Positions 1 to 64,000 of a stretch of 64,000 nucleotides of DNA are shown in pieces (the stretch's first letter is position 1; the number at the start of each line of letters is the position of its first letter). Made by a program: the position numbers and the translations under genes. Under the pieces are notes generated by a model. That model was given only the letters and a program-made list of their open reading frames with translations. It had not been told where the DNA came from and ran no database searches. Source of the DNA: Emticicia sp. CRIBPO (GTDB lineage Bacteria; Bacteroidota; Bacteroidia; Cytophagales; Spirosomataceae); assembly GCF_009905725.1 (NCBI RefSeq), contig NZ_JAAAKV010000007.1:62001-126000 (forward strand). Direction: 5' to 3'.

Positions 1-443
1 CTGAGGGTGTCCTGGTATCTGAAACCCATTTGGGCAACAGTATAGGTATCCATTTCAGTGACAAAGTGGTTGTGCCAGAACAGAATCATTTTTTCTTCCA
101 CAGATCGTTTCTGAAACCACATGTTCTGAACCCACCAGAGTTTAAGCGACAATTTCCGTCTTGCATTAATCGTCCCGTCTCCAAACGGAGCATTTATCCA
201 GGTTTCTCCTGATTTGATCTGATGGGGATCAGGATACACATTCTGATAAAAATTAAGGGGAGGGGCCGGAACAGGGCCCTGGGTGAGCAATTCCCCCACC
301 ATCTTCTCAAGGGTGAAAGAAGAAAAATAATTTATGTCTTCGGCAGTAGCACCGAACATGGTTCTGTTGAGCAAATGTCTTTTCTGAACATCTCCCCAAA
401 CACCCTGATAAGTACCTGCACCAGAAGAAGTAAATTTCGACAT
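1..443 (-). CDS. DUF1800 family protein, N-terminal part (cut by window edge)
   Basis: The minus strand is open from an ATG at 443 to the window edge, 147 codons, with an in-frame TAA nine codons upstream of that ATG. The visible protein has LLNRTMFGATAEDI near residues 24-37 and then RKLSLKLWWVQNM and EEKMILFWHNHFVTE. These are the conserved opening blocks of DUF1800 (PF08811), a family of large proteins of unknown biochemical role in Bacteroidota and Planctomycetes, often encoded beside a DUF1501 gene. No signal peptide is seen in the visible part. The family call is good; the function is unknown and the partner gene would lie outside the window. Confidence 0.8.
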   Translation of the reverse strand, partial: MSKFTSSGAGTYQGVWGDVQKRHLLNRTMFGATAEDINYFSSFTLEKMVGELLTQGPVPAPPLNFYQNVYPDPHQIKSGETWINAPFGDGTINARRKLSLKLWWVQNMWFQKRSVEEKMILFWHNHFVTEMDTYTVAQMGFRYQDTL

Positions 444-735
444 ATCACTACCCGTTTATGCTTTGATATGAAATAAGCCAAAAGGTTTATTTATAACCAG
501 AAATCATTCAGAGGACTTTATCCTCTAAACTGTAAATTCATTTTTATAAAAGGGGAAGCTAGTATTTTTTCACTCTTCAAACGGGACGGGAGCCCCGCTT
601 TTACTATTCCCTGACAATCTGTTGCGAAGATAATCAGATAGGATGAAAAAATAAAATTACGGGCAGCAAATGATTCATTAATCAATGAAAATCAATTCAT
701 TACCCGTAATTATTACTATAAAGAAGTTCGTATAA
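444..735. other. intergenic region between argD and the DUF1800 gene
   Basis: This 292-base gap holds the argD terminator at its right end. At 510-526 there is a small perfect hairpin (AGAGGA, five-base loop, TCCTCT), which would lie in the 5' leader of the DUF1800 gene. No -7 element with the Bacteroidota consensus and no RNA gene were found. Confidence 0.4.
645..711 (-). terminator. argD terminator
   Basis: A perfect 9-bp stem (AATTACGGG at 655-663 with CCCGTAATT at 703-711) encloses an AT-rich loop that can fold further. On the minus strand it is followed by a TTTTATTTTTTC tract, as expected downstream of argD. Confidence 0.6.
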
Positions 736-1857
736 TTATTTCACATACTGACTAAACACCTCCAGAAAACGATCCGCTTCGGATTGTTTCAAAGCAAGGC
801 TTGGCAAAAGACGGATGGTGTTTGATCCGGCCACGCCGGTAAACTGATGATGCTTGAACAGCAAGGTCTCTCTCAGTTCTTTTACTGAATAGTCCAGTTC
901 AATACCGATCATCAAACCCTGTCCTCTGAGTTCTTTGATGCCTTTGAACTTGCCTAGTTCCTCAAAAAGATAGTTCCCCAGGGTCTCGGCATTTTGTACC
1001 AGTTTTTCTTTTCTGATGATATCCAAAACGGCATTGGCTGCTGCACATGCCAGGTGATTACCCCCGAAAGTAGTTCCCAGCAAACCGAATTTGGCTTCAA
1101 AAATGGGAGAAATAAGAATTCCGCCGATCGGAAAACCATTACCCATGCCCTTGGCCATAGAAATGATATCCGGTTTCACTTTGCTGTGCTGAAACGAGAA
1201 GAATTTACCTGACCTTCCGTATCCGCACTGAACGCTGTCATGAATAAAAATGGCTCCTGTCTTGTTACAGGCCGTTCTGATGGCTTTCAGAAACTCATCT
1301 GTAGCCACCTGGATACCACCCACACCCTGAATACCTTCTACAATTACGGCACAGGTCTCATTGTCAACCGCTTTTTTTACGGCTTCCACATCATTGAAAG
1401 GCAGGAATTGTACGTGGTCAGCGAAGTTAAGCGGGGCTTTGATAGACGGATTGTCTGTCACCGCCACGGCGGCAGATGTCCTGCCGTGAAAGCCTTTGGT
1501 GAAGGCGATAATTTTCTTTCTGCCATTATGAAAAGACGCCAGCTTCAGGGCATTTTCATTAGATTCAGCACCGGAGTTGGTCAGAAACAGTGAATAGTCT
1601 TTCAAACCGGAAATTTTGCCCAGTTTATCAGCCAGCTCTTCCTGCAACGGAATCTTCACAGAATTGGAATAAAACGCCAGGTTTTTCAACTGATTTCCTA
1701 CTTTTCTGACATAATACGGATGCGAGTGTCCTACCGAAATAACGGCATGGCCTCCGTAAAGATCCAGGTACTCCTGCCCGTTTTTGTCCCAAAGTGTACT
1801 TCCCAGAGCTTTTACCGGCTCAATATCATATAAAGGATAAACATTAAATAAATTCAT
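736..1857 (-). CDS. argD: acetylornithine-type aminotransferase (arginine biosynthesis)
   Basis: A class III PLP-dependent aminotransferase of 373 aa that should convert N-acylglutamate 5-semialdehyde to N-acylornithine in the cytoplasm. Visible landmarks are YGGHAVISVGHSHP (34-47), the phosphate-binding SGAESNENALKLA (95-107), Asp207 for the pyridine nitrogen, and the Schiff-base lysine Lys236 in SMAKGMGNGFPIGG. The usual DEVQTG motif reads DSVQCGYGRSG here. It lies 51 bp downstream of argC on the same strand, so the two very likely form one transcript. Bacteroidota may use N-succinylated rather than N-acetylated intermediates; the sequence does not settle which. The hairpin terminator follows directly. 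Confidence 0.87.
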   Translation of the reverse strand: MNLFNVYPLYDIEPVKALGSTLWDKNGQEYLDLYGGHAVISVGHSHPYYVRKVGNQLKNLAFYSNSVKIPLQEELADKLGKISGLKDYSLFLTNSGAESNENALKLASFHNGRKKIIAFTKGFHGRTSAAVAVTDNPSIKAPLNFADHVQFLPFNDVEAVKKAVDNETCAVIVEGIQGVGGIQVATDEFLKAIRTACNKTGAIFIHDSVQCGYGRSGKFFSFQHSKVKPDIISMAKGMGNGFPIGGILISPIFEAKFGLLGTTFGGNHLACAAANAVLDIIRKEKLVQNAETLGNYLFEELGKFKGIKELRGQGLMIGIELDYSVKELRETLLFKHHQFTGVAGSNTIRLLPSLALKQSEADRFLEVFSQYVK

Positions 1858-1908
1858 TCTTCTTAAAATTTTAAATTAATCATTTGCTTTTTCAATAGTT
1901 ACAGGACC

Positions 1909-2877
1909 TTAGAACCCTATGGTTTTCAGCTTAAGTCCTGCCGTTTCTTCTATTCCGAAAATCAGGTTCATGTTTTGTACCGCCTGTCCCGATGCCCCTT
2001 TGGTCAGGTTATCAATAATACTGGTGATCAGCAACTTATCTCCGTTCTTTTGAAGCTGCACTATACATTTATTGGTATTGACAACCTGCTTTAAATCAAT
2101 TTCCTGGTCAGAAACATGACAAAAAGGATGGGCTGCGTAGTAATTTTTATAAATGGCTGCGGCTTCCTCAAGTGTCCCTTCAAATCTGGTATAGACATTG
2201 GCCATGATCCCGCGGGTAAAATTGCCGCGGTAGGGAATGAAATTAATATCGTATTGAAAATCAGCCTGCAAAGCTTTTACGCTCTGCCCGATTTCGGCCA
2301 GGTGCTGATGGGTAAATGCTTTGTAAATAGACATGTTGTTGTTTCTCCAGCTGAAATGTGTCGAACTGCTGAGGGCCTGACCTGCACCGGTTGAGCCTGT
2401 AATGGCACTCACATGAATATCATCTTTGATCAGGTGATGAGCTGCCAATGGTAAAATAGCCAGCTCAATGCTGGTAGCAAAACAACCCGGGTTAGCTATT
2501 TTAGACGAATTCAGGATTTTTTCGCGATTCAGTTCCGGTAAACCGTAAACAAAACCATTCGATTCATCCCTGAAATCGGTGCTGAGGTCAATGATTTTCA
2601 GAGATTCCGGCAGGGCATTTTCTGCGAGAAATTTCTCCGATTGCCCATGACCGGAACATAAAAATATAACATCCACTTCTTCAAAAGGAAGTGCATCTGT
2701 AAAAGTCAGTTCCGTTTCCCCGAAAAGGTCTTTATGAGTAGTGTAAACAGGTTTCCCTGCCTGTGACTGGGAATTAACAAATACGATATTGGCCTGAGGA
2801 TGGTTCAGAAGTATCCTGAGCAGTTCGCCGCCGGTATAGCCTGCCCCGCCAATGATTCCAACGTTAATGGAGCTCAT
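1909..2877 (-). CDS. argC: N-acetyl-gamma-glutamyl-phosphate reductase
   Basis: A protein of 322 aa that reduces N-acylglutamyl-phosphate to the semialdehyde with NADPH, the step just before the ArgD reaction. The N-terminal Rossmann motif GIIGGAGYTGGELLR spans about 7-21, and the catalytic Cys132 sits in NPGCFATSIEL (129-139). Length fits the type 1 ArgC family. It is the first gene of an argC-argD pair and is divergent from lgt across a 245-bp spacer. A minus-strand -7 element lies 145 bp upstream. No ARG box could be recognised. Confidence 0.9.
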   Translation of the reverse strand: MSSINVGIIGGAGYTGGELLRILLNHPQANIVFVNSQSQAGKPVYTTHKDLFGETELTFTDALPFEEVDVIFLCSGHGQSEKFLAENALPESLKIIDLSTDFRDESNGFVYGLPELNREKILNSSKIANPGCFATSIELAILPLAAHHLIKDDIHVSAITGSTGAGQALSSSTHFSWRNNNMSIYKAFTHQHLAEIGQSVKALQADFQYDINFIPYRGNFTRGIMANVYTRFEGTLEEAAAIYKNYYAAHPFCHVSDQEIDLKQVVNTNKCIVQLQKNGDKLLITSIIDNLTKGASGQAVQNMNLIFGIEETAGLKLKTIGF

Positions 2878-3021
2878 TATGAATAAATGTTTTGAATTTT
2901 AGAAATAGAAAAATAACAAAGAAGAATTGCCGCATGGTATTACCTGCGGAAAATACGTCGAAGTGACGATGTGAATGATATAGAAGTGATCGATAAAATC
3001 ATAATACTTTGTATTCCGCTA

Positions 3022-3029
3022 CAAAAATA
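3022..3029 (-). promoter_or_regulatory. putative -7 element for argCD
   Basis: On the minus strand this reads TATTTTTG, a full match to the Bacteroidota -7 consensus TAnnTTTG. No clear TTTG -33 element is found at the right distance, so the call is tentative. It would give a leader of about 140 nt. Confidence 0.35.
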
Positions 3030-3062
3030 GTTAAATAATCATAAGAATATAAAGATTTTTAG

Positions 3063-3090
3063 TTTGTTTTAATTCAAAGTCCTAATTTTA
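3063..3090 (+). promoter_or_regulatory. putative promoter for lgt
   Basis: TTTG at 3063-3066 and TAATTTTA at 3083-3090 (seven of eight matches to TAnnTTTG) are 16 bp apart, slightly short of the usual spacing. The start would lie about 25-30 nt upstream of the lgt ATG. Confidence 0.35.
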
Positions 3091-3122
3091 CCGTTCAAAA
3101 CCAGCTAAGAGCATAAATAAAT

Positions 3123-3941
3123 ATGATATTTTCACAAGTTGTTTGGGATGTTTCTCCTGTTATTTTCAAGATTGGTGACTTTGAAGTCAGATGGTACGGT
3201 TTACTGTTTGCTGCAGGTTTTCTGATCGGATACCAGATCATCGCCAGGGTTTTCAAGATCGAAAACAAACCCGAAAAAGACCTTGACTCATTATTGCTGA
3301 CGATGATCGTTTCTATCGTTCTGGGAGCAAGGATCGGCCATTATGTATTTTATGAAGGCAATCACTTTTTTGATAATCCGGGAGCATTTTTGTGGGACAT
3401 GCTGATTCCTCCGTATGCCGGCCTGGCCAGTCACGGTGCAGCGATGGGCACCTTGCTTGGTTTATTTATCTATACCAGAAGAAACAAGACTTATGACTAC
3501 TTATGGCTAACCGACCGTATGGTGCTTACAGCGGCCCTGGGCGGGGCTTTTATCCGTTTTGGTAACCTTATCAATTCTGAAATTGTGGGTAAAGCCAGTG
3601 ATGTGCCGTGGGCATTCATTTTCAAACAGAATTTTGAATTCGCCCAGGTACCAAGGCACCCGGCCCAGCTTTATGAATCTATTTCATGCCTGATCCTTTT
3701 TGCCCTGTTGTATTTCCTTTATGATAAATGGAGAGCTAAAACCCCGAGAGGTTCATTGACCGCGATTTTCTTCATCTGGATTTTCGGGCTACGTTTCTTC
3801 TATGAATTCCTGAAAGAAAACCAGGAGCAATTCGAGGACTCACTTCCGTTAAACATGGGACAAATCCTGAGTATTCCGATCGTTATTTTTGGAGTTATTG
3901 TGCTGGTCAGGTCCCTTAGAAAAAAGGAAAACTCTTTATAA
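3123..3941 (+). CDS. lgt: prolipoprotein diacylglyceryl transferase
   Basis: An inner-membrane enzyme of 272 aa that transfers diacylglycerol from phosphatidylglycerol to the lipobox cysteine of prolipoproteins. About seven hydrophobic segments are visible. Key family positions are VRWYGLL (22-28), His104 in ASHGAAMG, Arg145 in the signature GGAFIRFGNLINSE (140-153), and PRHPAQLYES (177-186). The products of several genes in this window with lipoboxes (25147, 25650, 26892, 57055) would be its substrates. It is divergent from argC and is followed 67 bp later by a methyltransferase gene. Confidence 0.95.
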   Translation: MIFSQVVWDVSPVIFKIGDFEVRWYGLLFAAGFLIGYQIIARVFKIENKPEKDLDSLLLTMIVSIVLGARIGHYVFYEGNHFFDNPGAFLWDMLIPPYAGLASHGAAMGTLLGLFIYTRRNKTYDYLWLTDRMVLTAALGGAFIRFGNLINSEIVGKASDVPWAFIFKQNFEFAQVPRHPAQLYESISCLILFALLYFLYDKWRAKTPRGSLTAIFFIWIFGLRFFYEFLKENQEQFEDSLPLNMGQILSIPIVIFGVIVLVRSLRKKENSL

Positions 3942-4008
3942 TTAAAGCGATCCTCATTAATAAAAACCACCTGATCTATATCATCAAAAAAGTTACCTTA
4001 AATTTTAA

Positions 4009-4968
4009 ATGAAATCCAGAATTAAACTGCTCGCTTTTCCGGTTATTGATATCTTAATAGCCCCTTTCGTTTTAATTTCAGGTTACCTTTTTCTATGGAT
4101 TAGAAAAATAGGCTTTAATCGATTAAAAGTAAGTAAGAATATCCTTTTAAAAGTAGGGGTTATACCAATAAGAGATCATTATTATGAACCCTTATTTGAT
4201 AAAAAGCATCTCACAAAACCTTTATCAGATGATAGATACTTGCCCGGTATCGACTGGAATATTGATGAGCAAATTGAAATTTTAGAAGGCTTCCACTATA
4301 ATGATGAGATAGTAAAAATCCCAATAAACTACGTGGATGATCAGACATTTCATTTTGACAATCCGTCTTTTAAATCGGGAGATGCAGAATATTGGTATAA
4401 TATCATCAGGTCAAAAAAACCAAGTAAGATTATTGAAATCGGCAGCGGTCATTCAACTAAAATGGCTCAATTGGCCATAAAGAAGAACAAGGAAGAGAAT
4501 GAAGCCTACACTTGTGAACATATTTGCATAGAACCCTATGAAATGCCCTGGCTTGAAAAATTAGGAATTAAAGTCATTCGTGATAAAGTTGAGAATGTTG
4601 ATAAAGAGATTTTTAAAACACTGGGGCATAATGATATTCTTTTCATTGACTCTTCGCACATGATAAGGCCGCAGGGAGATGTGTTATTTGAGTTTTTGGA
4701 GCTGCTACCTGATCTGCCTTCAGGGGTTATCGTTCATGTACATGATATTTTTTCGCCAAAAGATTATCTCGAAGACTGGGTATTGAACCATATCCTTTTT
4801 TGGAATGAACAATATTTACTGGAAGCCTTTTTAACTCATAATAGCCATTATAGAATTATAGGCTCTCTGAATTTCTTAAAACACAATTATTCTGAAAATC
4901 TAAAAAGTAAATGCCCGTTTTTAACGCCGGAAAGAGAACCGGGTTCTTTTTACATGGTTAAGCAATAA
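4009..4968 (+). CDS. class I SAM-dependent methyltransferase, membrane-anchored
   Basis: A protein of 319 aa with one N-terminal hydrophobic segment (about 10-30). The Rossmann methyltransferase core has motif I as IIEIGSGHSTKMA (141-153) and an acidic strand ending in ILFIDSSHMIRPQGD (210-224), followed by VIVHVHDIF. This pattern resembles the Methyltransf_24 group, members of which modify cell-surface sugars or lipids. Substrate is not predictable. The gene is visibly more AT-rich than its neighbours and uses many AAA/ATA/TTA codons, which hints at a different origin. It converges with the glycerate kinase gene; an AT-rich palindrome at 4989-5005 lies between them. Confidence 0.7.
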   Translation: MKSRIKLLAFPVIDILIAPFVLISGYLFLWIRKIGFNRLKVSKNILLKVGVIPIRDHYYEPLFDKKHLTKPLSDDRYLPGIDWNIDEQIEILEGFHYNDEIVKIPINYVDDQTFHFDNPSFKSGDAEYWYNIIRSKKPSKIIEIGSGHSTKMAQLAIKKNKEENEAYTCEHICIEPYEMPWLEKLGIKVIRDKVENVDKEIFKTLGHNDILFIDSSHMIRPQGDVLFEFLELLPDLPSGVIVHVHDIFSPKDYLEDWVLNHILFWNEQYLLEAFLTHNSHYRIIGSLNFLKHNYSENLKSKCPFLTPEREPGSFYMVKQ

Positions 4969-4987
4969 TCGAGTCTTCTGATATTCC

Positions 4988-5020
4988 GGATATTTTCAAA
5001 ATATCATACCAATATCCTTT
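4988..5020. terminator. possible terminator between convergent genes
   Basis: GATATTTT-C-AAAATATC at 4989-5005 is a perfect AT-only palindrome. An alternative stem pairs GGATATT (4988-4994) with AATATCC (5011-5017), followed by TTTC. It is weak and could be chance in AT-rich DNA. Confidence 0.25.
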
Positions 5021-5040
5021 CACCTGAGTTTGAAGAGGGG

Positions 5041-6174
5041 CTAAGAGTGTTTTATATAACCAGTAAGTTCTTTTTCAGCCAGTTTCTCTAATTTATCCCC
5101 TGCTTTTTCCATAGCATCTTCATCGCTCATTCCCTCTTGTTTAATTGGGAAAACAGCGATCAGACCCATTCCCCTTACTTCTGAAAACTCCAAATCGAGT
5201 TTACCACAGAAAGCCAGCACTGTCTTATTGTACTTTCCTGCTTTCGCCGCTATTCCGGCTATCACCTTCCCGTTCAGCGTCTGGCTATCTATTTTCCCTT
5301 CTCCGGTGATGACCAGGTCAGCGGCTTTTATCTTGTCTTCCAGCTCCGCTATTTCCATCAAAGTGCCTATTCCCGATTTGATTTCTGCCCCTAAAAAGGC
5401 GACAGCTCCCCCGGCTATACCTCCGGCAGCCCCGGCTCCCGGAATCTTCTGCACATCTACTCCGAAAGTTTCTCTAAACAATTCCGACATATTTTTAAGA
5501 CCTTCATCCAGCTCAGCTATTTCCCGGTCATCTGCTCCTTTCTGACGCCCGAAAACGTGAGCCGCTCCGTTTTTGCCATACAGAGGATTCTCCACATCGC
5601 AAAGCACTGAAAACTCAACCCCTCCAAAATCCTGCAGGCTTTTATGAATTTTCTTTATCCGGATCATATTTTCTCCGGTTGGCTCTACCTCATTACCGGC
5701 GGCATCAGAAAAACCAAAACCCAGGGCTTTGGCCATACCAATACCTGCGTCATTCGTAGCACTGCCTCCTACCAATAAGTAGATTTTCTTTGCTCCGAAT
5801 TGAATAGCTTCCCGGATCAGTTCCCCAGTCCCTTCAGTGCTGGTTCTGGTAGCACTCCTTTCTTCAGGTTTCAGCAATTGAAGTCCTGAAGCTTTGGCCA
5901 TTTCTATATAAGCGTTATCTCCTTTCATCAGGAACTCAGCCTCCACCGGTCGTCCAAGTGGGTCACTGGCCTTGATTCTTATGATTTCAGCCTTAAGTTG
6001 GTTATTGATGATTTCGAGGGAGCCTTCTCCGCCGTCAGCCATCGGAACCTGGGAGATCCGGCTACCAGGAGACAGCTTTCTGATACTTTTGGCAATAGCC
6101 TGGCAGACCTCTTCTGCAGTAAGAGAGCCTTTGAATTTATCGGGGCAGATTAAAATATTCAGGTGTTGAATCAT
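5041..6174 (-). CDS. glycerate kinase (GK1 family)
   Basis: A protein of 377 aa matching the type I glycerate 2-kinase family (GlxK/GarK), which phosphorylates D-glycerate with ATP. The family opening NILICPDKFKGSLTAEEV is at 6-23, followed by MADGGEGS (about 46-53). A glycine-rich segment of the form GAGAAGGIAGGAVAFLGA lies near 245-265, and LVITGEGKIDSQTLNGKV near 285-302. No glyoxylate or glucarate genes are nearby. It starts 23 bp after the stop of the LytTR regulator on the same strand with no terminator between, so it may be co-transcribed with lytS-lytR. Confidence 0.88.
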   Translation of the reverse strand: MIQHLNILICPDKFKGSLTAEEVCQAIAKSIRKLSPGSRISQVPMADGGEGSLEIINNQLKAEIIRIKASDPLGRPVEAEFLMKGDNAYIEMAKASGLQLLKPEERSATRTSTEGTGELIREAIQFGAKKIYLLVGGSATNDAGIGMAKALGFGFSDAAGNEVEPTGENMIRIKKIHKSLQDFGGVEFSVLCDVENPLYGKNGAAHVFGRQKGADDREIAELDEGLKNMSELFRETFGVDVQKIPGAGAAGGIAGGAVAFLGAEIKSGIGTLMEIAELEDKIKAADLVITGEGKIDSQTLNGKVIAGIAAKAGKYNKTVLAFCGKLDLEFSEVRGMGLIAVFPIKQEGMSDEDAMEKAGDKLEKLAEKELTGYIKHS

Positions 6175-6197
6175 GCTCCAATTTACAAAAAGAGCCT

Positions 6198-6941
6198 TTA
6201 GATTTGCCTTTTCTCTATGAATAATTTGAAGCCTTTCCGGTAGGTGTCGCTGATCGGAAGAAATACTTTACCCACCTGCACTTTTTCTTTGTCTACCGAC
6301 TCGATGCCTTCGAAAGAAACAATGTAGGAGTTGTGTATCCTGATGAAATGAGATTCAGGTAAAACATTTTCAAGCGACTTCATGGTCTGAAGACTTACGA
6401 TCTTCTTTTCGTGGGTGTGAATGGCCACATAGTCCTTCAGTCCTTCAATGTACAATATGTCTCTCAGCCTTATTTTGATAAGCTTCGTGCCGTCTTTCAC
6501 AAAAATGTATTCTTCAGCCTTCTCTTGTACGGGAGCACTTGTATGCACAAAAACCTGTTCTACCTGGGCAGGTTTCTTTTGTTCCGCAATTCTCTGAGCG
6601 GCTTTTTCGGCAGCTTTCAAAAACCTCTCAAAGCTGATCGGCTTCAGGAGATAGTCGATCACATCCAGTTCATAGCCTTCAATGGCATATTCAGAATACG
6701 CTGTGGTAAGAATCACCAGCGGCTTTTTCGGGATGATCTTCAGCATCGTAATACCGGTAATCTCAGGCATCTGGATATCTGAAAAAAGCAGGTCTACCGT
6801 ATTTTCCCTTAAAAACTCTATGGCTTCCAGGGGGTTGGAAAAGCTCTTTTTCAGATGCAGATAAGAAACTTTCGAAATGTGGTTTTCCAGCAAACTTCTC
6901 GCCAGCGGCTCATCTTCCACCACAATACAGGTAATGTCCAT
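6198..6941 (-). CDS. LytTR-family response regulator
   Basis: A response regulator of 247 aa from the preferred ATG at 6941. An in-frame ATG at 6983 would add 14 residues without homology and overlap the kinase gene. The receiver domain opens with CIVVEDEPLARSLL; Asp55 in LLFSDIQMPEITG is the phospho-acceptor. The C-terminal LytTR DNA-binding domain (about 145-245) contains ILYIEGLKDYVAIHT and HFIRIHNSYIV. It lies 25 bp downstream of the sensor gene and forms a classical LytS/LytR pair. The target is unknown; the divergently placed outer-membrane gene at 8331 is the obvious candidate. Confidence 0.9.
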   Translation of the reverse strand: MDITCIVVEDEPLARSLLENHISKVSYLHLKKSFSNPLEAIEFLRENTVDLLFSDIQMPEITGITMLKIIPKKPLVILTTAYSEYAIEGYELDVIDYLLKPISFERFLKAAEKAAQRIAEQKKPAQVEQVFVHTSAPVQEKAEEYIFVKDGTKLIKIRLRDILYIEGLKDYVAIHTHEKKIVSLQTMKSLENVLPESHFIRIHNSYIVSFEGIESVDKEKVQVGKVFLPISDTYRKGFKLFIEKRQI

Positions 6942-6966
6942 TTGTTCGGATAAGATTAAATTGGGT

Positions 6967-8001
6967 TCAGACCAGGGTAACATTCAGCGTCACTTTGTAA
7001 GAAGTTTCTGTTTCTTCCACATCCAGACGATATCTTTCCGGATAACTCAGATCCAGCCTTCTTTTTACATTTTGCAGGCCAATACCGGATTTTTCGGCAG
7101 GATTGGCATTCAAAGCGGGCTTGCTGTTTTCCACGCAATATAAACAATTATTATCCTTAACCTTAATGGAGATGTTGACAAATGCATCCACCGAGTTATT
7201 GTTCAATCCGTGTTTAAAAGCATTCTCAAGGAATGTGTTGAGAATCAGGGGCACAATGAAAAAATCATTGACATTACCGCTCACTTCAAAATTGATGGGT
7301 ATTTCATTATTGAGTCTCAGCTTTTCAAGACTTATGTAGTTTTTCATATACTCAATTTCTTTCGACAAAGACACTTTCGGATGATTGGAATCATACAGCA
7401 TGTAACGCATCATCTGGGAAAGTTTTTCTATGACTCCCGGCGTATTAGGCGAATTGATCACCGCCAGATAATATAAGTTGTTGAGTGTATTAAAAAGAAA
7501 ATGCGGGTTGATCTGTTCTTTCAGGAAGCGTAACTCCGAATTGAGTTTTTCATTTTCAATCTCTCTTTTACGGGATTCAAAAGTAAACCAATCCTCCACA
7601 AACTTCATCAGGGCCACAAAAATGACAATAAAAAACACGCTGAGTGAATGCTGCACCACAAATTTGGTGGATGTAAAAAACTCATGAGCGGGTGATCCTA
7701 TTGAGTCATATCTTCTCAAAATGACGTAAAAACCGATCACAAATACAAAAATCGGTAAAAACTCCATGCTGTATCTCAGCATACTCCTGTGCTTCAGATA
7801 CCGGGGTAAAAGCAAACCATAATTGATATAAGCAATCAGCACCACAAACGTGACGTGAAAGGTGGTTTCGCGAAAGGCAAAACCAAAATTGGCGACTTTG
7901 TGTCTGCCAAAACTGATCTGGTAAAGAAAAAATGAAAAATATACCGCCCAGAAAGAGAGGTGTATTAACTTTATCCTGTGTCTTTGAATGAACTCCTGCA
8001 T
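6967..8001 (-). CDS. LytS-type sensor histidine kinase
   Basis: A membrane histidine kinase of 344 aa of the His_kinase type (PF06580). Four hydrophobic segments occupy roughly 13-32, 47-66, 80-97 and 116-135, with little periplasmic sequence. A coiled linker follows, and the phospho-accepting His167 is in KEQINPHFLFNTLNNLYYL (161-179). The ATPase N-box reads FLENAFKHGLNNN. It is the first gene of a kinase-regulator(-glycerate kinase) run and is divergent from a beta-barrel protein gene across 329 bp. The signal is unknown. Confidence 0.9.
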   Translation of the reverse strand: MQEFIQRHRIKLIHLSFWAVYFSFFLYQISFGRHKVANFGFAFRETTFHVTFVVLIAYINYGLLLPRYLKHRSMLRYSMEFLPIFVFVIGFYVILRRYDSIGSPAHEFFTSTKFVVQHSLSVFFIVIFVALMKFVEDWFTFESRKREIENEKLNSELRFLKEQINPHFLFNTLNNLYYLAVINSPNTPGVIEKLSQMMRYMLYDSNHPKVSLSKEIEYMKNYISLEKLRLNNEIPINFEVSGNVNDFFIVPLILNTFLENAFKHGLNNNSVDAFVNISIKVKDNNCLYCVENSKPALNANPAEKSGIGLQNVKRRLDLSYPERYRLDVEETETSYKVTLNVTLV

Positions 8002-8330
8002 GATTACTTCTTTATGATTTTGCCCAGACTCCTTGTCCTCACAACTTCTGCTTCCGGCCTGATTTTATTATTAACGGTTAAAGTTGCCAAAAAAATCACG
8101 GGGTAAAAAACTTAAATGAGTATAGTCTATGAATTGTACTATTTTTTAGACAGAAGGGGTATTTTTCTCTATAACCTGTAAATCAGGCACTAAAAGATTA
8201 CCTGTCGATAAAAAACCCTAGTAATAGATTGTTTCAGCTCAGTGGTATAAAATAAAAAAAAGACAATAAACCATCTGCTTGCTTTGTAGTCAAATGAAGC
8301 GAATATCAGACATTAATAAATAATATACTC
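8002..8330. other. divergent intergenic region, lytS / outer-membrane protein
   Basis: These 329 bp separate the kinase gene (minus) from the beta-barrel gene (plus) and must hold both promoters. The stretch is AT-rich. I found no full TAnnTTTG element, no strong hairpin and no small ORF with support. LytTR proteins bind paired direct repeats, but no convincing pair was recognised by eye. Confidence 0.3.
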
Positions 8331-10880
8331 ATGAAAAAGTTTATCATCCTTTCCCTGATCAGTACTCTTACATTAAGTGCTTTTGCACAGTTTCCGGGAG
8401 GCCCTCCAGGCGGTGGTGGCGGAGGAGGAGACGGAATGGGGAGGTCAAGAACCAACAGCCCTAACAATGCAGCTCCCAAAGCCAATATACTGGAAGACAA
8501 CCAGCCAAAAGGAAATTCTAAAATCACCGGGTTTATTGTTGATGAGGGTGTAACGGCCGCCGTTGAGTTTGCGAGCATTTCACTGATCAACAAGGCCACC
8601 AACAAACCTGTAGACGGCACCATGGCCGATGACAAAGGTAAGTTCTCTATCACACGTGTGGCAGTCGGTGACTACAAACTACTGGTTTCTTTTATCGGAT
8701 ATGAAGACAAAACCATTGATAACATTAAAATCGAAAAAGGTAAAGATGTGGACCTTGCGACTATCAAATTGAAGCAAAGTACCAAAATGCTGAATGAAGT
8801 AGTAGTAACAGGCCAGGCTGCTATGATTGAGGAAAAAGTTGACCGTCTGGTTTACAATGCTGAAAAAGACCTTACTTCAAAAGGTGGCGATGCCGCTGAT
8901 GTTCTGAGAAAAGTTCCGATGCTGACTGTCGACCTTGACGGTAATGTTTCTTTGAGGGGTACTTCCAATATCAGGGTCCTGATCAACAACAAGCCTTCAA
9001 CCATCGTAGCCAGCAGTGTGGCTGATGCCCTTAAAATGCTTCCTGCAGACATGATCAAGAGTGTTGAGGTGATCACCTCACCATCTGCCAAATATGATGC
9101 GGAAGGATCAGGAGGTATCATCAACATCATCACAAAAAAAGTGACCCTACAGGGTATCACCCTTAACCTTGACTCAGGTGTGGGTCTGAGAGGTACCAAC
9201 TTCGGTCTTAACGGAAACTACCGTCAGGGTAAACTGGGTGTAACGCTTGGCGGATTCGGCAGACTTATCTATAACAAATCAGCGGGTTCACTTGAGCAGA
9301 CCACCAACGGTTCATCAAACAATTTCATGACCCGTCAGACCAACACAGGTTTTGACAACGGTATGTTCGGAAGATATAACATCGGGCTGGATTATGATAT
9401 CAGCAAAAACCAGTCGCTGGCCGGTTCTGTGGCTTTCGGTACAAGAAACATGAACAGAGACCTGGATTATACTACCCAGTTGTTTTCAAACAATCTGCTC
9501 AGCTCTACTTCATACAGAGAGGTAGACAGCAAAGACCTTTCGAATTCAGTTGACCTTAACCTTGACTACATCAGAACTTTCAAACCTTCACAGGAATGGT
9601 CGGTCTCAACGATGTACAGCCAGAATCACCTGACTAACAATTTCGACGCTGACATCCTGAGTGGCTCCAACGAACTATTAAGCAGAATGAAAAACCTGAA
9701 CTCTAACTTCAACAAGGAATTTACAGTTCAGTCGGATTTTACGAGCCCGATAAGTAAAAATCAATCAATAGAATTCGGAGCCAAAGGAATTTTCAGACAG
9801 GTAAACAGTGACTTCAACTATCTTTCGGCAGGAGCTACAGGCGAATACTACAGCACTCCGGGTAACCCTTCAGGTCTGCTTAACTATTCTCAGAATATTG
9901 CTTCAGGATATTTGTCTTATACTTTCTCGACTAAGAACAAGTACATTTTCAAAGCCGGGACAAGATATGAGTACACCACGATTAATGCCAATGACCTGGA
10001 AAACGACATTCTTATACCCGCTTACGGCAACCTTGTACCGAGTATCAACGTATCTAAAAAGATCACCAAAAACTCGACGCTTAAACTGGCTTACAACAAA
10101 CGTATTCAAAGACCGGGTCTGCAACAGTTAAACCCTAACTTTAATGCTGCTAACCCTCAGAACATCAGCGTGGGTAATCCAAACCTTAAGCCTGAAATCA
10201 CTGATAACCTGGAATTGTCAATGAGCAGCAACATCGGTAAAACTTATCTGAACATGTCATTGTTCGGCCGTCAGACCAACAATGCCATCACCAGACTTGC
10301 CACCCCGTCTGATACCCTTGAAGGTGCTGTGATCACGACTTTCCAGAACATCGGCCAGCAGAGAAGCATGGGTTCGAATATTTTTGCCAACGTGTTCCTG
10401 ACTCCAAAATGGACTTTGAATGGTGGTATTGACCTTCTTTACACTTATATGGAAGGACAAACCCAGACTCTTGACGGAACGTATAAAATGATCAATAACT
10501 CAGGATTTGTGATCGGCGGAAGACTGCAAACCCAGCTGCAATTGCCAAATAACTGGGCTCTTCAGGGCTTCGGAGGTTTCAGAGGCAACCAGGTTCAATT
10601 GCAGGGTACCCAGGGAAGTTTCTACATGTACTCGGTAGGTGTCAGAAAAGACTTCAAAAACAAGAAAGGAAGCATTGGCCTTGCAGCGGACAACTTCTTC
10701 GGAGGGATGACCATGAGAACTACACTTAATTCGGCTTTATTTAACCAGGCGAGTGTGATGAACATTTATAACCAGAACGTTAAGCTGACATTCAGCTACA
10801 AAATCGGTAAAATGTCCTTTGTTCAGAAGAAAACCAAGTCGGTGAAAAATGAGGATGTAATGGGAGGCTCAGAGAATTAA
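8331..10880 (+). CDS. TonB-dependent receptor-like outer-membrane beta-barrel protein
   Basis: A protein of 849 aa with signal peptide 1-20 (cleavage after SAFAQ). A Gly/Pro-rich linker follows at 22-35 (FPGGPPGGGGGGGDGMGRSR region), then a carboxypeptidase-regulatory-like Ig fold (about 62-145) and a plug domain (about 148-260, with VVVTGQAAMIEEKVDRLVYN and LRGTSNIRVLINNKPS). The remainder is a long beta-barrel of the outer-membrane protein beta-barrel type. Such proteins are related to TonB-dependent transporters but often have no known ligand. The barrel ends at about residue 834 with a Lys-rich tail after it, so the usual terminal aromatic residue is absent. The LytS/LytR genes divergent from it may control it. 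Confidence 0.82.
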   Translation: MKKFIILSLISTLTLSAFAQFPGGPPGGGGGGGDGMGRSRTNSPNNAAPKANILEDNQPKGNSKITGFIVDEGVTAAVEFASISLINKATNKPVDGTMADDKGKFSITRVAVGDYKLLVSFIGYEDKTIDNIKIEKGKDVDLATIKLKQSTKMLNEVVVTGQAAMIEEKVDRLVYNAEKDLTSKGGDAADVLRKVPMLTVDLDGNVSLRGTSNIRVLINNKPSTIVASSVADALKMLPADMIKSVEVITSPSAKYDAEGSGGIINIITKKVTLQGITLNLDSGVGLRGTNFGLNGNYRQGKLGVTLGGFGRLIYNKSAGSLEQTTNGSSNNFMTRQTNTGFDNGMFGRYNIGLDYDISKNQSLAGSVAFGTRNMNRDLDYTTQLFSNNLLSSTSYREVDSKDLSNSVDLNLDYIRTFKPSQEWSVSTMYSQNHLTNNFDADILSGSNELLSRMKNLNSNFNKEFTVQSDFTSPISKNQSIEFGAKGIFRQVNSDFNYLSAGATGEYYSTPGNPSGLLNYSQNIASGYLSYTFSTKNKYIFKAGTRYEYTTINANDLENDILIPAYGNLVPSINVSKKITKNSTLKLAYNKRIQRPGLQQLNPNFNAANPQNISVGNPNLKPEITDNLELSMSSNIGKTYLNMSLFGRQTNNAITRLATPSDTLEGAVITTFQNIGQQRSMGSNIFANVFLTPKWTLNGGIDLLYTYMEGQTQTLDGTYKMINNSGFVIGGRLQTQLQLPNNWALQGFGGFRGNQVQLQGTQGSFYMYSVGVRKDFKNKKGSIGLAADNFFGGMTMRTTLNSALFNQASVMNIYNQNVKLTFSYKIGKMSFVQKKTKSVKNEDVMGGSEN

Positions 10881-10981
10881 TTTTTGAGAAAAATGGTTAA
10901 AGCAATAAAACAGGTCATTTACGGTTCGTTAATGAGATGTTAAGAAAGCAAAATGAACCATGTAATTACTTTTAATGTTGT

Positions 10982-10989
10982 TACATTTG
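10982..10989 (+). promoter_or_regulatory. putative -7 element for the yceI gene
   Basis: TACATTTG is a full match to TAnnTTTG and lies 55 bp upstream of the start codon. The -33 region is poor. Confidence 0.4.
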
Positions 10990-11043
10990 TTATCAGAACT
11001 CATTCTTTAATTTAAATAATTTTAATCAAACTTAAAAAACGTT

Positions 11044-11607
11044 ATGAAAAAAACGATTCTATTGGCACTTGGCCTATTCACTTCGGTAGCAACTTTTGCT
11101 CAAAACTGGACACTTGATAAGGCTCACTCTAAACTAAGCTTTACAGTAACTCACCTGATGATTTCTGAAGTTGATGGTGGATTCAAAAACTTTGACGCAA
11201 AAATCACTTCTTCTAAAGCTGATTTGTCTGACGCCGTATTCGAACTTACTGCTCAGGTTAACAGCATCAGCACTGATAACGAAAGAAGAGACGGTCACCT
11301 GAAAAGCCCTGATTTCTTTGATGCAGAAAAATTCCCTACTTTGACTTTTAAAAGTACTTCTTTTACTAAAGTTGAAGGTAAAAAATACAAACTAGCCGGT
11401 AACCTTACTCTTCACGGTGTTACAAAACCTGTAACTCTTGATGTAGTTCTTAACGGACCTGTTGAAAACGCCCGTTCTAAAAAACCAATGGTTGGTTTGA
11501 AAGTTTCTGGTACTATCAACAGAATTGCTTTCGGAGTTGGTACTTCCGGTCCATCTGTTAGCGATGACGTAGAATTGAGAGCTGCCGGTGAATTCACAAA
11601 AGATTGA
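11044..11607 (+). CDS. YceI family periplasmic protein
   Basis: A protein of 187 aa with signal peptide 1-20 (ending ATFAQ) and a full YceI domain. Landmarks are NWTLDKAHSKLSFTVTHLM (21-39), the DNERRDGHLKSPDFFDAEKF block and the LHGVTKP motif near 127-133. YceI proteins are lipocalin-like barrels that bind isoprenoid or other amphipathic molecules; the physiological ligand is usually unknown. The gene looks monocistronic, with its own -7 element and a terminator 20 bp after the stop. Codon use favours GCT/CTT/TCT more than its neighbours, as expected for high expression. Confidence 0.9.
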   Translation: MKKTILLALGLFTSVATFAQNWTLDKAHSKLSFTVTHLMISEVDGGFKNFDAKITSSKADLSDAVFELTAQVNSISTDNERRDGHLKSPDFFDAEKFPTLTFKSTSFTKVEGKKYKLAGNLTLHGVTKPVTLDVVLNGPVENARSKKPMVGLKVSGTINRIAFGVGTSGPSVSDDVELRAAGEFTKD

Positions 11608-11623
11608 TCATTTCCCCTTCTAA

Positions 11624-11668
11624 CAAAAAGCCTGCCCTGACAACTCAGAGCGGGCTTCTTTGTTTTTA
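11624..11668. terminator. terminator between yceI and the sialidase gene
   Basis: A 13-bp stem (11628-11640 with 11645-11657, one G-T wobble and one C-A mismatch, CAAC loop) is flanked by an A-run on the left and a T-rich tract on the right. It can serve both convergent genes. Confidence 0.65.
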
Positions 11669-11684
11669 AATACGTCTGTTTCTT

Positions 11685-12734
11685 TTATCTGATATCAAGT
11701 ACCACGTGACTTACGCTCTTCCTGTCGGCTGTATAAGTGACATGAACCAGCCCGTCTTCACTCTGCACCACTGCAGGATAACTGAACTCCCCTTTTGGCT
11801 GTTCTTCCAGGGTATAAACATCCTTCCAGTTTTCTCCGTCTTTTGATACGGCCACTACGAGCTTGTTTCTTCCGTTATCCCAGTTTTTACCTTTCTTCAG
11901 CGGGTTATAAACCAACACCTGCCACCCACTTTTCAGTGTTGAGGCATCTGTTCCTGAGTTTGGATTCGGCAGGTTGGTTACCGTAAGAGGGCTCCAGGTT
12001 TTACCGTTATCATCCGACCAGGTCTGAACCACCCTGTTCTGGCGGCTTCTTGACAACAGCTGCAATTTGGTCGGTGAATACCTGAGGATACTTGGCTGAA
12101 TAACACTGAAACTATCGTTTTCAATGGCAATTTTCTCCCAGTTCTTACCGTCTTTATCAGACTTTTCCAGATGAATATGCCATATCTTTTCATCCAGGCT
12201 TTCGGTACTGGTCGGGTGAAGCAGGTCGCCGTTAGCCAGCTGGATCGGTTTGTTTTTAATAGGTCCCAACATCCCCGATGGTAATTTCTCCGGTTTAGAC
12301 CAGGTTTTACCATCGTTGGTTGAGGTGATCATCTCTCCCCACCATTCTCTCGGCGATTTCCCTACTTTATAAAAAAGGAAGAGTTTACCTTCTCTGGTTT
12401 TGAATAAGACCGGGTTCCAGCAGGCGTATCTTTTGGTCGGGCTCTCAATGCCGTTGGCTTGCTCAGCCGGTTTTGTCCATTTTCCGTTTTCAAATTCGGC
12501 CGTCCAGATGGTTACCTTAGGATCCGACTCGCGGGGCCCGGCAAACCAGGAAGCCATAATCTTGCCTTTGGAAAGCTCCACGATGGTTGAGGCATGACAT
12601 TCTTTAAACGGAGGATTTTCGAAAATCAGCTCGCGGCTTATCAGTTTTGCTGTCTGAGCCGATGCCATATCTGCCACCAAAAGGAGCGATACGTTGAGTA
12701 AAGCCATTTTTAAAAATGTTCTTTTATGATGCAT
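11685..12734 (-). CDS. exported sialidase-family protein (BNR/Asp-box)
   Basis: From the preferred ATG at 12734 the protein has 349 aa and a signal peptide (MHHKRTFLKMALLNVSLLL, cleaved near ADMASAQ). An upstream in-frame ATG at 12785 would bury this signal. Several Asp-box repeats (SxDxGxTW type) are visible: STNDGKTWSKP, KSDKDGKNWEK, WSDDNGKTWSP and VSKDGENWKD. With the WFAGPRESDPKVTIW block they place it in the six-bladed sialidase superfamily with exo-alpha-sialidases. Some relatives of this shape act on other sugars, so sialic acid specificity is not certain. It lies 84 bp downstream of the fucosidase gene and is probably co-transcribed with it. Confidence 0.8.
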   Translation of the reverse strand: MHHKRTFLKMALLNVSLLLVADMASAQTAKLISRELIFENPPFKECHASTIVELSKGKIMASWFAGPRESDPKVTIWTAEFENGKWTKPAEQANGIESPTKRYACWNPVLFKTREGKLFLFYKVGKSPREWWGEMITSTNDGKTWSKPEKLPSGMLGPIKNKPIQLANGDLLHPTSTESLDEKIWHIHLEKSDKDGKNWEKIAIENDSFSVIQPSILRYSPTKLQLLSRSRQNRVVQTWSDDNGKTWSPLTVTNLPNPNSGTDASTLKSGWQVLVYNPLKKGKNWDNGRNKLVVAVSKDGENWKDVYTLEEQPKGEFSYPAVVQSEDGLVHVTYTADRKSVSHVVLDIR

Positions 12735-12818
12735 TTTATACTCTTTAAATATTAGTCCTGCTATTAATACTTCTGTTTGGTCCAAAAGGCCTATCCCGAA
12801 TTCATTCCGGCCGGTTAA

Positions 12819-14252
12819 TTACTGAAACCTGAAAGCCAGAGCCGGGTAAGTCTTGTGCTTTTTGAGAAAGGATTCGGGAATGGTCACAATGATTTTATCT
12901 CCCTCTTTCTTCCACTTCAGTTTAGCATTTTCGCCTATGAGTTTAACTTCCGTTTTATCAGCCGGGAGGTTTCCTTTCCATTCTACTGTGGCAGGAACAG
13001 GGCCGTTTTCTTTTAGTCTTATTATCGCATAAGTCGTTTTCTGATCTTTTGACCTGGTAAAGAACGTTTCGCCATCTCTGTAGAAATCAGTCGCCCTGGT
13101 ACTGTAAATCGCCTCACCGTTCACTTTCATCCAATCTCCGATTTCCACGAGGCGGTCTATTTGTTCCTGCAGGAAAAGCCCTTCTTTGGTTGGCCCCACA
13201 CCCAGCAGTAAACTCCCGCCTTTGGCTACGATTTCAACCAGGCTGTGAATGACCTTGGTCGAGCTTTTAAACTGGTCATTAGGGACATATCCCCAGGCAC
13301 CGCCCAGGGTAATGCAGCTTTCCCACGGGTTGTCCAGTTTTTTAGCCGGAATGTTTTGTTCAGGTGTCTGGTAATTTTCATATTTGCCGTGAACAGTCCT
13401 GTCCACAATCAGCAGACCCGGCTGAGACTTACGGGCCATTGTGGCAATCGCCGGCATGTCAATTTCCTGGCTGAATTCCGGAATAGCCGCCCCCCAGGCC
13501 CTTACTTCGTCATTAACGGTTTCCAAAGGCCTTACCCAGCCGCCATCCAGCCACAGAATATCCAGTTTACCATATCCTGTTACCAGCTCCTGGATCTGGT
13601 TATATGAAAACTCTCTGAATTTATTCCATCTCCACGGATTTTTTCTGATGTCATAGTTTACGTTTCTGTCAGGTGTGGCATACTTGTTCCACCAGAAATA
13701 CTCAGAATGCCAGTCAGGTTTAGAAAAATAAGCCCCGATCATAAAATCCTGCTTCCTGAAAGCTTCAAAAACATATCTGGCCACATCAGCTTTAGGGTTT
13801 GTACCAAATGGGCCGTTGGAAATCTTGAAGTCGGACTGTTTGGTATCAAACATATTGAATCCGTCATGGTGCTTGGTCGTAAAAACAACGTACTTCATGC
13901 CAGCCGATTTAGCAGCAATGGCCCACTGGTCCGGATCGAATTTAATCGGGTTAAACTCTTTATTCAGGCCCCAGTACCATTTTTTAAAATCGTCATAAGA
14001 TTGGGTACTGTCTCTGCTGATCCAGTCTTCAGAACACAAGGCCCATGATTCGATCATTCCTGGCACAGCATACAATCCCCAGTGGATGATCATCCCGAAT
14101 TTCTGGTCCTGCCATACATCCAGTTTTTGTCTTACCAAAGGGTCTTCAGGAAATTCATATTGCGTGGATTGCTGATGAAGATTTCCCTGGGCCAGCAAAG
14201 AATGAGATATTAATACAAATAAGAGATTGACTATTAGTTTTTTACAGGTCAT
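12819..14252 (-). CDS. exported alpha-L-fucosidase (GH29)
   Basis: A protein of 477 aa with signal peptide 1-21 (ending SLLAQ). The GH29 catalytic domain shows KFGMIIHWGLYAVPG (51-65), VVFTTKHHDGFNMFD (122-136) with His128/His129, and DILWLDGGW (231-239), where Asp236 is the expected nucleophile. A C-terminal beta domain follows from about 380. The enzyme removes terminal L-fucose from glycans in the periplasm or at the surface. Paired with a sialidase-like gene, it points to capping sugars of complex glycans. A full -7 element lies only 17 bp upstream, giving a short leader. Confidence 0.92.
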   Translation of the reverse strand: MTCKKLIVNLLFVLISHSLLAQGNLHQQSTQYEFPEDPLVRQKLDVWQDQKFGMIIHWGLYAVPGMIESWALCSEDWISRDSTQSYDDFKKWYWGLNKEFNPIKFDPDQWAIAAKSAGMKYVVFTTKHHDGFNMFDTKQSDFKISNGPFGTNPKADVARYVFEAFRKQDFMIGAYFSKPDWHSEYFWWNKYATPDRNVNYDIRKNPWRWNKFREFSYNQIQELVTGYGKLDILWLDGGWVRPLETVNDEVRAWGAAIPEFSQEIDMPAIATMARKSQPGLLIVDRTVHGKYENYQTPEQNIPAKKLDNPWESCITLGGAWGYVPNDQFKSSTKVIHSLVEIVAKGGSLLLGVGPTKEGLFLQEQIDRLVEIGDWMKVNGEAIYSTRATDFYRDGETFFTRSKDQKTTYAIIRLKENGPVPATVEWKGNLPADKTEVKLIGENAKLKWKKEGDKIIVTIPESFLKKHKTYPALAFRFQ

Positions 14253-14268
14253 TATTAAATTTTTTTAA

Positions 14269-14276
14269 CAAATCTA
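14269..14276 (-). promoter_or_regulatory. putative -7 element for fucosidase-sialidase
   Basis: On the minus strand this reads TAGATTTG, a full TAnnTTTG match, 17 bp before the fucosidase ATG. No strong -33 TTTG is apparent. Confidence 0.4.
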
Positions 14277-14381
14277 CTTAATTTTTCCGCAAAAAAAGAC
14301 CCCTTACCCTGATTTTGGTAAAATCAATTTTTAATCAATAACATAAACAGAAGGGAGTAAGACCTATGCAAATCCCGAAGA

Positions 14382-15461
14382 TTACACCAGAACAGCGGGT
14401 TCTGCAAACCTTATGATACCTTTGGAAGCATCAATAGAAGCATCAAGTCCAACAGGAACAGTAAACTTATTGGCGATGTGTCCGATCATAGCCCCCGAAA
14501 ACGCCGGGATATTAAGCGGTCTGATATGGTCTTCGAAAAGGTCCTCCAGGGTCAGTGATCCGTAGCTTTCCTTAGAGGGTAGGCATTCACTGCATTTGCC
14601 GAAGACAAAGCCCGAGATCTGGTTGAGAATACCGGCGAGCTTAAGCTGGGTCAGCATCCTGTCCATCCGGTAAACCTGCTCTCCGACGTCCTCCAGGAAC
14701 AAAATAGCTCCTTTAAAATCCGGCACATAGGGTGAGCCGAGAATATGAGAAAGCACGGTGAGATTTCCGCCGAGTAATTTACCGGTAGCCTGTCCCGGAG
14801 TGATGGTATAAATGCGGTCGTCCGTCTGAACCAGGTTATCCTTTTTCGAAACAGGGTTTACCATCTCAACGGCCTGCCCTTCTATCAGTGTCCTTTTAAA
14901 ATAATCCGTCGAAAAGCTGTTCCAGGTTGAAGAGCCTACCGGGCCATGGAACGTGATCAGGCCTGTCTCTTTGTAAATAGCCAGCAATAAGGAAGTTATA
15001 TCGCTGTAGCCTATGAATATTTTAGGGTTCTTTTGTATCAGTTTATAATCCAGCAAAGGCAACAACCTTGCAGCTCCCCATCCACCGTGCATGGCCATGA
15101 TCGCATTGATGCTCTTATCCGCAAACATCTCGTTGATATCCGCTGCCCTGTCGGCATCTTTTCCGGCCAGGTATCCGTGGCGGTCAAAAACATGTTTCCC
15201 GACTTTGGTCTTAAATCCCATCACCTCAAAAGCCTCAATCGCAAACTGTACATCCTGTTTGATAAAAGCGGAATGAGCCGGGCATACCAGACCGATGGTA
15301 TCACCGGGTTTCAGGCCTTTGGCTTTCAGGTCTTTGGCCAGCGGCAGACTTGATGATTCATTTTGTCCGGCTGATAAAAAGTTGATCCCTCCGAGGGTTA
15401 AGAGCGAGGTAGTCAGGAATTTTCTTCTTGCGAGCATGGTTTGATATGGTTGGTTGAACAA
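14382..15461 (-). CDS. LD-carboxypeptidase (peptidase S66), exported
   Basis: A protein of 359 aa of the MccF/LdcA family, which cleaves the terminal D-Ala from peptidoglycan tetrapeptides during wall recycling. The catalytic triad can be placed: Ser153 in GYSDITS, Glu257 in LFLEDVGEQVYRMDRML and His328 in AMIGHIANKFTVPVG. The N-terminus (LARRKFLTTSLLTLGG) is a twin-arginine-like signal, so the enzyme is probably periplasmic, whereas classical LdcA is cytoplasmic. A start at Met9 (15437) is equally possible. The gene begins 24 bp after fmt on the same strand and is likely co-transcribed with it. Confidence 0.87.
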   Translation of the reverse strand: MFNQPYQTMLARRKFLTTSLLTLGGINFLSAGQNESSSLPLAKDLKAKGLKPGDTIGLVCPAHSAFIKQDVQFAIEAFEVMGFKTKVGKHVFDRHGYLAGKDADRAADINEMFADKSINAIMAMHGGWGAARLLPLLDYKLIQKNPKIFIGYSDITSLLLAIYKETGLITFHGPVGSSTWNSFSTDYFKRTLIEGQAVEMVNPVSKKDNLVQTDDRIYTITPGQATGKLLGGNLTVLSHILGSPYVPDFKGAILFLEDVGEQVYRMDRMLTQLKLAGILNQISGFVFGKCSECLPSKESYGSLTLEDLFEDHIRPLNIPAFSGAMIGHIANKFTVPVGLDASIDASKGIIRFAEPAVLV

Positions 15462-15485
15462 GGATTCAAATTAAAGCATTAATAT

Positions 15486-16421
15486 TTAAAATCGGTAGCC
15501 TCTTAAAAAATCTTCCGTAATCATTCGCTTTTTACCTTCCAGCTGAAGCTCCCTGACAGACAGCCAGCCATCAGCAGTCCTGAAGTAAAGCACTTTCTTC
15601 TGATCTGTTTTAATGGTCACCTGATCTGCCTCAAAGCTAAACGTGGTCAGATCTTCCGGAAGGTCTCCTTCTGCCGGCTGAGCGGCATATATTTTACAAA
15701 CTTTATCACTGAGCATGGTCCAGGCTGCAGGGTAAGGGCTTAAGCCCCTGATAAAGTTAAAGAGCGTTTGTGTTGGCTGATTCCAGTCGATTTTGCAGGT
15801 TTCCTTGAAGATCTTCGGGGCGGCTTTTAATTCGGTAAAGTTATCCTGAGCCTCCTGAGGATAGTCGCCTTTTTCAATGGCCCTGACGGTTTTAAGAACC
15901 AGCTCAGCCCCGGTTTCCATCAGGGTATCATGCAGTGAACCGGCATTGTCCTCTTCACTGATTTTCACTTTCTCTTTAAAAATGATTTTTCCCGTATCTA
16001 TCTCTTTTTCGATCAGGAAGGTGGTTACACCCGACTCCGTTTCTCCGTTGATGATCGCCCAGTTGATCGGGGCAGCACCACGGTACTGCGGCAACAGCGA
16101 TCCATGCAAATTAAAGGTCCCGACAGACGGCATGCTCCAGACCACTTCCGGAAGCATCCTGAACGCGACCACAACCTGCAAATCCGCTTTATAAGACCTT
16201 AATTCTTCTAAAAAGGCACTATTTTTCAGCTTTTCGGGCTGCAAAACCGGGATTCCCTGGCTGACGGCATATTGTTTAACAGGCGTTTCGTTCATCTTCA
16301 GCCCTCTCCCCGAAGGTTTGTCCGGAGCTGTGATCACCGCTACTACTTCACATCCGTTTTCGACCAGTTTTTTTAGACTCGCCACTGCAAAATCGGGAGT
16401 CCCCATGAAAATAATCCGCAT
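15486..16421 (-). CDS. fmt: methionyl-tRNA formyltransferase
   Basis: Formylates initiator Met-tRNA using 10-formyl-tetrahydrofolate. From the ATG at 16421 the protein has 311 aa and begins MRIIFMGTPDFAVASL, exactly as the family does; an ATG 27 bp upstream adds residues without homology. The formyl transferase core holds FNLHGSLLPQYRGAAPINW with the catalytic Asn-x-His, and GVTTFLIEKEIDTGKI follows. The C-terminal tRNA-binding domain starts near 205. A full -7 element lies 25 bp upstream, and the promoter region is shared divergently with greA. Confidence 0.95.
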   Translation of the reverse strand: MRIIFMGTPDFAVASLKKLVENGCEVVAVITAPDKPSGRGLKMNETPVKQYAVSQGIPVLQPEKLKNSAFLEELRSYKADLQVVVAFRMLPEVVWSMPSVGTFNLHGSLLPQYRGAAPINWAIINGETESGVTTFLIEKEIDTGKIIFKEKVKISEEDNAGSLHDTLMETGAELVLKTVRAIEKGDYPQEAQDNFTELKAAPKIFKETCKIDWNQPTQTLFNFIRGLSPYPAAWTMLSDKVCKIYAAQPAEGDLPEDLTTFSFEADQVTIKTDQKKVLYFRTADGWLSVRELQLEGKKRMITEDFLRGYRF

Positions 16422-16445
16422 AATCAGTTGATATATTTGAAATGG

Positions 16446-16453
16446 CAAATATA
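16446..16453 (-). promoter_or_regulatory. putative -7 element for fmt
   Basis: The minus strand reads TATATTTG, a full TAnnTTTG match. A TTTG on the same strand (16478-16481) is 24 bp away, a little longer than usual. Confidence 0.4.
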
Positions 16454-16486
16454 AGGGAATGGAGGGGTGGAATTTGTCAAAAAGCT

Positions 16487-16518
16487 TTTGCCTTTATAAA
16501 AAAAATAGTTTAAATTTG
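16487..16518 (+). promoter_or_regulatory. strong promoter for the greA leader
   Basis: TTTG at 16487-16490 and TAAATTTG at 16511-16518 are separated by 20 bp, an essentially perfect Bacteroidota housekeeping promoter. Transcription should start near 16525, about 190 nt upstream of the greA ATG. Confidence 0.65.
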
Positions 16519-16535
16519 TATCTTAATTATAATTA

Positions 16536-16580
16536 ATGAGCAGAATCAAAGAACATATTATCTTTTTCAAACGAACCTGA
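16536..16580 (+). CDS. possible 14-codon leader peptide upstream of greA
   Basis: An ATG about 11 nt after the predicted transcription start opens a 14-codon frame (MSRIKEHIIFFKRT) that ends with TGA at 16578-16580, some 30 nt before a terminator hairpin. There is no Shine-Dalgarno, which is normal here. Such a short frame can occur by chance. It is listed because of its position between a strong promoter and an intrinsic terminator. Confidence 0.25.
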   Translation: MSRIKEHIIFFKRT

Positions 16581-16611
16581 ATTAGTTTCTGTTAATTTAT
16601 CAGTTATTCAG

Positions 16612-16642
16612 GAACGGTCGAAATTCGCCGTTCTTTTTTTTT
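16612..16642 (+). terminator. terminator hairpin inside the greA leader
   Basis: GAACGG-T-CG pairs with CGCCGTTC (single bulged T, AAATT loop) and is followed by nine T. It lies downstream of the greA promoter and upstream of greA, so it can end transcription early and release a short RNA of about 118 nt. Confidence 0.6.
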
Positions 16643-16643
16643 C

Positions 16644-16674
16644 TACCCCCTCAATCGGTGGGTAATTTTTTTTT
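16644..16674 (+). terminator. second terminator-like hairpin in the greA leader
   Basis: TACCC (16644-16648) pairs with GGGTA (16660-16664), and nine T follow at 16666-16674. The stem is short. Together with the hairpin just upstream it makes a tandem arrangement before greA. Confidence 0.4.
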
Positions 16675-16714
16675 AATAGGACAATAGTAAATGTGTTAAG
16701 TAAATAGTACGATT

Positions 16715-17185
16715 ATGGCGTTTCAATATTACACCCAGGAAGGATTCGACAATTTGAAAAACAAATTGCACGAAATGAAAACAAAAGGCCGTGCCGAAAT
16801 AGCACGTCAGATAGCGGAGGCGAGAGACAAAGGTGATCTTTCAGAGAATGCAGAATATGACGCCGCCAAAGATGCTCAGGGATTGATGGAGTCGGAGATT
16901 TCAAAACTGGAGGTTCTGATGTCGAATGCCCGTATTCTTGACGAATCAACACTGGACATTTCAAAAGTTTCACTGATGAACAAAGTGAAAATCAAAAACA
17001 AGAAAAGCGGAGCTATTATGACATACACCCTTGTGGCAGAAGAAGAAGCCGATTTAAAGCAAGGAAAAATTTCAATTAATTCACCATTCGCGAAAGGGCT
17101 GCTGGGTAAAGTGGTAGGTGATACCGCCCAGATCCAGGCTCCTGCCGGTATGGTGGAAGTGGAAGTCGTGGAGATTTCCCTGTAA
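16715..17185 (+). CDS. greA: transcription elongation factor GreA
   Basis: A protein of 156 aa that rescues backtracked RNA polymerase by stimulating transcript cleavage. The N-terminal coiled coil (about 8-75) contains REIA-type spacing and the acidic tip GDLSENAEYDAAKD (40-53), which supplies the metal-binding residues. The C-terminal FKBP-like domain runs from about 85 and includes INSPFAKGLLGKVVGD. Length is normal. The gene has a long leader with two terminator-like hairpins and is followed by a strong bidirectional terminator. Confidence 0.95.
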   Translation: MAFQYYTQEGFDNLKNKLHEMKTKGRAEIARQIAEARDKGDLSENAEYDAAKDAQGLMESEISKLEVLMSNARILDESTLDISKVSLMNKVKIKNKKSGAIMTYTLVAEEEADLKQGKISINSPFAKGLLGKVVGDTAQIQAPAGMVEVEVVEISL

Positions 17186-17197
17186 CATTCTTTATCC

Positions 17198-17240
17198 AAA
17201 AATAAGGGCTGCAAATCTGATTTGCAGCCCTTATTCTGTT
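17198..17240. terminator. bidirectional terminator greA / YwqK-like gene
   Basis: A perfect 16-bp stem (17201-17216 with 17220-17235, CTG loop) has an A-run on the left and T-rich sequence on the right. It sits between two convergent genes. Confidence 0.8.
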
Positions 17241-17254
17241 ATTAAACACCTGGT

Positions 17255-18247
17255 TTACAACTTCTTCACCGACTCGTGTTCAAAAGTGAGCTTGCCACCC
17301 GCATCATATTCCCTGACCGTAAAAGGCTCTGCAGCATCATAACAATCAGCAGCATATTGGGTTTCTTTCTTCCGGCGATTGCCCCCTTCATAATATTCTA
17401 TCCACTTTCCTACCCTTACCCCATTGTCAAGTTTTCCTTCTTCGGCCAGCGTTCCGTCTTGGTGAAATTTCCAGTAACTTCCCGTCTGTTTTCCAAATAA
17501 CATCGGTATTACTTCTTTGACTTTGGAGCTATCGCCATTATAATAAGTGATCTGTGATTCTGCATAAAACCCTTTGTTATACACTTCTTTCTGGATCAGC
17601 ACGAAATCCTTATCCTGCTCCTCTCCGTATTCCTCCCAGCGGCCGTGCTTTGCTCCCAGGTAATAGTAGCCATCTTTTATGAGCACATCCCCTCTATATT
17701 CTTTGTAAGGGCCATGCATCAGTTTGTTGGTTTTTGCATCCCGCTGAATGGCTTCCACTACTTTTTTGGTTTTCAGATCATACCAGAACAGCGAACGGGT
17801 GTAAGGATTAGGCCTGGAATGTTCTTTAAGGGTATAAAACTCCATATAAATCATCCTCTCGCCGGAACCTCTTTTGTAGATTTGTTTTTCAACAGCCATC
17901 TTTTCATAGGTCCTTCCGTCAAAAGCATCAGCTTTGGCTTTCTTCCTGTTTTTTCTCAGTTTTTTAGATTTGGCTTTGGCATCAGAAGCAATGCCGGGCA
18001 ATGCTTCGTTCAGAAACTTTTTGGCATCCTCCACATTCGTGATCTTATTATCACCGGGCAGATTGACCGAAGCTTTAGGCAATCCGATATCTACCGGAAC
18101 GATGTCTTCGATTTTTTCTTCGAGGGTCATTTTTTTTCGTTCCGCCTTCTTTTGCTCTTTTGTCTTTGCTTTAGGAATGATATCCTGAGCATGAATTTTT
18201 AGGACAAAAACCTGAAATATAAGGTATATAAAAAGAAATCTTTTCAT
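17255..18247 (-). CDS. exported YwqK/MORN-like repeat protein
   Basis: A protein of 330 aa with signal peptide 1-20 (ending LKIHAQ). A Lys-rich region follows, with EQKKAERKKMTLEEK (about 31-45) and SKKLRKNRKKAKADA. The C-terminal half carries MORN-like beta-hairpin repeats: HGPYKEYRGDVLIKDGYYY, LGAKHGRWEEYG, QTGSYWKFHQDGTLAEEG and RVGKWIEYYEGGNRRKKET. This is the YwqK-type repeat, sometimes annotated as a toxin-antitoxin antitoxin. Here the protein is exported and there is no toxin gene beside it, so that name should not be carried over. Function unknown. Confidence 0.75.
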   Translation of the reverse strand: MKRFLFIYLIFQVFVLKIHAQDIIPKAKTKEQKKAERKKMTLEEKIEDIVPVDIGLPKASVNLPGDNKITNVEDAKKFLNEALPGIASDAKAKSKKLRKNRKKAKADAFDGRTYEKMAVEKQIYKRGSGERMIYMEFYTLKEHSRPNPYTRSLFWYDLKTKKVVEAIQRDAKTNKLMHGPYKEYRGDVLIKDGYYYLGAKHGRWEEYGEEQDKDFVLIQKEVYNKGFYAESQITYYNGDSSKVKEVIPMLFGKQTGSYWKFHQDGTLAEEGKLDNGVRVGKWIEYYEGGNRRKKETQYAADCYDAAEPFTVREYDAGGKLTFEHESVKKL

Positions 18248-18313
18248 TTATGATTACTCCATTGTAAATTTAAGAGTTGATTATTCATTCGAAACGCAAA
18301 ATTCTAAAAAAAA

Positions 18314-19243
18314 TTGGAAACTTCTGCTAAAATCTATGTTGCCGGTCATAATGGTATGGTCGGATCCGCCATCGTCAGAAAATTAAAATCTTTAGGCTTT
18401 ACCAATTTCTTACTTCGTTCGTCCAAAGAACTTGATCTCAGAAACCAGCAGGCAGTTTTAGATTTTTTAGCCACAGAAAAACCCGACTACGTTTTTCTTG
18501 CCGCGGCCAAAGTAGGCGGTATTGTAGCTAACAACACTTATCGTGCCGATTTTATATACGAAAATATACAGATTCAGAACAATGTCATTCACGGCTCTTA
18601 TTTATCAGGTGTAAAAAAACTGATGTTCCTGGGGTCATCCTGTATCTATCCCAAACTCGCTCCGCAGCCGCTTCGTGAGGATTATTTACTGACAGGCCTG
18701 CTTGAACCTACCAATGAGCCTTATGCCATTGCCAAAATAGCGGGTATCAAAATGTGTGAGGCTTACAAAGACCAGTACGGCTGTAACTTCATATCCGTCA
18801 TGCCAACCAACCTGTATGGCCCAAACGACAATTATGACCTGCAGAATTCTCACGTATTGCCGGCCATGATCCGTAAGTTTCATGAAGCTAAACTGAACGG
18901 CAGCGAAGAAGTTGAACTTTGGGGAACGGGCTCGCCGATGCGTGAATTCCTTCATGCCGACGACCTGGCCGAGGCTTGTGTATTCCTGATGGAAAATTAC
19001 AATGACTCGACCCTCGTCAATATCGGAACGGGTGTGGATGTAACCATCAAAGAACTGGCTGAAACCATCAGGGAAGAGGTCGGTTTTGAAGGAAATATCA
19101 AATGGAATACCGACAAACCGGACGGAACGCCAAGAAAACTGATGGACGTGAGCAAACTTCATGACCTGGGCTGGAAACACACCATTGAGCTGAAAGAAGG
19201 TATCAGGTTGGTATATGCCGAATACAAAAGCCGTACGGCCTGA
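18314..19243 (+). CDS. fcl: GDP-L-fucose synthase
   Basis: A protein of 309 aa of the extended short-chain dehydrogenase family that epimerises and reduces GDP-4-keto-6-deoxymannose to GDP-L-fucose. The NADP-binding motif is [15 protein letters not shown] (6-20); the catalytic Ser and the YxxxK pair (Tyr137, Lys141 in [10 protein letters not shown]) are present. The start codon is TTG at 18314: an in-frame TAA lies at 18305-18307 and the first ATG falls inside the nucleotide-binding motif. No gmd (the preceding step) is in the window. The gene is divergent from the YwqK-like gene. Confidence 0.93.
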
Positions 19244-19368
19244 GTTTAATTCTTTGTTAAGTTTTATAGCAAAGTAAACTTCATCAGGATTATCCGGGTT
19301 TAATTTGATAATTTTGTTTCTGAACAGACACATGTTGTGCCCTGTTAATTCCTGATGAATTTGCCACG

Positions 19369-20046
19369 ATGAAATTTAACAAAGAGGTATCGTTTCCACT
19401 CATAAGCTCTATCCTTTTTACGATTACCCCTTTGGTAAGTACCTCTTTCCTGACCATTTATGTACTTCAGTATCAGGATTTCCTCAATACCCTGGGTTGG
19501 GCCGACTGGTTTTATATATCCCTTGTTTTCACGGTCACTTCAGCATTGGCTCTCAGTCCTCCGACATTTCTTGCGGTTATTCATGGCTATTTTTTAGGGT
19601 TTGAAGCCCTTCCTTATCAATTTATGATTAACATGGGGGCTATTATTCTTGTCAATCTTGTGGTCAGGAAAATAGACAACAACCGGTTTATCGAGATATT
19701 GTCAAAAAATCCGAAAGTTGCAGGCATCCTCAACGGCATCAAAAAGGAAGAGTTAAAGATCATTTTCTTTTCCAAACTTTCACCCGTCCTTCCCTTTGCC
19801 CTCACTAATTTTGTATTTGCGATTTCCGGTGCCCGTCTCAGAAACGTTCTTTTGGGTGGCTTCATGGGCATGATTCCGAGAACCGTCCTGGCCGTATGGA
19901 CCGGCTCACAAGCCAAAGAAATCCAGACCCTGATCGAGCATCCCAACCAGGGATTGTTTCAACAGGTCTTCATTCTCATCCTCCTGATTGCGTCAGTAGT
20001 GGGCTTGTCGATGGTATTCAGGAAGGTTTTGAAGCCTGCTGAATGA
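19369..20046 (+). CDS. VTT-domain membrane protein (TVP38/TMEM64/DedA-like)
   Basis: A protein of 225 aa with five or six hydrophobic segments. The VTT core is recognisable in FFSKLSPVLPFALTNFVFA (about 136-154) followed by GGFMGMIPRTVLAVWTG: an Arg/Pro-containing re-entrant region and a conserved G..P. The superfamily has been connected with lipid scrambling and undecaprenyl-phosphate recycling in other bacteria. The function of this branch is not established. It is 125 bp downstream of fcl on the same strand and is followed by a terminator. Confidence 0.75.
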   Translation: MKFNKEVSFPLISSILFTITPLVSTSFLTIYVLQYQDFLNTLGWADWFYISLVFTVTSALALSPPTFLAVIHGYFLGFEALPYQFMINMGAIILVNLVVRKIDNNRFIEILSKNPKVAGILNGIKKEELKIIFFSKLSPVLPFALTNFVFAISGARLRNVLLGGFMGMIPRTVLAVWTGSQAKEIQTLIEHPNQGLFQQVFILILLIASVVGLSMVFRKVLKPAE

Positions 20047-20074
20047 TGCTATAACGTTATTAATCACCCCGAAA

Positions 20075-20113
20075 ACAAAAAACCTCCCCCGTTTCCGGAA
20101 GAGGCTTTTATTT
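20075..20113. terminator. bidirectional terminator VTT gene / tpiA
   Basis: CCTC...GAGG with an inner CCG/CGG pair and TTTC loop, flanked by AAAAAA on the left and CTTTTATTT on the right, between convergent genes. Confidence 0.55.
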
Positions 20114-20126
20114 GATATGATCTATA

Positions 20127-20894
20127 TTAAGCCGGGAACGACTTGGATATGTCTGTAAAATCTCTTGATTTCAGTGAGGCTCCGCCTACCAGTCCGCCGT
20201 CAACGTCAGGCTGAGAGAATAGCTCCTGTGCATTACCCGCACCCACACTTCCTCCGTAAAGGATCGAAATCTCTTCGGCCACTTCCTGTCCGTATTTAGA
20301 CGCCAGGTGGTCACGAAGTACCTTGTGCATTTCCTGAGCCTGTGCCGAAGAAGCCGTTACGCCTGTACCGATAGCCCAGATAGGTTCGTAGGCAATCACT
20401 ACTTTTTTCAGATCATCAGCCGACAAATGGAAAAGGCTGTTGGTCAATTGTCCAGAAACAAAATCAAAATGAATACCTGCTTCTCTTTGTGAAAGCGTTT
20501 CTCCACAACAGAAAATCGGGGTCAATCCGCCGGCTAAAATGGCATCTACCTTCTGAGCTACAAATTCGTCAGATTCGTTGAAGTATTCCCTGCGTTCGCT
20601 GTGACCAATAATCACATACTTAACACCAGCAGATTTCAACATCGATACAGACACCTCTCCGGTATAAGCTCCTGATTCTTTCGGGTGACAGTTCTGAGCA
20701 GCCAAAGCCACTTTCGGTGTGTCAATCAGTTTGCTGAATGAGCTCAAATAAGGAAACGGAACACCTAAAACCACCTGAACATTAGGGTTTACCACTTCGT
20801 CTTTAACCATATTAACTACTTCAGAAAGAAGGATCTGACCTTCTTCAAAAGTTTTATTCATTTTCCAGTTACCGGCAGCGTACTTTTTTCTCAT
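20127..20894 (-). CDS. tpiA: triosephosphate isomerase
   Basis: A protein of 255 aa catalysing interconversion of dihydroxyacetone phosphate and glyceraldehyde 3-phosphate. Catalytic residues are all present: Lys11 in GNWKMNKT, His98 in VIIGHSERREYF and Glu170 in VIAYEPIWAIGTG. The phosphate-binding ILYGGSVGAGNAQEL and GLVGGASLK follow near the C-terminus. Normal length. A full -7 element lies 32 bp upstream of the start codon. Confidence 0.97.
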   Translation of the reverse strand: MRKKYAAGNWKMNKTFEEGQILLSEVVNMVKDEVVNPNVQVVLGVPFPYLSSFSKLIDTPKVALAAQNCHPKESGAYTGEVSVSMLKSAGVKYVIIGHSERREYFNESDEFVAQKVDAILAGGLTPIFCCGETLSQREAGIHFDFVSGQLTNSLFHLSADDLKKVVIAYEPIWAIGTGVTASSAQAQEMHKVLRDHLASKYGQEVAEEISILYGGSVGAGNAQELFSQPDVDGGLVGGASLKSRDFTDISKSFPA

Positions 20895-20925
20895 TTTGAC
20901 TTAGAATGCTTGATTTAAAATTTCG

Positions 20926-20933
20926 CAAATATA
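20926..20933 (-). promoter_or_regulatory. putative -7 element for tpiA
   Basis: The minus strand reads TATATTTG, a full TAnnTTTG match, 32 bp before the tpiA ATG. No good -33 element. Confidence 0.4.
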
Positions 20934-21022
20934 ATAAGTTATAAGCCTTTTTTTCATTAATTATTGATTTTATATGGGTTAAGAATCCGCTTCGCTTCAA
21001 AACACCTGCTTAGATATTCATC

Positions 21023-21053
21023 AAAAAAAATGCCCCCGACAAAAGCAGGAGCA
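21023..21053 (-). terminator. yebC terminator
   Basis: Read on the minus strand, TGCTCCTG pairs with CGGGGGCA (8 bp, two G-U wobbles) and is followed by eight T. It lies about 170 bp after the yebC stop. Confidence 0.5.
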
Positions 21054-21087
21054 CTTTAGACTATAAGAAACTATAAATCTTATTTTT

Positions 21088-21111
21088 AATGGAGAAAGGA
21101 AAACGGAGGAC
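21088..21111 (+). repeat. purine-rich dispersed element, copy 1
   Basis: This 24-bp sequence matches 58664-58687 at 23 of 24 positions. Both copies are intergenic and each is followed by a pyrimidine-rich stretch that could pair back with it. The origin is unknown; low-complexity composition may explain part of the match. Confidence 0.35.
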
Positions 21112-21220
21112 GGGGAAAGCAACTGACTTTACCGGACTCGCCGCTTATCTTCCGGATTTATGCGGGAGGAAAGATTTGAAGGAATCCATTCTCTTTTTCC
21201 CTGCTCCTTCTTCCTCTCAA

Positions 21221-21943
21221 TTATTCAATCACCATGTTGTGATAAACGTTTTGTACGTCATCATCTTCGTCCAGTTTTTCAAGAAGCTTGTCTACATCAG
21301 CAGCTTCGGCTTCTGTCAGTTTCTTGGTGTCTGTCGGGATACGTTCAAAATCCGCGTGAAGCAGTTCATATCCTTTCTCTTCCAGGAATTTCTGGATAGC
21401 TCCGTATGCCGAAAATTCTCCGTAAACATTGACCTGGTTAGATTCTTCATCCAAAAACACGTCGTCAGCACCGAAGTCGATCAACTCAAACTCCAGCTCT
21501 TCCACATCTATATTATCTGTCTTGGCGATTTTAAATACACATTTACGCTCAAAAATAAAGTCGAGCATACCGTTGGTGCCCAAACTCCCCCCGGTTTTGG
21601 TAAAGTAACTTCTGACATTGGCTACCGTACGGTTGTTATTATCGGTAGTACATTCTACCAACACCGCCACACCGTGTAATCCGTATCCTTCCAAAACAAT
21701 CTCTTTGTAATCCTCCTGGTCTTTTGAAGAAGCCCTTTTAATGGCACTTTCCACGTTGGCCTTCGGCATGTTGGCTGCCTTGGCGTTCTGGATAACCGCT
21801 CTCAGACGCGAGTTGGCATTGGGATCAGGTCCGCCTGATTTCACAGCCATTACTATATCTTTACCGATACGGGTGAAAATCTTCGCCATTGAACTCCAAC
21901 GTTTCATTTTTCTGGCTTTCCTGAATTCAAACGCTCTTCCCAT
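21221..21943 (-). CDS. yebC: YebC/PmpR family regulatory protein
   Basis: A protein of 240 aa with the family opening MGRAFEFRKARKMKRWSSMA, then FTRIGKDIVMAVKSGG and NMPKANVESAIKRAS. Members act as DNA-binding regulators in some bacteria, and recent work also connects the family with translation of difficult peptide stretches. The role in this organism is not known. The acidic C-terminus (LLEKLDEDDDVQNVYHN) is typical. A full -7 element lies 14 bp upstream, so the transcript has almost no leader. Confidence 0.92.
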   Translation of the reverse strand: MGRAFEFRKARKMKRWSSMAKIFTRIGKDIVMAVKSGGPDPNANSRLRAVIQNAKAANMPKANVESAIKRASSKDQEDYKEIVLEGYGLHGVAVLVECTTDNNNRTVANVRSYFTKTGGSLGTNGMLDFIFERKCVFKIAKTDNIDVEELEFELIDFGADDVFLDEESNQVNVYGEFSAYGAIQKFLEEKGYELLHADFERIPTDTKKLTEAEAADVDKLLEKLDEDDDVQNVYHNMVIE

Positions 21944-21956
21944 GTTATGGTTTTGT

Positions 21957-21964
21957 CAAATGTA
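21957..21964 (-). promoter_or_regulatory. putative -7 element for yebC
   Basis: The minus strand reads TACATTTG, a full TAnnTTTG match, only 14 bp from the ATG. Confidence 0.35.
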
Positions 21965-22056
21965 GTTTTATAAATTTGGTGCGAAATTACACATAAATCA
22001 AAAATTTAATGCAAATTGCCTTACAAAAAATATATTAACCTAAGCCCGACGCACCC

Positions 22057-22452
22057 ATGGAATTGACGAATACCGTATTTTTGAATATGGCCATAGGATT
22101 ATTCTTCAGCATTTTATTCCTGCAATCCGGACTCGACAAAGTCTTTGATTTTAAAGGAAATAGCGGTTATATCAAAAGTGTCTTTGAAAAAACACCGCTC
22201 AAAAATATATCATCCCTGCTTTTCATTACCATTACCATCCTCGAGATCTCGGCAGGGGCATTCAGTCTGTCTGGTGTTTTTTATTATTATTTTAAAGGCT
22301 CTCTGCAACTGCTTACCTTCGGACTGCAGCTTTCCGCTCTGAGTTTGCTGGGTCTGTTTTTCGGACAAAGGATCTCTAAGGACTATGCCGGGGCAGCTTC
22401 GCTAGTGGCTTACTTTCTTCTGGCTGTTTTCGGTTTGTATGTCGTTGGCTGA
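22057..22452 (+). CDS. DoxX-like small membrane protein
   Basis: A protein of 131 aa with four hydrophobic segments (about 5-25, 47-68, 75-95 and 108-130) and the family-like LQSGLDKVFDFKG (22-34) in the first loop. This fits DoxX/DoxD-like membrane proteins, some of which are quinone-linked while most have no known role. It is 96 bp upstream of the membrane AraC regulator on the same strand; co-transcription is possible but unproven. Confidence 0.65.
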   Translation: MELTNTVFLNMAIGLFFSILFLQSGLDKVFDFKGNSGYIKSVFEKTPLKNISSLLFITITILEISAGAFSLSGVFYYYFKGSLQLLTFGLQLSALSLLGLFFGQRISKDYAGAASLVAYFLLAVFGLYVVG

Positions 22453-22548
22453 TTTTGGACGACTATCTCAACCTTCATTTCGACCTTTTATCAAAACAAG
22501 CCCTTGCGGTGACTTAATCCTGGTATTTTTGTTAAAAATCATATTTAT

Positions 22549-23601
22549 TTGACTTTTAACAAAGAAATACTCTTTTTCCTGAGTACCCTGGGTTGGTTTA
22601 ACGGATTAATACTGAGCAGTTATTTCCTGTTCTTTATTCCCAAAAAAACGCTTCCCAATACTCTTTTCGGTTTATTGTTGCTGGTTTTGAGTATCCGCAT
22701 CAGTAAGTCGGTCGTGTGGTATTTCTATCCGGACCTGCCTGTTTTCTTTATACAACTGGGTCTTGCGGTTTGTTTTCTCATCGGTCCCTTATTATTCTTC
22801 TATCTGAAAGCCGTCTCCGAACAAACCAAAACTTTCCCCGGAGAATGGGGCATCATACTTGGAAGTTTTGTTATGGCTTCTGTCCTCCTCATGCTCTTTT
22901 TTACCGACAAGCCCCAGCTGTATTTGTGGAAAAAGTACTTCGTCAAAATCACTTACGGAGAATGGTTCCTGACGGTGCTTATTTCCGGGATCTTCATTAT
23001 TCCATTGCTTAAAAAACTGAGAACGGGCTATGTAACCCTGCATGAAAAATGGGTTCTGGCGGTTTATTTCAGTAATCTCATGATTGCCTCCAACTTTGTA
23101 GTGTCCTATCTGGACATCCTCAATGTGGCATACATCACCGGCGGGCTCACCTTCTCACTACTTATTTACCTGAACATCCTGATACTGTTCTACAGGAAAA
23201 AGACCGGTTATCTGTTTAGCCCCGAACCCGAAAAATACAGTAACAAAAAAATAAGCCCGGACGAAGCCGGGACCTTGATTCTAAAACTTGAAACAGCCTT
23301 AACCGAAAAAGAGATTTACAAAAACCCCGATTTGAAGCTCCCTGAAATGGCGGGATTACTCCATGTTTCAGTACATCAGTTATCTCAATTACTCAACGAC
23401 AACCTGCAGAAAACCTTCCCTGTTTATCTGAACGAATTCCGGGTTAAGAAAGCCTGTGAAATCATAGACGCTGCTCTGGATTTTAAAATAGAAGCCATCG
23501 GTTATGAAGTGGGTTATCATTCAAAATCCACTTTTTTTGCTGCTTTCAAAAAAATCACCGGGCTCACCCCAAGCCAGTATAAGGCCGCCAAAGTATTCTG
23601 A
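22549..23601 (+). CDS. AraC-family regulator with N-terminal membrane domain
   Basis: A protein of 350 aa. Residues 1 to about 215 form six or seven hydrophobic segments. The C-terminal 110 residues are an AraC-type double helix-turn-helix (LKLPEMAGLLHVSVHQLSQL and IEAIGYEVGYHSKSTFFAAF, ending FKKITGLTPSQYK). Such proteins are common in Bacteroidota and are thought to sense something at the membrane and bind DNA directly. The start codon is TTG at 22549: a stop lies in frame upstream and no ATG precedes the first membrane segment. It sits 106 bp before the exported DJ-1-like gene, a likely target. Confidence 0.85.
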   Translation: MTFNKEILFFLSTLGWFNGLILSSYFLFFIPKKTLPNTLFGLLLLVLSIRISKSVVWYFYPDLPVFFIQLGLAVCFLIGPLLFFYLKAVSEQTKTFPGEWGIILGSFVMASVLLMLFFTDKPQLYLWKKYFVKITYGEWFLTVLISGIFIIPLLKKLRTGYVTLHEKWVLAVYFSNLMIASNFVVSYLDILNVAYITGGLTFSLLIYLNILILFYRKKTGYLFSPEPEKYSNKKISPDEAGTLILKLETALTEKEIYKNPDLKLPEMAGLLHVSVHQLSQLLNDNLQKTFPVYLNEFRVKKACEIIDAALDFKIEAIGYEVGYHSKSTFFAAFKKITGLTPSQYKAAKVF

Positions 23602-23707
23602 AAAGGGCAATTCCAGGTATTTCTTGTTCAGATTTATAGATCAGGACTTCATTTCCTGATCCTGAAAGCATTTTTGGGCTTTCAACAAAATAAAAAATCT
23701 GATCAAA

Positions 23708-24820
23708 ATGAAGAAAAAGCAATTATTACTGACGCTGATTTTATTCCCTCTTCTTTCTTATGCCCAAACCACCAGAAAAATCCTGATGGTGGTGAGTAGC
23801 TATGGTAAAGATGCAGGCAAAACACGGCCCGGGTTTGAGTTCGATGAATATTCCCAGGCGTACCTGACTTTTAAGGCGAATGGTTTCGAAGTCGATGTGG
23901 CCAGTCCAAAAGGCGGAGCGGTGGAGCCAGACGGATACAATGCCAAAAAAGAGTACAACAAAGCTATTTTAGCTGATGCCAAGGCTACCGGATGGTTAAA
24001 AAACACCCTTCCGACAGCATCTCTAAAGGCTGCGGATTATGCAGCCGTCTATGTTGTCGGTGGAAAAGGGGCTATGTTCGATCTACCTTTTGACCCTTCA
24101 CTTCAGGAAATCATTACGCAGATCTACCAAAACAAAGGGATTATTTCCGCTGTTTGCCATGGCCCCGCGGCTTTTGTCCATGTGAAACTTCCGGATGGGA
24201 AATACCTGGTGGAAGGAAAAGCCATCACGGGTTTTTGCAATGATGAAGAAACCATGTTCGGCAAAAAATGGCAGAAAGAATTTCCGTTTATGCTTGAAGA
24301 CAAACTGAAGGCGAGAGCCGGGATCTATGAAAAAGCCGATGTTATGTTGCCTCATGTGAGTATTTCGGGGCAATTAATCACCGGCCAAAATCCCTATTCT
24401 ACCAATGCTCTGGCGGAGCAGATCGTACGCTCTCTTGGTACAGAACCTGTATCCAGGCAACATTTCCCGGATGAAATGAGCATGAATCTTGTAAAAAGAG
24501 CCCTGGGTGGTGAATGGGACCAGGTAAAAAATAAAATCAAGGTCAGCAAGGATAAGCTTGATATTGAACTCATAGCGGTTTACGGCTATTACCGCTCGAT
24601 GGGTGCCAATGGTGATAAAAAAATCAGTAAACTGGCACTGGATGTCATGGAACTGGCAACCCCTTATTACTTTAATTCTGCTCTTCAACTGGAACGGGCT
24701 ACGTGCTATAGAAACCTGGATGACAAGCCGACTGCGAGGAAGCTACTGGAGGAACTCATCGCGAAAGAACCTGATTCAGACAAGGCAAAAAAGATGCTTG
24801 AGGAATTAAACAACAAGTAG
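23708..24820 (+). CDS. exported DJ-1/PfpI family protein with C-terminal extension
   Basis: A protein of 370 aa with signal peptide 1-20 (ending LLSYAQ). Residues about 24-245 form a class I glutamine-amidotransferase-like fold with the nucleophile elbow AVCHGPAAF (Cys150, His151) and VVGGKGAMFDLPFD, closest to the Hsp31/glyoxalase-III side of the family. The last 100 residues are helical and resemble a TPR unit (RATCYRNLDDKPTARKLLEE). Hsp31-like proteins are normally cytoplasmic; an exported version joined to a TPR-like tail is unusual. Enzymatic role not predictable from sequence alone. Confidence 0.8.
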   Translation: MKKKQLLLTLILFPLLSYAQTTRKILMVVSSYGKDAGKTRPGFEFDEYSQAYLTFKANGFEVDVASPKGGAVEPDGYNAKKEYNKAILADAKATGWLKNTLPTASLKAADYAAVYVVGGKGAMFDLPFDPSLQEIITQIYQNKGIISAVCHGPAAFVHVKLPDGKYLVEGKAITGFCNDEETMFGKKWQKEFPFMLEDKLKARAGIYEKADVMLPHVSISGQLITGQNPYSTNALAEQIVRSLGTEPVSRQHFPDEMSMNLVKRALGGEWDQVKNKIKVSKDKLDIELIAVYGYYRSMGANGDKKISKLALDVMELATPYYFNSALQLERATCYRNLDDKPTARKLLEELIAKEPDSDKAKKMLEELNNK

Positions 24821-25146
24821 TTTCAGGACAAAACAACCCGGCACTGAAATTCATAATAACAATTAAAAAACGTATGGCAATATTTCATAAAAGTATTGCC
24901 ATACTCCTCTTTTCCTTCTGCTTGTTTTTTCACTGATCATAACAGCCATGCTACTGAATAATAGTCCATTTTGATTGATTTTACCTCATTTGTCCCCTTT
25001 TTCAACTATTTCTTCCATAATATTCCAACCAAATTATATCTTTCTGAATCATTGTTATTGAAAAGGGTTTTAAGGGAAAGGAAGATGGCGGAGGGGTCAG
25101 TTATGATCTTTTCGCCATCCTACTGAAATCAAGAGAATTACTAACC
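24821..25146. other. intergenic region before the serpin operon
   Basis: These 326 bp hold the terminator of the DJ-1-like gene near the left end. The remainder is AT-rich with a purine stretch near 25073-25096. It should contain the promoter of the four-gene operon starting at 25147, but no full TAnnTTTG element was found. Confidence 0.3.
24865..24912. terminator. terminator after the DJ-1-like gene
   Basis: A perfect 11-bp stem (GTATGGCAATA at 24872-24882 with its complement at 24894-24904), preceded by an A-run and followed by TCCTCTTTTCC. Confidence 0.65.
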
Positions 25147-25650
25147 ATGTATTACAGATTAATTATAACGGCATTTTTTATATACGGTGTGATGGCCTGC
25201 AAAAGCAGTGACATGATGCCTCAGCAAAGCAACAACCCGAACTGGGACATGAACAACCTTTCCAATGGCGGAAAAGGAGGCATTGTTGCTCCATTCGGAA
25301 CATGGAAAATGGTGGCTTATGAAAACAACATCACGACTTCTTACGACGTCAGCATAGAAATCAAAAATGAAAAAAATGAGACCGGACAATACATCATCAA
25401 CGGTAAAGGCCCCCTCAATTTTTACTTTGCTTTCTTCACCTCAGAGTTTGAAAAAAGAACGATGGTGGTAACAGGCGTAGGAGGAACAAAAATAAAAGGC
25501 TCTGCCGAAGAAGTTGCCTTTGAAGAAGATTACTGGAACCGCTTATCGAAAGTTGAAAGGTACGAAGTGCTTAACAACGGCCAGACGCTGGTTCTGCACT
25601 TACCGGAAAAAGAAAACAAAAAAATCACTTACAAATTTATTAAAGGATAA
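25147..25650 (+). CDS. small lipoprotein, META/lipocalin-like
   Basis: A protein of 167 aa with a lipoprotein signal (lipobox GVMAC, Cys18). The mature part begins with a low-complexity tether and then FGTWKMVAYEN, which recalls the opening strand of META/HslJ or lipocalin-like domains. No closer family was recognised. The stop codon overlaps the start of the serpin gene (TAATG), so the two are translationally coupled and their products probably work at the same membrane surface. Confidence 0.6.
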   Translation: MYYRLIITAFFIYGVMACKSSDMMPQQSNNPNWDMNNLSNGGKGGIVAPFGTWKMVAYENNITTSYDVSIEIKNEKNETGQYIINGKGPLNFYFAFFTSEFEKRTMVVTGVGGTKIKGSAEEVAFEEDYWNRLSKVERYEVLNNGQTLVLHLPEKENKKITYKFIKG

Positions 25651-26855
25651 TGAAAAAGGCACTCTTAATGACTGGAATCTCCCTGGCCCTGGTTGGCGGT
25701 TTGTCCAATTGTGCGGTCGTTGAACCGAAAGAAAATGTCGAAGTAAAAATCCCGGCTGAGTTTTCAGGAAAAACGAGTGCTTTCGCATTCGATTTCTGGA
25801 AACAGATTCATAAAGCCGAAGCTAAAAACAACAACTATTTTGTCTCACCACTCAGCCTCCACATCGCTTTGGGTATGCTGCTCAACGGAGCAGATACTGA
25901 AACCAAAACAGAAATACAGAAAACACTGAAACTGGACAACGCCAGTCTTGAAGAAATCAACAGCTCTTACAAGGAGCTGATCGAAAAGCTGCCTAACCTT
26001 GACCCGAAGGTCAAAAACACGATTGCCAATTCTATCTGGCAGGAGAAAACTTTCCCGGTACAAGCCACTTTCACCGACGGATTGAAAAGCAATTTTAACG
26101 CACAGCTGTACTCTGAAGACTTCGGAAACCCGGCGACGGTCAACAAGATCAATCAATGGGCGAGCGACAACACCAATGAAAAGATCAAAAAAATACTGGA
26201 CAGCATTACGCCTGACCAGGTGATGTTTCTGGTGAATGCTCTTTATTTCAAAGGCGACTGGAAAAGCGAGTTTGAAACCAAAAACACTTCCAAAGCCGAC
26301 TTTAAAGGCTCTGCCTCTACAAAGCAGGTCGACATGATGCACAAGCAGGAAGAATACCTGTACACAGAAAATGAAAACTTCCAGATGATCGAACTTCCTT
26401 ATGGCAATGACAAATATGCCATGAAGGTCATTCTTCCCAAGAGAGACATAGATGCTCTTGTCAACAGCTTTAACCAGGAAACCTGGGCAACTGCAGGCAA
26501 AGGCATGGTCAAACAAAAAGTAAACTTCGGATTGCCAAAGTTCAAAATCGAGTACAGCAAAAAACTGAATGAGATACTGGAAAACATGGGCATGAAGAAA
26601 GCTTTCACAGACGGAGCAGATCTTTCGAAAATATCTCCTCCTGCCGGCAAAATCAAGGTGGGTTTTGTCAAGCAGGATACCTATGTGGCAGTAGACGAAA
26701 AAGGAACAGAAGCCGCGGCGGTAACCACCATCGGTATTGTCCTTACCTCAGTTCCGATCATCAAGGAAATGACTTGTGACAAACCGTTTTTATTCGTGAT
26801 CAGCGAAAAAACTTCGGACACCATCCTTTTTTTGGGGAAGGTATCCAACCTTTAA
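25650..26855 (+). CDS. serpin, predicted lipoprotein
   Basis: A full serpin of 401 aa, a suicide inhibitor of serine or cysteine proteases. A lipobox (LSNC, Cys21) suggests anchoring to a membrane. Typical serpin blocks are present: FVSPLSLHIALGMLLNGA, NALYFKGDWKSEF, the hinge DEKGTEAAAVTT and the C-terminal DKPFLFVISEKTSDTILFLG. The alanine-rich hinge argues for an inhibitory serpin. Aligned with alpha-1-antitrypsin from the hinge, P1-P1' falls on Thr-Ser in VLTSVP, but the loop is about two residues longer, so P1 is uncertain. Bacteroidota serpins such as miropin of Tannerella are known inhibitors. Second gene of a four-gene operon. Confidence 0.92.
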   Translation: MKKALLMTGISLALVGGLSNCAVVEPKENVEVKIPAEFSGKTSAFAFDFWKQIHKAEAKNNNYFVSPLSLHIALGMLLNGADTETKTEIQKTLKLDNASLEEINSSYKELIEKLPNLDPKVKNTIANSIWQEKTFPVQATFTDGLKSNFNAQLYSEDFGNPATVNKINQWASDNTNEKIKKILDSITPDQVMFLVNALYFKGDWKSEFETKNTSKADFKGSASTKQVDMMHKQEEYLYTENENFQMIELPYGNDKYAMKVILPKRDIDALVNSFNQETWATAGKGMVKQKVNFGLPKFKIEYSKKLNEILENMGMKKAFTDGADLSKISPPAGKIKVGFVKQDTYVAVDEKGTEAAAVTTIGIVLTSVPIIKEMTCDKPFLFVISEKTSDTILFLGKVSNL

Positions 26856-26891
26856 GATTCTGATCGCTTAACCTTTTAAAACTTCAACCTT

Positions 26892-28175
26892 ATGAAAAGA
26901 AATTCTACCCTCAATGGGCTGATCCTGCTATTGGCAATCCTGACAGGTTTATCTTCCTGTACAGACAATTGTGAAAAAACCAGGGTCTACCGGACTACCG
27001 TTGCCTTCCAGATCGGCCGTGAACAATTAAAAGCAGGTATCCAGAATGCAGCTCCCCAGGAAATCGAAAATCCCGGAAAAATATATGCCATCGGCAATTT
27101 CCTTCTGATCAATGAAGTAAAAAAGGGCTTACACATCATTGACAATACCAACCCTTCATCTCCCCAAAACGTAGCATTCTTCAAAATCCCCGGGGTGATT
27201 GACATGGCGGTTAAAGGCAATATCCTTTATACCGACAACTACACCGACCTGGTGGCTTTCGATATCTCAGATGTCAAAAACATCAAAGAAGTAGGCCGTA
27301 AAAATAATATGTTCGTCAACGGCATGGTAGATGGTATCAGCTGGTATTATGACCCTTATTCGAAGATCATTACCGATTATGCCTGGAAAACAGTCACCGA
27401 AAAAGTAAAAACAGGCTGTGGTGAAGGTTCTACTGTCTGGCCCGGAGGAGGGGTCTATTACGATACCGGATTCTTCAATGGTTCAAACGGAACCAACGGC
27501 TCTGCCGCAGGAACCAACGGACAGGGCGGATCAATGGCCAGGTTTACCATTTACCAGGACTACCTGTATGCGGCCACCCAGTCAGACCTCCTTGTTTTTG
27601 ATATAAAAAATCAGCAGAAACCCGATTCTATCAGTAAAGTTAACCTGGGATGGGGTATAGAAACGATCTTCCCATACCAGGACAAACTGTTCATCGGCTC
27701 CAACACCGGCATGCATATTTTTGACAATTCAAATCCTGCCAAACCGGTGAGAACATCCATCTTCCAGCACGTAAGGGCCTGCGACCCTGTGGTCGTGGAA
27801 GGAAACAAAGCTTATGTAACCATGAGAACCGGGATTTGCGGGGTTGCTCCCAACCGCATGGATGTGGTGGACGTCAGCAACCTGAGCTCTCCGCAACTGA
27901 TCAAATCCTACGAAATGGAGAATCCTCATGGCCTGGCTATCAATAACGCAAACCTGATGGTCTGCGAAGGGCAATTTGGTCTCAAGAGTTTTAATGCCGC
28001 CAATGCTTCTGATATTACTTTAAATCAGCACATCAAAAATATTGATGCATTTGATGTCATTCCTGTCAGCAACACCCTGCTGATCATGATCGGGAAAGAC
28101 GGGCTTTATCAGTATGATTATTCTGACCCGAAAAACCTCAAATTATTAAGTCATATTAAAGTTAAAAGCATTTGA
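26892..28175 (+). CDS. LVIVD-repeat lipoprotein (beta-propeller-like)
   Basis: A protein of 427 aa with lipobox LSSC (Cys23). LVIVD-type repeats recur about every 45 residues, for example GLHIIDNTNPSSPQNVAFF, LVAFDISDVKNIKEVG, LLVFDIKNQQKPDSIS, MHIFDNSNPAKPVRTS and MDVVDVSNLSSPQLIK. They should form a surface beta-propeller. An insertion near 175-215 is rich in Gly, Asn and Thr (GSNGTNGSAAGTNGQGG). The gene follows the serpin gene by 36 bp and the next gene by overlap-like spacing. Ligand or partner unknown. Confidence 0.8.
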   Translation: MKRNSTLNGLILLLAILTGLSSCTDNCEKTRVYRTTVAFQIGREQLKAGIQNAAPQEIENPGKIYAIGNFLLINEVKKGLHIIDNTNPSSPQNVAFFKIPGVIDMAVKGNILYTDNYTDLVAFDISDVKNIKEVGRKNNMFVNGMVDGISWYYDPYSKIITDYAWKTVTEKVKTGCGEGSTVWPGGGVYYDTGFFNGSNGTNGSAAGTNGQGGSMARFTIYQDYLYAATQSDLLVFDIKNQQKPDSISKVNLGWGIETIFPYQDKLFIGSNTGMHIFDNSNPAKPVRTSIFQHVRACDPVVVEGNKAYVTMRTGICGVAPNRMDVVDVSNLSSPQLIKSYEMENPHGLAINNANLMVCEGQFGLKSFNAANASDITLNQHIKNIDAFDVIPVSNTLLIMIGKDGLYQYDYSDPKNLKLLSHIKVKSI

Positions 28176-28177
28176 TT

Positions 28178-28831
28178 ATGAAAAAGATATCTTTACTCTT
28201 TTGTCTGGTGTTGCTGATTTGCGGTCAGGCTTTCGCTCAGGAAGAAAAGTCGTCTTTCTTCAAAGAACACCCTTTTGTTAATATGACTGAATTCGGCGGT
28301 TTGTTTGGCAGGGTAAGGGTGCCCAGCGGCTATTATTATTATCCGTCTTCCAGTTCTTACTGGCCGGGGCCGTCGACCATTACCTACAAAATGAAAAATG
28401 CAGCCAATATTTCCGTTCAGACTTTCAACGGGATATACCTCAACCATAAAACTGCCGCCGGCGTAACCATAGGAGCAGACTGGTATGATGCGGCTCTGAT
28501 CGTTCCGGTTTCTGCAGGACTCAGAAGGGTTTTGGTAGAGAAGAAAAACGGGGGGTCTTCGCTGGTGGCCAGCCTGGATGCCGGCTATGGAACCACCCTG
28601 CTCCAGGAAGATGACGAAAATATAAAAACAAAAGGCGGTGTCATGATTAACCCGGCCATCGGGTTCAAATTCCCGATGCGGAACGGATCAGCCTGGTTGC
28701 TCAACTTCGGATACAAATATCAGAAACTGACCGTCGATGATCTTATCCGTGAGAATGACATTTACAATATCAGGGGATCAGAGAGCCGTAATCATAACCG
28801 GGTTCAGATCAGGCTTGGGTTTCAGTTCTGA
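28178..28831 (+). CDS. small outer-membrane beta-barrel protein
   Basis: From the ATG at 28178 (two bases after the preceding stop) the protein has 217 aa; a TTG six bases earlier is a less likely start. Signal peptide about 1-20 (ending GQAFAQ). The mature part alternates hydrophobic and polar residues in beta-strands and ends with a terminal aromatic residue (VQIRLGFQF), the signature of an outer-membrane barrel. No family name was recognised. As the last gene of the operon, it may accompany the three lipoproteins encoded upstream. Confidence 0.7.
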   Translation: MKKISLLFCLVLLICGQAFAQEEKSSFFKEHPFVNMTEFGGLFGRVRVPSGYYYYPSSSSYWPGPSTITYKMKNAANISVQTFNGIYLNHKTAAGVTIGADWYDAALIVPVSAGLRRVLVEKKNGGSSLVASLDAGYGTTLLQEDDENIKTKGGVMINPAIGFKFPMRNGSAWLLNFGYKYQKLTVDDLIRENDIYNIRGSESRNHNRVQIRLGFQF

Positions 28832-28839
28832 AACATATA

Positions 28840-28874
28840 AAAAGGGCCGTAAATCAGAAATTTACGGCCCTTTT
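28840..28874. terminator. bidirectional terminator serpin operon / rnr
   Basis: A perfect 15-bp stem (28840-28854 with 28860-28874, CAGAA loop), with A and T tracts forming its outer base pairs. Confidence 0.8.
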
Positions 28875-28877
28875 ATT

Positions 28878-31205
28878 TTATCTTTTTTTCCTCCTGGAAG
28901 ACGATTTACCTGAAGATTTCCCGTCAGATCTGCCTCCACTGCCTCTCCTTCTGCCTGAGTCACGGGAAGGACGCGACGAACCGGAAGATGAGGATACAAA
29001 TTTACTCCCCTCCACACTTACCAGCTCCAGATCCATGCTTCTTTTTTCAAGGTCAGTGGCTTTGATTGTAACCTGAGCAACGCTCCCGAATCCGATCACT
29101 TTTCCTTTTCTTTTACCAACGATCCGGTAATTTTCAGGGTCGTAATCGTAAAAATCATCCGTCAGATCTGCCAGCCTGACCATGCCTTCACAACCTGTGC
29201 CTTCGATCTCAACAAAAATACCGAAATCAGTTACACCGGTCACCACACCATCATAAACAGCACGCCTGTCCTGATAACTCATATACTCGACCTGCTTATA
29301 TTTGATCGAAGCCCTTTCTGCTTCAGCAGCCAGTTTTTCCTGTTCCGATGAATGCTTAGACTTCTCATCAAAATCAGCCTGGTTAAGGTCTTTGCCGCCG
29401 TCCAGGTAATGCTGGAGCATGCGGTGGGCCATCATATCAGGATAACGCCTGATGGGCGAAGTAAAGTGACTGTAATGATCAAATGCCAGACCGAAGTGTC
29501 CCAAAGTCTGCGTCGAATACCTGGCCTTGGACATGGTCCTGACGGCCAGCGATTCCAGGATATTCTGCATCGGTGTACCTTCAATCTCCGTCATGAGGTT
29601 GTTCAGCGATTTCGACAAAACGGTCTGATTCCCGGTTTTGACGGTGAAGCCCAGCTTACCCGCAAATTTGGAAAAAGTCTCCAGTTTCTCAGGGTTAGGT
29701 GGTTCGTGTACCCGATACACCATCGTGAAAGGATTCTTCACTTCACCATTTTCGTCTTTATTCAGGTTATGTACAAATTCTGCTACTTTTTTATTGGCCA
29801 GAAGCATAAACTCCTCGATCAGCTTATGAGCGTCTTTTCTCACTTTTACATAAATGCCGACAGGTTTGCCTTCTTCGTCCAGGTTAAACTTCACTTCATT
29901 GGTTTCGAAGTTGAAAGCTCCTTTTGAGAACCGCTCCTTTCTCAGGATTTTGGCGATGGTATTGAGTTTATGTAAAATCTGAATGTAATGATCTCCTTCT
30001 GCGGTCTCATCCAGGTCCAGCAAGTCCTGGGCCTGCTCGTAAGCAAATCTTCTGTCTGAATGAATGACGCCTCTCCCAAACCACTCAGAAATTACTTTTC
30101 CGTGGTCATTCATTTCAAAAACCGCTGAGAAAACCAGCTTGTCCTCGTTCGGCCTTAATGAACAGAGATTATTCGACAGCTTTTCCGGCAACATCGGAAT
30201 GGTCCGGTCTACCAGGTAAACAGATGTGGCTCTTCTGTAGGCCTCTTCTTCCAGTTTGGTCGAAGGCCTCACATAGTGGGTCACGTCCGCAATATGCACC
30301 CCGATTTCGTAGTTGCCGTTCTCCAGGGCTTTATAACTGATGGCATCATCAAAGTCCTTGGCATCATGAGGGTCAATCGTGAAGGTCAGTGTTGATCTGA
30401 AATCCCTTCTTTTGCTAATTTCTTCCTCCGTGATCACCTCGCTGATGGCTTCTGCCTCAGCAATGACTTCTTCAGGGAACTTAACCGGCAAGCCAAATTC
30501 CGCCATGATGGCGTGCATTTCAGCATTGTTATCTCCGGATTTTCCTAAAATGTCCACGACCTTGCCGGTCGCTTGCGTCACTTTGGTAGGATACTGCATC
30601 AGATGGACAATCACCAGGTCGTCTTTGGACGCTCCGTTGATGTTTTCCCTGGCAATAAAAATATCCTCATGAAAACCTTTGTTATCGGGTTTTACCAGGG
30701 CATAGTTCCCGAAAGTCTTGATCTTCCCGACCACTTCGGATCTTCCCCTTTGCAAGACTTCAATGACTCTTCCCTCGGGATTTTTACCGTTCTTTCTTTT
30801 GCCTGTGATCTTCACCTTTACCTTGTCTCCGTCCAGGGCTCCTTCCAGGTCATTGGCTTCCACATAAATATCGGATTCGTTGTCGTCATACCTGATAAAA
30901 GCGAATTTGGGATTCACAAAATCCACCTTACCTTCAATCACGGTCGCATCCGCAGATTTGCTTTCGCCTCCGTTCTGTTCGCCTGTGTTCTGAATATATC
31001 GTCCCCTGCCCACTTGTCTGAGCTTGCCTTCTTCTTCAAGTTCCTCCACCATCAACCTCACAAATATTTTTTCATCCTGGTCATAAACATCCAGGTGATT
31101 GTACAAATCCGTCAATGTATAGACTCTCCCTGTATTCTGAGAGAAAAAAGCGTGGACCTCTTTCTTCTGTTCTGCGTATTGTGTTTTTTTCTTTCTTTTG
31201 GCCAT
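28878..31205 (-). CDS. rnr: ribonuclease R
   Basis: A processive 3'-5' exoribonuclease of 775 aa from the ATG at 31205 (MAKRKKKTQYAEQKK); an upstream ATG at 31223 adds six residues without family support. Domain order is N-terminal winged helix, two cold-shock domains, the RNB catalytic domain with the metal-binding aspartates in IDPHDAKDFDDAIS, an S1 domain (YDGVVTGVTDFGIFVEIEG), and a Ser/Gly/Arg/Lys-rich tail of about 40 residues. That basic tail is typical of RNase R. The gene appears monocistronic. Confidence 0.95.
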   Translation of the reverse strand: MAKRKKKTQYAEQKKEVHAFFSQNTGRVYTLTDLYNHLDVYDQDEKIFVRLMVEELEEEGKLRQVGRGRYIQNTGEQNGGESKSADATVIEGKVDFVNPKFAFIRYDDNESDIYVEANDLEGALDGDKVKVKITGKRKNGKNPEGRVIEVLQRGRSEVVGKIKTFGNYALVKPDNKGFHEDIFIARENINGASKDDLVIVHLMQYPTKVTQATGKVVDILGKSGDNNAEMHAIMAEFGLPVKFPEEVIAEAEAISEVITEEEISKRRDFRSTLTFTIDPHDAKDFDDAISYKALENGNYEIGVHIADVTHYVRPSTKLEEEAYRRATSVYLVDRTIPMLPEKLSNNLCSLRPNEDKLVFSAVFEMNDHGKVISEWFGRGVIHSDRRFAYEQAQDLLDLDETAEGDHYIQILHKLNTIAKILRKERFSKGAFNFETNEVKFNLDEEGKPVGIYVKVRKDAHKLIEEFMLLANKKVAEFVHNLNKDENGEVKNPFTMVYRVHEPPNPEKLETFSKFAGKLGFTVKTGNQTVLSKSLNNLMTEIEGTPMQNILESLAVRTMSKARYSTQTLGHFGLAFDHYSHFTSPIRRYPDMMAHRMLQHYLDGGKDLNQADFDEKSKHSSEQEKLAAEAERASIKYKQVEYMSYQDRRAVYDGVVTGVTDFGIFVEIEGTGCEGMVRLADLTDDFYDYDPENYRIVGKRKGKVIGFGSVAQVTIKATDLEKRSMDLELVSVEGSKFVSSSSGSSRPSRDSGRRRGSGGRSDGKSSGKSSSRRKKR

Positions 31206-31312
31206 TAATAGTAATGATTTCAATAAAATATAAAAGTATTCATAATATATAAATCTACAAATTTTCCCGAGATTTGCAAATTATTTATAATATACTAACA
31301 ACAAAACCCGAA

Positions 31313-33613
31313 ATGAAGTTTATTCAGGGCATTCTGCCCCTTGTTTTTCTATTGCTTTCATCGGCCGTTTCCGCTCAGAATGATGAGAAATACATCATCC
31401 ACATTAAAAAAACCAAAGAGCTTATAAAACTCGACGGCCTGCTAGATGAGGCCGTATGGCAGCAATCAGACGTAGCCAAAGACTTTTTCCTCACACAACC
31501 TTACGATACTGCTTTTGCCGGGCTTCAGACCGAAGTCAGGATCCTTTTTGATGACAACTTTATTTATGTGGCCGCCCGGATGACCGAGCCTCGGGAAAAC
31601 TACATTGTTTCTTCTCTCAAGCGTGATTTCCCGGGTGGCACCAGTGACGTTTTTGTGGTCAATATCGATCCTTTCAAAGATAAACTCAATGGTTTTCAAT
31701 TCGCGGTTTCTCCGCTCAATGTTCAGCGGGAGGGGCTGATTTCTTCGGGTGAAAACACCGATAATTCATGGGACAATAAGTGGTATTCTCAGGTTAAAAA
31801 CTATGATGACCACTGGGTGGTCGAAATGGCGATTCCGTTCAAAACCATCAGGTATAAGTCTTCAGAAGGGGCCAATACCTGGAGGATCAATTTCAATCGC
31901 AACTCCATGAAAACCAACGAGATTTCGAACTGGACGCCGGTTCCGAGAAACTTTGCATCCAGCAACCTGGCCTTTGCGGGGCTTATGGTCTGGGATGACG
32001 CCCCACCCAAGCCGGGAGTTAATATTTCTGTGATTCCCTATCTTTCCGGAGGTTTGTCAAAAGACTTTCCACGCCATGCCGAAGATTTAAGCCCGCAGAA
32101 TATTGTGAAAGACAAGACCGGGGGTATAGGCCTGGACGCCAAAATAGCGGTAACGCCCGCCCTTAATCTTGACGTGACGATTAACCCGGATTTTTCCCAG
32201 GTAGAGGTAGATAAACAACAAACCAATTTGTCCCGTTTTGAGCTGTTTTTCCCTGAAAGAAGACAGTTTTTTATCGAAAATGCAGACCTTTTCGGCACTT
32301 TCGGGTTTCCGGATACCCGGCCCTTCTTTTCCAGGAGGATAGGCATCACGCGGGATCCTGCTACCGGAAACAGCCGCCAGGTACCGATACTGGGCGGGGT
32401 AAGACTCAGCGGTAAAATCAATGACGACTGGAGGATCGGTGTCATGAATATGCAGACCAAAAAAGTAAAGTTCAGCAACGGTTCTTATAACCCTGCTTCC
32501 AATTATACCGTGCTGACTGCCCAGAGAAAGGTTTTCGACAGGTCTTCCATCGGGGGAATCCTGGTGAATAAAGAGAACTTCCTGTCCGACATTCCGGGTA
32601 CAGATCGCGGGAATTTCAACCGGTACAACCGGGTGGCAGGGCTTGAATTCAATTACTATTCACCTGATAACCGGATCGAAGCCGAAACTTACTATCATCA
32701 TTCCATTCAGCCCAATCAGCCTTCTGATGCCGGAAGTTTTGCTCATTATATGGGCTATCATCACCCCAACGTGGACATTAACCTCGGTATGACCCGGATT
32801 GGCGAAAACTACAGGGCTGAAACAGGGTTTGTACCGAGAAGAGGGCTTTATAATCTCTTCAGGCCGGTTTCTTTGATACTAAATCCTAAAAAAGGGTCGG
32901 TTTCAAAACACATCAATTCTTACGGAATCGGCACGGAAGGAAGTGACAATTTTGACCTGAAGGGCAAAAGACTCGACAGCGAAACCAACTTTTTCGGATT
33001 TATCAAACTTCCCAGCCAAACGGAGTTTTATGGTGGTTACTATATGAATTTCGTGCACCTGTTTGAAGAATTTGACCCCAGCAATGCTTCCGATAACCCC
33101 GACCCTGATTTCTCAAGGGATGTGGTACCACTTCCGGTGGGGGACTACCGTTCCAGGGGTTATTTTGTGGGCGTTGAGACGGGCTCGCGGGGAAACTTCC
33201 AGGTGAACTCCAATTTGTCGTGGGGGGGGTATTTTAATGGTAAAGGTATAGAACTGGAGAGCAGTCTTGCCTACAGGATCCAGCCGTATGGATTTGTGAC
33301 AGTTGACCTTAATTACAACAAAATTGAACTGCCAAAACCTTATAAAAGTGTCAGTTACTGGCTGGTGGGACCCAAGGCCGAAATGGCATTTTCCCGGTCT
33401 GTGTTTTTCAGTGCTTTCTTTCAGTACAACACCCAGACCAACAATACAAACATCAACAGCAGGCTGCAGTGGAGGTTCAAGCCTGTAAGTGATTTTTTCC
33501 TGGTTTATACAGACAATTATTTCTCGCAGGATATTCCTCAGTACAGGATCAACAGCTGGACACCTAAAAACAGGGCTTTGATTCTGAAGATTACTTATTG
33601 GTTAAATGTTTAA
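31313..33613 (+). CDS. DUF5916 protein with N-terminal CBM9-like domain
   Basis: From the ATG at 31313 the protein has 766 aa and a signal peptide (ending SSAVSAQ); an in-frame TTG at 31274 is less likely. The N-terminal 190 residues look like a family 9 carbohydrate-binding fold (KLDGLLDEAVWQQSDVAKDF, VRILFDDNFIYVAARM, KWYSQVKNYDDHWVVEMAIP). The remainder is the DUF5916 region, with a conserved LSRFELFFPERRQFFIENADLF-like block and a beta-rich C-terminus that may be a barrel. Common in Bacteroidota, function unknown. Its stop is 8 bp from the stop of the convergent pseudouridine synthase gene. Confidence 0.82.
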   Translation: MKFIQGILPLVFLLLSSAVSAQNDEKYIIHIKKTKELIKLDGLLDEAVWQQSDVAKDFFLTQPYDTAFAGLQTEVRILFDDNFIYVAARMTEPRENYIVSSLKRDFPGGTSDVFVVNIDPFKDKLNGFQFAVSPLNVQREGLISSGENTDNSWDNKWYSQVKNYDDHWVVEMAIPFKTIRYKSSEGANTWRINFNRNSMKTNEISNWTPVPRNFASSNLAFAGLMVWDDAPPKPGVNISVIPYLSGGLSKDFPRHAEDLSPQNIVKDKTGGIGLDAKIAVTPALNLDVTINPDFSQVEVDKQQTNLSRFELFFPERRQFFIENADLFGTFGFPDTRPFFSRRIGITRDPATGNSRQVPILGGVRLSGKINDDWRIGVMNMQTKKVKFSNGSYNPASNYTVLTAQRKVFDRSSIGGILVNKENFLSDIPGTDRGNFNRYNRVAGLEFNYYSPDNRIEAETYYHHSIQPNQPSDAGSFAHYMGYHHPNVDINLGMTRIGENYRAETGFVPRRGLYNLFRPVSLILNPKKGSVSKHINSYGIGTEGSDNFDLKGKRLDSETNFFGFIKLPSQTEFYGGYYMNFVHLFEEFDPSNASDNPDPDFSRDVVPLPVGDYRSRGYFVGVETGSRGNFQVNSNLSWGGYFNGKGIELESSLAYRIQPYGFVTVDLNYNKIELPKPYKSVSYWLVGPKAEMAFSRSVFFSAFFQYNTQTNNTNINSRLQWRFKPVSDFFLVYTDNYFSQDIPQYRINSWTPKNRALILKITYWLNV

Positions 33614-33621
33614 ATATTACA

Positions 33622-34299
33622 TCAGACAGGTTTTGACCCCAAATCGCGGAACTCTCCGGGTTTCAGGTCTTCCAGCAATACATTCCCGACGCGGATTCTG
33701 ATGAGTTCTGTTACTTCATAATGTAGCTTGTAGCACATTCTCCTGATCTGGCGGTTCAGTCCCTGCACCAGGATAATGCTGAAAGTATGCTCATCGATTT
33801 TAAAAACGCGGCACGGTAATGTCATTTTACCCATGATGGTGATTCCTCCGGCCATTGAGCTGATAAAATGTTCGTCGATTATCTTATCCGTTTTTACGCG
33901 GTATTCTTTCTCTGTCTGGTGCTCTTTTCTCAGGGTTTTGTCAAAAAAACTTCCGTCGTTGGTCAGGATGAGCAAACCCTCTGATGCCTTGTCGAGTCTG
34001 CCGACCGGGAAAACCGGTTCTTGAAAAGGCAGGATATCTTTCAGGTTATCTGCAATTTCAGGATTGAGGGTTGTTTCTATACCCCGCGGTTTGTAATAAG
34101 CATAATACACCATTTTCTTGCCTTCTTTCAGGATTTCTCCCTGGTATATCACTTCGTCGGAAGCTTCAATGATGAGGTTTTCAGAGACAGGAGTGCCGTT
34201 CAGCATGACCTCTTTGTTCAGAATAATTTCGAGAGCTCTTTTGTTAGATATCTGAAGTTTTTTGACAAGCAAGTACTGAAGACGGTTCCGGAAGGTCAT
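33622..34299 (-). CDS. rluF: pseudouridine synthase, RluF/RsuA type
   Basis: A protein of 225 aa with an N-terminal S4 RNA-binding domain (about 1-60) and a catalytic domain with PVGRLDKASEGLLILTNDG (98-116), where Asp103 is the catalytic residue. GLNRQIRRMCYKLHYEV near the C-terminus matches the RluF group, which modifies 23S rRNA around position 2604 in Escherichia coli. The RluF assignment over RluB/RsuA is likely but not certain. A full -7 element lies 20 bp upstream. Confidence 0.85.
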   Translation of the reverse strand: MTFRNRLQYLLVKKLQISNKRALEIILNKEVMLNGTPVSENLIIEASDEVIYQGEILKEGKKMVYYAYYKPRGIETTLNPEIADNLKDILPFQEPVFPVGRLDKASEGLLILTNDGSFFDKTLRKEHQTEKEYRVKTDKIIDEHFISSMAGGITIMGKMTLPCRVFKIDEHTFSIILVQGLNRQIRRMCYKLHYEVTELIRIRVGNVLLEDLKPGEFRDLGSKPV

Positions 34300-34318
34300 T
34301 AATCTGTTATTGAAAAGG

Positions 34319-34326
34319 CAAAGGTA
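34319..34326 (-). promoter_or_regulatory. putative -7 element for the rluF-like gene
   Basis: The minus strand reads TACCTTTG, a full TAnnTTTG match, 20 bp from the ATG. Confidence 0.4.
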
Positions 34327-34533
34327 AAGCTAAAAAAGGCATGCTCTGAATATAGCACTTGGGTTTTTCGATTTATATCCGGAAATTTGGGCTTTGAAGT
34401 CAAACCCCTGCAAACTCGGAAACGACGCATTTGTAAAAGTATTTATGAAAAAACTTTGGCAGAGCCCAAAGAATGATCAATTTCGTTACAACTTTTACGG
34501 GCCAAGAAGAGTTTAGAACTTAAAACACAAAAA

Positions 34534-35508
34534 ATGTCATTACAATCCTATCTGGAGGCTATTAACCTCGAAATCTCTAAAACCACCTACGGAGAAAGCC
34601 CTGAAGAACTTTATGAACCTATCCGTTACATCATGGACCTGGGAGGAAAGCGTATGCGGCCTGCCCTGACCCTGATGTCTGCCAATATGTTTCTTTACAA
34701 CTGGCAAAAAGCCCTTAAAGCGGCTCTGGCGGTTGAAGTCTTTCATAATTTTACCCTTATGCACGACGACATCATGGACCAGGCTCCGATCAGAAGAGGA
34801 CAGCCGACGGTTCATGAAAAATGGAATCCGAACGTAGCCATCCTTTCCGGCGATGTGATGCTGGTGTCTGCCTATGAATTGTTGCTGACAGTAGAAGACC
34901 GTCATATCAAAAGGGTCATCAAACGGTTTAACAAAACGGCCGCCGAAGTTTGCGAAGGACAACAACTTGACATGAATTTTGCCTCCAGAGACGATGTTTC
35001 GGAAGAAGAATACCTGGAAATGATCAAGCTTAAAACTTCAGTTCTGCTGGGTTTTGCCCTTGAATTGGGAGCCATTATTGCTGATGCTGATGATGAATCT
35101 ATTCAACTGCTGTATGAGGTTGGACTTAACCTGGGCATAGGATTTCAGCTCAAAGACGATATCCTGGACGTTTATGGTGACCCTGAAAAATTCGGAAAAC
35201 AGGTAGGCGGCGATATCATCGAGAACAAAAAAACCTGGCTTATGCTGGAGGCCATTAAGAAAAGTAAAGGCACTCCTTCTGAAAAAGAGTTGAACAAATG
35301 GCTGACCGCCACTACTTTTGACGCTAAAAAGAAAGTAAAGGCCGTCACCGAAATATATGACAAACTGGAAGTAAGGCCGGACGCCGAAACCAAAATGAAT
35401 GAGTTTTTTGACAAAGGGCTTGAGGCTCTCAAAAAACTGAAAGTTTCGGAAGATAAAAAACAGATCCTGAAACAATTTGCAGATTACCTGATGGAAAGAG
35501 AAAGCTGA
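34534..35508 (+). CDS. polyprenyl diphosphate synthase
   Basis: A trans-isoprenyl diphosphate synthase of 324 aa. The first aspartate motif DDIMD (78-82) lies in LMHDDIMDQAPIRRGQPTVH and the second in QLKDDILDVYGD near 210-221, both complete. The FARM has no two-residue insertion, unlike bacterial farnesyl synthases of the IspA type. Phe73 sits five residues before it, which tends to shorten products. Product length cannot be fixed from this. It is the first gene of a probable operon with a rhomboid protease (42 bp gap) and a membrane LytTR protein. Confidence 0.9.
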   Translation: MSLQSYLEAINLEISKTTYGESPEELYEPIRYIMDLGGKRMRPALTLMSANMFLYNWQKALKAALAVEVFHNFTLMHDDIMDQAPIRRGQPTVHEKWNPNVAILSGDVMLVSAYELLLTVEDRHIKRVIKRFNKTAAEVCEGQQLDMNFASRDDVSEEEYLEMIKLKTSVLLGFALELGAIIADADDESIQLLYEVGLNLGIGFQLKDDILDVYGDPEKFGKQVGGDIIENKKTWLMLEAIKKSKGTPSEKELNKWLTATTFDAKKKVKAVTEIYDKLEVRPDAETKMNEFFDKGLEALKKLKVSEDKKQILKQFADYLMERES

Positions 35509-35550
35509 GCTATCTGACTCAGAACAATTTACTAAACAAAATAAACAGGC

Positions 35551-36168
35551 ATGTCAATAACCATTATTATCATTATAGCTACCGTTGTCGCCAGCCTCGT
35601 GGCATTCAGAGACGGGAATTTCAGAAACAAGTGGATTCATAACCCGTACACCGTTTATCATCGCAAAGAATACTGGAGATTGCTTACTTCGGGCTTTATT
35701 CATGCTGACTATATGCATCTTTTCTTTAATATGTATGCGATGTATTTATTCGGTGAAGTGGTTGAAGATCGCTTCGGTTATTTTTTCGGAGAAAAAGCCG
35801 GGGTGTATTTCCTGGGGCTTTATCTTTCAGGGATTGTCGTGGCCAACCTGCCGGATCTTATCCAGAAAAAGAACCAGGCTTACTTTAATTCACTGGGAGC
35901 GTCAGGGGGAGTGTCTTCCATCGTTTTTTGCAGTGTGATTCTTGAGCCTCTGAACAAGTTGATGATGTTCCCGATACCCATTCCTATGCCGGCCTATATT
36001 TTTGCAGCCATTTACATTGCTTACTCAATATACATGGAGAAAAGGCAAATGGACAATGTTAACCACATGGCCCACCTGTGGGGGGGTGTCTGGGGTGTTG
36101 CTTTTATTGCCTTTACCAAATTTGAAACCATTCCGGCCTTTTATCAGCAAATCCTGAGTTCTTTCTGA
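35551..36168 (+). CDS. rhomboid intramembrane serine protease
   Basis: A protein of 205 aa with about six membrane segments. The catalytic dyad is visible as Ser118 in LGASGGVSS and His175 in NHMAHLWGGVWG. The L1 loop/TM2 motif HADYMHLFFNMYAMYLFG (51-68) holds the conserved His and Asn that form the oxyanion hole. Rhomboids cut membrane proteins within or next to a transmembrane helix. The stop overlaps the start of the next gene by one base (TGATG), so the two are coupled. This makes the membrane-bound LytTR protein a candidate substrate or partner. Confidence 0.92.
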   Translation: MSITIIIIIATVVASLVAFRDGNFRNKWIHNPYTVYHRKEYWRLLTSGFIHADYMHLFFNMYAMYLFGEVVEDRFGYFFGEKAGVYFLGLYLSGIVVANLPDLIQKKNQAYFNSLGASGGVSSIVFCSVILEPLNKLMMFPIPIPMPAYIFAAIYIAYSIYMEKRQMDNVNHMAHLWGGVWGVAFIAFTKFETIPAFYQQILSSF

Positions 36169-37001
36169 TGAAACTGAACGAGCCATATCCGGTCCGTGAA
36201 CGAACTATCGGACAAACCATCATCCACTCTGTTGCGGAAGGGGCTTTTTTATACGCATTTTTTGTGCTTTTTCAACCTTTTGATATGTCTCAGTGGCATG
36301 ACGAAAACAAGTATATCAAATTACTTGGCTTTGCGGTTGTCACCACCCTGAGCACCTTCACCAACCGGGAAATATTACCCAGGATTTTCACGAAGTTTTA
36401 CAGGGAGGAGAACTGGGTCGTCTGGAAAGAGATCGTCAGCATCGTTATATTATTGCTGACCATCAGCCTCGGGAACCTCATCTATGGCAATATCCTCTTT
36501 GGCTGGGGTTTCAGTTTTTCCATGTTCATCGGCTCATTTGCTTCAGTTATGCTCATCGGCTTTTTTCCCATCACCTTCTGGGTACTGATGGATTATAACC
36601 TGAAAATGCGGAAGTTTGACCAAAACATCGTTATCAGCCATACCGAAGAAAAGCCGAGGTCCGTTTCCGCTGTCCGTCTGACTGCAGAAAACGAGAAAGA
36701 TTTTGTAGAATTCAATGAATCCCAGCTGCTGTTTATAGAATCCTCCGATAATTACTCCACCGTTTATCTCTCAGATTCAGGAAAACTGAAAAAAGACCTG
36801 CTCAGAAGCAGTCTGTCGCGTCTTGAAACCCAGCTTAATTCCGAAAAGCTGGTACGTTGCCACAGATCATACATCGTCAACCTCACCAGGGTAGAAAAAG
36901 TAAGCGGCAATGCCCAGGGCTTCAAATTTCACCTGAGTGATTATGACGCCCCGGTGCCTGTAGCCCGGAAATATTCTTACCTTGTGGAAGGCCTGAGATG
37001 A
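36168..37001 (+). CDS. membrane-anchored LytTR transcription regulator
   Basis: A protein of 277 aa that has no receiver domain. Residues about 15-145 contain four hydrophobic segments; a linker follows, and residues 165-277 form a LytTR DNA-binding domain (LLFIESSDNYSTVYLSD, LVRCHRSYIVNLTRVEKVSG, VPVARKYSYLV). This is a one-component layout in which DNA binding is tethered to the membrane. It is translationally coupled to the rhomboid gene. The last base of its stop codon directly abuts the stop codon of the convergent acylase gene. Signal and targets unknown. Confidence 0.85.
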   Translation: MKLNEPYPVRERTIGQTIIHSVAEGAFLYAFFVLFQPFDMSQWHDENKYIKLLGFAVVTTLSTFTNREILPRIFTKFYREENWVVWKEIVSIVILLLTISLGNLIYGNILFGWGFSFSMFIGSFASVMLIGFFPITFWVLMDYNLKMRKFDQNIVISHTEEKPRSVSAVRLTAENEKDFVEFNESQLLFIESSDNYSTVYLSDSGKLKKDLLRSSLSRLETQLNSEKLVRCHRSYIVNLTRVEKVSGNAQGFKFHLSDYDAPVPVARKYSYLVEGLR

Positions 37002-39407
37002 TCAGGGTCTGAAAATAGTCTTCCCGGTCATTGCCTTTTCTATCAGCTTACGGTCTGTCAGCTCCGGCCTTTTTCCTCCTTTGGTAAACATCTCTGCCTG
37101 GTCGTCATAGTGCTTGCTCATAAAATATCCCGATTGCCCGGTTGGATTGACACTGTAGGCTAATCCGGGATTGGCAAAATCAATAATTCTTCTCAAAGCA
37201 GGTCCGTAAGACACTTTGTAAGTACCTGACGAATCCAGGGAGAAGTCGAGGTTGTTGATGGTCTCACGGCCTCCGTTGACGGCCATCGGACCGACATTGA
37301 ACCACTTGCCCGCTACCGGAATAATTCCCAGCGGATGCTTGTGTTCAAGGGTATGTACCTTGCCCCACTGCCAGGCGGACATGTCAGGTCCTAATTGAGT
37401 TTCCAGTTCTTTTACAGAAAGTACAAAGGCCTCTGTAAAAATCTCACGCCGGGTTTCCTTTTTCGGGGTATTGATATTGTCCCACCATTTGGACCGGTCA
37501 TTCCTGAAAAACTTAGAGGTGTTTCTGACCAAAGCCAGCTGGTTATCAAAAACTTTGTAGGTTTCAGGGCCGAGTTCATCGCTCAGGGCAGCTTTGTAAA
37601 CATTGTACATAAACCTGTAGAAAACGGCCGGCTCTGTATTTTCCAGTTCATGGGTGCCATCCCATTTTGACAACCCGTCATAGGCCTTTCTAGTCTTCTC
37701 ATTCATTTTAGAGGTAGAGATGGCCGGTAAAATGGCCTTAAGAAATTCAGGATAATTAGCCGACTTAACGTCATTGATTACTTTTCTCACCGATTCTTCT
37801 GTCCAGTCATTTTTATCCGTGAATATTAGCTCCTGGATCCGCTCTGCCCGGTTTGAAGGCACATAATAACCGGCTACCAGACCTGTCCCCATATCTTCGG
37901 GTTGGTTATTGGCGGTATACAACACCCCTCTTTCAGGATTGAGTATCTGGGGATTTTGCTCAAAAGCCAGCCATCCCTGCGGATCATCAAGCCCGGTTGA
38001 ACCATCCAGGATCAGCTGAGGGTTGACGTGAGCGGGTCTGACCGGGAGCTTGCCGGCTGCCCACCAGGCAATATTGCCTTCGGTGTCACCCCACATGAAG
38101 TTAAGTCCCGGCGACGTCAGCGGTTTCACAGCCTTGGCGGCTTCAGTTGCATTTTTAGCATGTGTCAGGTTATAGAATACCTGGAGGTGTCTTGACGGAA
38201 ACTGATGATAGACCCACCATAAAGCCACGGGATCTTTTATTTTGTCAATCTTATCGAATGCCCCGTTCATGAGATAGCCGTGCCTCGATTTCTTCACCTC
38301 AAACACCAGGTCGGCTTTGTCTTTTATCTTAATAATTTCTTTTCTTGATTTCAGGTCTTCCCAGTGGTCTTTATACCAGACCTGGTCCGGATTGGCCGGG
38401 TTGGCTTTCTCCCTGAAAAAATCGGCGTCGTCATTTTCAAACATGGTCAGTCCCCATCCGCCATGATCTGAATGACCCAGGGCGGGCACCGGTGTTCCCG
38501 CGAGGAAATTGCCATATGTCTTAAAGCCCGGGCATTCCAGGTGGGCTTCGTACCAGACCGACGGCTGTGCAAAGGCAATATGCGTGTCATTGGCCAGGAT
38601 AGGTTTCCCTGACTTGGTTTTCTTCCCGGAAATCACCCAGCCGTTGGAGCCATGAAAAGGCGGAAACATCAGGTCCTTTTGTAAAGTATGCAACTGATCG
38701 GCCATAGAGATCATGGCCTTTGTCACATGGGCCGGGGTGTTTTTTTGTACAGGTATTTTAAAGGCACTGTCAGGCCAGGCACTTAATACATCTTTATAAT
38801 ATTCAGGGCCGAGCTCAGAAAAAACGGAAGTCGCCGCAGCCTCGGAACTGAATGCCCCGACAAATGTATAGCCCATGTACCCTACGATAATTTCCAGGTC
38901 AATGAGCTCAAACTCCGTTTTGGGAATACCGGCCAGGGTAAACTCAATGGGTGTTTTCCCGGCTTTGACATATTGATTGATCCCTTTAAGATAAGCTTTG
39001 GCCGCTTTTACAAAAGGAGCGTTCGCATCACTATAAACGGAATCTATCGTGGTTCTGGCATGTTCCCTGAAACTCAGCATTCTGAAAAACTTGTCACTTT
39101 TGAGTGCTGCTTCTCCGAATACTTCCGAAAGCCTTCCGTCAGCCAGTCTCCGCAGGATTTCCATCTGGAACAAGCGGTCCTGGGCATGGATATACCCGAA
39201 AGCATAGAAGAGGTCTTCTTCATTTCTGGCATAAATGTGGGGTATTCCGAAGTTGTCATACAAAACCTCCACCTCAGCACTGAGACCCGGCAATTTCAGG
39301 TCGGCGTTAAAATCAGGAGTCAGGGAACGGAGGTAAAAATAAGCAGCTGCCACAGCTAAAGCTACGGTCGCTAAAAGACCATAAAGAATACGTTTAAGAA
39401 TTTTCAT
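37002..39407 (-). CDS. penicillin acylase family protein (Ntn hydrolase)
   Basis: A protein of 801 aa with an N-terminal hydrophobic segment (about 5-26) serving as signal or anchor. In this family the precursor is cut autocatalytically in front of the nucleophile; here that is Ser254 in HGSNGWVISGKKTKSG, with alpha chain before and beta chain after. PILANDTHIAF and VPALGHSDHGGWGLTM follow in family order. Family members hydrolyse amides such as beta-lactams, acyl-homoserine lactones or N-acyl amino acids; the substrate cannot be read from sequence. No terminator fits between it and the convergent LytTR gene. Confidence 0.9.
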   Translation of the reverse strand: MKILKRILYGLLATVALAVAAAYFYLRSLTPDFNADLKLPGLSAEVEVLYDNFGIPHIYARNEEDLFYAFGYIHAQDRLFQMEILRRLADGRLSEVFGEAALKSDKFFRMLSFREHARTTIDSVYSDANAPFVKAAKAYLKGINQYVKAGKTPIEFTLAGIPKTEFELIDLEIIVGYMGYTFVGAFSSEAAATSVFSELGPEYYKDVLSAWPDSAFKIPVQKNTPAHVTKAMISMADQLHTLQKDLMFPPFHGSNGWVISGKKTKSGKPILANDTHIAFAQPSVWYEAHLECPGFKTYGNFLAGTPVPALGHSDHGGWGLTMFENDDADFFREKANPANPDQVWYKDHWEDLKSRKEIIKIKDKADLVFEVKKSRHGYLMNGAFDKIDKIKDPVALWWVYHQFPSRHLQVFYNLTHAKNATEAAKAVKPLTSPGLNFMWGDTEGNIAWWAAGKLPVRPAHVNPQLILDGSTGLDDPQGWLAFEQNPQILNPERGVLYTANNQPEDMGTGLVAGYYVPSNRAERIQELIFTDKNDWTEESVRKVINDVKSANYPEFLKAILPAISTSKMNEKTRKAYDGLSKWDGTHELENTEPAVFYRFMYNVYKAALSDELGPETYKVFDNQLALVRNTSKFFRNDRSKWWDNINTPKKETRREIFTEAFVLSVKELETQLGPDMSAWQWGKVHTLEHKHPLGIIPVAGKWFNVGPMAVNGGRETINNLDFSLDSSGTYKVSYGPALRRIIDFANPGLAYSVNPTGQSGYFMSKHYDDQAEMFTKGGKRPELTDRKLIEKAMTGKTIFRP

Positions 39408-39563
39408 CGGCTTGGGACTAAAGTTTTACAGAACACTATAAAAATAAAAGGAAAAATGCTTAATTGTGATTTAATGGGGGTGAATTTTGCGGTGCTTTAT
39501 GTATTCATTCACAAATCTGTTGTACTATTCAAAGATTTTTATATTTTAACTACCTAATTATCA

Positions 39564-39594
39564 TTGTTTTAATTTTTAAAATGTAGTAAATTTG
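39564..39594 (+). promoter_or_regulatory. strong promoter for the CBM48 gene
   Basis: TTG at 39564-39566 and TAAATTTG at 39587-39594 are separated by 20 bp, an excellent match to the Bacteroidota consensus. The leader would be about 26 nt. Confidence 0.6.
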
Positions 39595-39626
39595 TAACAC
39601 GAAATAATTATTGAATATTTACAATT

Positions 39627-39932
39627 ATGGCACTGGCAAAACAATTTTTAAAATCAAAACCTGTTTGTAAGGTTACTTTTGAACTTTCAGGTGATACTTT
39701 TACAGGAAAAGAAGTTGCTGTGGTAGGTGAGTTTAATCAATGGTCACCGACTGAGACATTGTTGAAGAAGCAAAAAAGTGGAGGATATAAAACAACTGTG
39801 GAATTGCCTGTAGGTCAGGAAATTCAATTCCGTTATCTGATCGATGGTACTACCTGGATCAATGACGATGCAGCTGACAAATACGTACCGAGCGGAGTTT
39901 CTGTAGATCAGAATTCTGTTGTAGTACTTTGA
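39627..39932 (+). CDS. stand-alone CBM48 / isoamylase early-set domain protein
   Basis: The whole protein of 101 aa is one carbohydrate-binding module 48 domain: FTGKEVAVVGEFNQWSPTET (about 26-45), KSGGYKTTVELPVG and IQFRYLIDGTTWINDDAAD. Such modules bind glycogen or starch and are usually attached to branching or debranching enzymes or AMPK beta subunits. Here it stands alone, has no signal peptide, and is flanked by a consensus promoter and a strong terminator, so it is probably an abundant cytoplasmic protein made from a monocistronic mRNA. No glycogen genes are nearby. Confidence 0.85.
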   Translation: MALAKQFLKSKPVCKVTFELSGDTFTGKEVAVVGEFNQWSPTETLLKKQKSGGYKTTVELPVGQEIQFRYLIDGTTWINDDAADKYVPSGVSVDQNSVVVL

Positions 39933-39960
39933 GATATTAATTTTAAGGTTGAATAATATA

Positions 39961-39995
39961 AAAAAAGGCGGTCTGTTTTTGACCGCTATTTTTTT
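39961..39995 (+). terminator. terminator of the CBM48 gene
   Basis: GCGGTC (39968-39973) and GACCGC (39981-39986) form the stem, followed by TATTTTTTT; the preceding A-run extends the pairing. Confidence 0.8.
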
Positions 39996-40068
39996 GCCCT
40001 TTTTTCCCGGAAACAGCCCGGTGAGCTTCCAAATTCAAGGGTAATTCCCGAATTCTGATAAAAAAAAC

Positions 40069-40076
40069 TATCTTTG
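40069..40076 (+). promoter_or_regulatory. putative -7 element for the first DUF5690 gene
   Basis: TATCTTTG, a full TAnnTTTG match 26 bp before the ATG; no good -33 TTTG at 19-21 bp. Confidence 0.35.
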
Positions 40077-40101
40077 GCAATTAACCCGTTAATTACACCT
40101 C

Positions 40102-41385
40102 ATGTCAAAGAAGCTTAATGAGATACTGGGCCGCAATCCGGTTTACTTTACCTTATTTGCCTCCGTCACGGCTTTCCTTACTTACCTGTGCTTTTATCCT
40201 TTCCGCAGGGCATATACCGCAGCCACTTATGAAGATCTTGCGTTCTGGGGAGTCAATTACAAAATCCTGATCATTACGGCCCAGGTGCTGGGCTTTGCTG
40301 TTTCGAAAGGACTGGGTATAAAATACGTTTCTGAAATGCCTCCGGCCCACAGGTCACGGAATCTGATCATTATCATCATCCTGTCCTGGATATGCTATCT
40401 GCTGTTTGCACTAGTCCCGGCTCCTTATAACCTGTTCTTTATCTTCCTGGCCAGCTTGCCTTTGGGTATGGTGTATGGCACTATGCTTGGTTTCCTGGAA
40501 GGCCGGAAAGTCACTGAACTTCTTGTCGCAGTTCTCACCGCTTCTTTTATTATCGGTTCGGGTTTTGCCAAGAGTATCGGCAAATGGGTGATGGGCACTC
40601 TCGGGGTGACGGAGTTCTGGATGCCCTTTGTGGCCTGTGCCATCATGATCGTCCCTTTTGCTTTCTTTGCCTGGCTGATGGGTAAAATCCCGCCGCCTGA
40701 TGCTTCCGATGAAAACCTGAGAACTGAAAGAAAACCCATGCAGAAAGCCGACCGCAAAGCTTTTGTCAAAGAATTTACCTTCAGCCTGGTCATCTTTGTC
40801 ATTTCTTATGTTTTACTGACCACCTTCCGGGAGTTCAGGGATAATTTTGCCCCGGAAATCTGGAAACAACTGGGGTACAGCAACAATTCGGGTATTTTCA
40901 CACAAACCGAAATCCCGATAGCCATAGCGGTACTGCTGATCATGGCTTCCATGCGATGGATAAAAAACAACCACCTGGCCTTCAGGGTCATCCAGATACT
41001 GATGCTGACCGGCGGTTTGTTGATTGGCCTGGGTACGATCCTTTTTCAGCAGGCACTCATTTCGCCTGTGATATGGCTGACGATGCTCGGTTTCGGGGTT
41101 TACCTGGCTTATTCGATGTGCAACAGCCTGTATTTTGAGCGGATGATCGCTGCTTTCAAAAAAGCCGGGACGATCGGTTTTCTCATTACTTTTGCTGATT
41201 ATTATGCTTACCTGGGGAGTATCCTGGTACTTTTCTACAAAAACTTTTTTCAGAAAAGCATCAACTATCTTGAGTTTTTCATCTACCTGTCTTATTTCAT
41301 TTCAATCATTTATGTGGTATTGGTGGCCGTGTCGATGTGGAATCTTGAACTGAAAAGACGGCATATAAATGATCCGGAAGATTAA
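40102..41385 (+). CDS. DUF5690 family MFS-like transporter, copy 1
   Basis: A protein of 427 aa with about twelve hydrophobic segments, of MFS appearance. Its N-terminal region (AFLTYLCFYPFRRAYTA, LIITAQVLGFAVSKGLGIK) and the central FREFRDNFAPEIW match what I recall as DUF5690, a family largely confined to Bacteroidota. A paralogue lies at 50259-51557 and shares the same blocks along its length. The FRRAYTA/GIKYVSE arrangement recalls hexose-phosphate antiporters, so an organophosphate anion is a reasonable but unproven substrate. It is convergent with the AraC gene, 10 bp between stops. Confidence 0.75.
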   Translation: MSKKLNEILGRNPVYFTLFASVTAFLTYLCFYPFRRAYTAATYEDLAFWGVNYKILIITAQVLGFAVSKGLGIKYVSEMPPAHRSRNLIIIIILSWICYLLFALVPAPYNLFFIFLASLPLGMVYGTMLGFLEGRKVTELLVAVLTASFIIGSGFAKSIGKWVMGTLGVTEFWMPFVACAIMIVPFAFFAWLMGKIPPPDASDENLRTERKPMQKADRKAFVKEFTFSLVIFVISYVLLTTFREFRDNFAPEIWKQLGYSNNSGIFTQTEIPIAIAVLLIMASMRWIKNNHLAFRVIQILMLTGGLLIGLGTILFQQALISPVIWLTMLGFGVYLAYSMCNSLYFERMIAAFKKAGTIGFLITFADYYAYLGSILVLFYKNFFQKSINYLEFFIYLSYFISIIYVVLVAVSMWNLELKRRHINDPED

Positions 41386-41395
41386 CTGAATTTAC

Positions 41396-42256
41396 TTAAA
41401 TCTGTTTTCTGGCGACCATGTTTTTAAACTGAAGCGGGCTTTTGCCTTTGATTTCTTTAAAAACCTTGCTGAAATAAGAGCTGTTCGTAAATCCGCATTC
41501 AAAGCACACGTCTGCCACACTTTTCTCGGTCATGAGCATCTGACAGGCCTTATTGATCCTGAAATCGTTCAGAAACTCGGTGAATGTATGGTTCATAATT
41601 TTCTTAAAGTAATTGCAGAACGAGGGTACTGTGAGGTTAGCCAGATCGGCCATGTCTTTGATGTTGATGTGATCCTGGTAATGCATCTCTACATAATCAT
41701 ACACCTTTTTTAAACGAGCCTGGTCTTTATAATTGAAGTCATAACGGGTGCCGGTGGCATTGAGCAGGTTATATTCCGTCGATTTTGCCAGCACATGAAA
41801 AATACTGATGAGCTCCATCAACCTTTCAAACTGATTCATAGCAGGCAGTTTTTTCAACCTGCTGCCGATGGTTTTGAAAGTTTTACCGTAATACTGTATA
41901 CCCTGCTGTGACATTTCCAGGAGTTTTTTTACCGGGGCCATTTCGGGCCTGTCAAAAAATTGCTCGCCCAGGAAATCATATTTAAACTGAATCACCACTT
42001 GCTCATACTCCCCGATGGAGTCATAACCAAAGCCTGCATGGGGCAGATTAGAGCCCATAAAGACAAGGTCTCCATCTTCATAATAACTGATATGATTGCC
42101 TACATGGCGGCGGCCCCGTCCGTCAAAAACGAAGACCATTTCATATTCCGGATGATAGTGATAATCCCACGAAAAAGCATGCGGGCTCATTTTTTCGTGC
42201 AACAGCCGAAAAGAGCTGCCCTCATCATTCTGGACTTGTTCGAAAGGCGTTTTCAC
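41396..42256 (-). CDS. AraC-family regulator with cupin sensor domain
   Basis: A protein of 286 aa. The N-terminal cupin (AraC-binding type) shows SWDYHYHPEYEMVFVFDGRG (29-48) and GDLVFMGSNLPHAGFG. The C-terminal double helix-turn-helix has IKDMADLANLTVPSFCNYF and VADVCFECGFTNSSYFSKVF, ending FKEIKGKSPLQF. Such regulators respond to small sugars. It is divergent from the sugar MFS-trehalase pair across 251 bp, so it is probably their activator. Confidence 0.88.
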   Translation of the reverse strand: MKTPFEQVQNDEGSSFRLLHEKMSPHAFSWDYHYHPEYEMVFVFDGRGRRHVGNHISYYEDGDLVFMGSNLPHAGFGYDSIGEYEQVVIQFKYDFLGEQFFDRPEMAPVKKLLEMSQQGIQYYGKTFKTIGSRLKKLPAMNQFERLMELISIFHVLAKSTEYNLLNATGTRYDFNYKDQARLKKVYDYVEMHYQDHINIKDMADLANLTVPSFCNYFKKIMNHTFTEFLNDFRINKACQMLMTEKSVADVCFECGFTNSSYFSKVFKEIKGKSPLQFKNMVARKQI

Positions 42257-42409
42257 TATATTAATGCAGTTTTAATTAAATATTTTATAAAAATAGTAAT
42301 ACAGTGTTAAAATGCCTTAATACAAGAATATTTATTTTTTGTGCGTTCGCCGAACTTTGTCTAAAGTTAAAAAATGATTAGTTGTTTTTAATGACGAGGA
42401 AATTAACCT

Positions 42410-42511
42410 ATGATGAATCAAATAAAGGCGGGCAGGCTTGCCCGCTTTTTTTATCTTGAAGCCAAAACCAACCTGTCTTTCAAAATCTCCCTTAAAACAA
42501 GAACCCTATGA
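42410..42511 (+). CDS. possible 33-codon leader ORF before the sugar transporter gene
   Basis: Two consecutive ATG codons open a 33-codon frame (MMNQIKAGRLARFF...) preceded by an AGGA sequence, rare in this window. A strong intrinsic terminator lies inside its first 15 codons. Its TGA overlaps the ATG of the MFS gene (ATGA), so ribosomes translating it would both melt the hairpin and be delivered to the next start. It could equally be a chance frame. Confidence 0.3.
   Translation: MMNQIKAGRLARFFYLEAKTNLSFKISLKTRTL
42428..42452 (+). terminator. intrinsic terminator upstream of the sugar MFS gene
   Basis: GCGGGCA pairs with TGCCCGC (7 bp, GGCT loop) and is followed by seven T. It points along the plus strand but lies 56 bp upstream of the MFS start codon, in the spacer shared with the divergent AraC gene, so it can only act on a leader or a short RNA. 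Confidence 0.7.
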
Positions 42512-43764
42512 AAAACTGGAAAATAAAACTATCGATATTTCTTAACTATTTTGTCTTTGCAATTCTGCTCAACAGCGTCGGGACCGTCATACTGCAAGTG
42601 CAGAACAATTATCACGTAACAGCCTCTTCGGCCAGTATTCTCGAGGCTTTTAAGGACCTGAGCATTGCCATAGTTTCGTTTTTTGTGGCTTCGTATCTGA
42701 CCCGCATCGGTTATAAAAGAGCCATGCTCATTGCCCTGGGGCTGATCAGCGTCACATGCCTTTCCATGCCTTTCCTGGGCAGCTTCATGATGACCAAGGT
42801 GCTGTTTGCTACTACCGGGGCTTGTTTTGCCCTGATTAAAGTTTCGGTGTATTCTACGATCGGGATCATCACCGGAAACAAAAAAGAACACGCCAGCCTG
42901 ATGAATTTTATCGAATCCTTCTTTATGATTGGTATTCTGACCGGCTATTTTATATTCAGTGCCTTCATTAATGAAAGCAATCCAGCTGCCTGGCTTAATG
43001 TTTATTACCTGCTGGCGGTGATTGCCTTTCTGGCATTTTTGTTGTTGCTTTTCACGCCCCTGGATGAATCTTCCGTAAAATCGACAGTGTCGAAACCCCT
43101 GACCGAGGATTTTGCAGAAATGTTTAAACTGGCTATCAAGCCGATTGTGCTGGTTTTTATTGCCAGTGCCTTCATTTATGTGCTGATTGAACAAAGCATC
43201 ATGAGCTGGCTGCCTACTTTTAACAGCCAGGTGCTGCATTTGCCTACGATCCTGAGTGTACAGATGGCCAGCATACTGGCCGCCTCCACTGCCGCGGGGA
43301 GGTTTTTTGCAGGTATTGCCCTCAGAAAAATACACTGGTTTTATGTCTTGTTTATTTGTCTGCTGATTGCTGCTGTGCTGGTTTATGTGGCTATTCCGCT
43401 GGCCAAAAAAGGGACCGGAAGTCCCATCACCGGATGGTCTGATGCCCCGCTGGCCGCTTTTGTATTTCCGATGATCGGCTTGTTTTTAGCTCCTATATAT
43501 CCTGCCATTAATTCTGTCATTCTGAGCACTTTACCCGCCAGAATGCATGGAGCAATGTCGGGCCTGATCGTTATTTTTTCAGCTTTGGGAGGTACAACCG
43601 GCTCATTGATTACCGGTTACATTTTCGAGCATCACGGCGGAGAAGCCGCCTTCTATTTCTCTCTGATCCCGATCACCCTTCTGCTGGTTTCTCTCTATTT
43701 CTTCAACAGAATACAAAGAAAATCAAAAGTAGAGGTCGAATTCAATACTACTTCAGGACACTGA
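42508..43764 (+). CDS. MFS sugar transporter (FucP/GlcP-like)
   Basis: A protein of 418 aa with twelve hydrophobic segments and a central cytoplasmic loop (about 190-208). Conserved pieces include YLTRIGYKRAMLIALG (between TM2 and TM3) and FPMIGLFLAPIYPAINSVIL, the latter typical of the fucose/glucose symporter group. With trehalase 28 bp downstream it probably imports trehalose or a related sugar across the inner membrane. Regulation is likely by the divergent AraC protein, perhaps combined with the leader terminator. Confidence 0.85.
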   Translation: MKNWKIKLSIFLNYFVFAILLNSVGTVILQVQNNYHVTASSASILEAFKDLSIAIVSFFVASYLTRIGYKRAMLIALGLISVTCLSMPFLGSFMMTKVLFATTGACFALIKVSVYSTIGIITGNKKEHASLMNFIESFFMIGILTGYFIFSAFINESNPAAWLNVYYLLAVIAFLAFLLLLFTPLDESSVKSTVSKPLTEDFAEMFKLAIKPIVLVFIASAFIYVLIEQSIMSWLPTFNSQVLHLPTILSVQMASILAASTAAGRFFAGIALRKIHWFYVLFICLLIAAVLVYVAIPLAKKGTGSPITGWSDAPLAAFVFPMIGLFLAPIYPAINSVILSTLPARMHGAMSGLIVIFSALGGTTGSLITGYIFEHHGGEAAFYFSLIPITLLLVSLYFFNRIQRKSKVEVEFNTTSGH

Positions 43765-43792
43765 AATTACACTTTATCAACATTTATTACCG

Positions 43793-45283
43793 ATGAGTCA
43801 TCCTGTTAAATATATACATGAGTTAGGGCCTTTATTTGAAAAAGTCCAGACCTCACGTGTATTTGCAGACAATAAAACCTTTCCGGACTGCCTGCCCAAC
43901 ATCAGCCTGGAAGAAATCAATGCCAGGTTTTCAGAACAAAAAGAGCAGCCCGGTTTTGATTTAAAAACCTTTGTTTTACAATACTTCACCCTACCGCCTG
44001 AAACCGGTCAGAGTTATGAAAGTGACCGGAATATGCCTGCGAAAGAGCACATTGAAGAGCTTTGGGAGGTCCTGGAAAGGAAAACGGTTGCTGAAAACGG
44101 TTCTCTGATTCCGCTTCCCTATCCTTATGTAGTGCCGGGTGGGCGTTTCAGGGAAGTGTATTACTGGGACAGCTATTTCACGATGCTGGGGCTTAGGATT
44201 TCGGGCAGAAACGAGACGATGAGGCACATGGTCGACAATTTCTCCTACATGATCCAGACCATTGGTCATATTCCAAATGCCAACCGGACCTACTATATCG
44301 GACGCTCACAGCCACCGTTTTACTCGCTGATGGTAAGCCTGCTTGCTCAGACTTATGGTAACGGGGTCTTCATTGATTATCTGCCCTTCCTGGAGAAAGA
44401 GTACCAGTTCTGGATGGACGGAGAAGACTTGCTTGATGAACAAAACAAAGCCGTCAAAAGGGTGGTGCTGTTGCCGGATGGAACCATTCTTAACCGCTAC
44501 TGGGACAAGAGCAATACCCCGAGACCGGAGTCTTATGTAGAAGACCTGGAGCTGTCCCACATTTCAGACCAGGAGCCTGAAGTACTTTTCAGAAACCTCC
44601 GTGCTGCAGCAGAATCCGGCTGGGATTTCAGCAGCCGCTGGTTTAAAAATCCAGAAGCTTTTGAAAGCATTCATACTACCGACCTCCTTCCTGTGGATTT
44701 AAACTGCCTGTTATATTACCTGGAAATAACCATCGCCAAAGGCTACCTGCTTGAAGGACGCTCTGAAGAAGCCGGTGTGTTTCAGAACCTGTCAGAAAGC
44801 AGGAAAAGAGCAATAGAAAAATATTGCTGGAATGAAGAGGAGGGTTTCTATTTTGACTATGATTTTGTGGCGGGCAACCAAAAAGACCAGTTCACCCTGG
44901 CGGCAGCTTTTCCACTTTTCTTTGAACTGGCCCCGAATGAAAAAGCACTGAAAGTAGCCGGAGTTCTGGAAGACAGGTTTCTGGCGGAAGGCGGGCTGCT
45001 GACCACCCTGCAGTTTACCTCCCAGCAATGGGATGCCCCTAACGGCTGGGCTCCTTTGCAATGGATCGCTTACCAGGGCCTGGTCAATTACGAGATAACA
45101 AACCTCGCAGAAAAAATCCGGGATAACTGGACCGCCCTGAACCTCAAAATCTATAAGGAAACAGGTAAAATGACTGAAAAATACAATGTACATAACCTCC
45201 ACATCAAAGCAGGAGGCGGAGAATATCCCAATCAGGACGGGTTCGGGTGGACCAACGGGGTATATCTGAAAATGACCTCTTAG
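43793..45283 (+). CDS. treF: alpha,alpha-trehalase (GH37), cytoplasmic
   Basis: A GH37 enzyme of 496 aa that hydrolyses trehalose to two glucose molecules. Both family signatures are present: PGGRFREVYYWDSYF (115-129) and QQWDAPNGWAPLQW (about 410-423). There is no signal peptide, so it is cytoplasmic (TreF-like) and fits an importer-hydrolase pair with the upstream MFS gene. The C-terminus has GGGEYPNQDGFGWTNGVYL as in the family. Its TAG stop overlaps the stop codon of the convergent glycosyltransferase gene. Confidence 0.93.
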   Translation: MSHPVKYIHELGPLFEKVQTSRVFADNKTFPDCLPNISLEEINARFSEQKEQPGFDLKTFVLQYFTLPPETGQSYESDRNMPAKEHIEELWEVLERKTVAENGSLIPLPYPYVVPGGRFREVYYWDSYFTMLGLRISGRNETMRHMVDNFSYMIQTIGHIPNANRTYYIGRSQPPFYSLMVSLLAQTYGNGVFIDYLPFLEKEYQFWMDGEDLLDEQNKAVKRVVLLPDGTILNRYWDKSNTPRPESYVEDLELSHISDQEPEVLFRNLRAAAESGWDFSSRWFKNPEAFESIHTTDLLPVDLNCLLYYLEITIAKGYLLEGRSEEAGVFQNLSESRKRAIEKYCWNEEEGFYFDYDFVAGNQKDQFTLAAAFPLFFELAPNEKALKVAGVLEDRFLAEGGLLTTLQFTSQQWDAPNGWAPLQWIAYQGLVNYEITNLAEKIRDNWTALNLKIYKETGKMTEKYNVHNLHIKAGGGEYPNQDGFGWTNGVYLKMTS

Positions 45284-45990
45284 CGGAAAAAGCCATATTT
45301 AATGATGCAGTAAATAGCCCGGAAGCCATCTTTCCAGGTTATTTTTTTGCCTTCCTCGTAGGTTCTGCCATAATAAGAAACCCCCACTTCATAAATCCTG
45401 ATTTTAGGGATACGTGAAATTTTGGCGGTCACTTCCGGCTCAAATCCGAACCGCTGCTCCACAAGATTAATTCCTTTGATGATCTGTGTGTCAAACATTT
45501 TGTAGCAGGTCTCCATATCGGTCAGGTTGAGGTTCGTGGTGGCATTCGACATGAAGGTCAGCAACTTGTTTCCGATAGAGTGGAAAAAGAACAGGATCCT
45601 GTGCGGACGGCCTCCTATAAACCTGGAACCATACACCACGTCTGCATAACCATCCAGGGCGGGCTTCAGCAGCAGGTTATATTCTTCGGGATCATACTCA
45701 AGGTCGGCATCCTGGATGATCACGTATTTACCGGTAGCATTCCTGATTCCTGTGTGCAACGCGGCCCCCTTTCCTTTATTTTTCTCATGTTTTATGTACT
45801 GGATCTCATGTTGCGGATGATCGCTGATAAACTTCAGGATCTCTACCTCAGAGTCATCAACAGAACAGTCATTGACAATGACAATCTCTTTTTTATAGTT
45901 ATTGATCAGTTGCACTGAACACACTTTGGAAAGAATGACTTTCAGGGTTTTCTCCTCGTTATAAACCGGAATTACTATGGTTAATTTCAT
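45280..45990 (-). CDS. family 2 glycosyltransferase (DPM1-like)
   Basis: A protein of 236 aa with a GT-A fold. MKLTIVIPVYNEEKTL opens the nucleotide-binding region, followed by KNKGKGAALHTGI and the metal-binding IIQDADLEYDPEEY (DxD-type). The central part VVYGSRFIGG and QRFGFEPEVTAKI resembles dolichol-/undecaprenyl-phosphate hexose synthases, and no C-terminal membrane segments are present. It may make a polyprenyl-linked sugar. The last codon overlaps the trehalase gene by four bases on the opposite strand. Confidence 0.85.
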   Translation of the reverse strand: MKLTIVIPVYNEEKTLKVILSKVCSVQLINNYKKEIVIVNDCSVDDSEVEILKFISDHPQHEIQYIKHEKNKGKGAALHTGIRNATGKYVIIQDADLEYDPEEYNLLLKPALDGYADVVYGSRFIGGRPHRILFFFHSIGNKLLTFMSNATTNLNLTDMETCYKMFDTQIIKGINLVEQRFGFEPEVTAKISRIPKIRIYEVGVSYYGRTYEEGKKITWKDGFRAIYCIIKYGFFR

Positions 45991-46212
45991 TATATGTGCC
46001 TTTTCTATACTCCACCTTTCAGCGACACCGCCTTGATGCTTTTCTTAATACATATCTTTATATTCCCGTAAAGGTAATCAGTTGGGCCTTTGCACCCTCG
46101 CATTCAGGTAAAATTTTGTATGACTCCGCCTCACAGCTTTTAAGGTTCACAAAATATTTTTCACAGACTTATTATTTTATGCCGGATAAAAAACTTTACT
46201 TTGCATCGTAAT

Positions 46213-46294
46213 CTCAAAAGGGGTGCCTTAATATTTCGGGCTGAGATCATACCCATTGAACCTGATGCGGCTAGTACCGACGAAGGGAATTGAG
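46213..46294 (+). ncRNA. TPP riboswitch (THI element)
   Basis: The conserved core is nearly canonical: GGGGTGCC at 46220-46227, CTGAGAT-CATACCC around 46241-46254, TGAACCTGATGCGG and GTACCGACGAAGGGAA. CTCAA (46213-46217) and TTGAG (46290-46294) close the P1 stem. It binds thiamin diphosphate and should switch off the receptor gene 124 nt downstream when thiamin is plentiful. Confidence 0.95.
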
Positions 46295-46349
46295 CAACAT
46301 GTTAGGATTTTTCTTTGCATAAGCTTATTTATCAGTTTATTTAAAATTT

Positions 46350-46377
46350 TGTCAACCAAGGGCTATGCCCCGTGACA
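46350..46377 (+). promoter_or_regulatory. possible expression-platform hairpin of the riboswitch
   Basis: TGTCA (46350-46354) and TGACA (46373-46377) enclose GGGC-TAT-GCCC, forming a two-part stem between the aptamer and the start codon, followed by a moderately T-rich stretch. It could act as a terminator or as a cover of the translation start. Confidence 0.4.
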
Positions 46378-46418
46378 GGTTTTGCTCCTTTATCTGTTTC
46401 GTAATAATTCATGTTATT

Positions 46419-48689
46419 ATGAAATTTATTTCTTTAACTTCCTCCAAAAGAGGCCTTTCTTCAAAACCAAAGCGGTTGTTACCGGCTTTGCTTATTCCTT
46501 TATTATTGGCTGGTTCGGCAGTTTCTGCCCAAACCGACTCCGCCAGGGTCAACTCCCTGAACGAAGTGGTGGTGAAGTCCATCAGGGCCACAGAAAAAAC
46601 AGGGATGTCTTTTACCAATGTCGGTAAAAAAGAACTCCGGAAACAGAACCTTGGCCAGGACATTCCGTTTCTGCTTAATCAGCTGCCGTCGGTAGTGAGC
46701 ACTTCCGATGCAGGAGCAGGTGTGGGTTACACAGGCATCAGGATCAGGGGCACAGACCCGACCAGGATCAATGTGACCGTTAACGGGATTCCATTTAACG
46801 ACTCTGAATCTCAGGGTGTTTTCTGGGTCAACATGCCGGATTTTTCTTCGTCAGTACAAAGCATCCAGGTGCAGCGTGGGGTCGGAACATCTACCAACGG
46901 AGCCGGGGCTTTCGGAGCGAGTATCAACGTCAATACCTTGTCGTACGAGAAAGACCCCTATGCCGAAACCAACATTTCGGTGGGGTCATTCAACACCATC
47001 AAGACGAACGTACTGGCCAGTACAGGCTTAATGAATGATCATTTTGTGATCGACACCCGTCTTTCCAGGATTGCTTCCGACGGATTCATTGACCGCTCAG
47101 GTTCTAACCTGAGATCATTCTTTCTTTCGGGTGGCTATTACGCCAAAGACAACTTCATCCGTCTAAACGTTTTCTCAGGCAAGGAAATCACCAAACAGGC
47201 CTGGGAAGGTGTGCCTGAGAGTGCCGCAAAAGGTGACCTGAAAGGCATTAATGATTATGTTTCCAGAAACTACTTTGACGATGCCTACAAGAATGAACTG
47301 ATCAGCAGGGGAAGGAAATTTAATCCCTATACTTATGACAACCAGGTGGACAATTACCAGCAGGATCACTATCAGCTGATTTCGTCGTTCAAACTTAACC
47401 AGTACTGGAGATTTAATCCAACGCTGCATTATACTTACGGCAGGGGCTTTTATGAACAGTACAGGCCTGATGATAAATTCTCAAGCTACGGTTTACCCAA
47501 CATCACCATCGGCAATACCGAGATCAAGCGTTCTGACCTGATCAGACGCAAGTGGCTGGATAACCATTTCTACGGCGGTGTGTGGTCGTTTGATTATGAA
47601 GGCCCTTCAAAAATCAATGCGACGATCGGTGGTGGCTGGAACAGGTATGAAGGCAAGCACTTCGGAGAGGTGATCTGGGCAAGGTACAATCCGTCGTCAG
47701 ATACAAAATACAAATGGTACAATAACAAAGGAACCAAAAACGATTTTAATATTTATACCAAGGCATTTTACCAGTTTAATCCCAAGCTGAATGCGTACGT
47801 TGACCTGCAGTATAGAGCAGTCAACCTGTCGATCCTGGGGATTGCAGACAAATTGCAATCGGTGGATTACAGCAAAACGTTCAACTTTTTTAACCCGAAA
47901 CTGGGTCTGAATTATGCGATGAGTCAGACCAGCTCAGCTTATTTGTCGTATGCTGTCGGCAACAAGGAACCGGGCCGTCAGGACTTTGTGGATAACGCCC
48001 CGGCTGTTCCGAAACATGAAACATTGCAGGATCTGGAATTGGGTTACAGGGTCAACACGGGGACATTCAAGGCGGAAGCCAATGTTTACTACATGAATTA
48101 CAAAGACCAGCTGGTATTGACCGGAAAGGTAAACAACGTAGGTGAGGCCATCAGGATGAACGTAGCTGACAGTTACCGTGCCGGACTCGAACTGCAGGCA
48201 TCTGCAAGACTCTCGCCGATGTGGGTGATCGGTGCCAACGCGACTTTCAGTCGGAACAAAATCAGAGATTTTACGGAAACCATTCCAAGTGAGACAGAAG
48301 GTAAAACGATTATCAACCAGTACAGCAATACTGATATTTCGTTTTCTCCGAACCTGATTGCCGGAGGGCAACTGAGTTTTATGCCGCATCGCCGTTTTGA
48401 AATCACTCTATTGTCGAAATATGTTTCGAAGCAATTCCTTGACAATACGGCAAGCGAAAGCAAAAAAATCGATGCCTTTTTCGTGAATGATCTGCGATTG
48501 GTCTTTACGCCTGCTCCGAAGCTCCTGAAAGAGCTTCAGATCAGCCTACTGGTTAATAATATTTTCAACCATCAATATGAATCGAACGGTTACACTTACA
48601 GCTATGAATATGAAGGGGTGGTGACAGAAAACTTCCTTTTCCCACAGGCCGGAATTAACTTCCTGTCGGCTGTCCGTTTAAGATTCTGA
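46419..48689 (+). CDS. TonB-dependent outer-membrane receptor, probably for thiamin
   Basis: From the ATG at 46419 the protein has 756 aa; an ATG at 46365 would put 18 unrelated residues in front of the signal peptide, which ends GSAVSAQ. The TonB box/plug begins with LNEVVVKSIRATEKTG and continues with LLNQLPSVVSTSDAGAGVG, GIRIRGTDPTRINVTVNGIP and VQRGVGTSTNGAGAFG, all standard. The barrel ends with a terminal Phe (FLSAVRLRF). The TPP riboswitch in the leader argues for uptake of thiamin or its phosphates, as known for riboswitch-controlled receptors in Bacteroidota. No pnuT or thiamin kinase gene follows. Confidence 0.9.
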   Translation: MKFISLTSSKRGLSSKPKRLLPALLIPLLLAGSAVSAQTDSARVNSLNEVVVKSIRATEKTGMSFTNVGKKELRKQNLGQDIPFLLNQLPSVVSTSDAGAGVGYTGIRIRGTDPTRINVTVNGIPFNDSESQGVFWVNMPDFSSSVQSIQVQRGVGTSTNGAGAFGASINVNTLSYEKDPYAETNISVGSFNTIKTNVLASTGLMNDHFVIDTRLSRIASDGFIDRSGSNLRSFFLSGGYYAKDNFIRLNVFSGKEITKQAWEGVPESAAKGDLKGINDYVSRNYFDDAYKNELISRGRKFNPYTYDNQVDNYQQDHYQLISSFKLNQYWRFNPTLHYTYGRGFYEQYRPDDKFSSYGLPNITIGNTEIKRSDLIRRKWLDNHFYGGVWSFDYEGPSKINATIGGGWNRYEGKHFGEVIWARYNPSSDTKYKWYNNKGTKNDFNIYTKAFYQFNPKLNAYVDLQYRAVNLSILGIADKLQSVDYSKTFNFFNPKLGLNYAMSQTSSAYLSYAVGNKEPGRQDFVDNAPAVPKHETLQDLELGYRVNTGTFKAEANVYYMNYKDQLVLTGKVNNVGEAIRMNVADSYRAGLELQASARLSPMWVIGANATFSRNKIRDFTETIPSETEGKTIINQYSNTDISFSPNLIAGGQLSFMPHRRFEITLLSKYVSKQFLDNTASESKKIDAFFVNDLRLVFTPAPKLLKELQISLLVNNIFNHQYESNGYTYSYEYEGVVTENFLFPQAGINFLSAVRLRF

Positions 48690-48717
48690 AAATCCTGATT
48701 CTTTCTTTTGCAGAAAC

Positions 48718-48749
48718 AAAAAATGCCGGTATGAATGCCGGCATTTTTT
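48718..48749 (+). terminator. terminator of the thiamin receptor gene
   Basis: A perfect 12-bp stem (48718-48729 with 48738-48749, loop TATGAATG) whose outer pairs are an A-run and a T-run. Confidence 0.8.
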
Positions 48750-48849
48750 GTTTACAAACCCGGCCATTTTTAACAAAAACGCCTCTGATTGCTGTAATTT
48801 GTACAAACTTCCGTATTATTGGTAAAAATATTACCCAACCTCTCAACAT

Positions 48850-50187
48850 ATGTCAGAAGTCACAAACCCCAAACCTAATCAGTTATTAAAGCTTTTAGGA
48901 GTAGGATTCGGAATAGCAGTCACCATCGGCGGAACCATAGGAACCGGCATACTCAGAAAACCCGGTCCGATAGCCGCTCAGCTGGGAGATCCGTGGCTGA
49001 TCATGGGGGTCTGGATATTGGTGAGTGTCTATGCTTTTCTGGGTGTTTTGTGTGCAATTGAACTGGCCGTTTCCATGCCTCAGGCCGGTGCCTGGTATGT
49101 TTACGCCAGACGTGCTTTCGGTAATTATGTTGGTTTTATTACGGGCATCACCAGCTGGTTCGGAACAGTGGCCGCTCTGGGTTTCGGGGCCTTTACGATG
49201 AGTGAGTATATTGCCTTGCTCCTGCCCCAGACAGAAGCTTACCTGAGGCTAATGGCGATTGGCATATTGATTTTACTGACCGGATTCCATTGGCTGGGCA
49301 CCAAATCCGGAGGAAAGTCGCAGGAAGTGCTGGCATTTCTGAAGGCCCTGGGGCTTTTGATTTTTGTGGTTTTGTGTTTTATTTATGGCGGAGATGTCAA
49401 TTATGCCGCTCTCGCCTCCACCACCCAATCCATTGAAAAACCGGCTTTGATATTCGGTGTGATCGCCGCTTTGCAGGCTGTTTTTTATACTTTTGATGGC
49501 TGGCACACTGCGGGCTATTTTGCTGAAGAAAACACAGACCCTGCCAAAAACCTGCCCAAATCAATGATCGGAGGAGTTTTACTGATCATTTCAATCTATT
49601 TGCTGGTCAATCTTGCTATCTTATATGTGCTTCCGATGGACATCCTGGCTAACTCTAAACTGGCGGCGGCTGATGCCATTTCACTGATTTTCGGTGAGCA
49701 GTCGGCCCGGATCGTTACGCTGTTCCTGATGTTATCGATCCTCGGTATCGTCAATGCCCAGGTGATGTTTGCCCCGAGGGTCATCTATTCTATGAGTCGC
49801 GACGGACTGTTCCACAAAGCAGTACAGAAAATCAATGCAGGAGGTACGCCTTCTGTGGCCATGCCCTTAACTTCCATAGGTTCTGTATTGCTGATCTTAT
49901 CCGGAAAAGAGATCTGCGGTATTTTATCCGATATTGCCACCTTCTTCTTTGTGATGAGCTATGTTGCCGGATTTGCGGCATTGATCAAACTGCGGAAATC
50001 GGAACCTGACCTTCCAAGACCATTTAAGGTGATTGGATTCCCGTTTGTGCCTTACATCCTGATCGTAACTTCTGTTTTGTTCCTGGTCGGAGCCATCTAC
50101 CAGGACCTGAAAAGCAGCCAGTTTGCCCTGATCTTCCTGGCTTTAAGTTACCCGCTTTACAGGTTGCAGCAAAGGTTTCTGAACTGA
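48850..50187 (+). CDS. APC-family amino acid/amine permease
   Basis: A protein of 445 aa with twelve hydrophobic segments. The family signature in TM1 reads TIGGTIGTGILRKPG (about 26-40), and FYTFDGWHTAGYFAEE corresponds to TM6. This fits cationic or neutral amino-acid permeases of the APC superfamily; the substrate is not predictable. It is 71 bp upstream of the second DUF5690 gene on the same strand with no clear terminator between, so both may be expressed together and may serve the amine/phosphonate block that follows. Confidence 0.87.
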   Translation: MSEVTNPKPNQLLKLLGVGFGIAVTIGGTIGTGILRKPGPIAAQLGDPWLIMGVWILVSVYAFLGVLCAIELAVSMPQAGAWYVYARRAFGNYVGFITGITSWFGTVAALGFGAFTMSEYIALLLPQTEAYLRLMAIGILILLTGFHWLGTKSGGKSQEVLAFLKALGLLIFVVLCFIYGGDVNYAALASTTQSIEKPALIFGVIAALQAVFYTFDGWHTAGYFAEENTDPAKNLPKSMIGGVLLIISIYLLVNLAILYVLPMDILANSKLAAADAISLIFGEQSARIVTLFLMLSILGIVNAQVMFAPRVIYSMSRDGLFHKAVQKINAGGTPSVAMPLTSIGSVLLILSGKEICGILSDIATFFFVMSYVAGFAALIKLRKSEPDLPRPFKVIGFPFVPYILIVTSVLFLVGAIYQDLKSSQFALIFLALSYPLYRLQQRFLN

Positions 50188-50258
50188 CCTCCGGTAAACA
50201 TTACCAAATGACAACACTTCCATAACATCCAGTTTACGTTGGAATTTGATTTTTGTCC

Positions 50259-51557
50259 ATGAAAAATCGAATTTCAGAATTACTGGAGCGGAAACCTGTT
50301 TTCCTTATTATCTGGGCCATTGTGGCGGCTTTCGGAACGTACTTTTGTACCTATGCCCTTCGCAAGCCATTTTCTACGGGACAGTTTCTTAACCTTGAAT
50401 TGTTCGGGGTCAGCTACAAAACAGTCCTGATCATCGCCCAGGTTTTCGGGTATATGTGTTCCAAATTTCTGGGTATCAAAATCGTTTCTGAACTCAGGGC
50501 CGAACACCGCATAAAACTCATTGCCGGACTCATCATCATTGCTGAGCTGGCCCTGGTGGGTTTTTCTGTGGTCCCGCTATCTTATAAATGGATTTTCCTG
50601 ATCATCAACGGTTTGCCTCTCGGAATGGTCTGGGGTCTCATTTTCAGTTTTCTCGAAGGACGTAAGTTCACTGAATTGCTCGGACTGGGGCTGAGCGTCA
50701 ACATGATTATGACTTCTGGCATACTCAAGTCATTTTACCTTACCCTGCAGCGGCAATTTCACTTCAGCGAGTTTCAGATGCCTTTCATCATCGGCCTGAT
50801 TGCTTTGCCGTTTTTTGCTGTTTTTTTATGGATGCTCTCCAGGATACCCGTTCCGAACCAGGAAGACGTGAGCCTTAGAAGCAAACGGAAGCCCATGAAT
50901 AAATTCCAGAAAATGAACGTGCTCTACCATTACGGTCTGGGCATTTTCATGCTGATCATTTCCTATACCATTTTTACGACCATCCGCGACTTCAGGGATA
51001 ATTTTGCAGTAGAAATCTGGAATGAGATTGACCCCTTGCACGACCTGGCGGTTTTCGGAAAAATCGAAACATTCATTGCCCTGATTGTTATGGGCATCAT
51101 AGCTACGCTGGTATTTATCAAAGACAATGAAAAGGCCTATTTCCTGATAAGCGGGCTGATGTTTGCCGGTATTCTGATGGGTGGAATCGCCACTTCCATG
51201 TTTGTCAACCACCAGATCGGTGTGTATCCCTGGATGGTGCTGCTGGGTGTTGGCCTGTTTTTCCCCTACCTGTTGATTCAGATAGCCGTTTTCGAGCGGC
51301 TCATCGGCTTATTCAAACTGAAAGCCAATGCCGGTTTCCTGGTCTATTTATGCGACTCCCTCGGCTACCTGGGCAGCGTAGCGGTATTGCTGATGAAAGA
51401 GTTTTTCTGGGCAGACCTGAGCTGGGCAAATGTCCTTATCAAATTTGCGATGGGCTCTTCGGTCCTTGGTGCCCTGCTGATTGCCCTGCAGTTCCTGTTC
51501 TTTGTCAGAAAACTGAATGAAAAAAGGGGGAAAGACCTTCAACTTGTCGTCAAATGA
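50259..51557 (+). CDS. DUF5690 family MFS-like transporter, copy 2
   Basis: From the ATG at 50259 the protein has 432 aa; a TTG six bases upstream is less likely. It is a clear paralogue of the protein at 40102-41385: AFGTYFCTYALRKPFST, LIIAQVFGYMCSKFLGIK, GLPLGMVWGLIFSFLEGRK and TTIRDFRDNFAVEIWNE all have counterparts. About twelve membrane segments. From memory, DUF5690 genes often sit beside TIGR03364-type oxidoreductases and phosphonatase-like hydrolases in Bacteroidota, as here, which makes it a candidate importer for their substrate. A weak CCCC/GGGG hairpin at 51562-51582 separates it from the convergent oxidoreductase gene. Confidence 0.78.
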   Translation: MKNRISELLERKPVFLIIWAIVAAFGTYFCTYALRKPFSTGQFLNLELFGVSYKTVLIIAQVFGYMCSKFLGIKIVSELRAEHRIKLIAGLIIIAELALVGFSVVPLSYKWIFLIINGLPLGMVWGLIFSFLEGRKFTELLGLGLSVNMIMTSGILKSFYLTLQRQFHFSEFQMPFIIGLIALPFFAVFLWMLSRIPVPNQEDVSLRSKRKPMNKFQKMNVLYHYGLGIFMLIISYTIFTTIRDFRDNFAVEIWNEIDPLHDLAVFGKIETFIALIVMGIIATLVFIKDNEKAYFLISGLMFAGILMGGIATSMFVNHQIGVYPWMVLLGVGLFFPYLLIQIAVFERLIGLFKLKANAGFLVYLCDSLGYLGSVAVLLMKEFFWADLSWANVLIKFAMGSSVLGALLIALQFLFFVRKLNEKRGKDLQLVVK

Positions 51558-51599
51558 ATTTCCCCCGGAAATATTGGGGTGAATAGAGATCTTTTTAAA

Positions 51600-52742
51600 T
51601 CAGAACAATCCGGCTATTACTTCGCCTGCGTACCCGGCTCCTGAGCTCATGCCCTTTCCGCCGATGCCCGTTCTGATATGAATATTGGAGCTGATGTCAT
51701 GTTCAAAAATTTCGTTGGGATGCTGTGCATACAATCCCGCCCAGTTCTGAGCGATGTTCTGTACGTTAAAGTCTACGATCCTGGCTGCTTCTTTCAGCAT
51801 AAGTTCGTCGATAAACTCTTTAGAACCCAGCCCGAGGTTTTCGACTTCGCCCACCCCGGCATATTCGTGTGAATCGCCGACAATGATTGATCCGTCTGCC
51901 CCTTGCTTAAATAAAATGTGAATGCCCCATTGTTTCAGCTCTCTGAGATGCTCAGGAGTCTCCAACCGGGAGAAAGAAGGACATTGCTCAAACGACTCGT
52001 ATCGCCTGATGGTAAGGCCTGTCAGGATATTGCTGCCCAGTTTAACTTCTGGCATTGGGTGTGTCTTGAGCATCTGAAGTTTGCTGACGATCAGCCCGCT
52101 GCTGCGGTAAATATCAGGAAAAAGCAGGTTGAAAACATAGCCACTGCAAATAACGACTTTATCAGCCAGCAGTTTTTCATTTCCTGCCAGGGTCAATTCC
52201 GCTCCGGCCGGTGTGTCTTCACAGGCCACTACCGCCCTTGAGGTTTGTAACTCCACGCCATATTCAGCCTGTACAAATTCCAGTAATTTATAAATCAGCA
52301 GATGAGGCTCAACGCTCATATCGCCCGGATAAAAGATCCCTCCCCTGGCATAAGATGATTTAATATGGCGAAATTTACCGGTCACTTCGTTGGCGTCCAG
52401 CAATTGGTTTTCATACCCCAGGTCCTGGTGAATTTTGCTCATTTCCTGAGCCACCTGCCACTCGGCTTCGTCTGAAGCAATGTAGACACTTCCCTGCTGA
52501 GTGATTGAAACGTCAGTTTTTTGCTGGATTTCCTTATATATTTCCAGGGTTTTCAATCCCAGGTCAAACCATTTTCCGGCCAGTCCTGAGGGTACCACCT
52601 GCCCGAAGTTCTGAACTGTAGAACCCACCGGACGGTTGTCTTTTTCCAGGATCAATACTTTTTTACCTTTCCTAGCCGCATGATAGGCATGAAACGTACC
52701 CAATACCCCTCCTCCAACTACAATCAGATCATATTTTTTCAT
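51600..52742 (-). CDS. FAD-dependent oxidoreductase, TIGR03364-like (phosphonate-associated)
   Basis: A DAO-family flavoenzyme of 380 aa. The FAD-binding motif is DLIVVGGGVLGTFHAYHAA (5-23), followed by a GSTVQNFGQVVPSGLAG segment specific to this group and a C-terminal GIGGKGMSSGAGYAGEV. Enzymes of this type oxidatively deaminate or demethylate amines, and this subfamily recurs in phosphonate gene clusters. Its start overlaps the end of the phosphonatase-like gene by 14 bp, so the two are tightly coupled. A sensible model is oxidation of an aminoalkylphosphonate to an aldehyde for the hydrolase, but the substrate is inferred from neighbours only. Confidence 0.82.
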   Translation of the reverse strand: MKKYDLIVVGGGVLGTFHAYHAARKGKKVLILEKDNRPVGSTVQNFGQVVPSGLAGKWFDLGLKTLEIYKEIQQKTDVSITQQGSVYIASDEAEWQVAQEMSKIHQDLGYENQLLDANEVTGKFRHIKSSYARGGIFYPGDMSVEPHLLIYKLLEFVQAEYGVELQTSRAVVACEDTPAGAELTLAGNEKLLADKVVICSGYVFNLLFPDIYRSSGLIVSKLQMLKTHPMPEVKLGSNILTGLTIRRYESFEQCPSFSRLETPEHLRELKQWGIHILFKQGADGSIIVGDSHEYAGVGEVENLGLGSKEFIDELMLKEAARIVDFNVQNIAQNWAGLYAQHPNEIFEHDISSNIHIRTGIGGKGMSSGAGYAGEVIAGLF

Positions 52743-53475
52743 GCTCCACCACGTTCTGTTGCTTCACAATTTCTATTATACCTGCTATGGAGTTGATGAG
52801 TCCGTCGTTCGGATAAGCCGCCAGCTGATCATGGCTGTGCGTGCCGTTGGTCACCCCAAGGCTCAGTAAACACCCGGCCTTTTTACCCGATTCAAGATCT
52901 GAAGGGGTATCGCCCACATTGATGACCTGCCACGGGTCTTCGATTCCAAATACTTCCATGGCTTTTTTAATCATATAAGGCTCCGGTCTTCCCTTGATAA
53001 CATCGTCGGGAGTCAGGGAGAGGTCGATAACTGCTGTGCCATCCATGTTGAAATGGTTTTCATCCAGACCTTCCAGCCAGCCCAGTTTTTTGAGGATGAT
53101 GTCTGCCACAATCCTGTAAAACCCGGTTGTCAAAGCTATTTTAATGCCGTTTTCTCTTAAATAAGCAAACGTTTCAAGGCAACCCTCTATAGGAATGATC
53201 TCGTGCGTTTTATAGTGGTTTTCAAGAATTTCTCTGAAAGTGTCGTAAGAAACAAATACATTTTCTTCATACTCCGGGTGGTCTTTCCCGATCTTCTCAT
53301 CCCAGAGCATCTGGAATACCTCGATCTTGGAATATCCCTGCAGAGCCAGGATACGCTCCTCCGAAACTACCAGCCCGGTCTGGCTGCAGGCCTCGGCAAA
53401 GCAGGTTTCTACTTCCTTGTTGTCCCTGACCGTCGTTCCGGCCATATCAAATACGACGAGTTTAATTTTATTCAT
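52729..53475 (-). CDS. phosphonatase-like HAD hydrolase (TIGR03351/PhnX-like)
   Basis: From the ATG at 53475 the protein has 248 aa; an ATG 39 bp upstream adds residues without homology. HAD motif I is LVVFDMAGTTV with nucleophile Asp10, and motif IV is INVGDTPSDLESGKKAG. ALTTGFYR and TPDDVIKGRPEPYM resemble phosphonoacetaldehyde hydrolase (PhnX). Lys50 in GYSKIEVF is spaced from Asp10 almost as the Schiff-base lysine is in PhnX (40 against 41 residues). Two other PhnX active-site positions (Met49, His56) are Gln46 and Val53 here, so the substrate may differ. First gene of a two-gene operon. Confidence 0.82.
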   Translation of the reverse strand: MNKIKLVVFDMAGTTVRDNKEVETCFAEACSQTGLVVSEERILALQGYSKIEVFQMLWDEKIGKDHPEYEENVFVSYDTFREILENHYKTHEIIPIEGCLETFAYLRENGIKIALTTGFYRIVADIILKKLGWLEGLDENHFNMDGTAVIDLSLTPDDVIKGRPEPYMIKKAMEVFGIEDPWQVINVGDTPSDLESGKKAGCLLSLGVTNGTHSHDQLAAYPNDGLINSIAGIIEIVKQQNVVEHEKI

Positions 53476-53791
53476 TCCTGTATGTCGGTTTTCACTGAAA
53501 AATCCAGCTCGCAAATATCCTGTTTAAAGAAAGAAAACTCCGGTTTCCAATGTTAAGGAATATTTAAATTTCAGAAAACCACTAACCTCCGGGCTGCCTA
53601 CTCCCTTTAATAGGTATTATACCGAAACTATGTTATGTCAATATTAAATCCCGGGCTTTTTTGAGAAGAGAACTTTAAGAACAGTTTACTTTTCCTTAAT
53701 GATTAGTTTTTATTGATACTCGTATTTTGTGTCCGCAAATGAATGGGTGTAAACCCTTACAGATTCATGTGCAAAAACACTAAATAATCAT
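53476..53791. other. divergent intergenic region, HAD gene / susC
   Basis: A 316-bp spacer that should carry both promoters. On the minus strand GATATTTG near 53511-53518 is one base off the -7 consensus for the hydrolase gene. In the susC leader, ATGAAT (53739-53744) and ATTCAT (53763-53768) enclose GGGT-GTAA-ACCC, a nested stem-loop. No Pho-box-like repeat was recognised. Confidence 0.3.
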
Positions 53792-56700
53792 ATGTATATG
53801 TACCAAACTTTACCAAAGAAAATCAAACTATTTGGCAAATCCATGAGCAGACTTCTGTGTGTTCTGATGGTTTTTGCCGGATTTCAGACCTTCGCTCAGA
53901 CCACTGTTACCGGAACTGTCAAATCAGACAAAGGGGAGGCGATTCCCGGCTCCAGCGTTTTACTGAAAGGCACGCAGACTGGTAGCTCTACAGGTGTTGA
54001 CGGTTCTTTCAAAATCATCGTTCCGAATTCAGGTTCGGTTCTTGTGTTTTCTTCTATCGGTTATGTTTCTGCTGAAGTTACTGTAGGAAACAAATCTATC
54101 ATCAATGTTACGCTGATTGAAGATTCCAAAGCCTTGAGTGAAGTGGTGGTAACAGCCCTTGGTATTAAAAAGGATGCCCGCAGAATCGGGGTGTCTATCC
54201 AGAGTGTTGACGGTGCCTCTACTATCAAGGCAAGAGAGCCGAATGCGATCAACGCACTGGCAGGTAAAGTGGCCGGTTTAACCATCGGAGCCCAGCCTGA
54301 ATTGCTGAGAAAACCAAATATCTCATTGAGAGGTAACTCTGAGGTTCTGTTCGTTGTTGACGGTGTGCCTATCAACTCTGATACCTGGAACGTCAGCCCT
54401 GATGATATCGAAACTTACTCTGTTCTGAAAGGTGCCTCAGCGGCTGCCCTTTATGGTTTCAGAGGTAAAAACGGTGCCATCCTGATCACAACCAAAAGAG
54501 GTTCTAAAGATAAAAGAGGATTCTCAGTGGATGTCAATTCATCTACCATGCTGGATAATGGTTTTTATGCCATCCCTAAAGTACAGGACGAATATGGCCC
54601 TGGTGACCACGGCCGTTATTCATTTGTAGATGGTAAAGGTGGCGGATTAAATGACGGTGATTATGACGGTGGCTGGGGCCCTAAATTCGACGGTCAGCCT
54701 ATCGCTCAGTATGACAGCCCGATTGACCCTGTTACAGGCCAGAGAATCCCTACACCCTATATCGCAAGAGGAAAAGACAACCTTACGAGGTTTCTTCAGA
54801 CAGGGATCCTTTCAACCAACAACGTCTCTGTATCCTCTTCAGGAGATAAATATAATCTTCGCTTTTCTGCTTCTCATACTTATCAGAAGGGAATTGTTCC
54901 AAATACTAAACTGAACATCACGAACTTCAACCTGACTTCGGATTACCAGTTTTCGAAAAGACTTAAATTTGAATCGGGTCTGCAATACAACCGTCAGTAC
55001 ACTCCGAATATTCCGGATGTAAACTACGGTCCGAACTCAATCATTTACAACATGGTGTTGTGGGCAGGTGCTGACTGGGACGTAGACGACATGCGTAACT
55101 ACTGGCAACCGGGCAAAGAAGGCATTCAGCAGATTTATGCAGAATACCAACGTTACAACAACCCTTACTTCATGAGTTACGAGTGGTTGCGTGGACACCA
55201 GAAGTCTGACATCATCGGACAGGCCGCCATGACTTATAATGTTACCGATTATCTTGACGTGATGTTAAGAACTCAGGTGACTACCTGGGACTTGTTCAGA
55301 AGCGAGAAATTCCCGTACTCAGCCGGTTCATATGGCCGTGACGAGAGAAGAGGTGACTACCGTGAAGACAGACGCAAGCTTTTCGAAAACAACACCGACA
55401 TACTTGTTAAATTCGACAAAGATCTTTTCAAAGATTTCAACGCTAAAATCTGGGCGGGTGGTAACATCAGAACTTTTGAATACAGCTCTCAGTACGGATC
55501 AACCGATTACCTGAACGTTCCGGGATTGTATAACTTCAGTAACTCGGCCAACCCTGTAAGAACAGCTAACTTCAACTCGGCGATGCGTGTTAACTCAGCT
55601 TATTACTCTGCTGACTTTACCTACAAAAACCTGTTGACACTATCTACTACAGGCCGTGTGGATAAGCTTTCGACATTACCGCAAGGAAACAATACGTTCT
55701 TCTATCCGTCGGTTGCCCTTTCGACAGCTTTAACAGATTACCTGCCTTTACCTTCAGCAATTTCATTCCTGAAACTGAGAGGTTCATATGCGAACGTAAA
55801 AGACGGTCTGACCCGCTCAACCATCGGTACTACCCCAAGTTTGGGTGATGGTAACCCGCTTGGATACGGAGATCAGTACTACTCTCCTTATGATGGCCCG
55901 TCATATCAGAACTCTGCAGTTTATACCACGCCGTTCTCTTATAACAACCAGCCGTCGGCATATTATACCAACGGATTGAACAACCCTGGTCTGCAGCCAA
56001 GTTCTACCTCTCAGACAGAGTTAGGTTTTGATGCAAAATTCCTTCAGAACCGTCTAGGTCTTGATCTGACGTATTTCATCTCGGATGAAGGTCCTAGAAT
56101 CTTCTCTCTTCCGATCTCGACTACTTCAGGATATAGCTCGGCCCTGGTAAACGGTATCAAAACCCAGAAAAAAGGATGGGAAATATCATTGTCAGGTTCT
56201 CCGATCAAAAACGCTACAGGATTTAACTGGGATATCGTAGCCAACTATTCTACTTACCAGGAAAGACTTACAGAGATCTATCCGGGTGTTGAAAGCCTGA
56301 ACAGGTTCTTTAAAGTAGGTGACCGTATGGACAAATTCTATGGTACGGCTTTTGCTAAAACGCCGGAAGGACAAATCATTAATGACGCCTCCGGCCGTCC
56401 GATTACAACTCCCGTTCCCCAGTTTCTTGGTTATATCAATCCTAAGTTCGTGTTTGGTATCAACAACAAGTTTTCTTACAAAAACATCAGCATGAGCTTC
56501 CAGTTTGATGGCCGTATCGGTGGTGTGATCTCTAACTACATTCAGCGTCAGACTTTCAGAGGTGGTCGTAACATCGCATTGGTTCAGGGCGATATGGCTA
56601 CAGCGAGATACCAGGATTTCCTGGGTAACAAAACTTACGTAGGTCAGGGTGTTCAGGTAGCCAATGGTGCTTCTATCAACTTTGATGCAGCGGGTAAGAT

Positions 56701-57028
56701 TACCAACTATGCGGAGCTTACTTATGCTCCGAACACCACCAAGCAATTCCTTCAGGATTATGTAGCCCGTTATTACAACACGGATGAGGGTAACCTGATG
56801 AGCCGTTCGTTCGGCATGCTGAGAGAAGTAGTCGTAGGTTATTCACTTCCTAAAGAGTGGATCGGTAAAAACATCCAGAATGTATCAGTTTCATTGGTGG
56901 GCAGAAACCTGCTGTATTTCGCGGAGAAGAAGGACATCGATCTTAACCAGTACATCACTGACGGAGGGTCGGGTCTTCAGACACCGTCTACCAGAAGATA
57001 TGGTATCAACTTCAGCCTGACATTCTAA
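53792..57028 (+). CDS. SusC/RagA-type TonB-linked outer-membrane transporter
   Basis: A protein of 1078 aa with a long signal region ending FAGFQTFAQ (about 36). A carboxypeptidase-regulatory-like domain follows (TVTGTVKSDKGEAIPGSSVL, 38-57 onward), then the plug with ALSEVVVTALGIKKDARRIG, ISLRGNSEVLFVVDGVPIN and VLKGASAAALYGFRGKNGAI, all typical SusC blocks. The 22-strand barrel ends with a terminal Phe. SusC proteins form a pedal-bin importer with the SusD lipoprotein encoded 26 bp downstream. The ligand is not readable from sequence; the phospholipase gene that follows suggests a phospholipid-derived compound. Confidence 0.93.
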   Translation: MYMYQTLPKKIKLFGKSMSRLLCVLMVFAGFQTFAQTTVTGTVKSDKGEAIPGSSVLLKGTQTGSSTGVDGSFKIIVPNSGSVLVFSSIGYVSAEVTVGNKSIINVTLIEDSKALSEVVVTALGIKKDARRIGVSIQSVDGASTIKAREPNAINALAGKVAGLTIGAQPELLRKPNISLRGNSEVLFVVDGVPINSDTWNVSPDDIETYSVLKGASAAALYGFRGKNGAILITTKRGSKDKRGFSVDVNSSTMLDNGFYAIPKVQDEYGPGDHGRYSFVDGKGGGLNDGDYDGGWGPKFDGQPIAQYDSPIDPVTGQRIPTPYIARGKDNLTRFLQTGILSTNNVSVSSSGDKYNLRFSASHTYQKGIVPNTKLNITNFNLTSDYQFSKRLKFESGLQYNRQYTPNIPDVNYGPNSIIYNMVLWAGADWDVDDMRNYWQPGKEGIQQIYAEYQRYNNPYFMSYEWLRGHQKSDIIGQAAMTYNVTDYLDVMLRTQVTTWDLFRSEKFPYSAGSYGRDERRGDYREDRRKLFENNTDILVKFDKDLFKDFNAKIWAGGNIRTFEYSSQYGSTDYLNVPGLYNFSNSANPVRTANFNSAMRVNSAYYSADFTYKNLLTLSTTGRVDKLSTLPQGNNTFFYPSVALSTALTDYLPLPSAISFLKLRGSYANVKDGLTRSTIGTTPSLGDGNPLGYGDQYYSPYDGPSYQNSAVYTTPFSYNNQPSAYYTNGLNNPGLQPSSTSQTELGFDAKFLQNRLGLDLTYFISDEGPRIFSLPISTTSGYSSALVNGIKTQKKGWEISLSGSPIKNATGFNWDIVANYSTYQERLTEIYPGVESLNRFFKVGDRMDKFYGTAFAKTPEGQIINDASGRPITTPVPQFLGYINPKFVFGINNKFSYKNISMSFQFDGRIGGVISNYIQRQTFRGGRNIALVQGDMATARYQDFLGNKTYVGQGVQVANGASINFDAAGKITNYAELTYAPNTTKQFLQDYVARYYNTDEGNLMSRSFGMLREVVVGYSLPKEWIGKNIQNVSVSLVGRNLLYFAEKKDIDLNQYITDGGSGLQTPSTRRYGINFSLTF

Positions 57029-57054
57029 TCGCCCATTATTTTAAAGACAAGAAA

Positions 57055-58647
57055 ATGAAAATAAATAAATTAATATCCGTTTTTTCTGTAGTTCTGCTCC
57101 TGGTAGCCAGTTCATGCGAAAAATCTTTCGAGGATCTTGAAAAAGACCCCAACAGACCTGTCAACGTACCCGCTTCCCTGATCCTTCAGGGTGTTGAATA
57201 TGATCTTTACAACAGCACCGGCCGGCCTTTCAGTGCGGAGATGCGTTGGAACCAGTATTTCTGTTCGAACTATAACTATTATGCGACGAACGAATATACC
57301 TGGACAGAGATGAACAACCATTTCTTCACGATCAAAAACGTGATCAAAATGGAAGAAGAAGCCCTTCGTTCCGGTGCTGATGCTGTTAACCCTTATTCTG
57401 CTTTGGGTAAATTCTTCAGGGCTTTTTATTATGACCAGATGACCAAAAAAGTAGGGGACCTGCCTCTGTCTGAGGCTTTGAAAGGCATTGCAGAAACAAC
57501 GCCTGCTTATGACAGCCAGAAAAACATCTACATCCAGATCCTGAAATGGCTGGAGGAATCAAACACTGACCTGACGGCCCTAATCGCCAAAGGTCAGAAT
57601 ACCATCACCGGTGATTTCTATTATGGCGGAGACCTTAAAAAATGGCAGAAGGCTGTCAACGCATTCCAGTTGAGAATCTTGTTGACATTGAGCAAAAAAG
57701 ACAGCGACACCGACCTGGCTGTTAAAACCAAATTTGCCCAGATCGTAAGCAATCCTGCCAAATATCCTTTATTGACTTCAACTGACGAAAGCCTTCAGTT
57801 TGTATCGAACAATTTCAACAAATATCCTTCTAACCCGGATAACTTCGGTTTCGATGCTACGCGTCAGAACATGGCTAAAGCCTACGTTCAGCCGTTGGTA
57901 GACAGAAAGGACCCAAGGGTAATGAGAACCTGTGAGCCGGCCGGATTCGAATTGAAAAGCGGTAAACTCCCTTCTGATTACACTGCTTACATCGGAGCAA
58001 GCTCAGGCGAAGACCTGGCCGATATGGCTTCCAATGCAGGAGTAAACAACGGAGCGGGATTTGCACCGGGTAAATACTCATTCCAGAACAGGAACAGGTT
58101 TTATACCAATTATATAGGACAAAACACCGCCATCGTAGGTTATTCTGAAATGTGTTTCAACATTGCAGAAGCTTACCACAGAGGCTGGGCAACTGGTAGT
58201 GCTGAGGACTGGTACAAAAAAGGTATTCAGGCATCCCTTGGTTTTTATGGCATCACCAATGGTGTAAATACCATGACCTATTCAAAAACAGGTGGTCGCG
58301 AAGCTTCTGATTTTGCCACTTTCACTGTCAATTTTGACTTCGATACTTACTATGCACAAGCCAATGTGAAATACAAAGCTGACAACAGCGGTCTGGAAAA
58401 CATTCTTACTCAGAAATACCTGGCTTTCTTCATGAACTCAGGTATGGAAGCATACTTCAACTGGAGAAGAACAGGATTCCCTACCTTCTATACAGGTGTG
58501 GGAACAGGTAACTCAGGCAGGATTGCCGTTCGCTGGCAATATCCGATCTCTGAGATCACTACCAATCCTGAAAATTACAAAAAGGCTATTGACAGCCAGT
58601 TTGCCGGAAAAGACAATATCAATGAAGTAATCTGGCTTCTGAAATAA
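57055..58647 (+). CDS. SusD/RagB-type nutrient-binding lipoprotein
   Basis: A lipoprotein of 530 aa with lipobox ASSC (Cys21). It opens with SFEDLEKDPNRPVNVPASLIL and has the TPR-like helical body of the SusD-like_2 (PF12771) branch; MCFNIAEAYHRGWA and AYFNWRRTGFPTF in the C-terminal half are characteristic. It should sit as the lid of the SusC channel on the cell surface and bind the ligand first. The PF12771 branch is often linked to peptides or small molecules rather than polysaccharides. A strong terminator follows about 95 bp downstream. Confidence 0.9.
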   Translation: MKINKLISVFSVVLLLVASSCEKSFEDLEKDPNRPVNVPASLILQGVEYDLYNSTGRPFSAEMRWNQYFCSNYNYYATNEYTWTEMNNHFFTIKNVIKMEEEALRSGADAVNPYSALGKFFRAFYYDQMTKKVGDLPLSEALKGIAETTPAYDSQKNIYIQILKWLEESNTDLTALIAKGQNTITGDFYYGGDLKKWQKAVNAFQLRILLTLSKKDSDTDLAVKTKFAQIVSNPAKYPLLTSTDESLQFVSNNFNKYPSNPDNFGFDATRQNMAKAYVQPLVDRKDPRVMRTCEPAGFELKSGKLPSDYTAYIGASSGEDLADMASNAGVNNGAGFAPGKYSFQNRNRFYTNYIGQNTAIVGYSEMCFNIAEAYHRGWATGSAEDWYKKGIQASLGFYGITNGVNTMTYSKTGGREASDFATFTVNFDFDTYYAQANVKYKADNSGLENILTQKYLAFFMNSGMEAYFNWRRTGFPTFYTGVGTGNSGRIAVRWQYPISEITTNPENYKKAIDSQFAGKDNINEVIWLLK

Positions 58648-58663
58648 GAGCCGGAGAACGGTA

Positions 58664-58687
58664 AATGGAGAAAGGAAAAAGGAGGAC
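58664..58687 (+). repeat. purine-rich dispersed element, copy 2
   Basis: Matches 21088-21111 at 23 of 24 positions. Immediately downstream, TTTCCTTTCT (58694-58703) is the exact complement of AGAAAGGAAA (58669-58678), so this copy can fold. Confidence 0.35.
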
Positions 58688-58741
58688 TTCTCGTTTCCTT
58701 TCTTAAAGATCTCTCTTATAGTTTAGGTTAATAAATGATTC

Positions 58742-58773
58742 AAAAGCGGGGAAGGCTTCTTCCTCGCTTTTTT
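58742..58773 (+). terminator. terminator after susD
   Basis: A 13-bp stem with one G-T wobble (58742-58754 with 58759-58771, loop GCTT), then T and CGTTTTGG. Confidence 0.75.
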
Positions 58774-58964
58774 CGTTTTGGCTGATGTTTATTCACTTTC
58801 TGTTCAGATACAATAGTCTTTTTCAGTCCTTCCGGGGTATCTCATTTAGTTTACATAAAAGTAATAAAAGGCCATTGTTCCTGTTTTTATTTTTAGATAA
58901 CTTGCCGGTCTGTTTACAATCTTAAAATTTAATGCTTCAGGCCGGAATTCCCGGCATTTCACCT

Positions 58965-61526
58965 ATGGAAACAAGAAGAGAATTTATTCAGAAAGCCGCC
59001 ATGCTGGCCGGAGGAGCCGGACTGGCAGGTATGCTTCCTCCTTCCATACAAAAAGCTATGGCCATTAATCCTGCAGAAGGAAGTACCTACATGGACGCTG
59101 AACATGTGGTGATATTAATGCAGGAAAACCGCTCGTTTGACCACTGCTACGGCACCCTTCAAGGGGTCAGAGGCTTTAATGACCCGAGGGCCATTAACCT
59201 GCCCAACCAGAACAGGGTTTGGCTGCAGACCAATGCTGCCGGTGAAACTTTTGCCCCGTTCAGACTGGACCTTAAAGACACCAAAGCCACCTGGATGAGC
59301 TCCCTGCCCCACTCTTGGGAAAACCAGGTTGACGCCCGTAACCACGGTAAATACGACAAATGGCTGGATGTTAAACAGTCGGGCAACAAAGACTTCAAAA
59401 AAATGCCGCTTACCCTCGGTTATTACGACCGTGAAGATATTCCTTTTTACTATGCCCTGGCAGATGCCTTTACTGTTTGTGACCAGAACTTCTGCTCGTC
59501 GCTGACAGGCACAACGCCTAACCGTCTTTATTTATGGACCGGGACCATCCGTGAGCAGCAAAATCCGGAATCAAAAGCCAATGTCAAAAACGAAGACGTG
59601 GATTATGACAAACTGGCCAAATGGAAGACCTTCCCGGAAAGACTGGAAGAAGCCGGGATATCGTGGAGAATATACCAGAATGAAATAAGTCTGCCTACCG
59701 GACTTGAAGGAGAAGAAGATTCATGGCTGGCGAATTTTACAGATAATCCTATCGAATGGTTTGAGCAGTATCATGTGAGGTTTCACAAAGAATACTACCC
59801 TTTTATCCAGAAAATGGAGAAGGTGTTGCCTGAGCAGATCGCTGCCCTGAAAACAAAACTGGAGACTTTAGACAAAGCTTCAGATGACTATAAAAAAACA
59901 CAGAGGGAAATTTCTCAGAAGGAGAATTATCTGAAAATCGTGATCAACGACCTGGAGGAATGGAAACCGGAGAAATTTGAAAACCTGAGCGATTTTGAAA
60001 AGAATATTCACAAAAAAGCCTTTACGACCAACCGCAACGACCCGCATTATCACGAATTGACGACACTCAAATATGATGATAACGGAACACCGAGAGAAGT
60101 ACAAGTGCCCAAAGGAGACGTGCTTCATCAGTTCAGGGAAGACGTTTCGGGTGGTAAACTACCGGCGGTTTCATGGATTGTAGCCCCTGAAAACTTCTCA
60201 GATCACCCGGGAGCTCCATGGTATGGAGCTTGGTACTTGTCTGAAACGATGGATATCCTTACCAAAAATCCGGAAGTCTGGAAAAAGACCATTTTCATCC
60301 TTTGTTATGACGAGAATGACGGGTATTTTGACCACGTACCACCTTATGTGGCCCCTGATCCGAATATCCCTCACACCGGAAAAGTGTCTAAGGGCATTGA
60401 CGCCGCTGTTGAACAGGTAAGTCTGGCCCAGGAGTTAAAACGCAAAAGAGAAAACCCGGAAAGAGATTCCCGTTCCAGCCCGATCGGACTTGGATACCGG
60501 GTGCCGTTGCTTATTGCTTCCCCGTGGAGCCGTGGCGGGGTAGTCAATTCCGAGATTTTTGACCATACTTCGATCCTGCAGTTCCTAGAGCAGTTTCTGA
60601 GCAAAAAAACAGGGAAGGAAATCAGGGAAAGCAATATCAGCAACTGGAGACGTACGGTTTGCGGTGACCTGACTTCTGTTTTCAAGCCTTATAACGGAGA
60701 AAAAATCAGCTTGCCTGAGTTTGTCCAGAGAACTTCTTTTATCGAGACCGTTCATAAGGCCAAATTCAAAAACCTGCCGTCCAATTTTAAGACACTCAGC
60801 AAAACTGATATTGATAAAATCAACCAGGATGCCACTTACGCGTCCATACTTCCGAAACAGGAAAGTGGTGTAAGGGCAGCCTCCGCATTGCCTTACCAGT
60901 TTTATGTGGAAGGTGGTCTATCTGCCGAGAAAAAGACTTTCGGAATCAGGTTCAAGGCGTCTGATGAGATTTTCGGAAAGAAATCAGAAGGGGCTCCTTT
61001 CATTGTGTATGCTCCGGGTAAATACAAAACCAACGCCGGTTTTGAGCCGGTAAAGGTCTGGAACTACGCAGTAGCCACCGGTGACCAGATTGAAGACCAA
61101 TGGCCGGTTTCAGACTTTGAAAACAGCCGCTATCATCTCCAGGTTTATGGCCCTAACGGATTCTTCAGAGAATTTAAGGGGACTGCCGCAGACCCTGCCA
61201 TCAAACTAAACTTTGAATACCAGAGGGGAAAAACAAATAAGAAAAGTCTGACAGGGAACCTTGAGCTCCAGATGATCAACCCTGCCGGTGCCGAAACAAT
61301 GACGGTCGAAATCACAGACCATGCCTATAATTACGGAAACCATACCAAAACCATTAAAGCCGGAAGCCAGGCCACTGTGTTGCTTGACCTTACCAAAAGC
61401 TTTGGCTGGTATGACTTCAGCGTAAAAGTTACAGGAAAAGAAGGTTTTGAAGCACGATATGCCGGCCATGTGGAAACCGGTAACCCGGGCTTCACTGACC
61501 CCGCCATGGGCAAAGCCATCGCTTGA
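58965..61526 (+). CDS. phosphocholine-type phospholipase C, Tat-exported
   Basis: From the ATG at 58965 the protein has 853 aa and a twin-arginine signal (METRREFIQKAAMLAGG); an upstream ATG at 58932 is less likely. The phosphoesterase domain (PF04185) shows VILMQENRSFDHCYGTLQG (49-67), FTVCDQNFCSSLTGTTPNR and LCYDENDGYFDHVPPYV. Two C-terminal beta domains of the bacterial phospholipase C type (DUF756) span about 650-840. The enzyme should release phosphocholine or a similar head group from phospholipids outside the inner membrane. It follows a SusC/SusD pair, though a terminator separates them. The long insert at about 270-370 is helical and Lys/Glu-rich. Confidence 0.92.
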   Translation: METRREFIQKAAMLAGGAGLAGMLPPSIQKAMAINPAEGSTYMDAEHVVILMQENRSFDHCYGTLQGVRGFNDPRAINLPNQNRVWLQTNAAGETFAPFRLDLKDTKATWMSSLPHSWENQVDARNHGKYDKWLDVKQSGNKDFKKMPLTLGYYDREDIPFYYALADAFTVCDQNFCSSLTGTTPNRLYLWTGTIREQQNPESKANVKNEDVDYDKLAKWKTFPERLEEAGISWRIYQNEISLPTGLEGEEDSWLANFTDNPIEWFEQYHVRFHKEYYPFIQKMEKVLPEQIAALKTKLETLDKASDDYKKTQREISQKENYLKIVINDLEEWKPEKFENLSDFEKNIHKKAFTTNRNDPHYHELTTLKYDDNGTPREVQVPKGDVLHQFREDVSGGKLPAVSWIVAPENFSDHPGAPWYGAWYLSETMDILTKNPEVWKKTIFILCYDENDGYFDHVPPYVAPDPNIPHTGKVSKGIDAAVEQVSLAQELKRKRENPERDSRSSPIGLGYRVPLLIASPWSRGGVVNSEIFDHTSILQFLEQFLSKKTGKEIRESNISNWRRTVCGDLTSVFKPYNGEKISLPEFVQRTSFIETVHKAKFKNLPSNFKTLSKTDIDKINQDATYASILPKQESGVRAASALPYQFYVEGGLSAEKKTFGIRFKASDEIFGKKSEGAPFIVYAPGKYKTNAGFEPVKVWNYAVATGDQIEDQWPVSDFENSRYHLQVYGPNGFFREFKGTAADPAIKLNFEYQRGKTNKKSLTGNLELQMINPAGAETMTVEITDHAYNYGNHTKTIKAGSQATVLLDLTKSFGWYDFSVKVTGKEGFEARYAGHVETGNPGFTDPAMGKAIA

Positions 61527-61532
61527 TATAGC

Positions 61533-61557
61533 AAAAGCTGGGTTCAGCCCGGCTTTT
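61533..61557. terminator. bidirectional terminator overlapping the GT39 stop codon
   Basis: A 10-bp stem with one T-G wobble (61533-61542 with 61548-61557) and a TTCAG loop. The stop codon of the minus-strand glycosyltransferase gene (61544-61546) lies in the loop, and its last codons form one arm. Confidence 0.65.
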
Positions 61558-63058
61558 GTATTCTTACCAGGCCAACACCGTATTTCTCTCTGATGATCAG
61601 GATCTTGTGGTTTTTAAAATCTGTTATTTTTCCGAAAGCCAGCTCTCCCGCCAGTGGCCGCCTGATGTCGCAAATCCTCCCGGCATAAAAAGAAAAACTT
61701 GGCAGGTAATGATTGGGCATCACGATTTTCTCTTTCATCTCCCGGGTAAACAATGCGATTTCTTTCACAGGCTCCTGCTGGATTTTCCCGTAATAAATAA
61801 AGAACGTATTAAATGCCAGGATCACCACCAATGAACTTATCATCATTTTGTTTTTCAGCGACTTAAAAAACAATGTTACTCCCAGTAAGGTTAAGAGTGC
61901 AACCATCACAAAATAGTATTTAGCATCGAAAACCTCCTCAGAACCTTTGATAACGGCCTTTACATAGTCGTCATTGATCATGTCCGAAAACCGGGGGGCT
62001 GCCAGCGGGGCTATCACAAAAACGGCCACCAGGAATATGCCGGAAAACAGCACGCCTTTCCATTCCATCTCTGTATTCCGCCCGGTACTCATCATTAATA
62101 AAGGGACATAGCCCAACAGGATGTAATGAGGCAGTTTGGTGCCGGAGGCAGAGAAAAGCACAAAAACCAGGATAAACCAGGCAGCCAGAAAAAAGTTCAG
62201 GCGGTCACTTCTCCATGCTTTCCATTGCAGCAGAGTCTTAAAATGAACAAACGCAAAGGGGATAAGCCCCAGAAAAAAGACAGGGATATAATAAAACCAG
62301 CTCCCTCCGTGGCTTTCCATGGCATTGGTAAACCGTCCGACGTTGTGCTTCAGAAAGAAATCCTCCATCACAAAAAAACCAACTTTCTGATAACACAGGT
62401 AAAACCAGGGAATGACAATCAGGAAAAACAAGAGCAGGGAAGGCAGGTGAAGGAGCCTCAATATCAGTTTCCATTCTTTAAATCTGAGTGCATAAATCAA
62501 AATTACCCCTGCAGGAATAAGCACTGCTACGGGGCCTTTAGCCAGAAAAGCAAGACCCGCTGCTGCATAAGCCAGCACCAGGTGTTTTTTCTTTTCATGA
62601 TGGATAAACCTCCACAGATTCAGCATCACCGAAACCAGCAGAAACTGTAAAGTGGCGTCGGCAATGGCCGCCTTGCTGATCATGGATAACTGAACGGACC
62701 CAACGAAGAAGACGACCAGTTTACCGGATGATTCCACCCCGGAATATTCTTTTGAAAACCGGCACATCAAAAGAATCAACGCCAGCGACATTATCACAGA
62801 CGGTAACCTCACTGCCCATTCCCGGGCCCCGAAGAGCCATTGGCTGCCGGCTACCATCCAGAACACCAAAGGCGGCTTATCATAACGCTGCTGACCGTTG
62901 GCGGTGATGGTAACAAACTCGTTGTTGGCCAGCATTTCCCTGGAACCTTCTGCATAAAACCCTTCGTCTTCATCAAAAAGCGGGGCATTCAAGCCATAAA
63001 AAAGACTGATAAAGACAAGCAAAAACAGGAGGATTTTGTTCACAGGAACCGACGTCAT
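61544..63058 (-). CDS. family 39 glycosyltransferase (ArnT/PMT-like), inner membrane
   Basis: A protein of 504 aa with about eleven or twelve membrane segments. The first periplasmic loop carries the catalytic acidic pair in APLFDEDEGFYAEGSREML (25-43), as in ArnT and protein O-mannosyltransferases, followed by YDKPPLVFWMVAGSQWLFG. Such enzymes transfer a sugar from a polyprenyl-phosphate donor to lipid A, protein or another acceptor. The acceptor is unknown. The GT2 at 45280 is a type that could make such donors, but it is 16 kb away. Divergent from the PHP gene. Confidence 0.87.
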   Translation of the reverse strand: MTSVPVNKILLFLLVFISLFYGLNAPLFDEDEGFYAEGSREMLANNEFVTITANGQQRYDKPPLVFWMVAGSQWLFGAREWAVRLPSVIMSLALILLMCRFSKEYSGVESSGKLVVFFVGSVQLSMISKAAIADATLQFLLVSVMLNLWRFIHHEKKKHLVLAYAAAGLAFLAKGPVAVLIPAGVILIYALRFKEWKLILRLLHLPSLLLFFLIVIPWFYLCYQKVGFFVMEDFFLKHNVGRFTNAMESHGGSWFYYIPVFFLGLIPFAFVHFKTLLQWKAWRSDRLNFFLAAWFILVFVLFSASGTKLPHYILLGYVPLLMMSTGRNTEMEWKGVLFSGIFLVAVFVIAPLAAPRFSDMINDDYVKAVIKGSEEVFDAKYYFVMVALLTLLGVTLFFKSLKNKMMISSLVVILAFNTFFIYYGKIQQEPVKEIALFTREMKEKIVMPNHYLPSFSFYAGRICDIRRPLAGELAFGKITDFKNHKILIIREKYGVGLVRIQKPG

Positions 63059-63112
63059 AATTACTTAAAGATTTGATAAAACGGGCTTAAAGCCTGTTTG
63101 GCTACAGCTAAA

Positions 63113-63120
63113 TACCTTTG
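63113..63120 (+). promoter_or_regulatory. putative -7 element for the PHP gene
   Basis: TACCTTTG, a full TAnnTTTG match 21 bp before the ATG. The nearest TTTG upstream is only 12 bp away. Confidence 0.35.
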
Positions 63121-63140
63121 AATTCATTTTCAGATCAATT

Positions 63141-64000
63141 ATGTCTCTTACATCACTGACGCTTGACAGAAGCCTTCAAAAGAAGATCAAATTTCTGTTA
63201 TTTATCCCGAAATTCATTGTTAAGTTTTTGTTAGCAACTGTAGGCTGGGTGCTGACATCAGCCCTGTGTTTTTATACCCAAACCACTGTTTTTGACTTTC
63301 CTGAAACCACTCCGTTTGGAGGAGAAAACATCCATAACCCCTACCAGGAAGTAAAAGGACAGGTCATCAAAGCCAATTTTCATGCCCATTCAAAAGCCTG
63401 GGGGGGACTTACCAACGGTCATAATTCTTCTGAAGAGTTGCTGGACTCCTACCAAAAGAAAGGTTACGCTTTTGCAGGCATCTCCAATTACTTTGCGACC
63501 GATCCGCTCAATAAAAATTTCGCGGTTTATGAACATGGCATCAACCTGATGAAGTCTCACAAACTGGCCATCAACCCTTCCTCGGTCGAGTACTTTGATT
63601 ATCCTTTATTTCAAAACCTTTCTCAAAAACAGGACATCATCAACAGGCTTCGCGACAACGACGCCCTGGTGGCTCTGGCCCATCCCAATTTTATGAAAGG
63701 CCACTCCACAGAAGACATGAAGCAACTGACAGGATACCACTTTACTGAAGTCCTCAATCACTACCGTACTTCCGAAGAAGAATGGGATGCTGCCCTGAAA
63801 ACAGGTAAGCTGTCCTGGATACTGGCCAATGATGATACACACGACATTCATAATGAACCCACGCATAAAATCTGGAATGAAATCTATGTGACTTTACCCG
63901 GAAATAACCAGATGACGAAAAGCCTGCTGGAGGGTAAAAACTACGGCATCAACACCAAAAACGGCATAAATGATCTGAGTATAAAGCAATTGAAGGTAAT
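63141..64000 (+). CDS. PHP-domain protein, N-terminal part (cut by window edge)
   Basis: An ATG at 63141 opens a frame that continues to the window end, 286 codons, with no stop. One hydrophobic segment (about 19-45) would anchor it, with the rest outside. A PHP-type metallo-phosphoesterase pattern is visible: NFHAHSKAWGG (79-89, His81 and His83), SSVEYFDYP with Glu150, LVALAHPNF with His181, and ANDDTHDIH with Asp231/Asp232 and His234. PHP enzymes hydrolyse phosphate esters or act on DNA. A membrane-tethered member has no clear assigned role. The C-terminal end is not seen. Confidence 0.75.
   Translation, partial: MSLTSLTLDRSLQKKIKFLLFIPKFIVKFLLATVGWVLTSALCFYTQTTVFDFPETTPFGGENIHNPYQEVKGQVIKANFHAHSKAWGGLTNGHNSSEELLDSYQKKGYAFAGISNYFATDPLNKNFAVYEHGINLMKSHKLAINPSSVEYFDYPLFQNLSQKQDIINRLRDNDALVALAHPNFMKGHSTEDMKQLTGYHFTEVLNHYRTSEEEWDAALKTGKLSWILANDDTHDIHNEPTHKIWNEIYVTLPGNNQMTKSLLEGKNYGINTKNGINDLSIKQLKV

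Follow-up and report, generated by a model that had tools for sequence, protein, structure and literature searches.

A candidate locus for aminophosphonate import and mineralisation in Emticicia sp. CRIBPO and other Bacteroidota

Aminophosphonates, which contain a C-P bond, are found bound in lipids and glycans of other organisms. The window considered here (the whole stretch of DNA that was analysed, 64,000 nucleotides from Emticicia sp. CRIBPO) holds seven neighbouring genes that the initial annotation assigned to the uptake and dismantling of either such compounds or phospholipid head groups. Which of these genes belong together, and on what do they act? Profile scores bear out that all seven are real and lie where they were first placed. 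As for the extent of the locus, its core genes stand as proposed but its end at 61526 does not, since genes for an HD protein and an AP-superfamily phosphoesterase lie beyond the window. The features are as follows (the last two in continued window numbering).

48850-50187, plus strand: APC permease (PF13520, 185 bits)
50253-51557, plus strand: DUF5690, putative inner-membrane permease (PF18943, 463 bits)
51600-52742, minus strand: FAD-dependent amine oxidase of the PbfD type (TIGR03364, 342.8 bits, cut-off 285.1)
52729-53514, minus strand: phosphonatase-like HAD hydrolase (TIGR03351, 187.1 bits, below the cut-off of 218.9)
53476-53791, no strand: divergent intergenic region between the HAD and SusC genes, presumed control region (read from the sequence)
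53792-57028, plus strand: SusC-type TonB-dependent outer-membrane transporter (TIGR04056, 488 bits, cut-off 368.25; TIGR04057 signature)
57055-58647, plus strand: SusD-type surface lipoprotein (PF12771, 202 bits)
58742-58771, plus strand: terminator-like hairpin in the gap between SusD and phospholipase C (13 pairs, T-rich tail; consensus match only)
58932-61526, plus strand: exported phosphocholine-type phospholipase C (TIGR03396, 825.4 bits, cut-off 580.25)
65456-66019, beyond the window: PhnZ-type HD gene
66047-67135, beyond the window: exported AP-superfamily phosphoesterase

Two of the listed starts are TTG codons, and in both cases a downstream ATG is probably the true one: the next ATG, at 50259, for DUF5690 and the ATG 13 codons on, at 53475, for the HAD gene, whose end shares 14 bases with the FAD gene. 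The strands of the genes, together with the hairpin, point to more than one transcript. This hairpin has the longest stem among 22 terminator consensus matches (shuffled sequences average 20.6), while promoter consensus matches number 33 against 26.5 in shuffles (sd 5.1); both counts are barely above those of shuffled sequence.

Conserved linkage across 101 genomes of the same family shows which genes travel together, with the proviso, valid for all linkage counts given here, that relatedness of the genomes inflates them. Of the 84 FAD genes, 76 have a HAD gene no more than 500 bp away and 48 have DUF5690 no more than 3 kb away, in variable gene order (this count used 113 of 114 DUF5690 rows, excluding a 31-residue fragment from genome G092 and counting two pieces on different contigs of G025 as two). 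The co-occurrence of the SusC/SusD pair with the HAD-FAD pair, whose absence would have spoken against the initial annotation, proves to be conserved: 40 of the 84 FAD genes have an orthologous SusD within 10 kb, and 59 of 67 SusD orthologues (six second fragments of split genes left aside) lie within 10 kb of a FAD, HAD, DUF5690 or PhnZ-type HD (Phn-HD) gene. The other 77 SusD matches listed, which are the better-scoring part of all such matches, served as control, and only 10 of these 77 lie that close to phosphonate genes. SusC relatives likewise recur next to HAD, FAD, DUF5690 or Phn-HD genes. The SusD protein thus belongs to a subfamily associated with genes for aminophosphonate use, and five of the seven genes (DUF5690, FAD oxidase, HAD, SusC and SusD) very probably make up a conserved aminophosphonate locus.

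The association reaches beyond the family. In a phylum sample of 335 genomes, DUF5690 occurs in 33 and the FAD oxidase in 27, with 25 encoding both (Fisher 1.3e-28). In 15 of 27, DUF5690 is a same-strand neighbour no more than 500 bp away, and all 13 genomes with Phn-HD also have DUF5690. Named loci around DUF5690 were the 80 of 597 relatives most similar to the copy in the window and lean, because of that ranking, toward the linked kind; they contain an aminophosphonate catabolic gene within 10 kb in 72 of 80 cases, and in 56 such a gene is on the same strand at a distance of at most 300 bp (neighbour families being called with score limits that we set). Across these 80 loci the FAD oxidase occurs in 47, PhnW in 20 and both in one, i.e. 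the two alternate around DUF5690. Two other Emticicia loci (L109 and L110) share with the window the order DUF5690-FAD-HAD-SusC-SusD-HD-AP. Four Chitinophaga loci (L152, L155, L156 and L180) combine a regulator, SusC, SusD and DUF5690 with no known catabolic gene within 10 kb, and no candidate enzyme is apparent by eye in the gene lists of L152, L155 and L180.

The two remaining genes of the original seven fare differently. The APC permease drops out of the locus, with a homologue (100-bit threshold, used for both genes) in only one of 40 FAD-centred loci and none of the 80 named ones; it lies 160 bp downstream of a TonB receptor gene, itself preceded by a TPP riboswitch. Phospholipase C is lost as a core member, being found within 10 kb of two of the 84 FAD genes, one of them the window's own, with a homologue in one of 40 FAD-centred and one of 80 named loci. 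What survives, weakly, is a place as an occasional accessory, possibly for the release of head groups: in one locus (L188) the gene follows HAD-DUF5690-FAD after 50 bp on the same strand.

What could the conserved enzymes do? The FAD protein passes the curated TIGR03364 cut-off, and its gene adjoins that of the phosphonatase-like HAD enzyme in a genome with no PhnW. The absence of PhnW, first claimed for the window, extends to the whole genome, where the top match, at 44.9 bits, stays under the cut-off of 400.8 (which all four positive-control genomes exceed). Family membership suggests that the FAD oxidase is likely to convert an aminophosphonate into phosphonoacetaldehyde. The HAD enzyme fails both the PhnX family TIGR01422 (103.4 bits, cut-off 220) and the PhnX-like TIGR03351, whose cut-off is reached in only 6 of the 101 genomes. 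Its top PDB match is the phosphonoacetaldehyde hydrolase 2iof, with whose lysine K63 aligns, and it retains the catalytic set of PhnX, that is, an Asp nucleophile, a Schiff-base Lys, an Arg and an Asp pair, roles that correspond to D23 (conserved in 94 of 97 rows), K63 (94), R176 (96), D202 (97) and D206 (97). Ordinary HAD phosphatases are not known to need a Schiff-base lysine, and judging by these residues the enzyme likely splits a C-P bond.

The two genes beyond the window might extend this chemistry. The HD protein falls just under the cut-off of TIGR03276, the Phn-HD/PhnZ family (210.9 against 214.6 bits; reached in 34 of the 101 genomes). Its residues 10-182 match the PhnZ HD oxygenase (PDB 4mlm) at E 5.7e-41; the usual partner of PhnZ is PhnY*. 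No PDB sequence matches the AP-fold phosphoesterase, and a model of its Emticicia relative (pLDDT 83.5, 10 rows) resembles LtaS-type enzymes, sulfatases and nucleotide pyrophosphatases with comparable scores.

DUF5690 is present in 90 of the 101 same-family genomes. Its model (AF2, pLDDT 93.6) has an MFS fold, for which Foldseek ranks SLC37A4/G6PT first to fifth and GlpT thirtieth, other MFS proteins scoring nearly as high as SLC37A4. Its profile retrieves no PDB sequence at E 10, and, as regards sequence homology to GlpT/UhpT antiporters, hhalign gives a probability of 48 (pairwise E 1.8e-4). Nine pocket residues of GlpT (Y38, Y42, R45, K46, Y76, K80, Y266, E299 and Y393) are all in register in 44-47 of 47 DUF5690 rows. 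In a wider set of 77 copies the Y393 counterpart varies: 15 of the 55 linked copies have Thr there, as do 16 of the 22 unlinked ones. GlpT R269 has no in-register match, an invariant arginine (R243) standing four positions on from its column, and H165 has no counterpart in the alignment. Among the 113 same-family copies, 42 have no FAD, HAD or Phn-HD gene within 10 kb, and four clades of at least three members hold unlinked loci only, one of them including the window's second DUF5690 copy, in a tree whose loci were picked partly for linked or unlinked status and whose tallies are not a sample. Taken together with its neighbourhoods, DUF5690 likely imports an aminophosphonate across the inner membrane, a function for which no report was found in the literature searched.

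We consider it highly probable that the locus imports and mineralises aminophosphonates, 2-aminoethylphosphonate (AEP) being the most likely substrate, together with its N-methyl and 1-hydroxy relatives. From gene content, linkage and conserved residues we infer a route, presumably under shared regulation, in which (i) exported phosphoesterases (the AP-fold enzyme and possibly phospholipase C) would free the head group or trim its carrier, (ii) SusC/SusD would take the product across the outer membrane, (iii) DUF5690, an MFS permease akin to organophosphate:phosphate antiporters, would take it across the inner membrane, (iv) the FAD oxidase would deaminate AEP to phosphonoacetaldehyde, replacing the missing transaminase PhnW, and (v) the HAD enzyme would cleave the C-P bond via a lysine Schiff base, yielding acetaldehyde and phosphate. 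The 1-hydroxy form might be handled by the neighbouring PhnZ-type HD oxygenase. The conserved linkage supports the order of events first proposed, i.e. import via SusC/D, then oxidation of the amine and cleavage of the C-P bond in the cell, as far as aminophosphonates are concerned; phosphocholine and phosphoethanolamine, offered as substrates at the same time, gain no specific support.

Could two independent units have come to lie side by side by chance, with HAD, FAD and DUF5690 serving aminophosphonates while SusCD and phospholipase C serve ordinary phospholipids? The opposite strands of the HAD-FAD and SusCD genes would fit such a view, as would the terminator-like hairpin that precedes phospholipase C and the 44 of 84 FAD genes with no SusD orthologue within 10 kb. 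It is nevertheless improbable, because the 67 SusD orthologues track phosphonate genes (at a limit of 10 kb, 54 have Phn-HD nearby and 40 have FAD) and not phospholipase C (3), and because a locus from another family (L101) carries SusC, SusD, a PhoD-like enzyme, HAD, FAD, Phn-HD and DUF5690 consecutively on one strand. A main role in the use of ordinary head groups of the choline or ethanolamine type, with phosphonates as a side activity, is implied by the phospholipid version of the initial annotation and would explain the exported phosphocholine-type phospholipase C, a family present in 59 of the 101 genomes. With that enzyme seldom linked, the APC permease unlinked and no choline or ethanolamine catabolic family among the identified recurrent neighbour clusters, we give this explanation hardly any chance.

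Slightly less far-fetched, though still less probable than chance adjacency, is the idea that the phosphonate names are inherited annotation, i.e. that the HAD and FAD enzymes use some other amine or phosphate ester and that DUF5690 carries an ordinary organophosphate. The HAD protein is indeed under both family cut-offs and the fold of DUF5690 is closest to sugar-phosphate antiporters, but the Schiff-base lysine is conserved, and FAD, PhnW, PbfA or PhnZ-type genes surround DUF5690, their common theme being aminophosphonates. With aminophosphonate use as the preferred reading, a broader proposal seems reasonably likely, albeit less so than the assignment of the locus itself: DUF5690 would be an unrecognised family of aminophosphonate permeases, apart from AepP and the ABC importers, marking a widespread Bacteroidota locus in which phosphonolipids or phosphonoglycans are harvested by dedicated SusCD pairs together with exported phosphoesterases that can replace each other, and in which the inner modules (PhnW, FAD oxidase, PbfA and PhnZ-type) are interchangeable. 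If true, this would label the inner-membrane step in the many genomes counted above and provide a survey marker beyond PhnW or C-P lyase. That FAD oxidase and PhnW take turns beside the same transporter is a directly testable case of one enzyme replacing another.

How does this locus compare with known systems? The oxidative route and phosphate-linked SusCD pairs are both published. A route by oxidase and phosphonatase that does without PhnW has been described, in which PbfD1 of Acinetobacter baumannii, a TIGR03364 protein by annotation, oxidises N-methyl-AEP, while PbfD2 accepts AEP, described as the most common natural phosphonate, as well (PMC10590968). The locus here resembles it in having a TIGR03364-type oxidase beside a phosphonatase in a genome without PhnW, and differs in its divergent HAD enzyme, under the PhnX and PhnX-like cut-offs; the main text of that paper contains no word starting with Bacteroid-, DUF or TIGR03351. 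For Bacteroidota, the passages of the cited papers at hand describe AEP import across two membranes only as co-localisation of PusCD with phosphonate enzymes (PMC8115612) and as one AepP in Kriegella aquimaris (PMC8316502). The PusCD phosphate utilisation systems of Flavobacterium, expressed under phosphate depletion, likewise pair SusC/D with phospho-enzymes, and the available text names neither the phosphonate genes discussed here nor the permease family (PMC8115612). AepP of Pseudomonas putida BIRD-1, reported also from one Bacteroidetes strain (Kriegella aquimaris), is like DUF5690 an MFS permease of the organophosphate-antiporter type encoded with AEP catabolic genes, and shares 27.75% identity with GlpT (E 9e-37; PMC8316502). 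DUF5690, by contrast, matches no PDB sequence at E 10 and has its TM7 arginine displaced, and is on these grounds taken as a separate family. Polysaccharide utilisation loci, in which SusCD is combined with exported hydrolases, follow the same logic of outer-membrane import, with phosphoesterases and C-P enzymes here taking the place of glycoside hydrolases.

The genes within and just past the window, and their neighbourhoods in other genomes, make a well-supported case for an oxidative route of 2-aminoethylphosphonate (AEP) breakdown coupled to Bacteroidota outer-membrane import. All seven genes named in the initial annotation (APC permease, DUF5690 permease, TIGR03364 FAD oxidase, phosphonatase-like HAD enzyme, SusC, SusD and phosphocholine (PC)-type phospholipase C) are present where it had placed them, with FAD oxidase and phospholipase C scoring above their own curated cut-offs and the HAD and FAD genes overlapping by 14 bases. 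Two further genes lie beyond the window end in the source genome (6.06 Mb, 39 contigs), here in continued window numbering.

65456-66019: PhnZ-type HD protein (Phn-HD, TIGR03276), 1.5 kb past the window end
66047-67135: protein of the alkaline phosphatase (AP) superfamily, next after Phn-HD, with a signal-like N-terminus

The Phn-HD gene is the one match to its family in the whole genome at E 1e-15, its protein scoring just under the cut-off (210.9 bits vs 214.6) and having PhnZ as top PDB match (E 5.7e-41). In the AP-superfamily protein, D29, S106, D232, H236, D278, H279 and H292 are kept in ten relatives from named loci, and fit what we take to be a two-metal site and a serine nucleophile. 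Between phospholipase C and Phn-HD, from 63141 to 63998 and beyond, there is a weak match to a CehA/McbA-type metallohydrolase (27.4 bits vs a cut-off of 80), a homologue of which occurs in L010 and L139, two loci of apparently one genome of the same genus.

The HAD protein is below the cut-offs of both TIGR03351 (187.1 bits vs 218.9) and PhnX (103.4 vs 220). Its closest solved relative is phosphonoacetaldehyde hydrolase, and K63 aligns with the Schiff-base lysine of that enzyme, residue 53. D23 and K63 are each conserved in 94 of 97 aligned rows, R176 in 96, and D202 and D206 in all 97. Owing to this conservation and to the alignment of K63, the enzyme would be expected to work like PhnX, yet by score it is a non-member. 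The absence of PhnW, first noted for the window, extends to its genome, which gives a background score of 44.9 bits in a search that placed PhnW above cut-off in 4/4 control genomes, where it shares a contig with DUF5690. A separate search at E 1e-60 gave no PhnW match in 101 genomes of the same bacterial family, though this one, unlike the search with controls, had no hit at all.

With the limit set at E 1e-40, that family sample (36 genera) contains 84 FAD matches, of which 83 score above cut-off. HAD lies within 500 bp of FAD in 76/84, and DUF5690 within 3 kb in 48/84 and within 10 kb in 55/84, in varying order and orientation relative to the HAD-FAD pair, which indicates that the linkage outlived rearrangement. 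Conversely, 71 of the 113 DUF5690 copies lie no more than 10 kb from FAD, HAD or Phn-HD. Co-occurrence of SusD with the HAD-FAD block, for which the initial annotation had proposed a gene-neighbourhood analysis, was found: 59 of the 67 orthologues of the window's SusD (matches of 450 bits or more) are within 10 kb of FAD, HAD, DUF5690 or Phn-HD, vs 10/77 other SusD among the matches listed, all ten within 10 kb of Phn-HD. Counted per genus, the figures are 20/24 vs 4/18 (other SusD again as listed), and in the reverse count 40/84 FAD genes are no further than 10 kb from a SusD orthologue.

Linkage was also counted across the phylum. Among 335 genomes, DUF5690 is found in 33, FAD in 27 (26 above cut-off) and Phn-HD in 13, with DUF5690 present in 25/27 FAD genomes and 13/13 Phn-HD genomes (Fisher 1.3e-28 and 6.8e-15, relatedness ignored). 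Of the FAD set, 15/27 have DUF5690 on the same strand no more than 500 bp away, and 19/27 have it within 3 kb; in another bacterial family, locus L101 has SusC, SusD, a PhoD-like enzyme, HAD, FAD, Phn-HD and DUF5690 consecutively on a single strand. FAD has no match in eight of the 33 DUF5690 genomes; in three of these eight, PhnW or Phn-HD is nearby or shares the contig (G226, G114), or the case is ambiguous. Loci L089, L090, L091, L094, L095 and L096 yielded no member of the FAD, HAD, Phn-HD or PhnW clusters. At L097:11521-13161, a PA14-domain Type I phosphodiesterase, possibly a glycan-directed phosphoesterase, adjoins DUF5690, PbfA and HAD.

A contig scan gave 597 DUF5690 relatives, and our own neighbour clusters were used to profile the best 80 by likeness to the window copy, a ranking biased toward the linked kind. 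In this set, FAD, HAD, Phn-HD, PhnW or PbfA is within 10 kb in 72/80 loci, the nearest being within 300 bp in 63, of which 56 are on the same strand; example checks of cluster identity scored 590.5 bits for PhnW (cut-off 400.8) and 634 for PbfA (cut-off 525). FAD occurs in 47 loci, PhnW in 20 and both in 1 (Fisher 1.1e-8, relatedness ignored). SusD is present in 32, and 23 of these also encode a phosphoesterase from any of four families with N-termini resembling export signals. Emticicia L109 and L110 reproduce the order of the window minus phospholipase C (DUF5690, FAD, HAD, SusC, SusD, Phn-HD, AP-fold enzyme), and a few of the 80 loci, going by record title, are from outside Bacteroidota (among them Bowmanella, a Stenotrophomonas MAG and a Verrucomicrobiales MAG). 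In Chitinophaga L152, L155, L156 and L180, where none of the known catabolic genes is within 10 kb of DUF5690, the row is XRE-cupin regulator, SusC, SusD, DUF5690. This regulator (L016:12386-12961 and relatives) is in 38/80 loci, with no member found in window 30001-64000 or in L069.

Two of the seven genes fit less well. The APC permease, initially counted in, drops out of the locus, with a homologue near FAD in 1/40 loci and near DUF5690 in 0/80. It is separated by 160 bp from the TonB receptor before it, itself led by a TPP riboswitch (46209-46305, 65 bits), an arrangement that makes a thiamine-related unit its likelier home: 46365-50187, receptor plus permease, would be a putative thiamine-controlled uptake unit. 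Phospholipase C keeps a looser place than first proposed: its family is present in 59/101 family genomes, seldom at these loci (within 10 kb of FAD in 2/84), but it is 0.6 kb beyond Phn-HD in genome G075 and follows FAD by 50 bp in L188, after HAD, DUF5690 and FAD on one strand. We read it as one among several interchangeable exported phosphoesterases. The L188 gene (L188:12422-14983) is split over two open frames in this MAG.

For DUF5690, an AlphaFold2 model (47 sequences, pLDDT 93.6) retrieved human G6PT (SLC37A4) at Foldseek ranks 1-5 and GlpT at rank 30. Since other MFS proteins score nearly equally, the modelled fold is MFS, with no more than a leaning toward organophosphate antiporters. 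A PDB sequence search was empty, and profile-profile comparison with the GlpT type is weak on its own (probability 48, E 1.8e-4). On alignment with E. coli GlpT, UhpT and UhpC, GlpT Y38, Y42, R45, K46, Y76, K80, Y266, E299 and Y393 coincide with identical conserved DUF5690 residues; at R269 the register is off, R243 lying four positions on, and H165 has no matching residue. In a tree of 77 copies, those linked (8 kb or less from FAD, HAD, Phn-HD or PhnW inside the fetched stretch) are scattered across many branches, with 11 state changes, and four clades of at least three have unlinked loci only.

Clade 1: second window copy (40102-41385) and five others
Clade 2: L089, L090, L091
Clade 3: L054, L055, L057
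Clade 4: L058, L059, L060

In the first clade, F replaces Y65, R replaces K36, E replaces D244 and T replaces Y363, pocket substitutions that make a different substrate plausible there. The second copy itself adjoins an AraC regulator, an MFS gene and a trehalase. The function of DUF5690 as the inner-membrane step, assigned through the aminophosphonate locus, is probable.

The literature searched (covering few subscription journals and no bioRxiv preprints) had no mention of DUF5690, PF18943 or pfam18943, and titles and abstract openings on AEP or phosphonate with SusD/TonB, PhnZ, outer membrane or phosphonolipid in Bacteroidota revealed no such locus. In the parts of the sources consulted, PbfC and PbfD convert N-methyl-AEP to phosphonoacetaldehyde, one of them acting on AEP too (PMC10590968), PusCD pairs adjoin phosphonate-degrading enzymes in Flavobacterium (PMC8115612), and an AepP permease is described (PMC8316502). 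The oxidative AEP route and phosphate-linked SusCD pairs are already known; this locus is best read as a variant that joins that route to Bacteroidota outer-membrane import, with a probable role for DUF5690.
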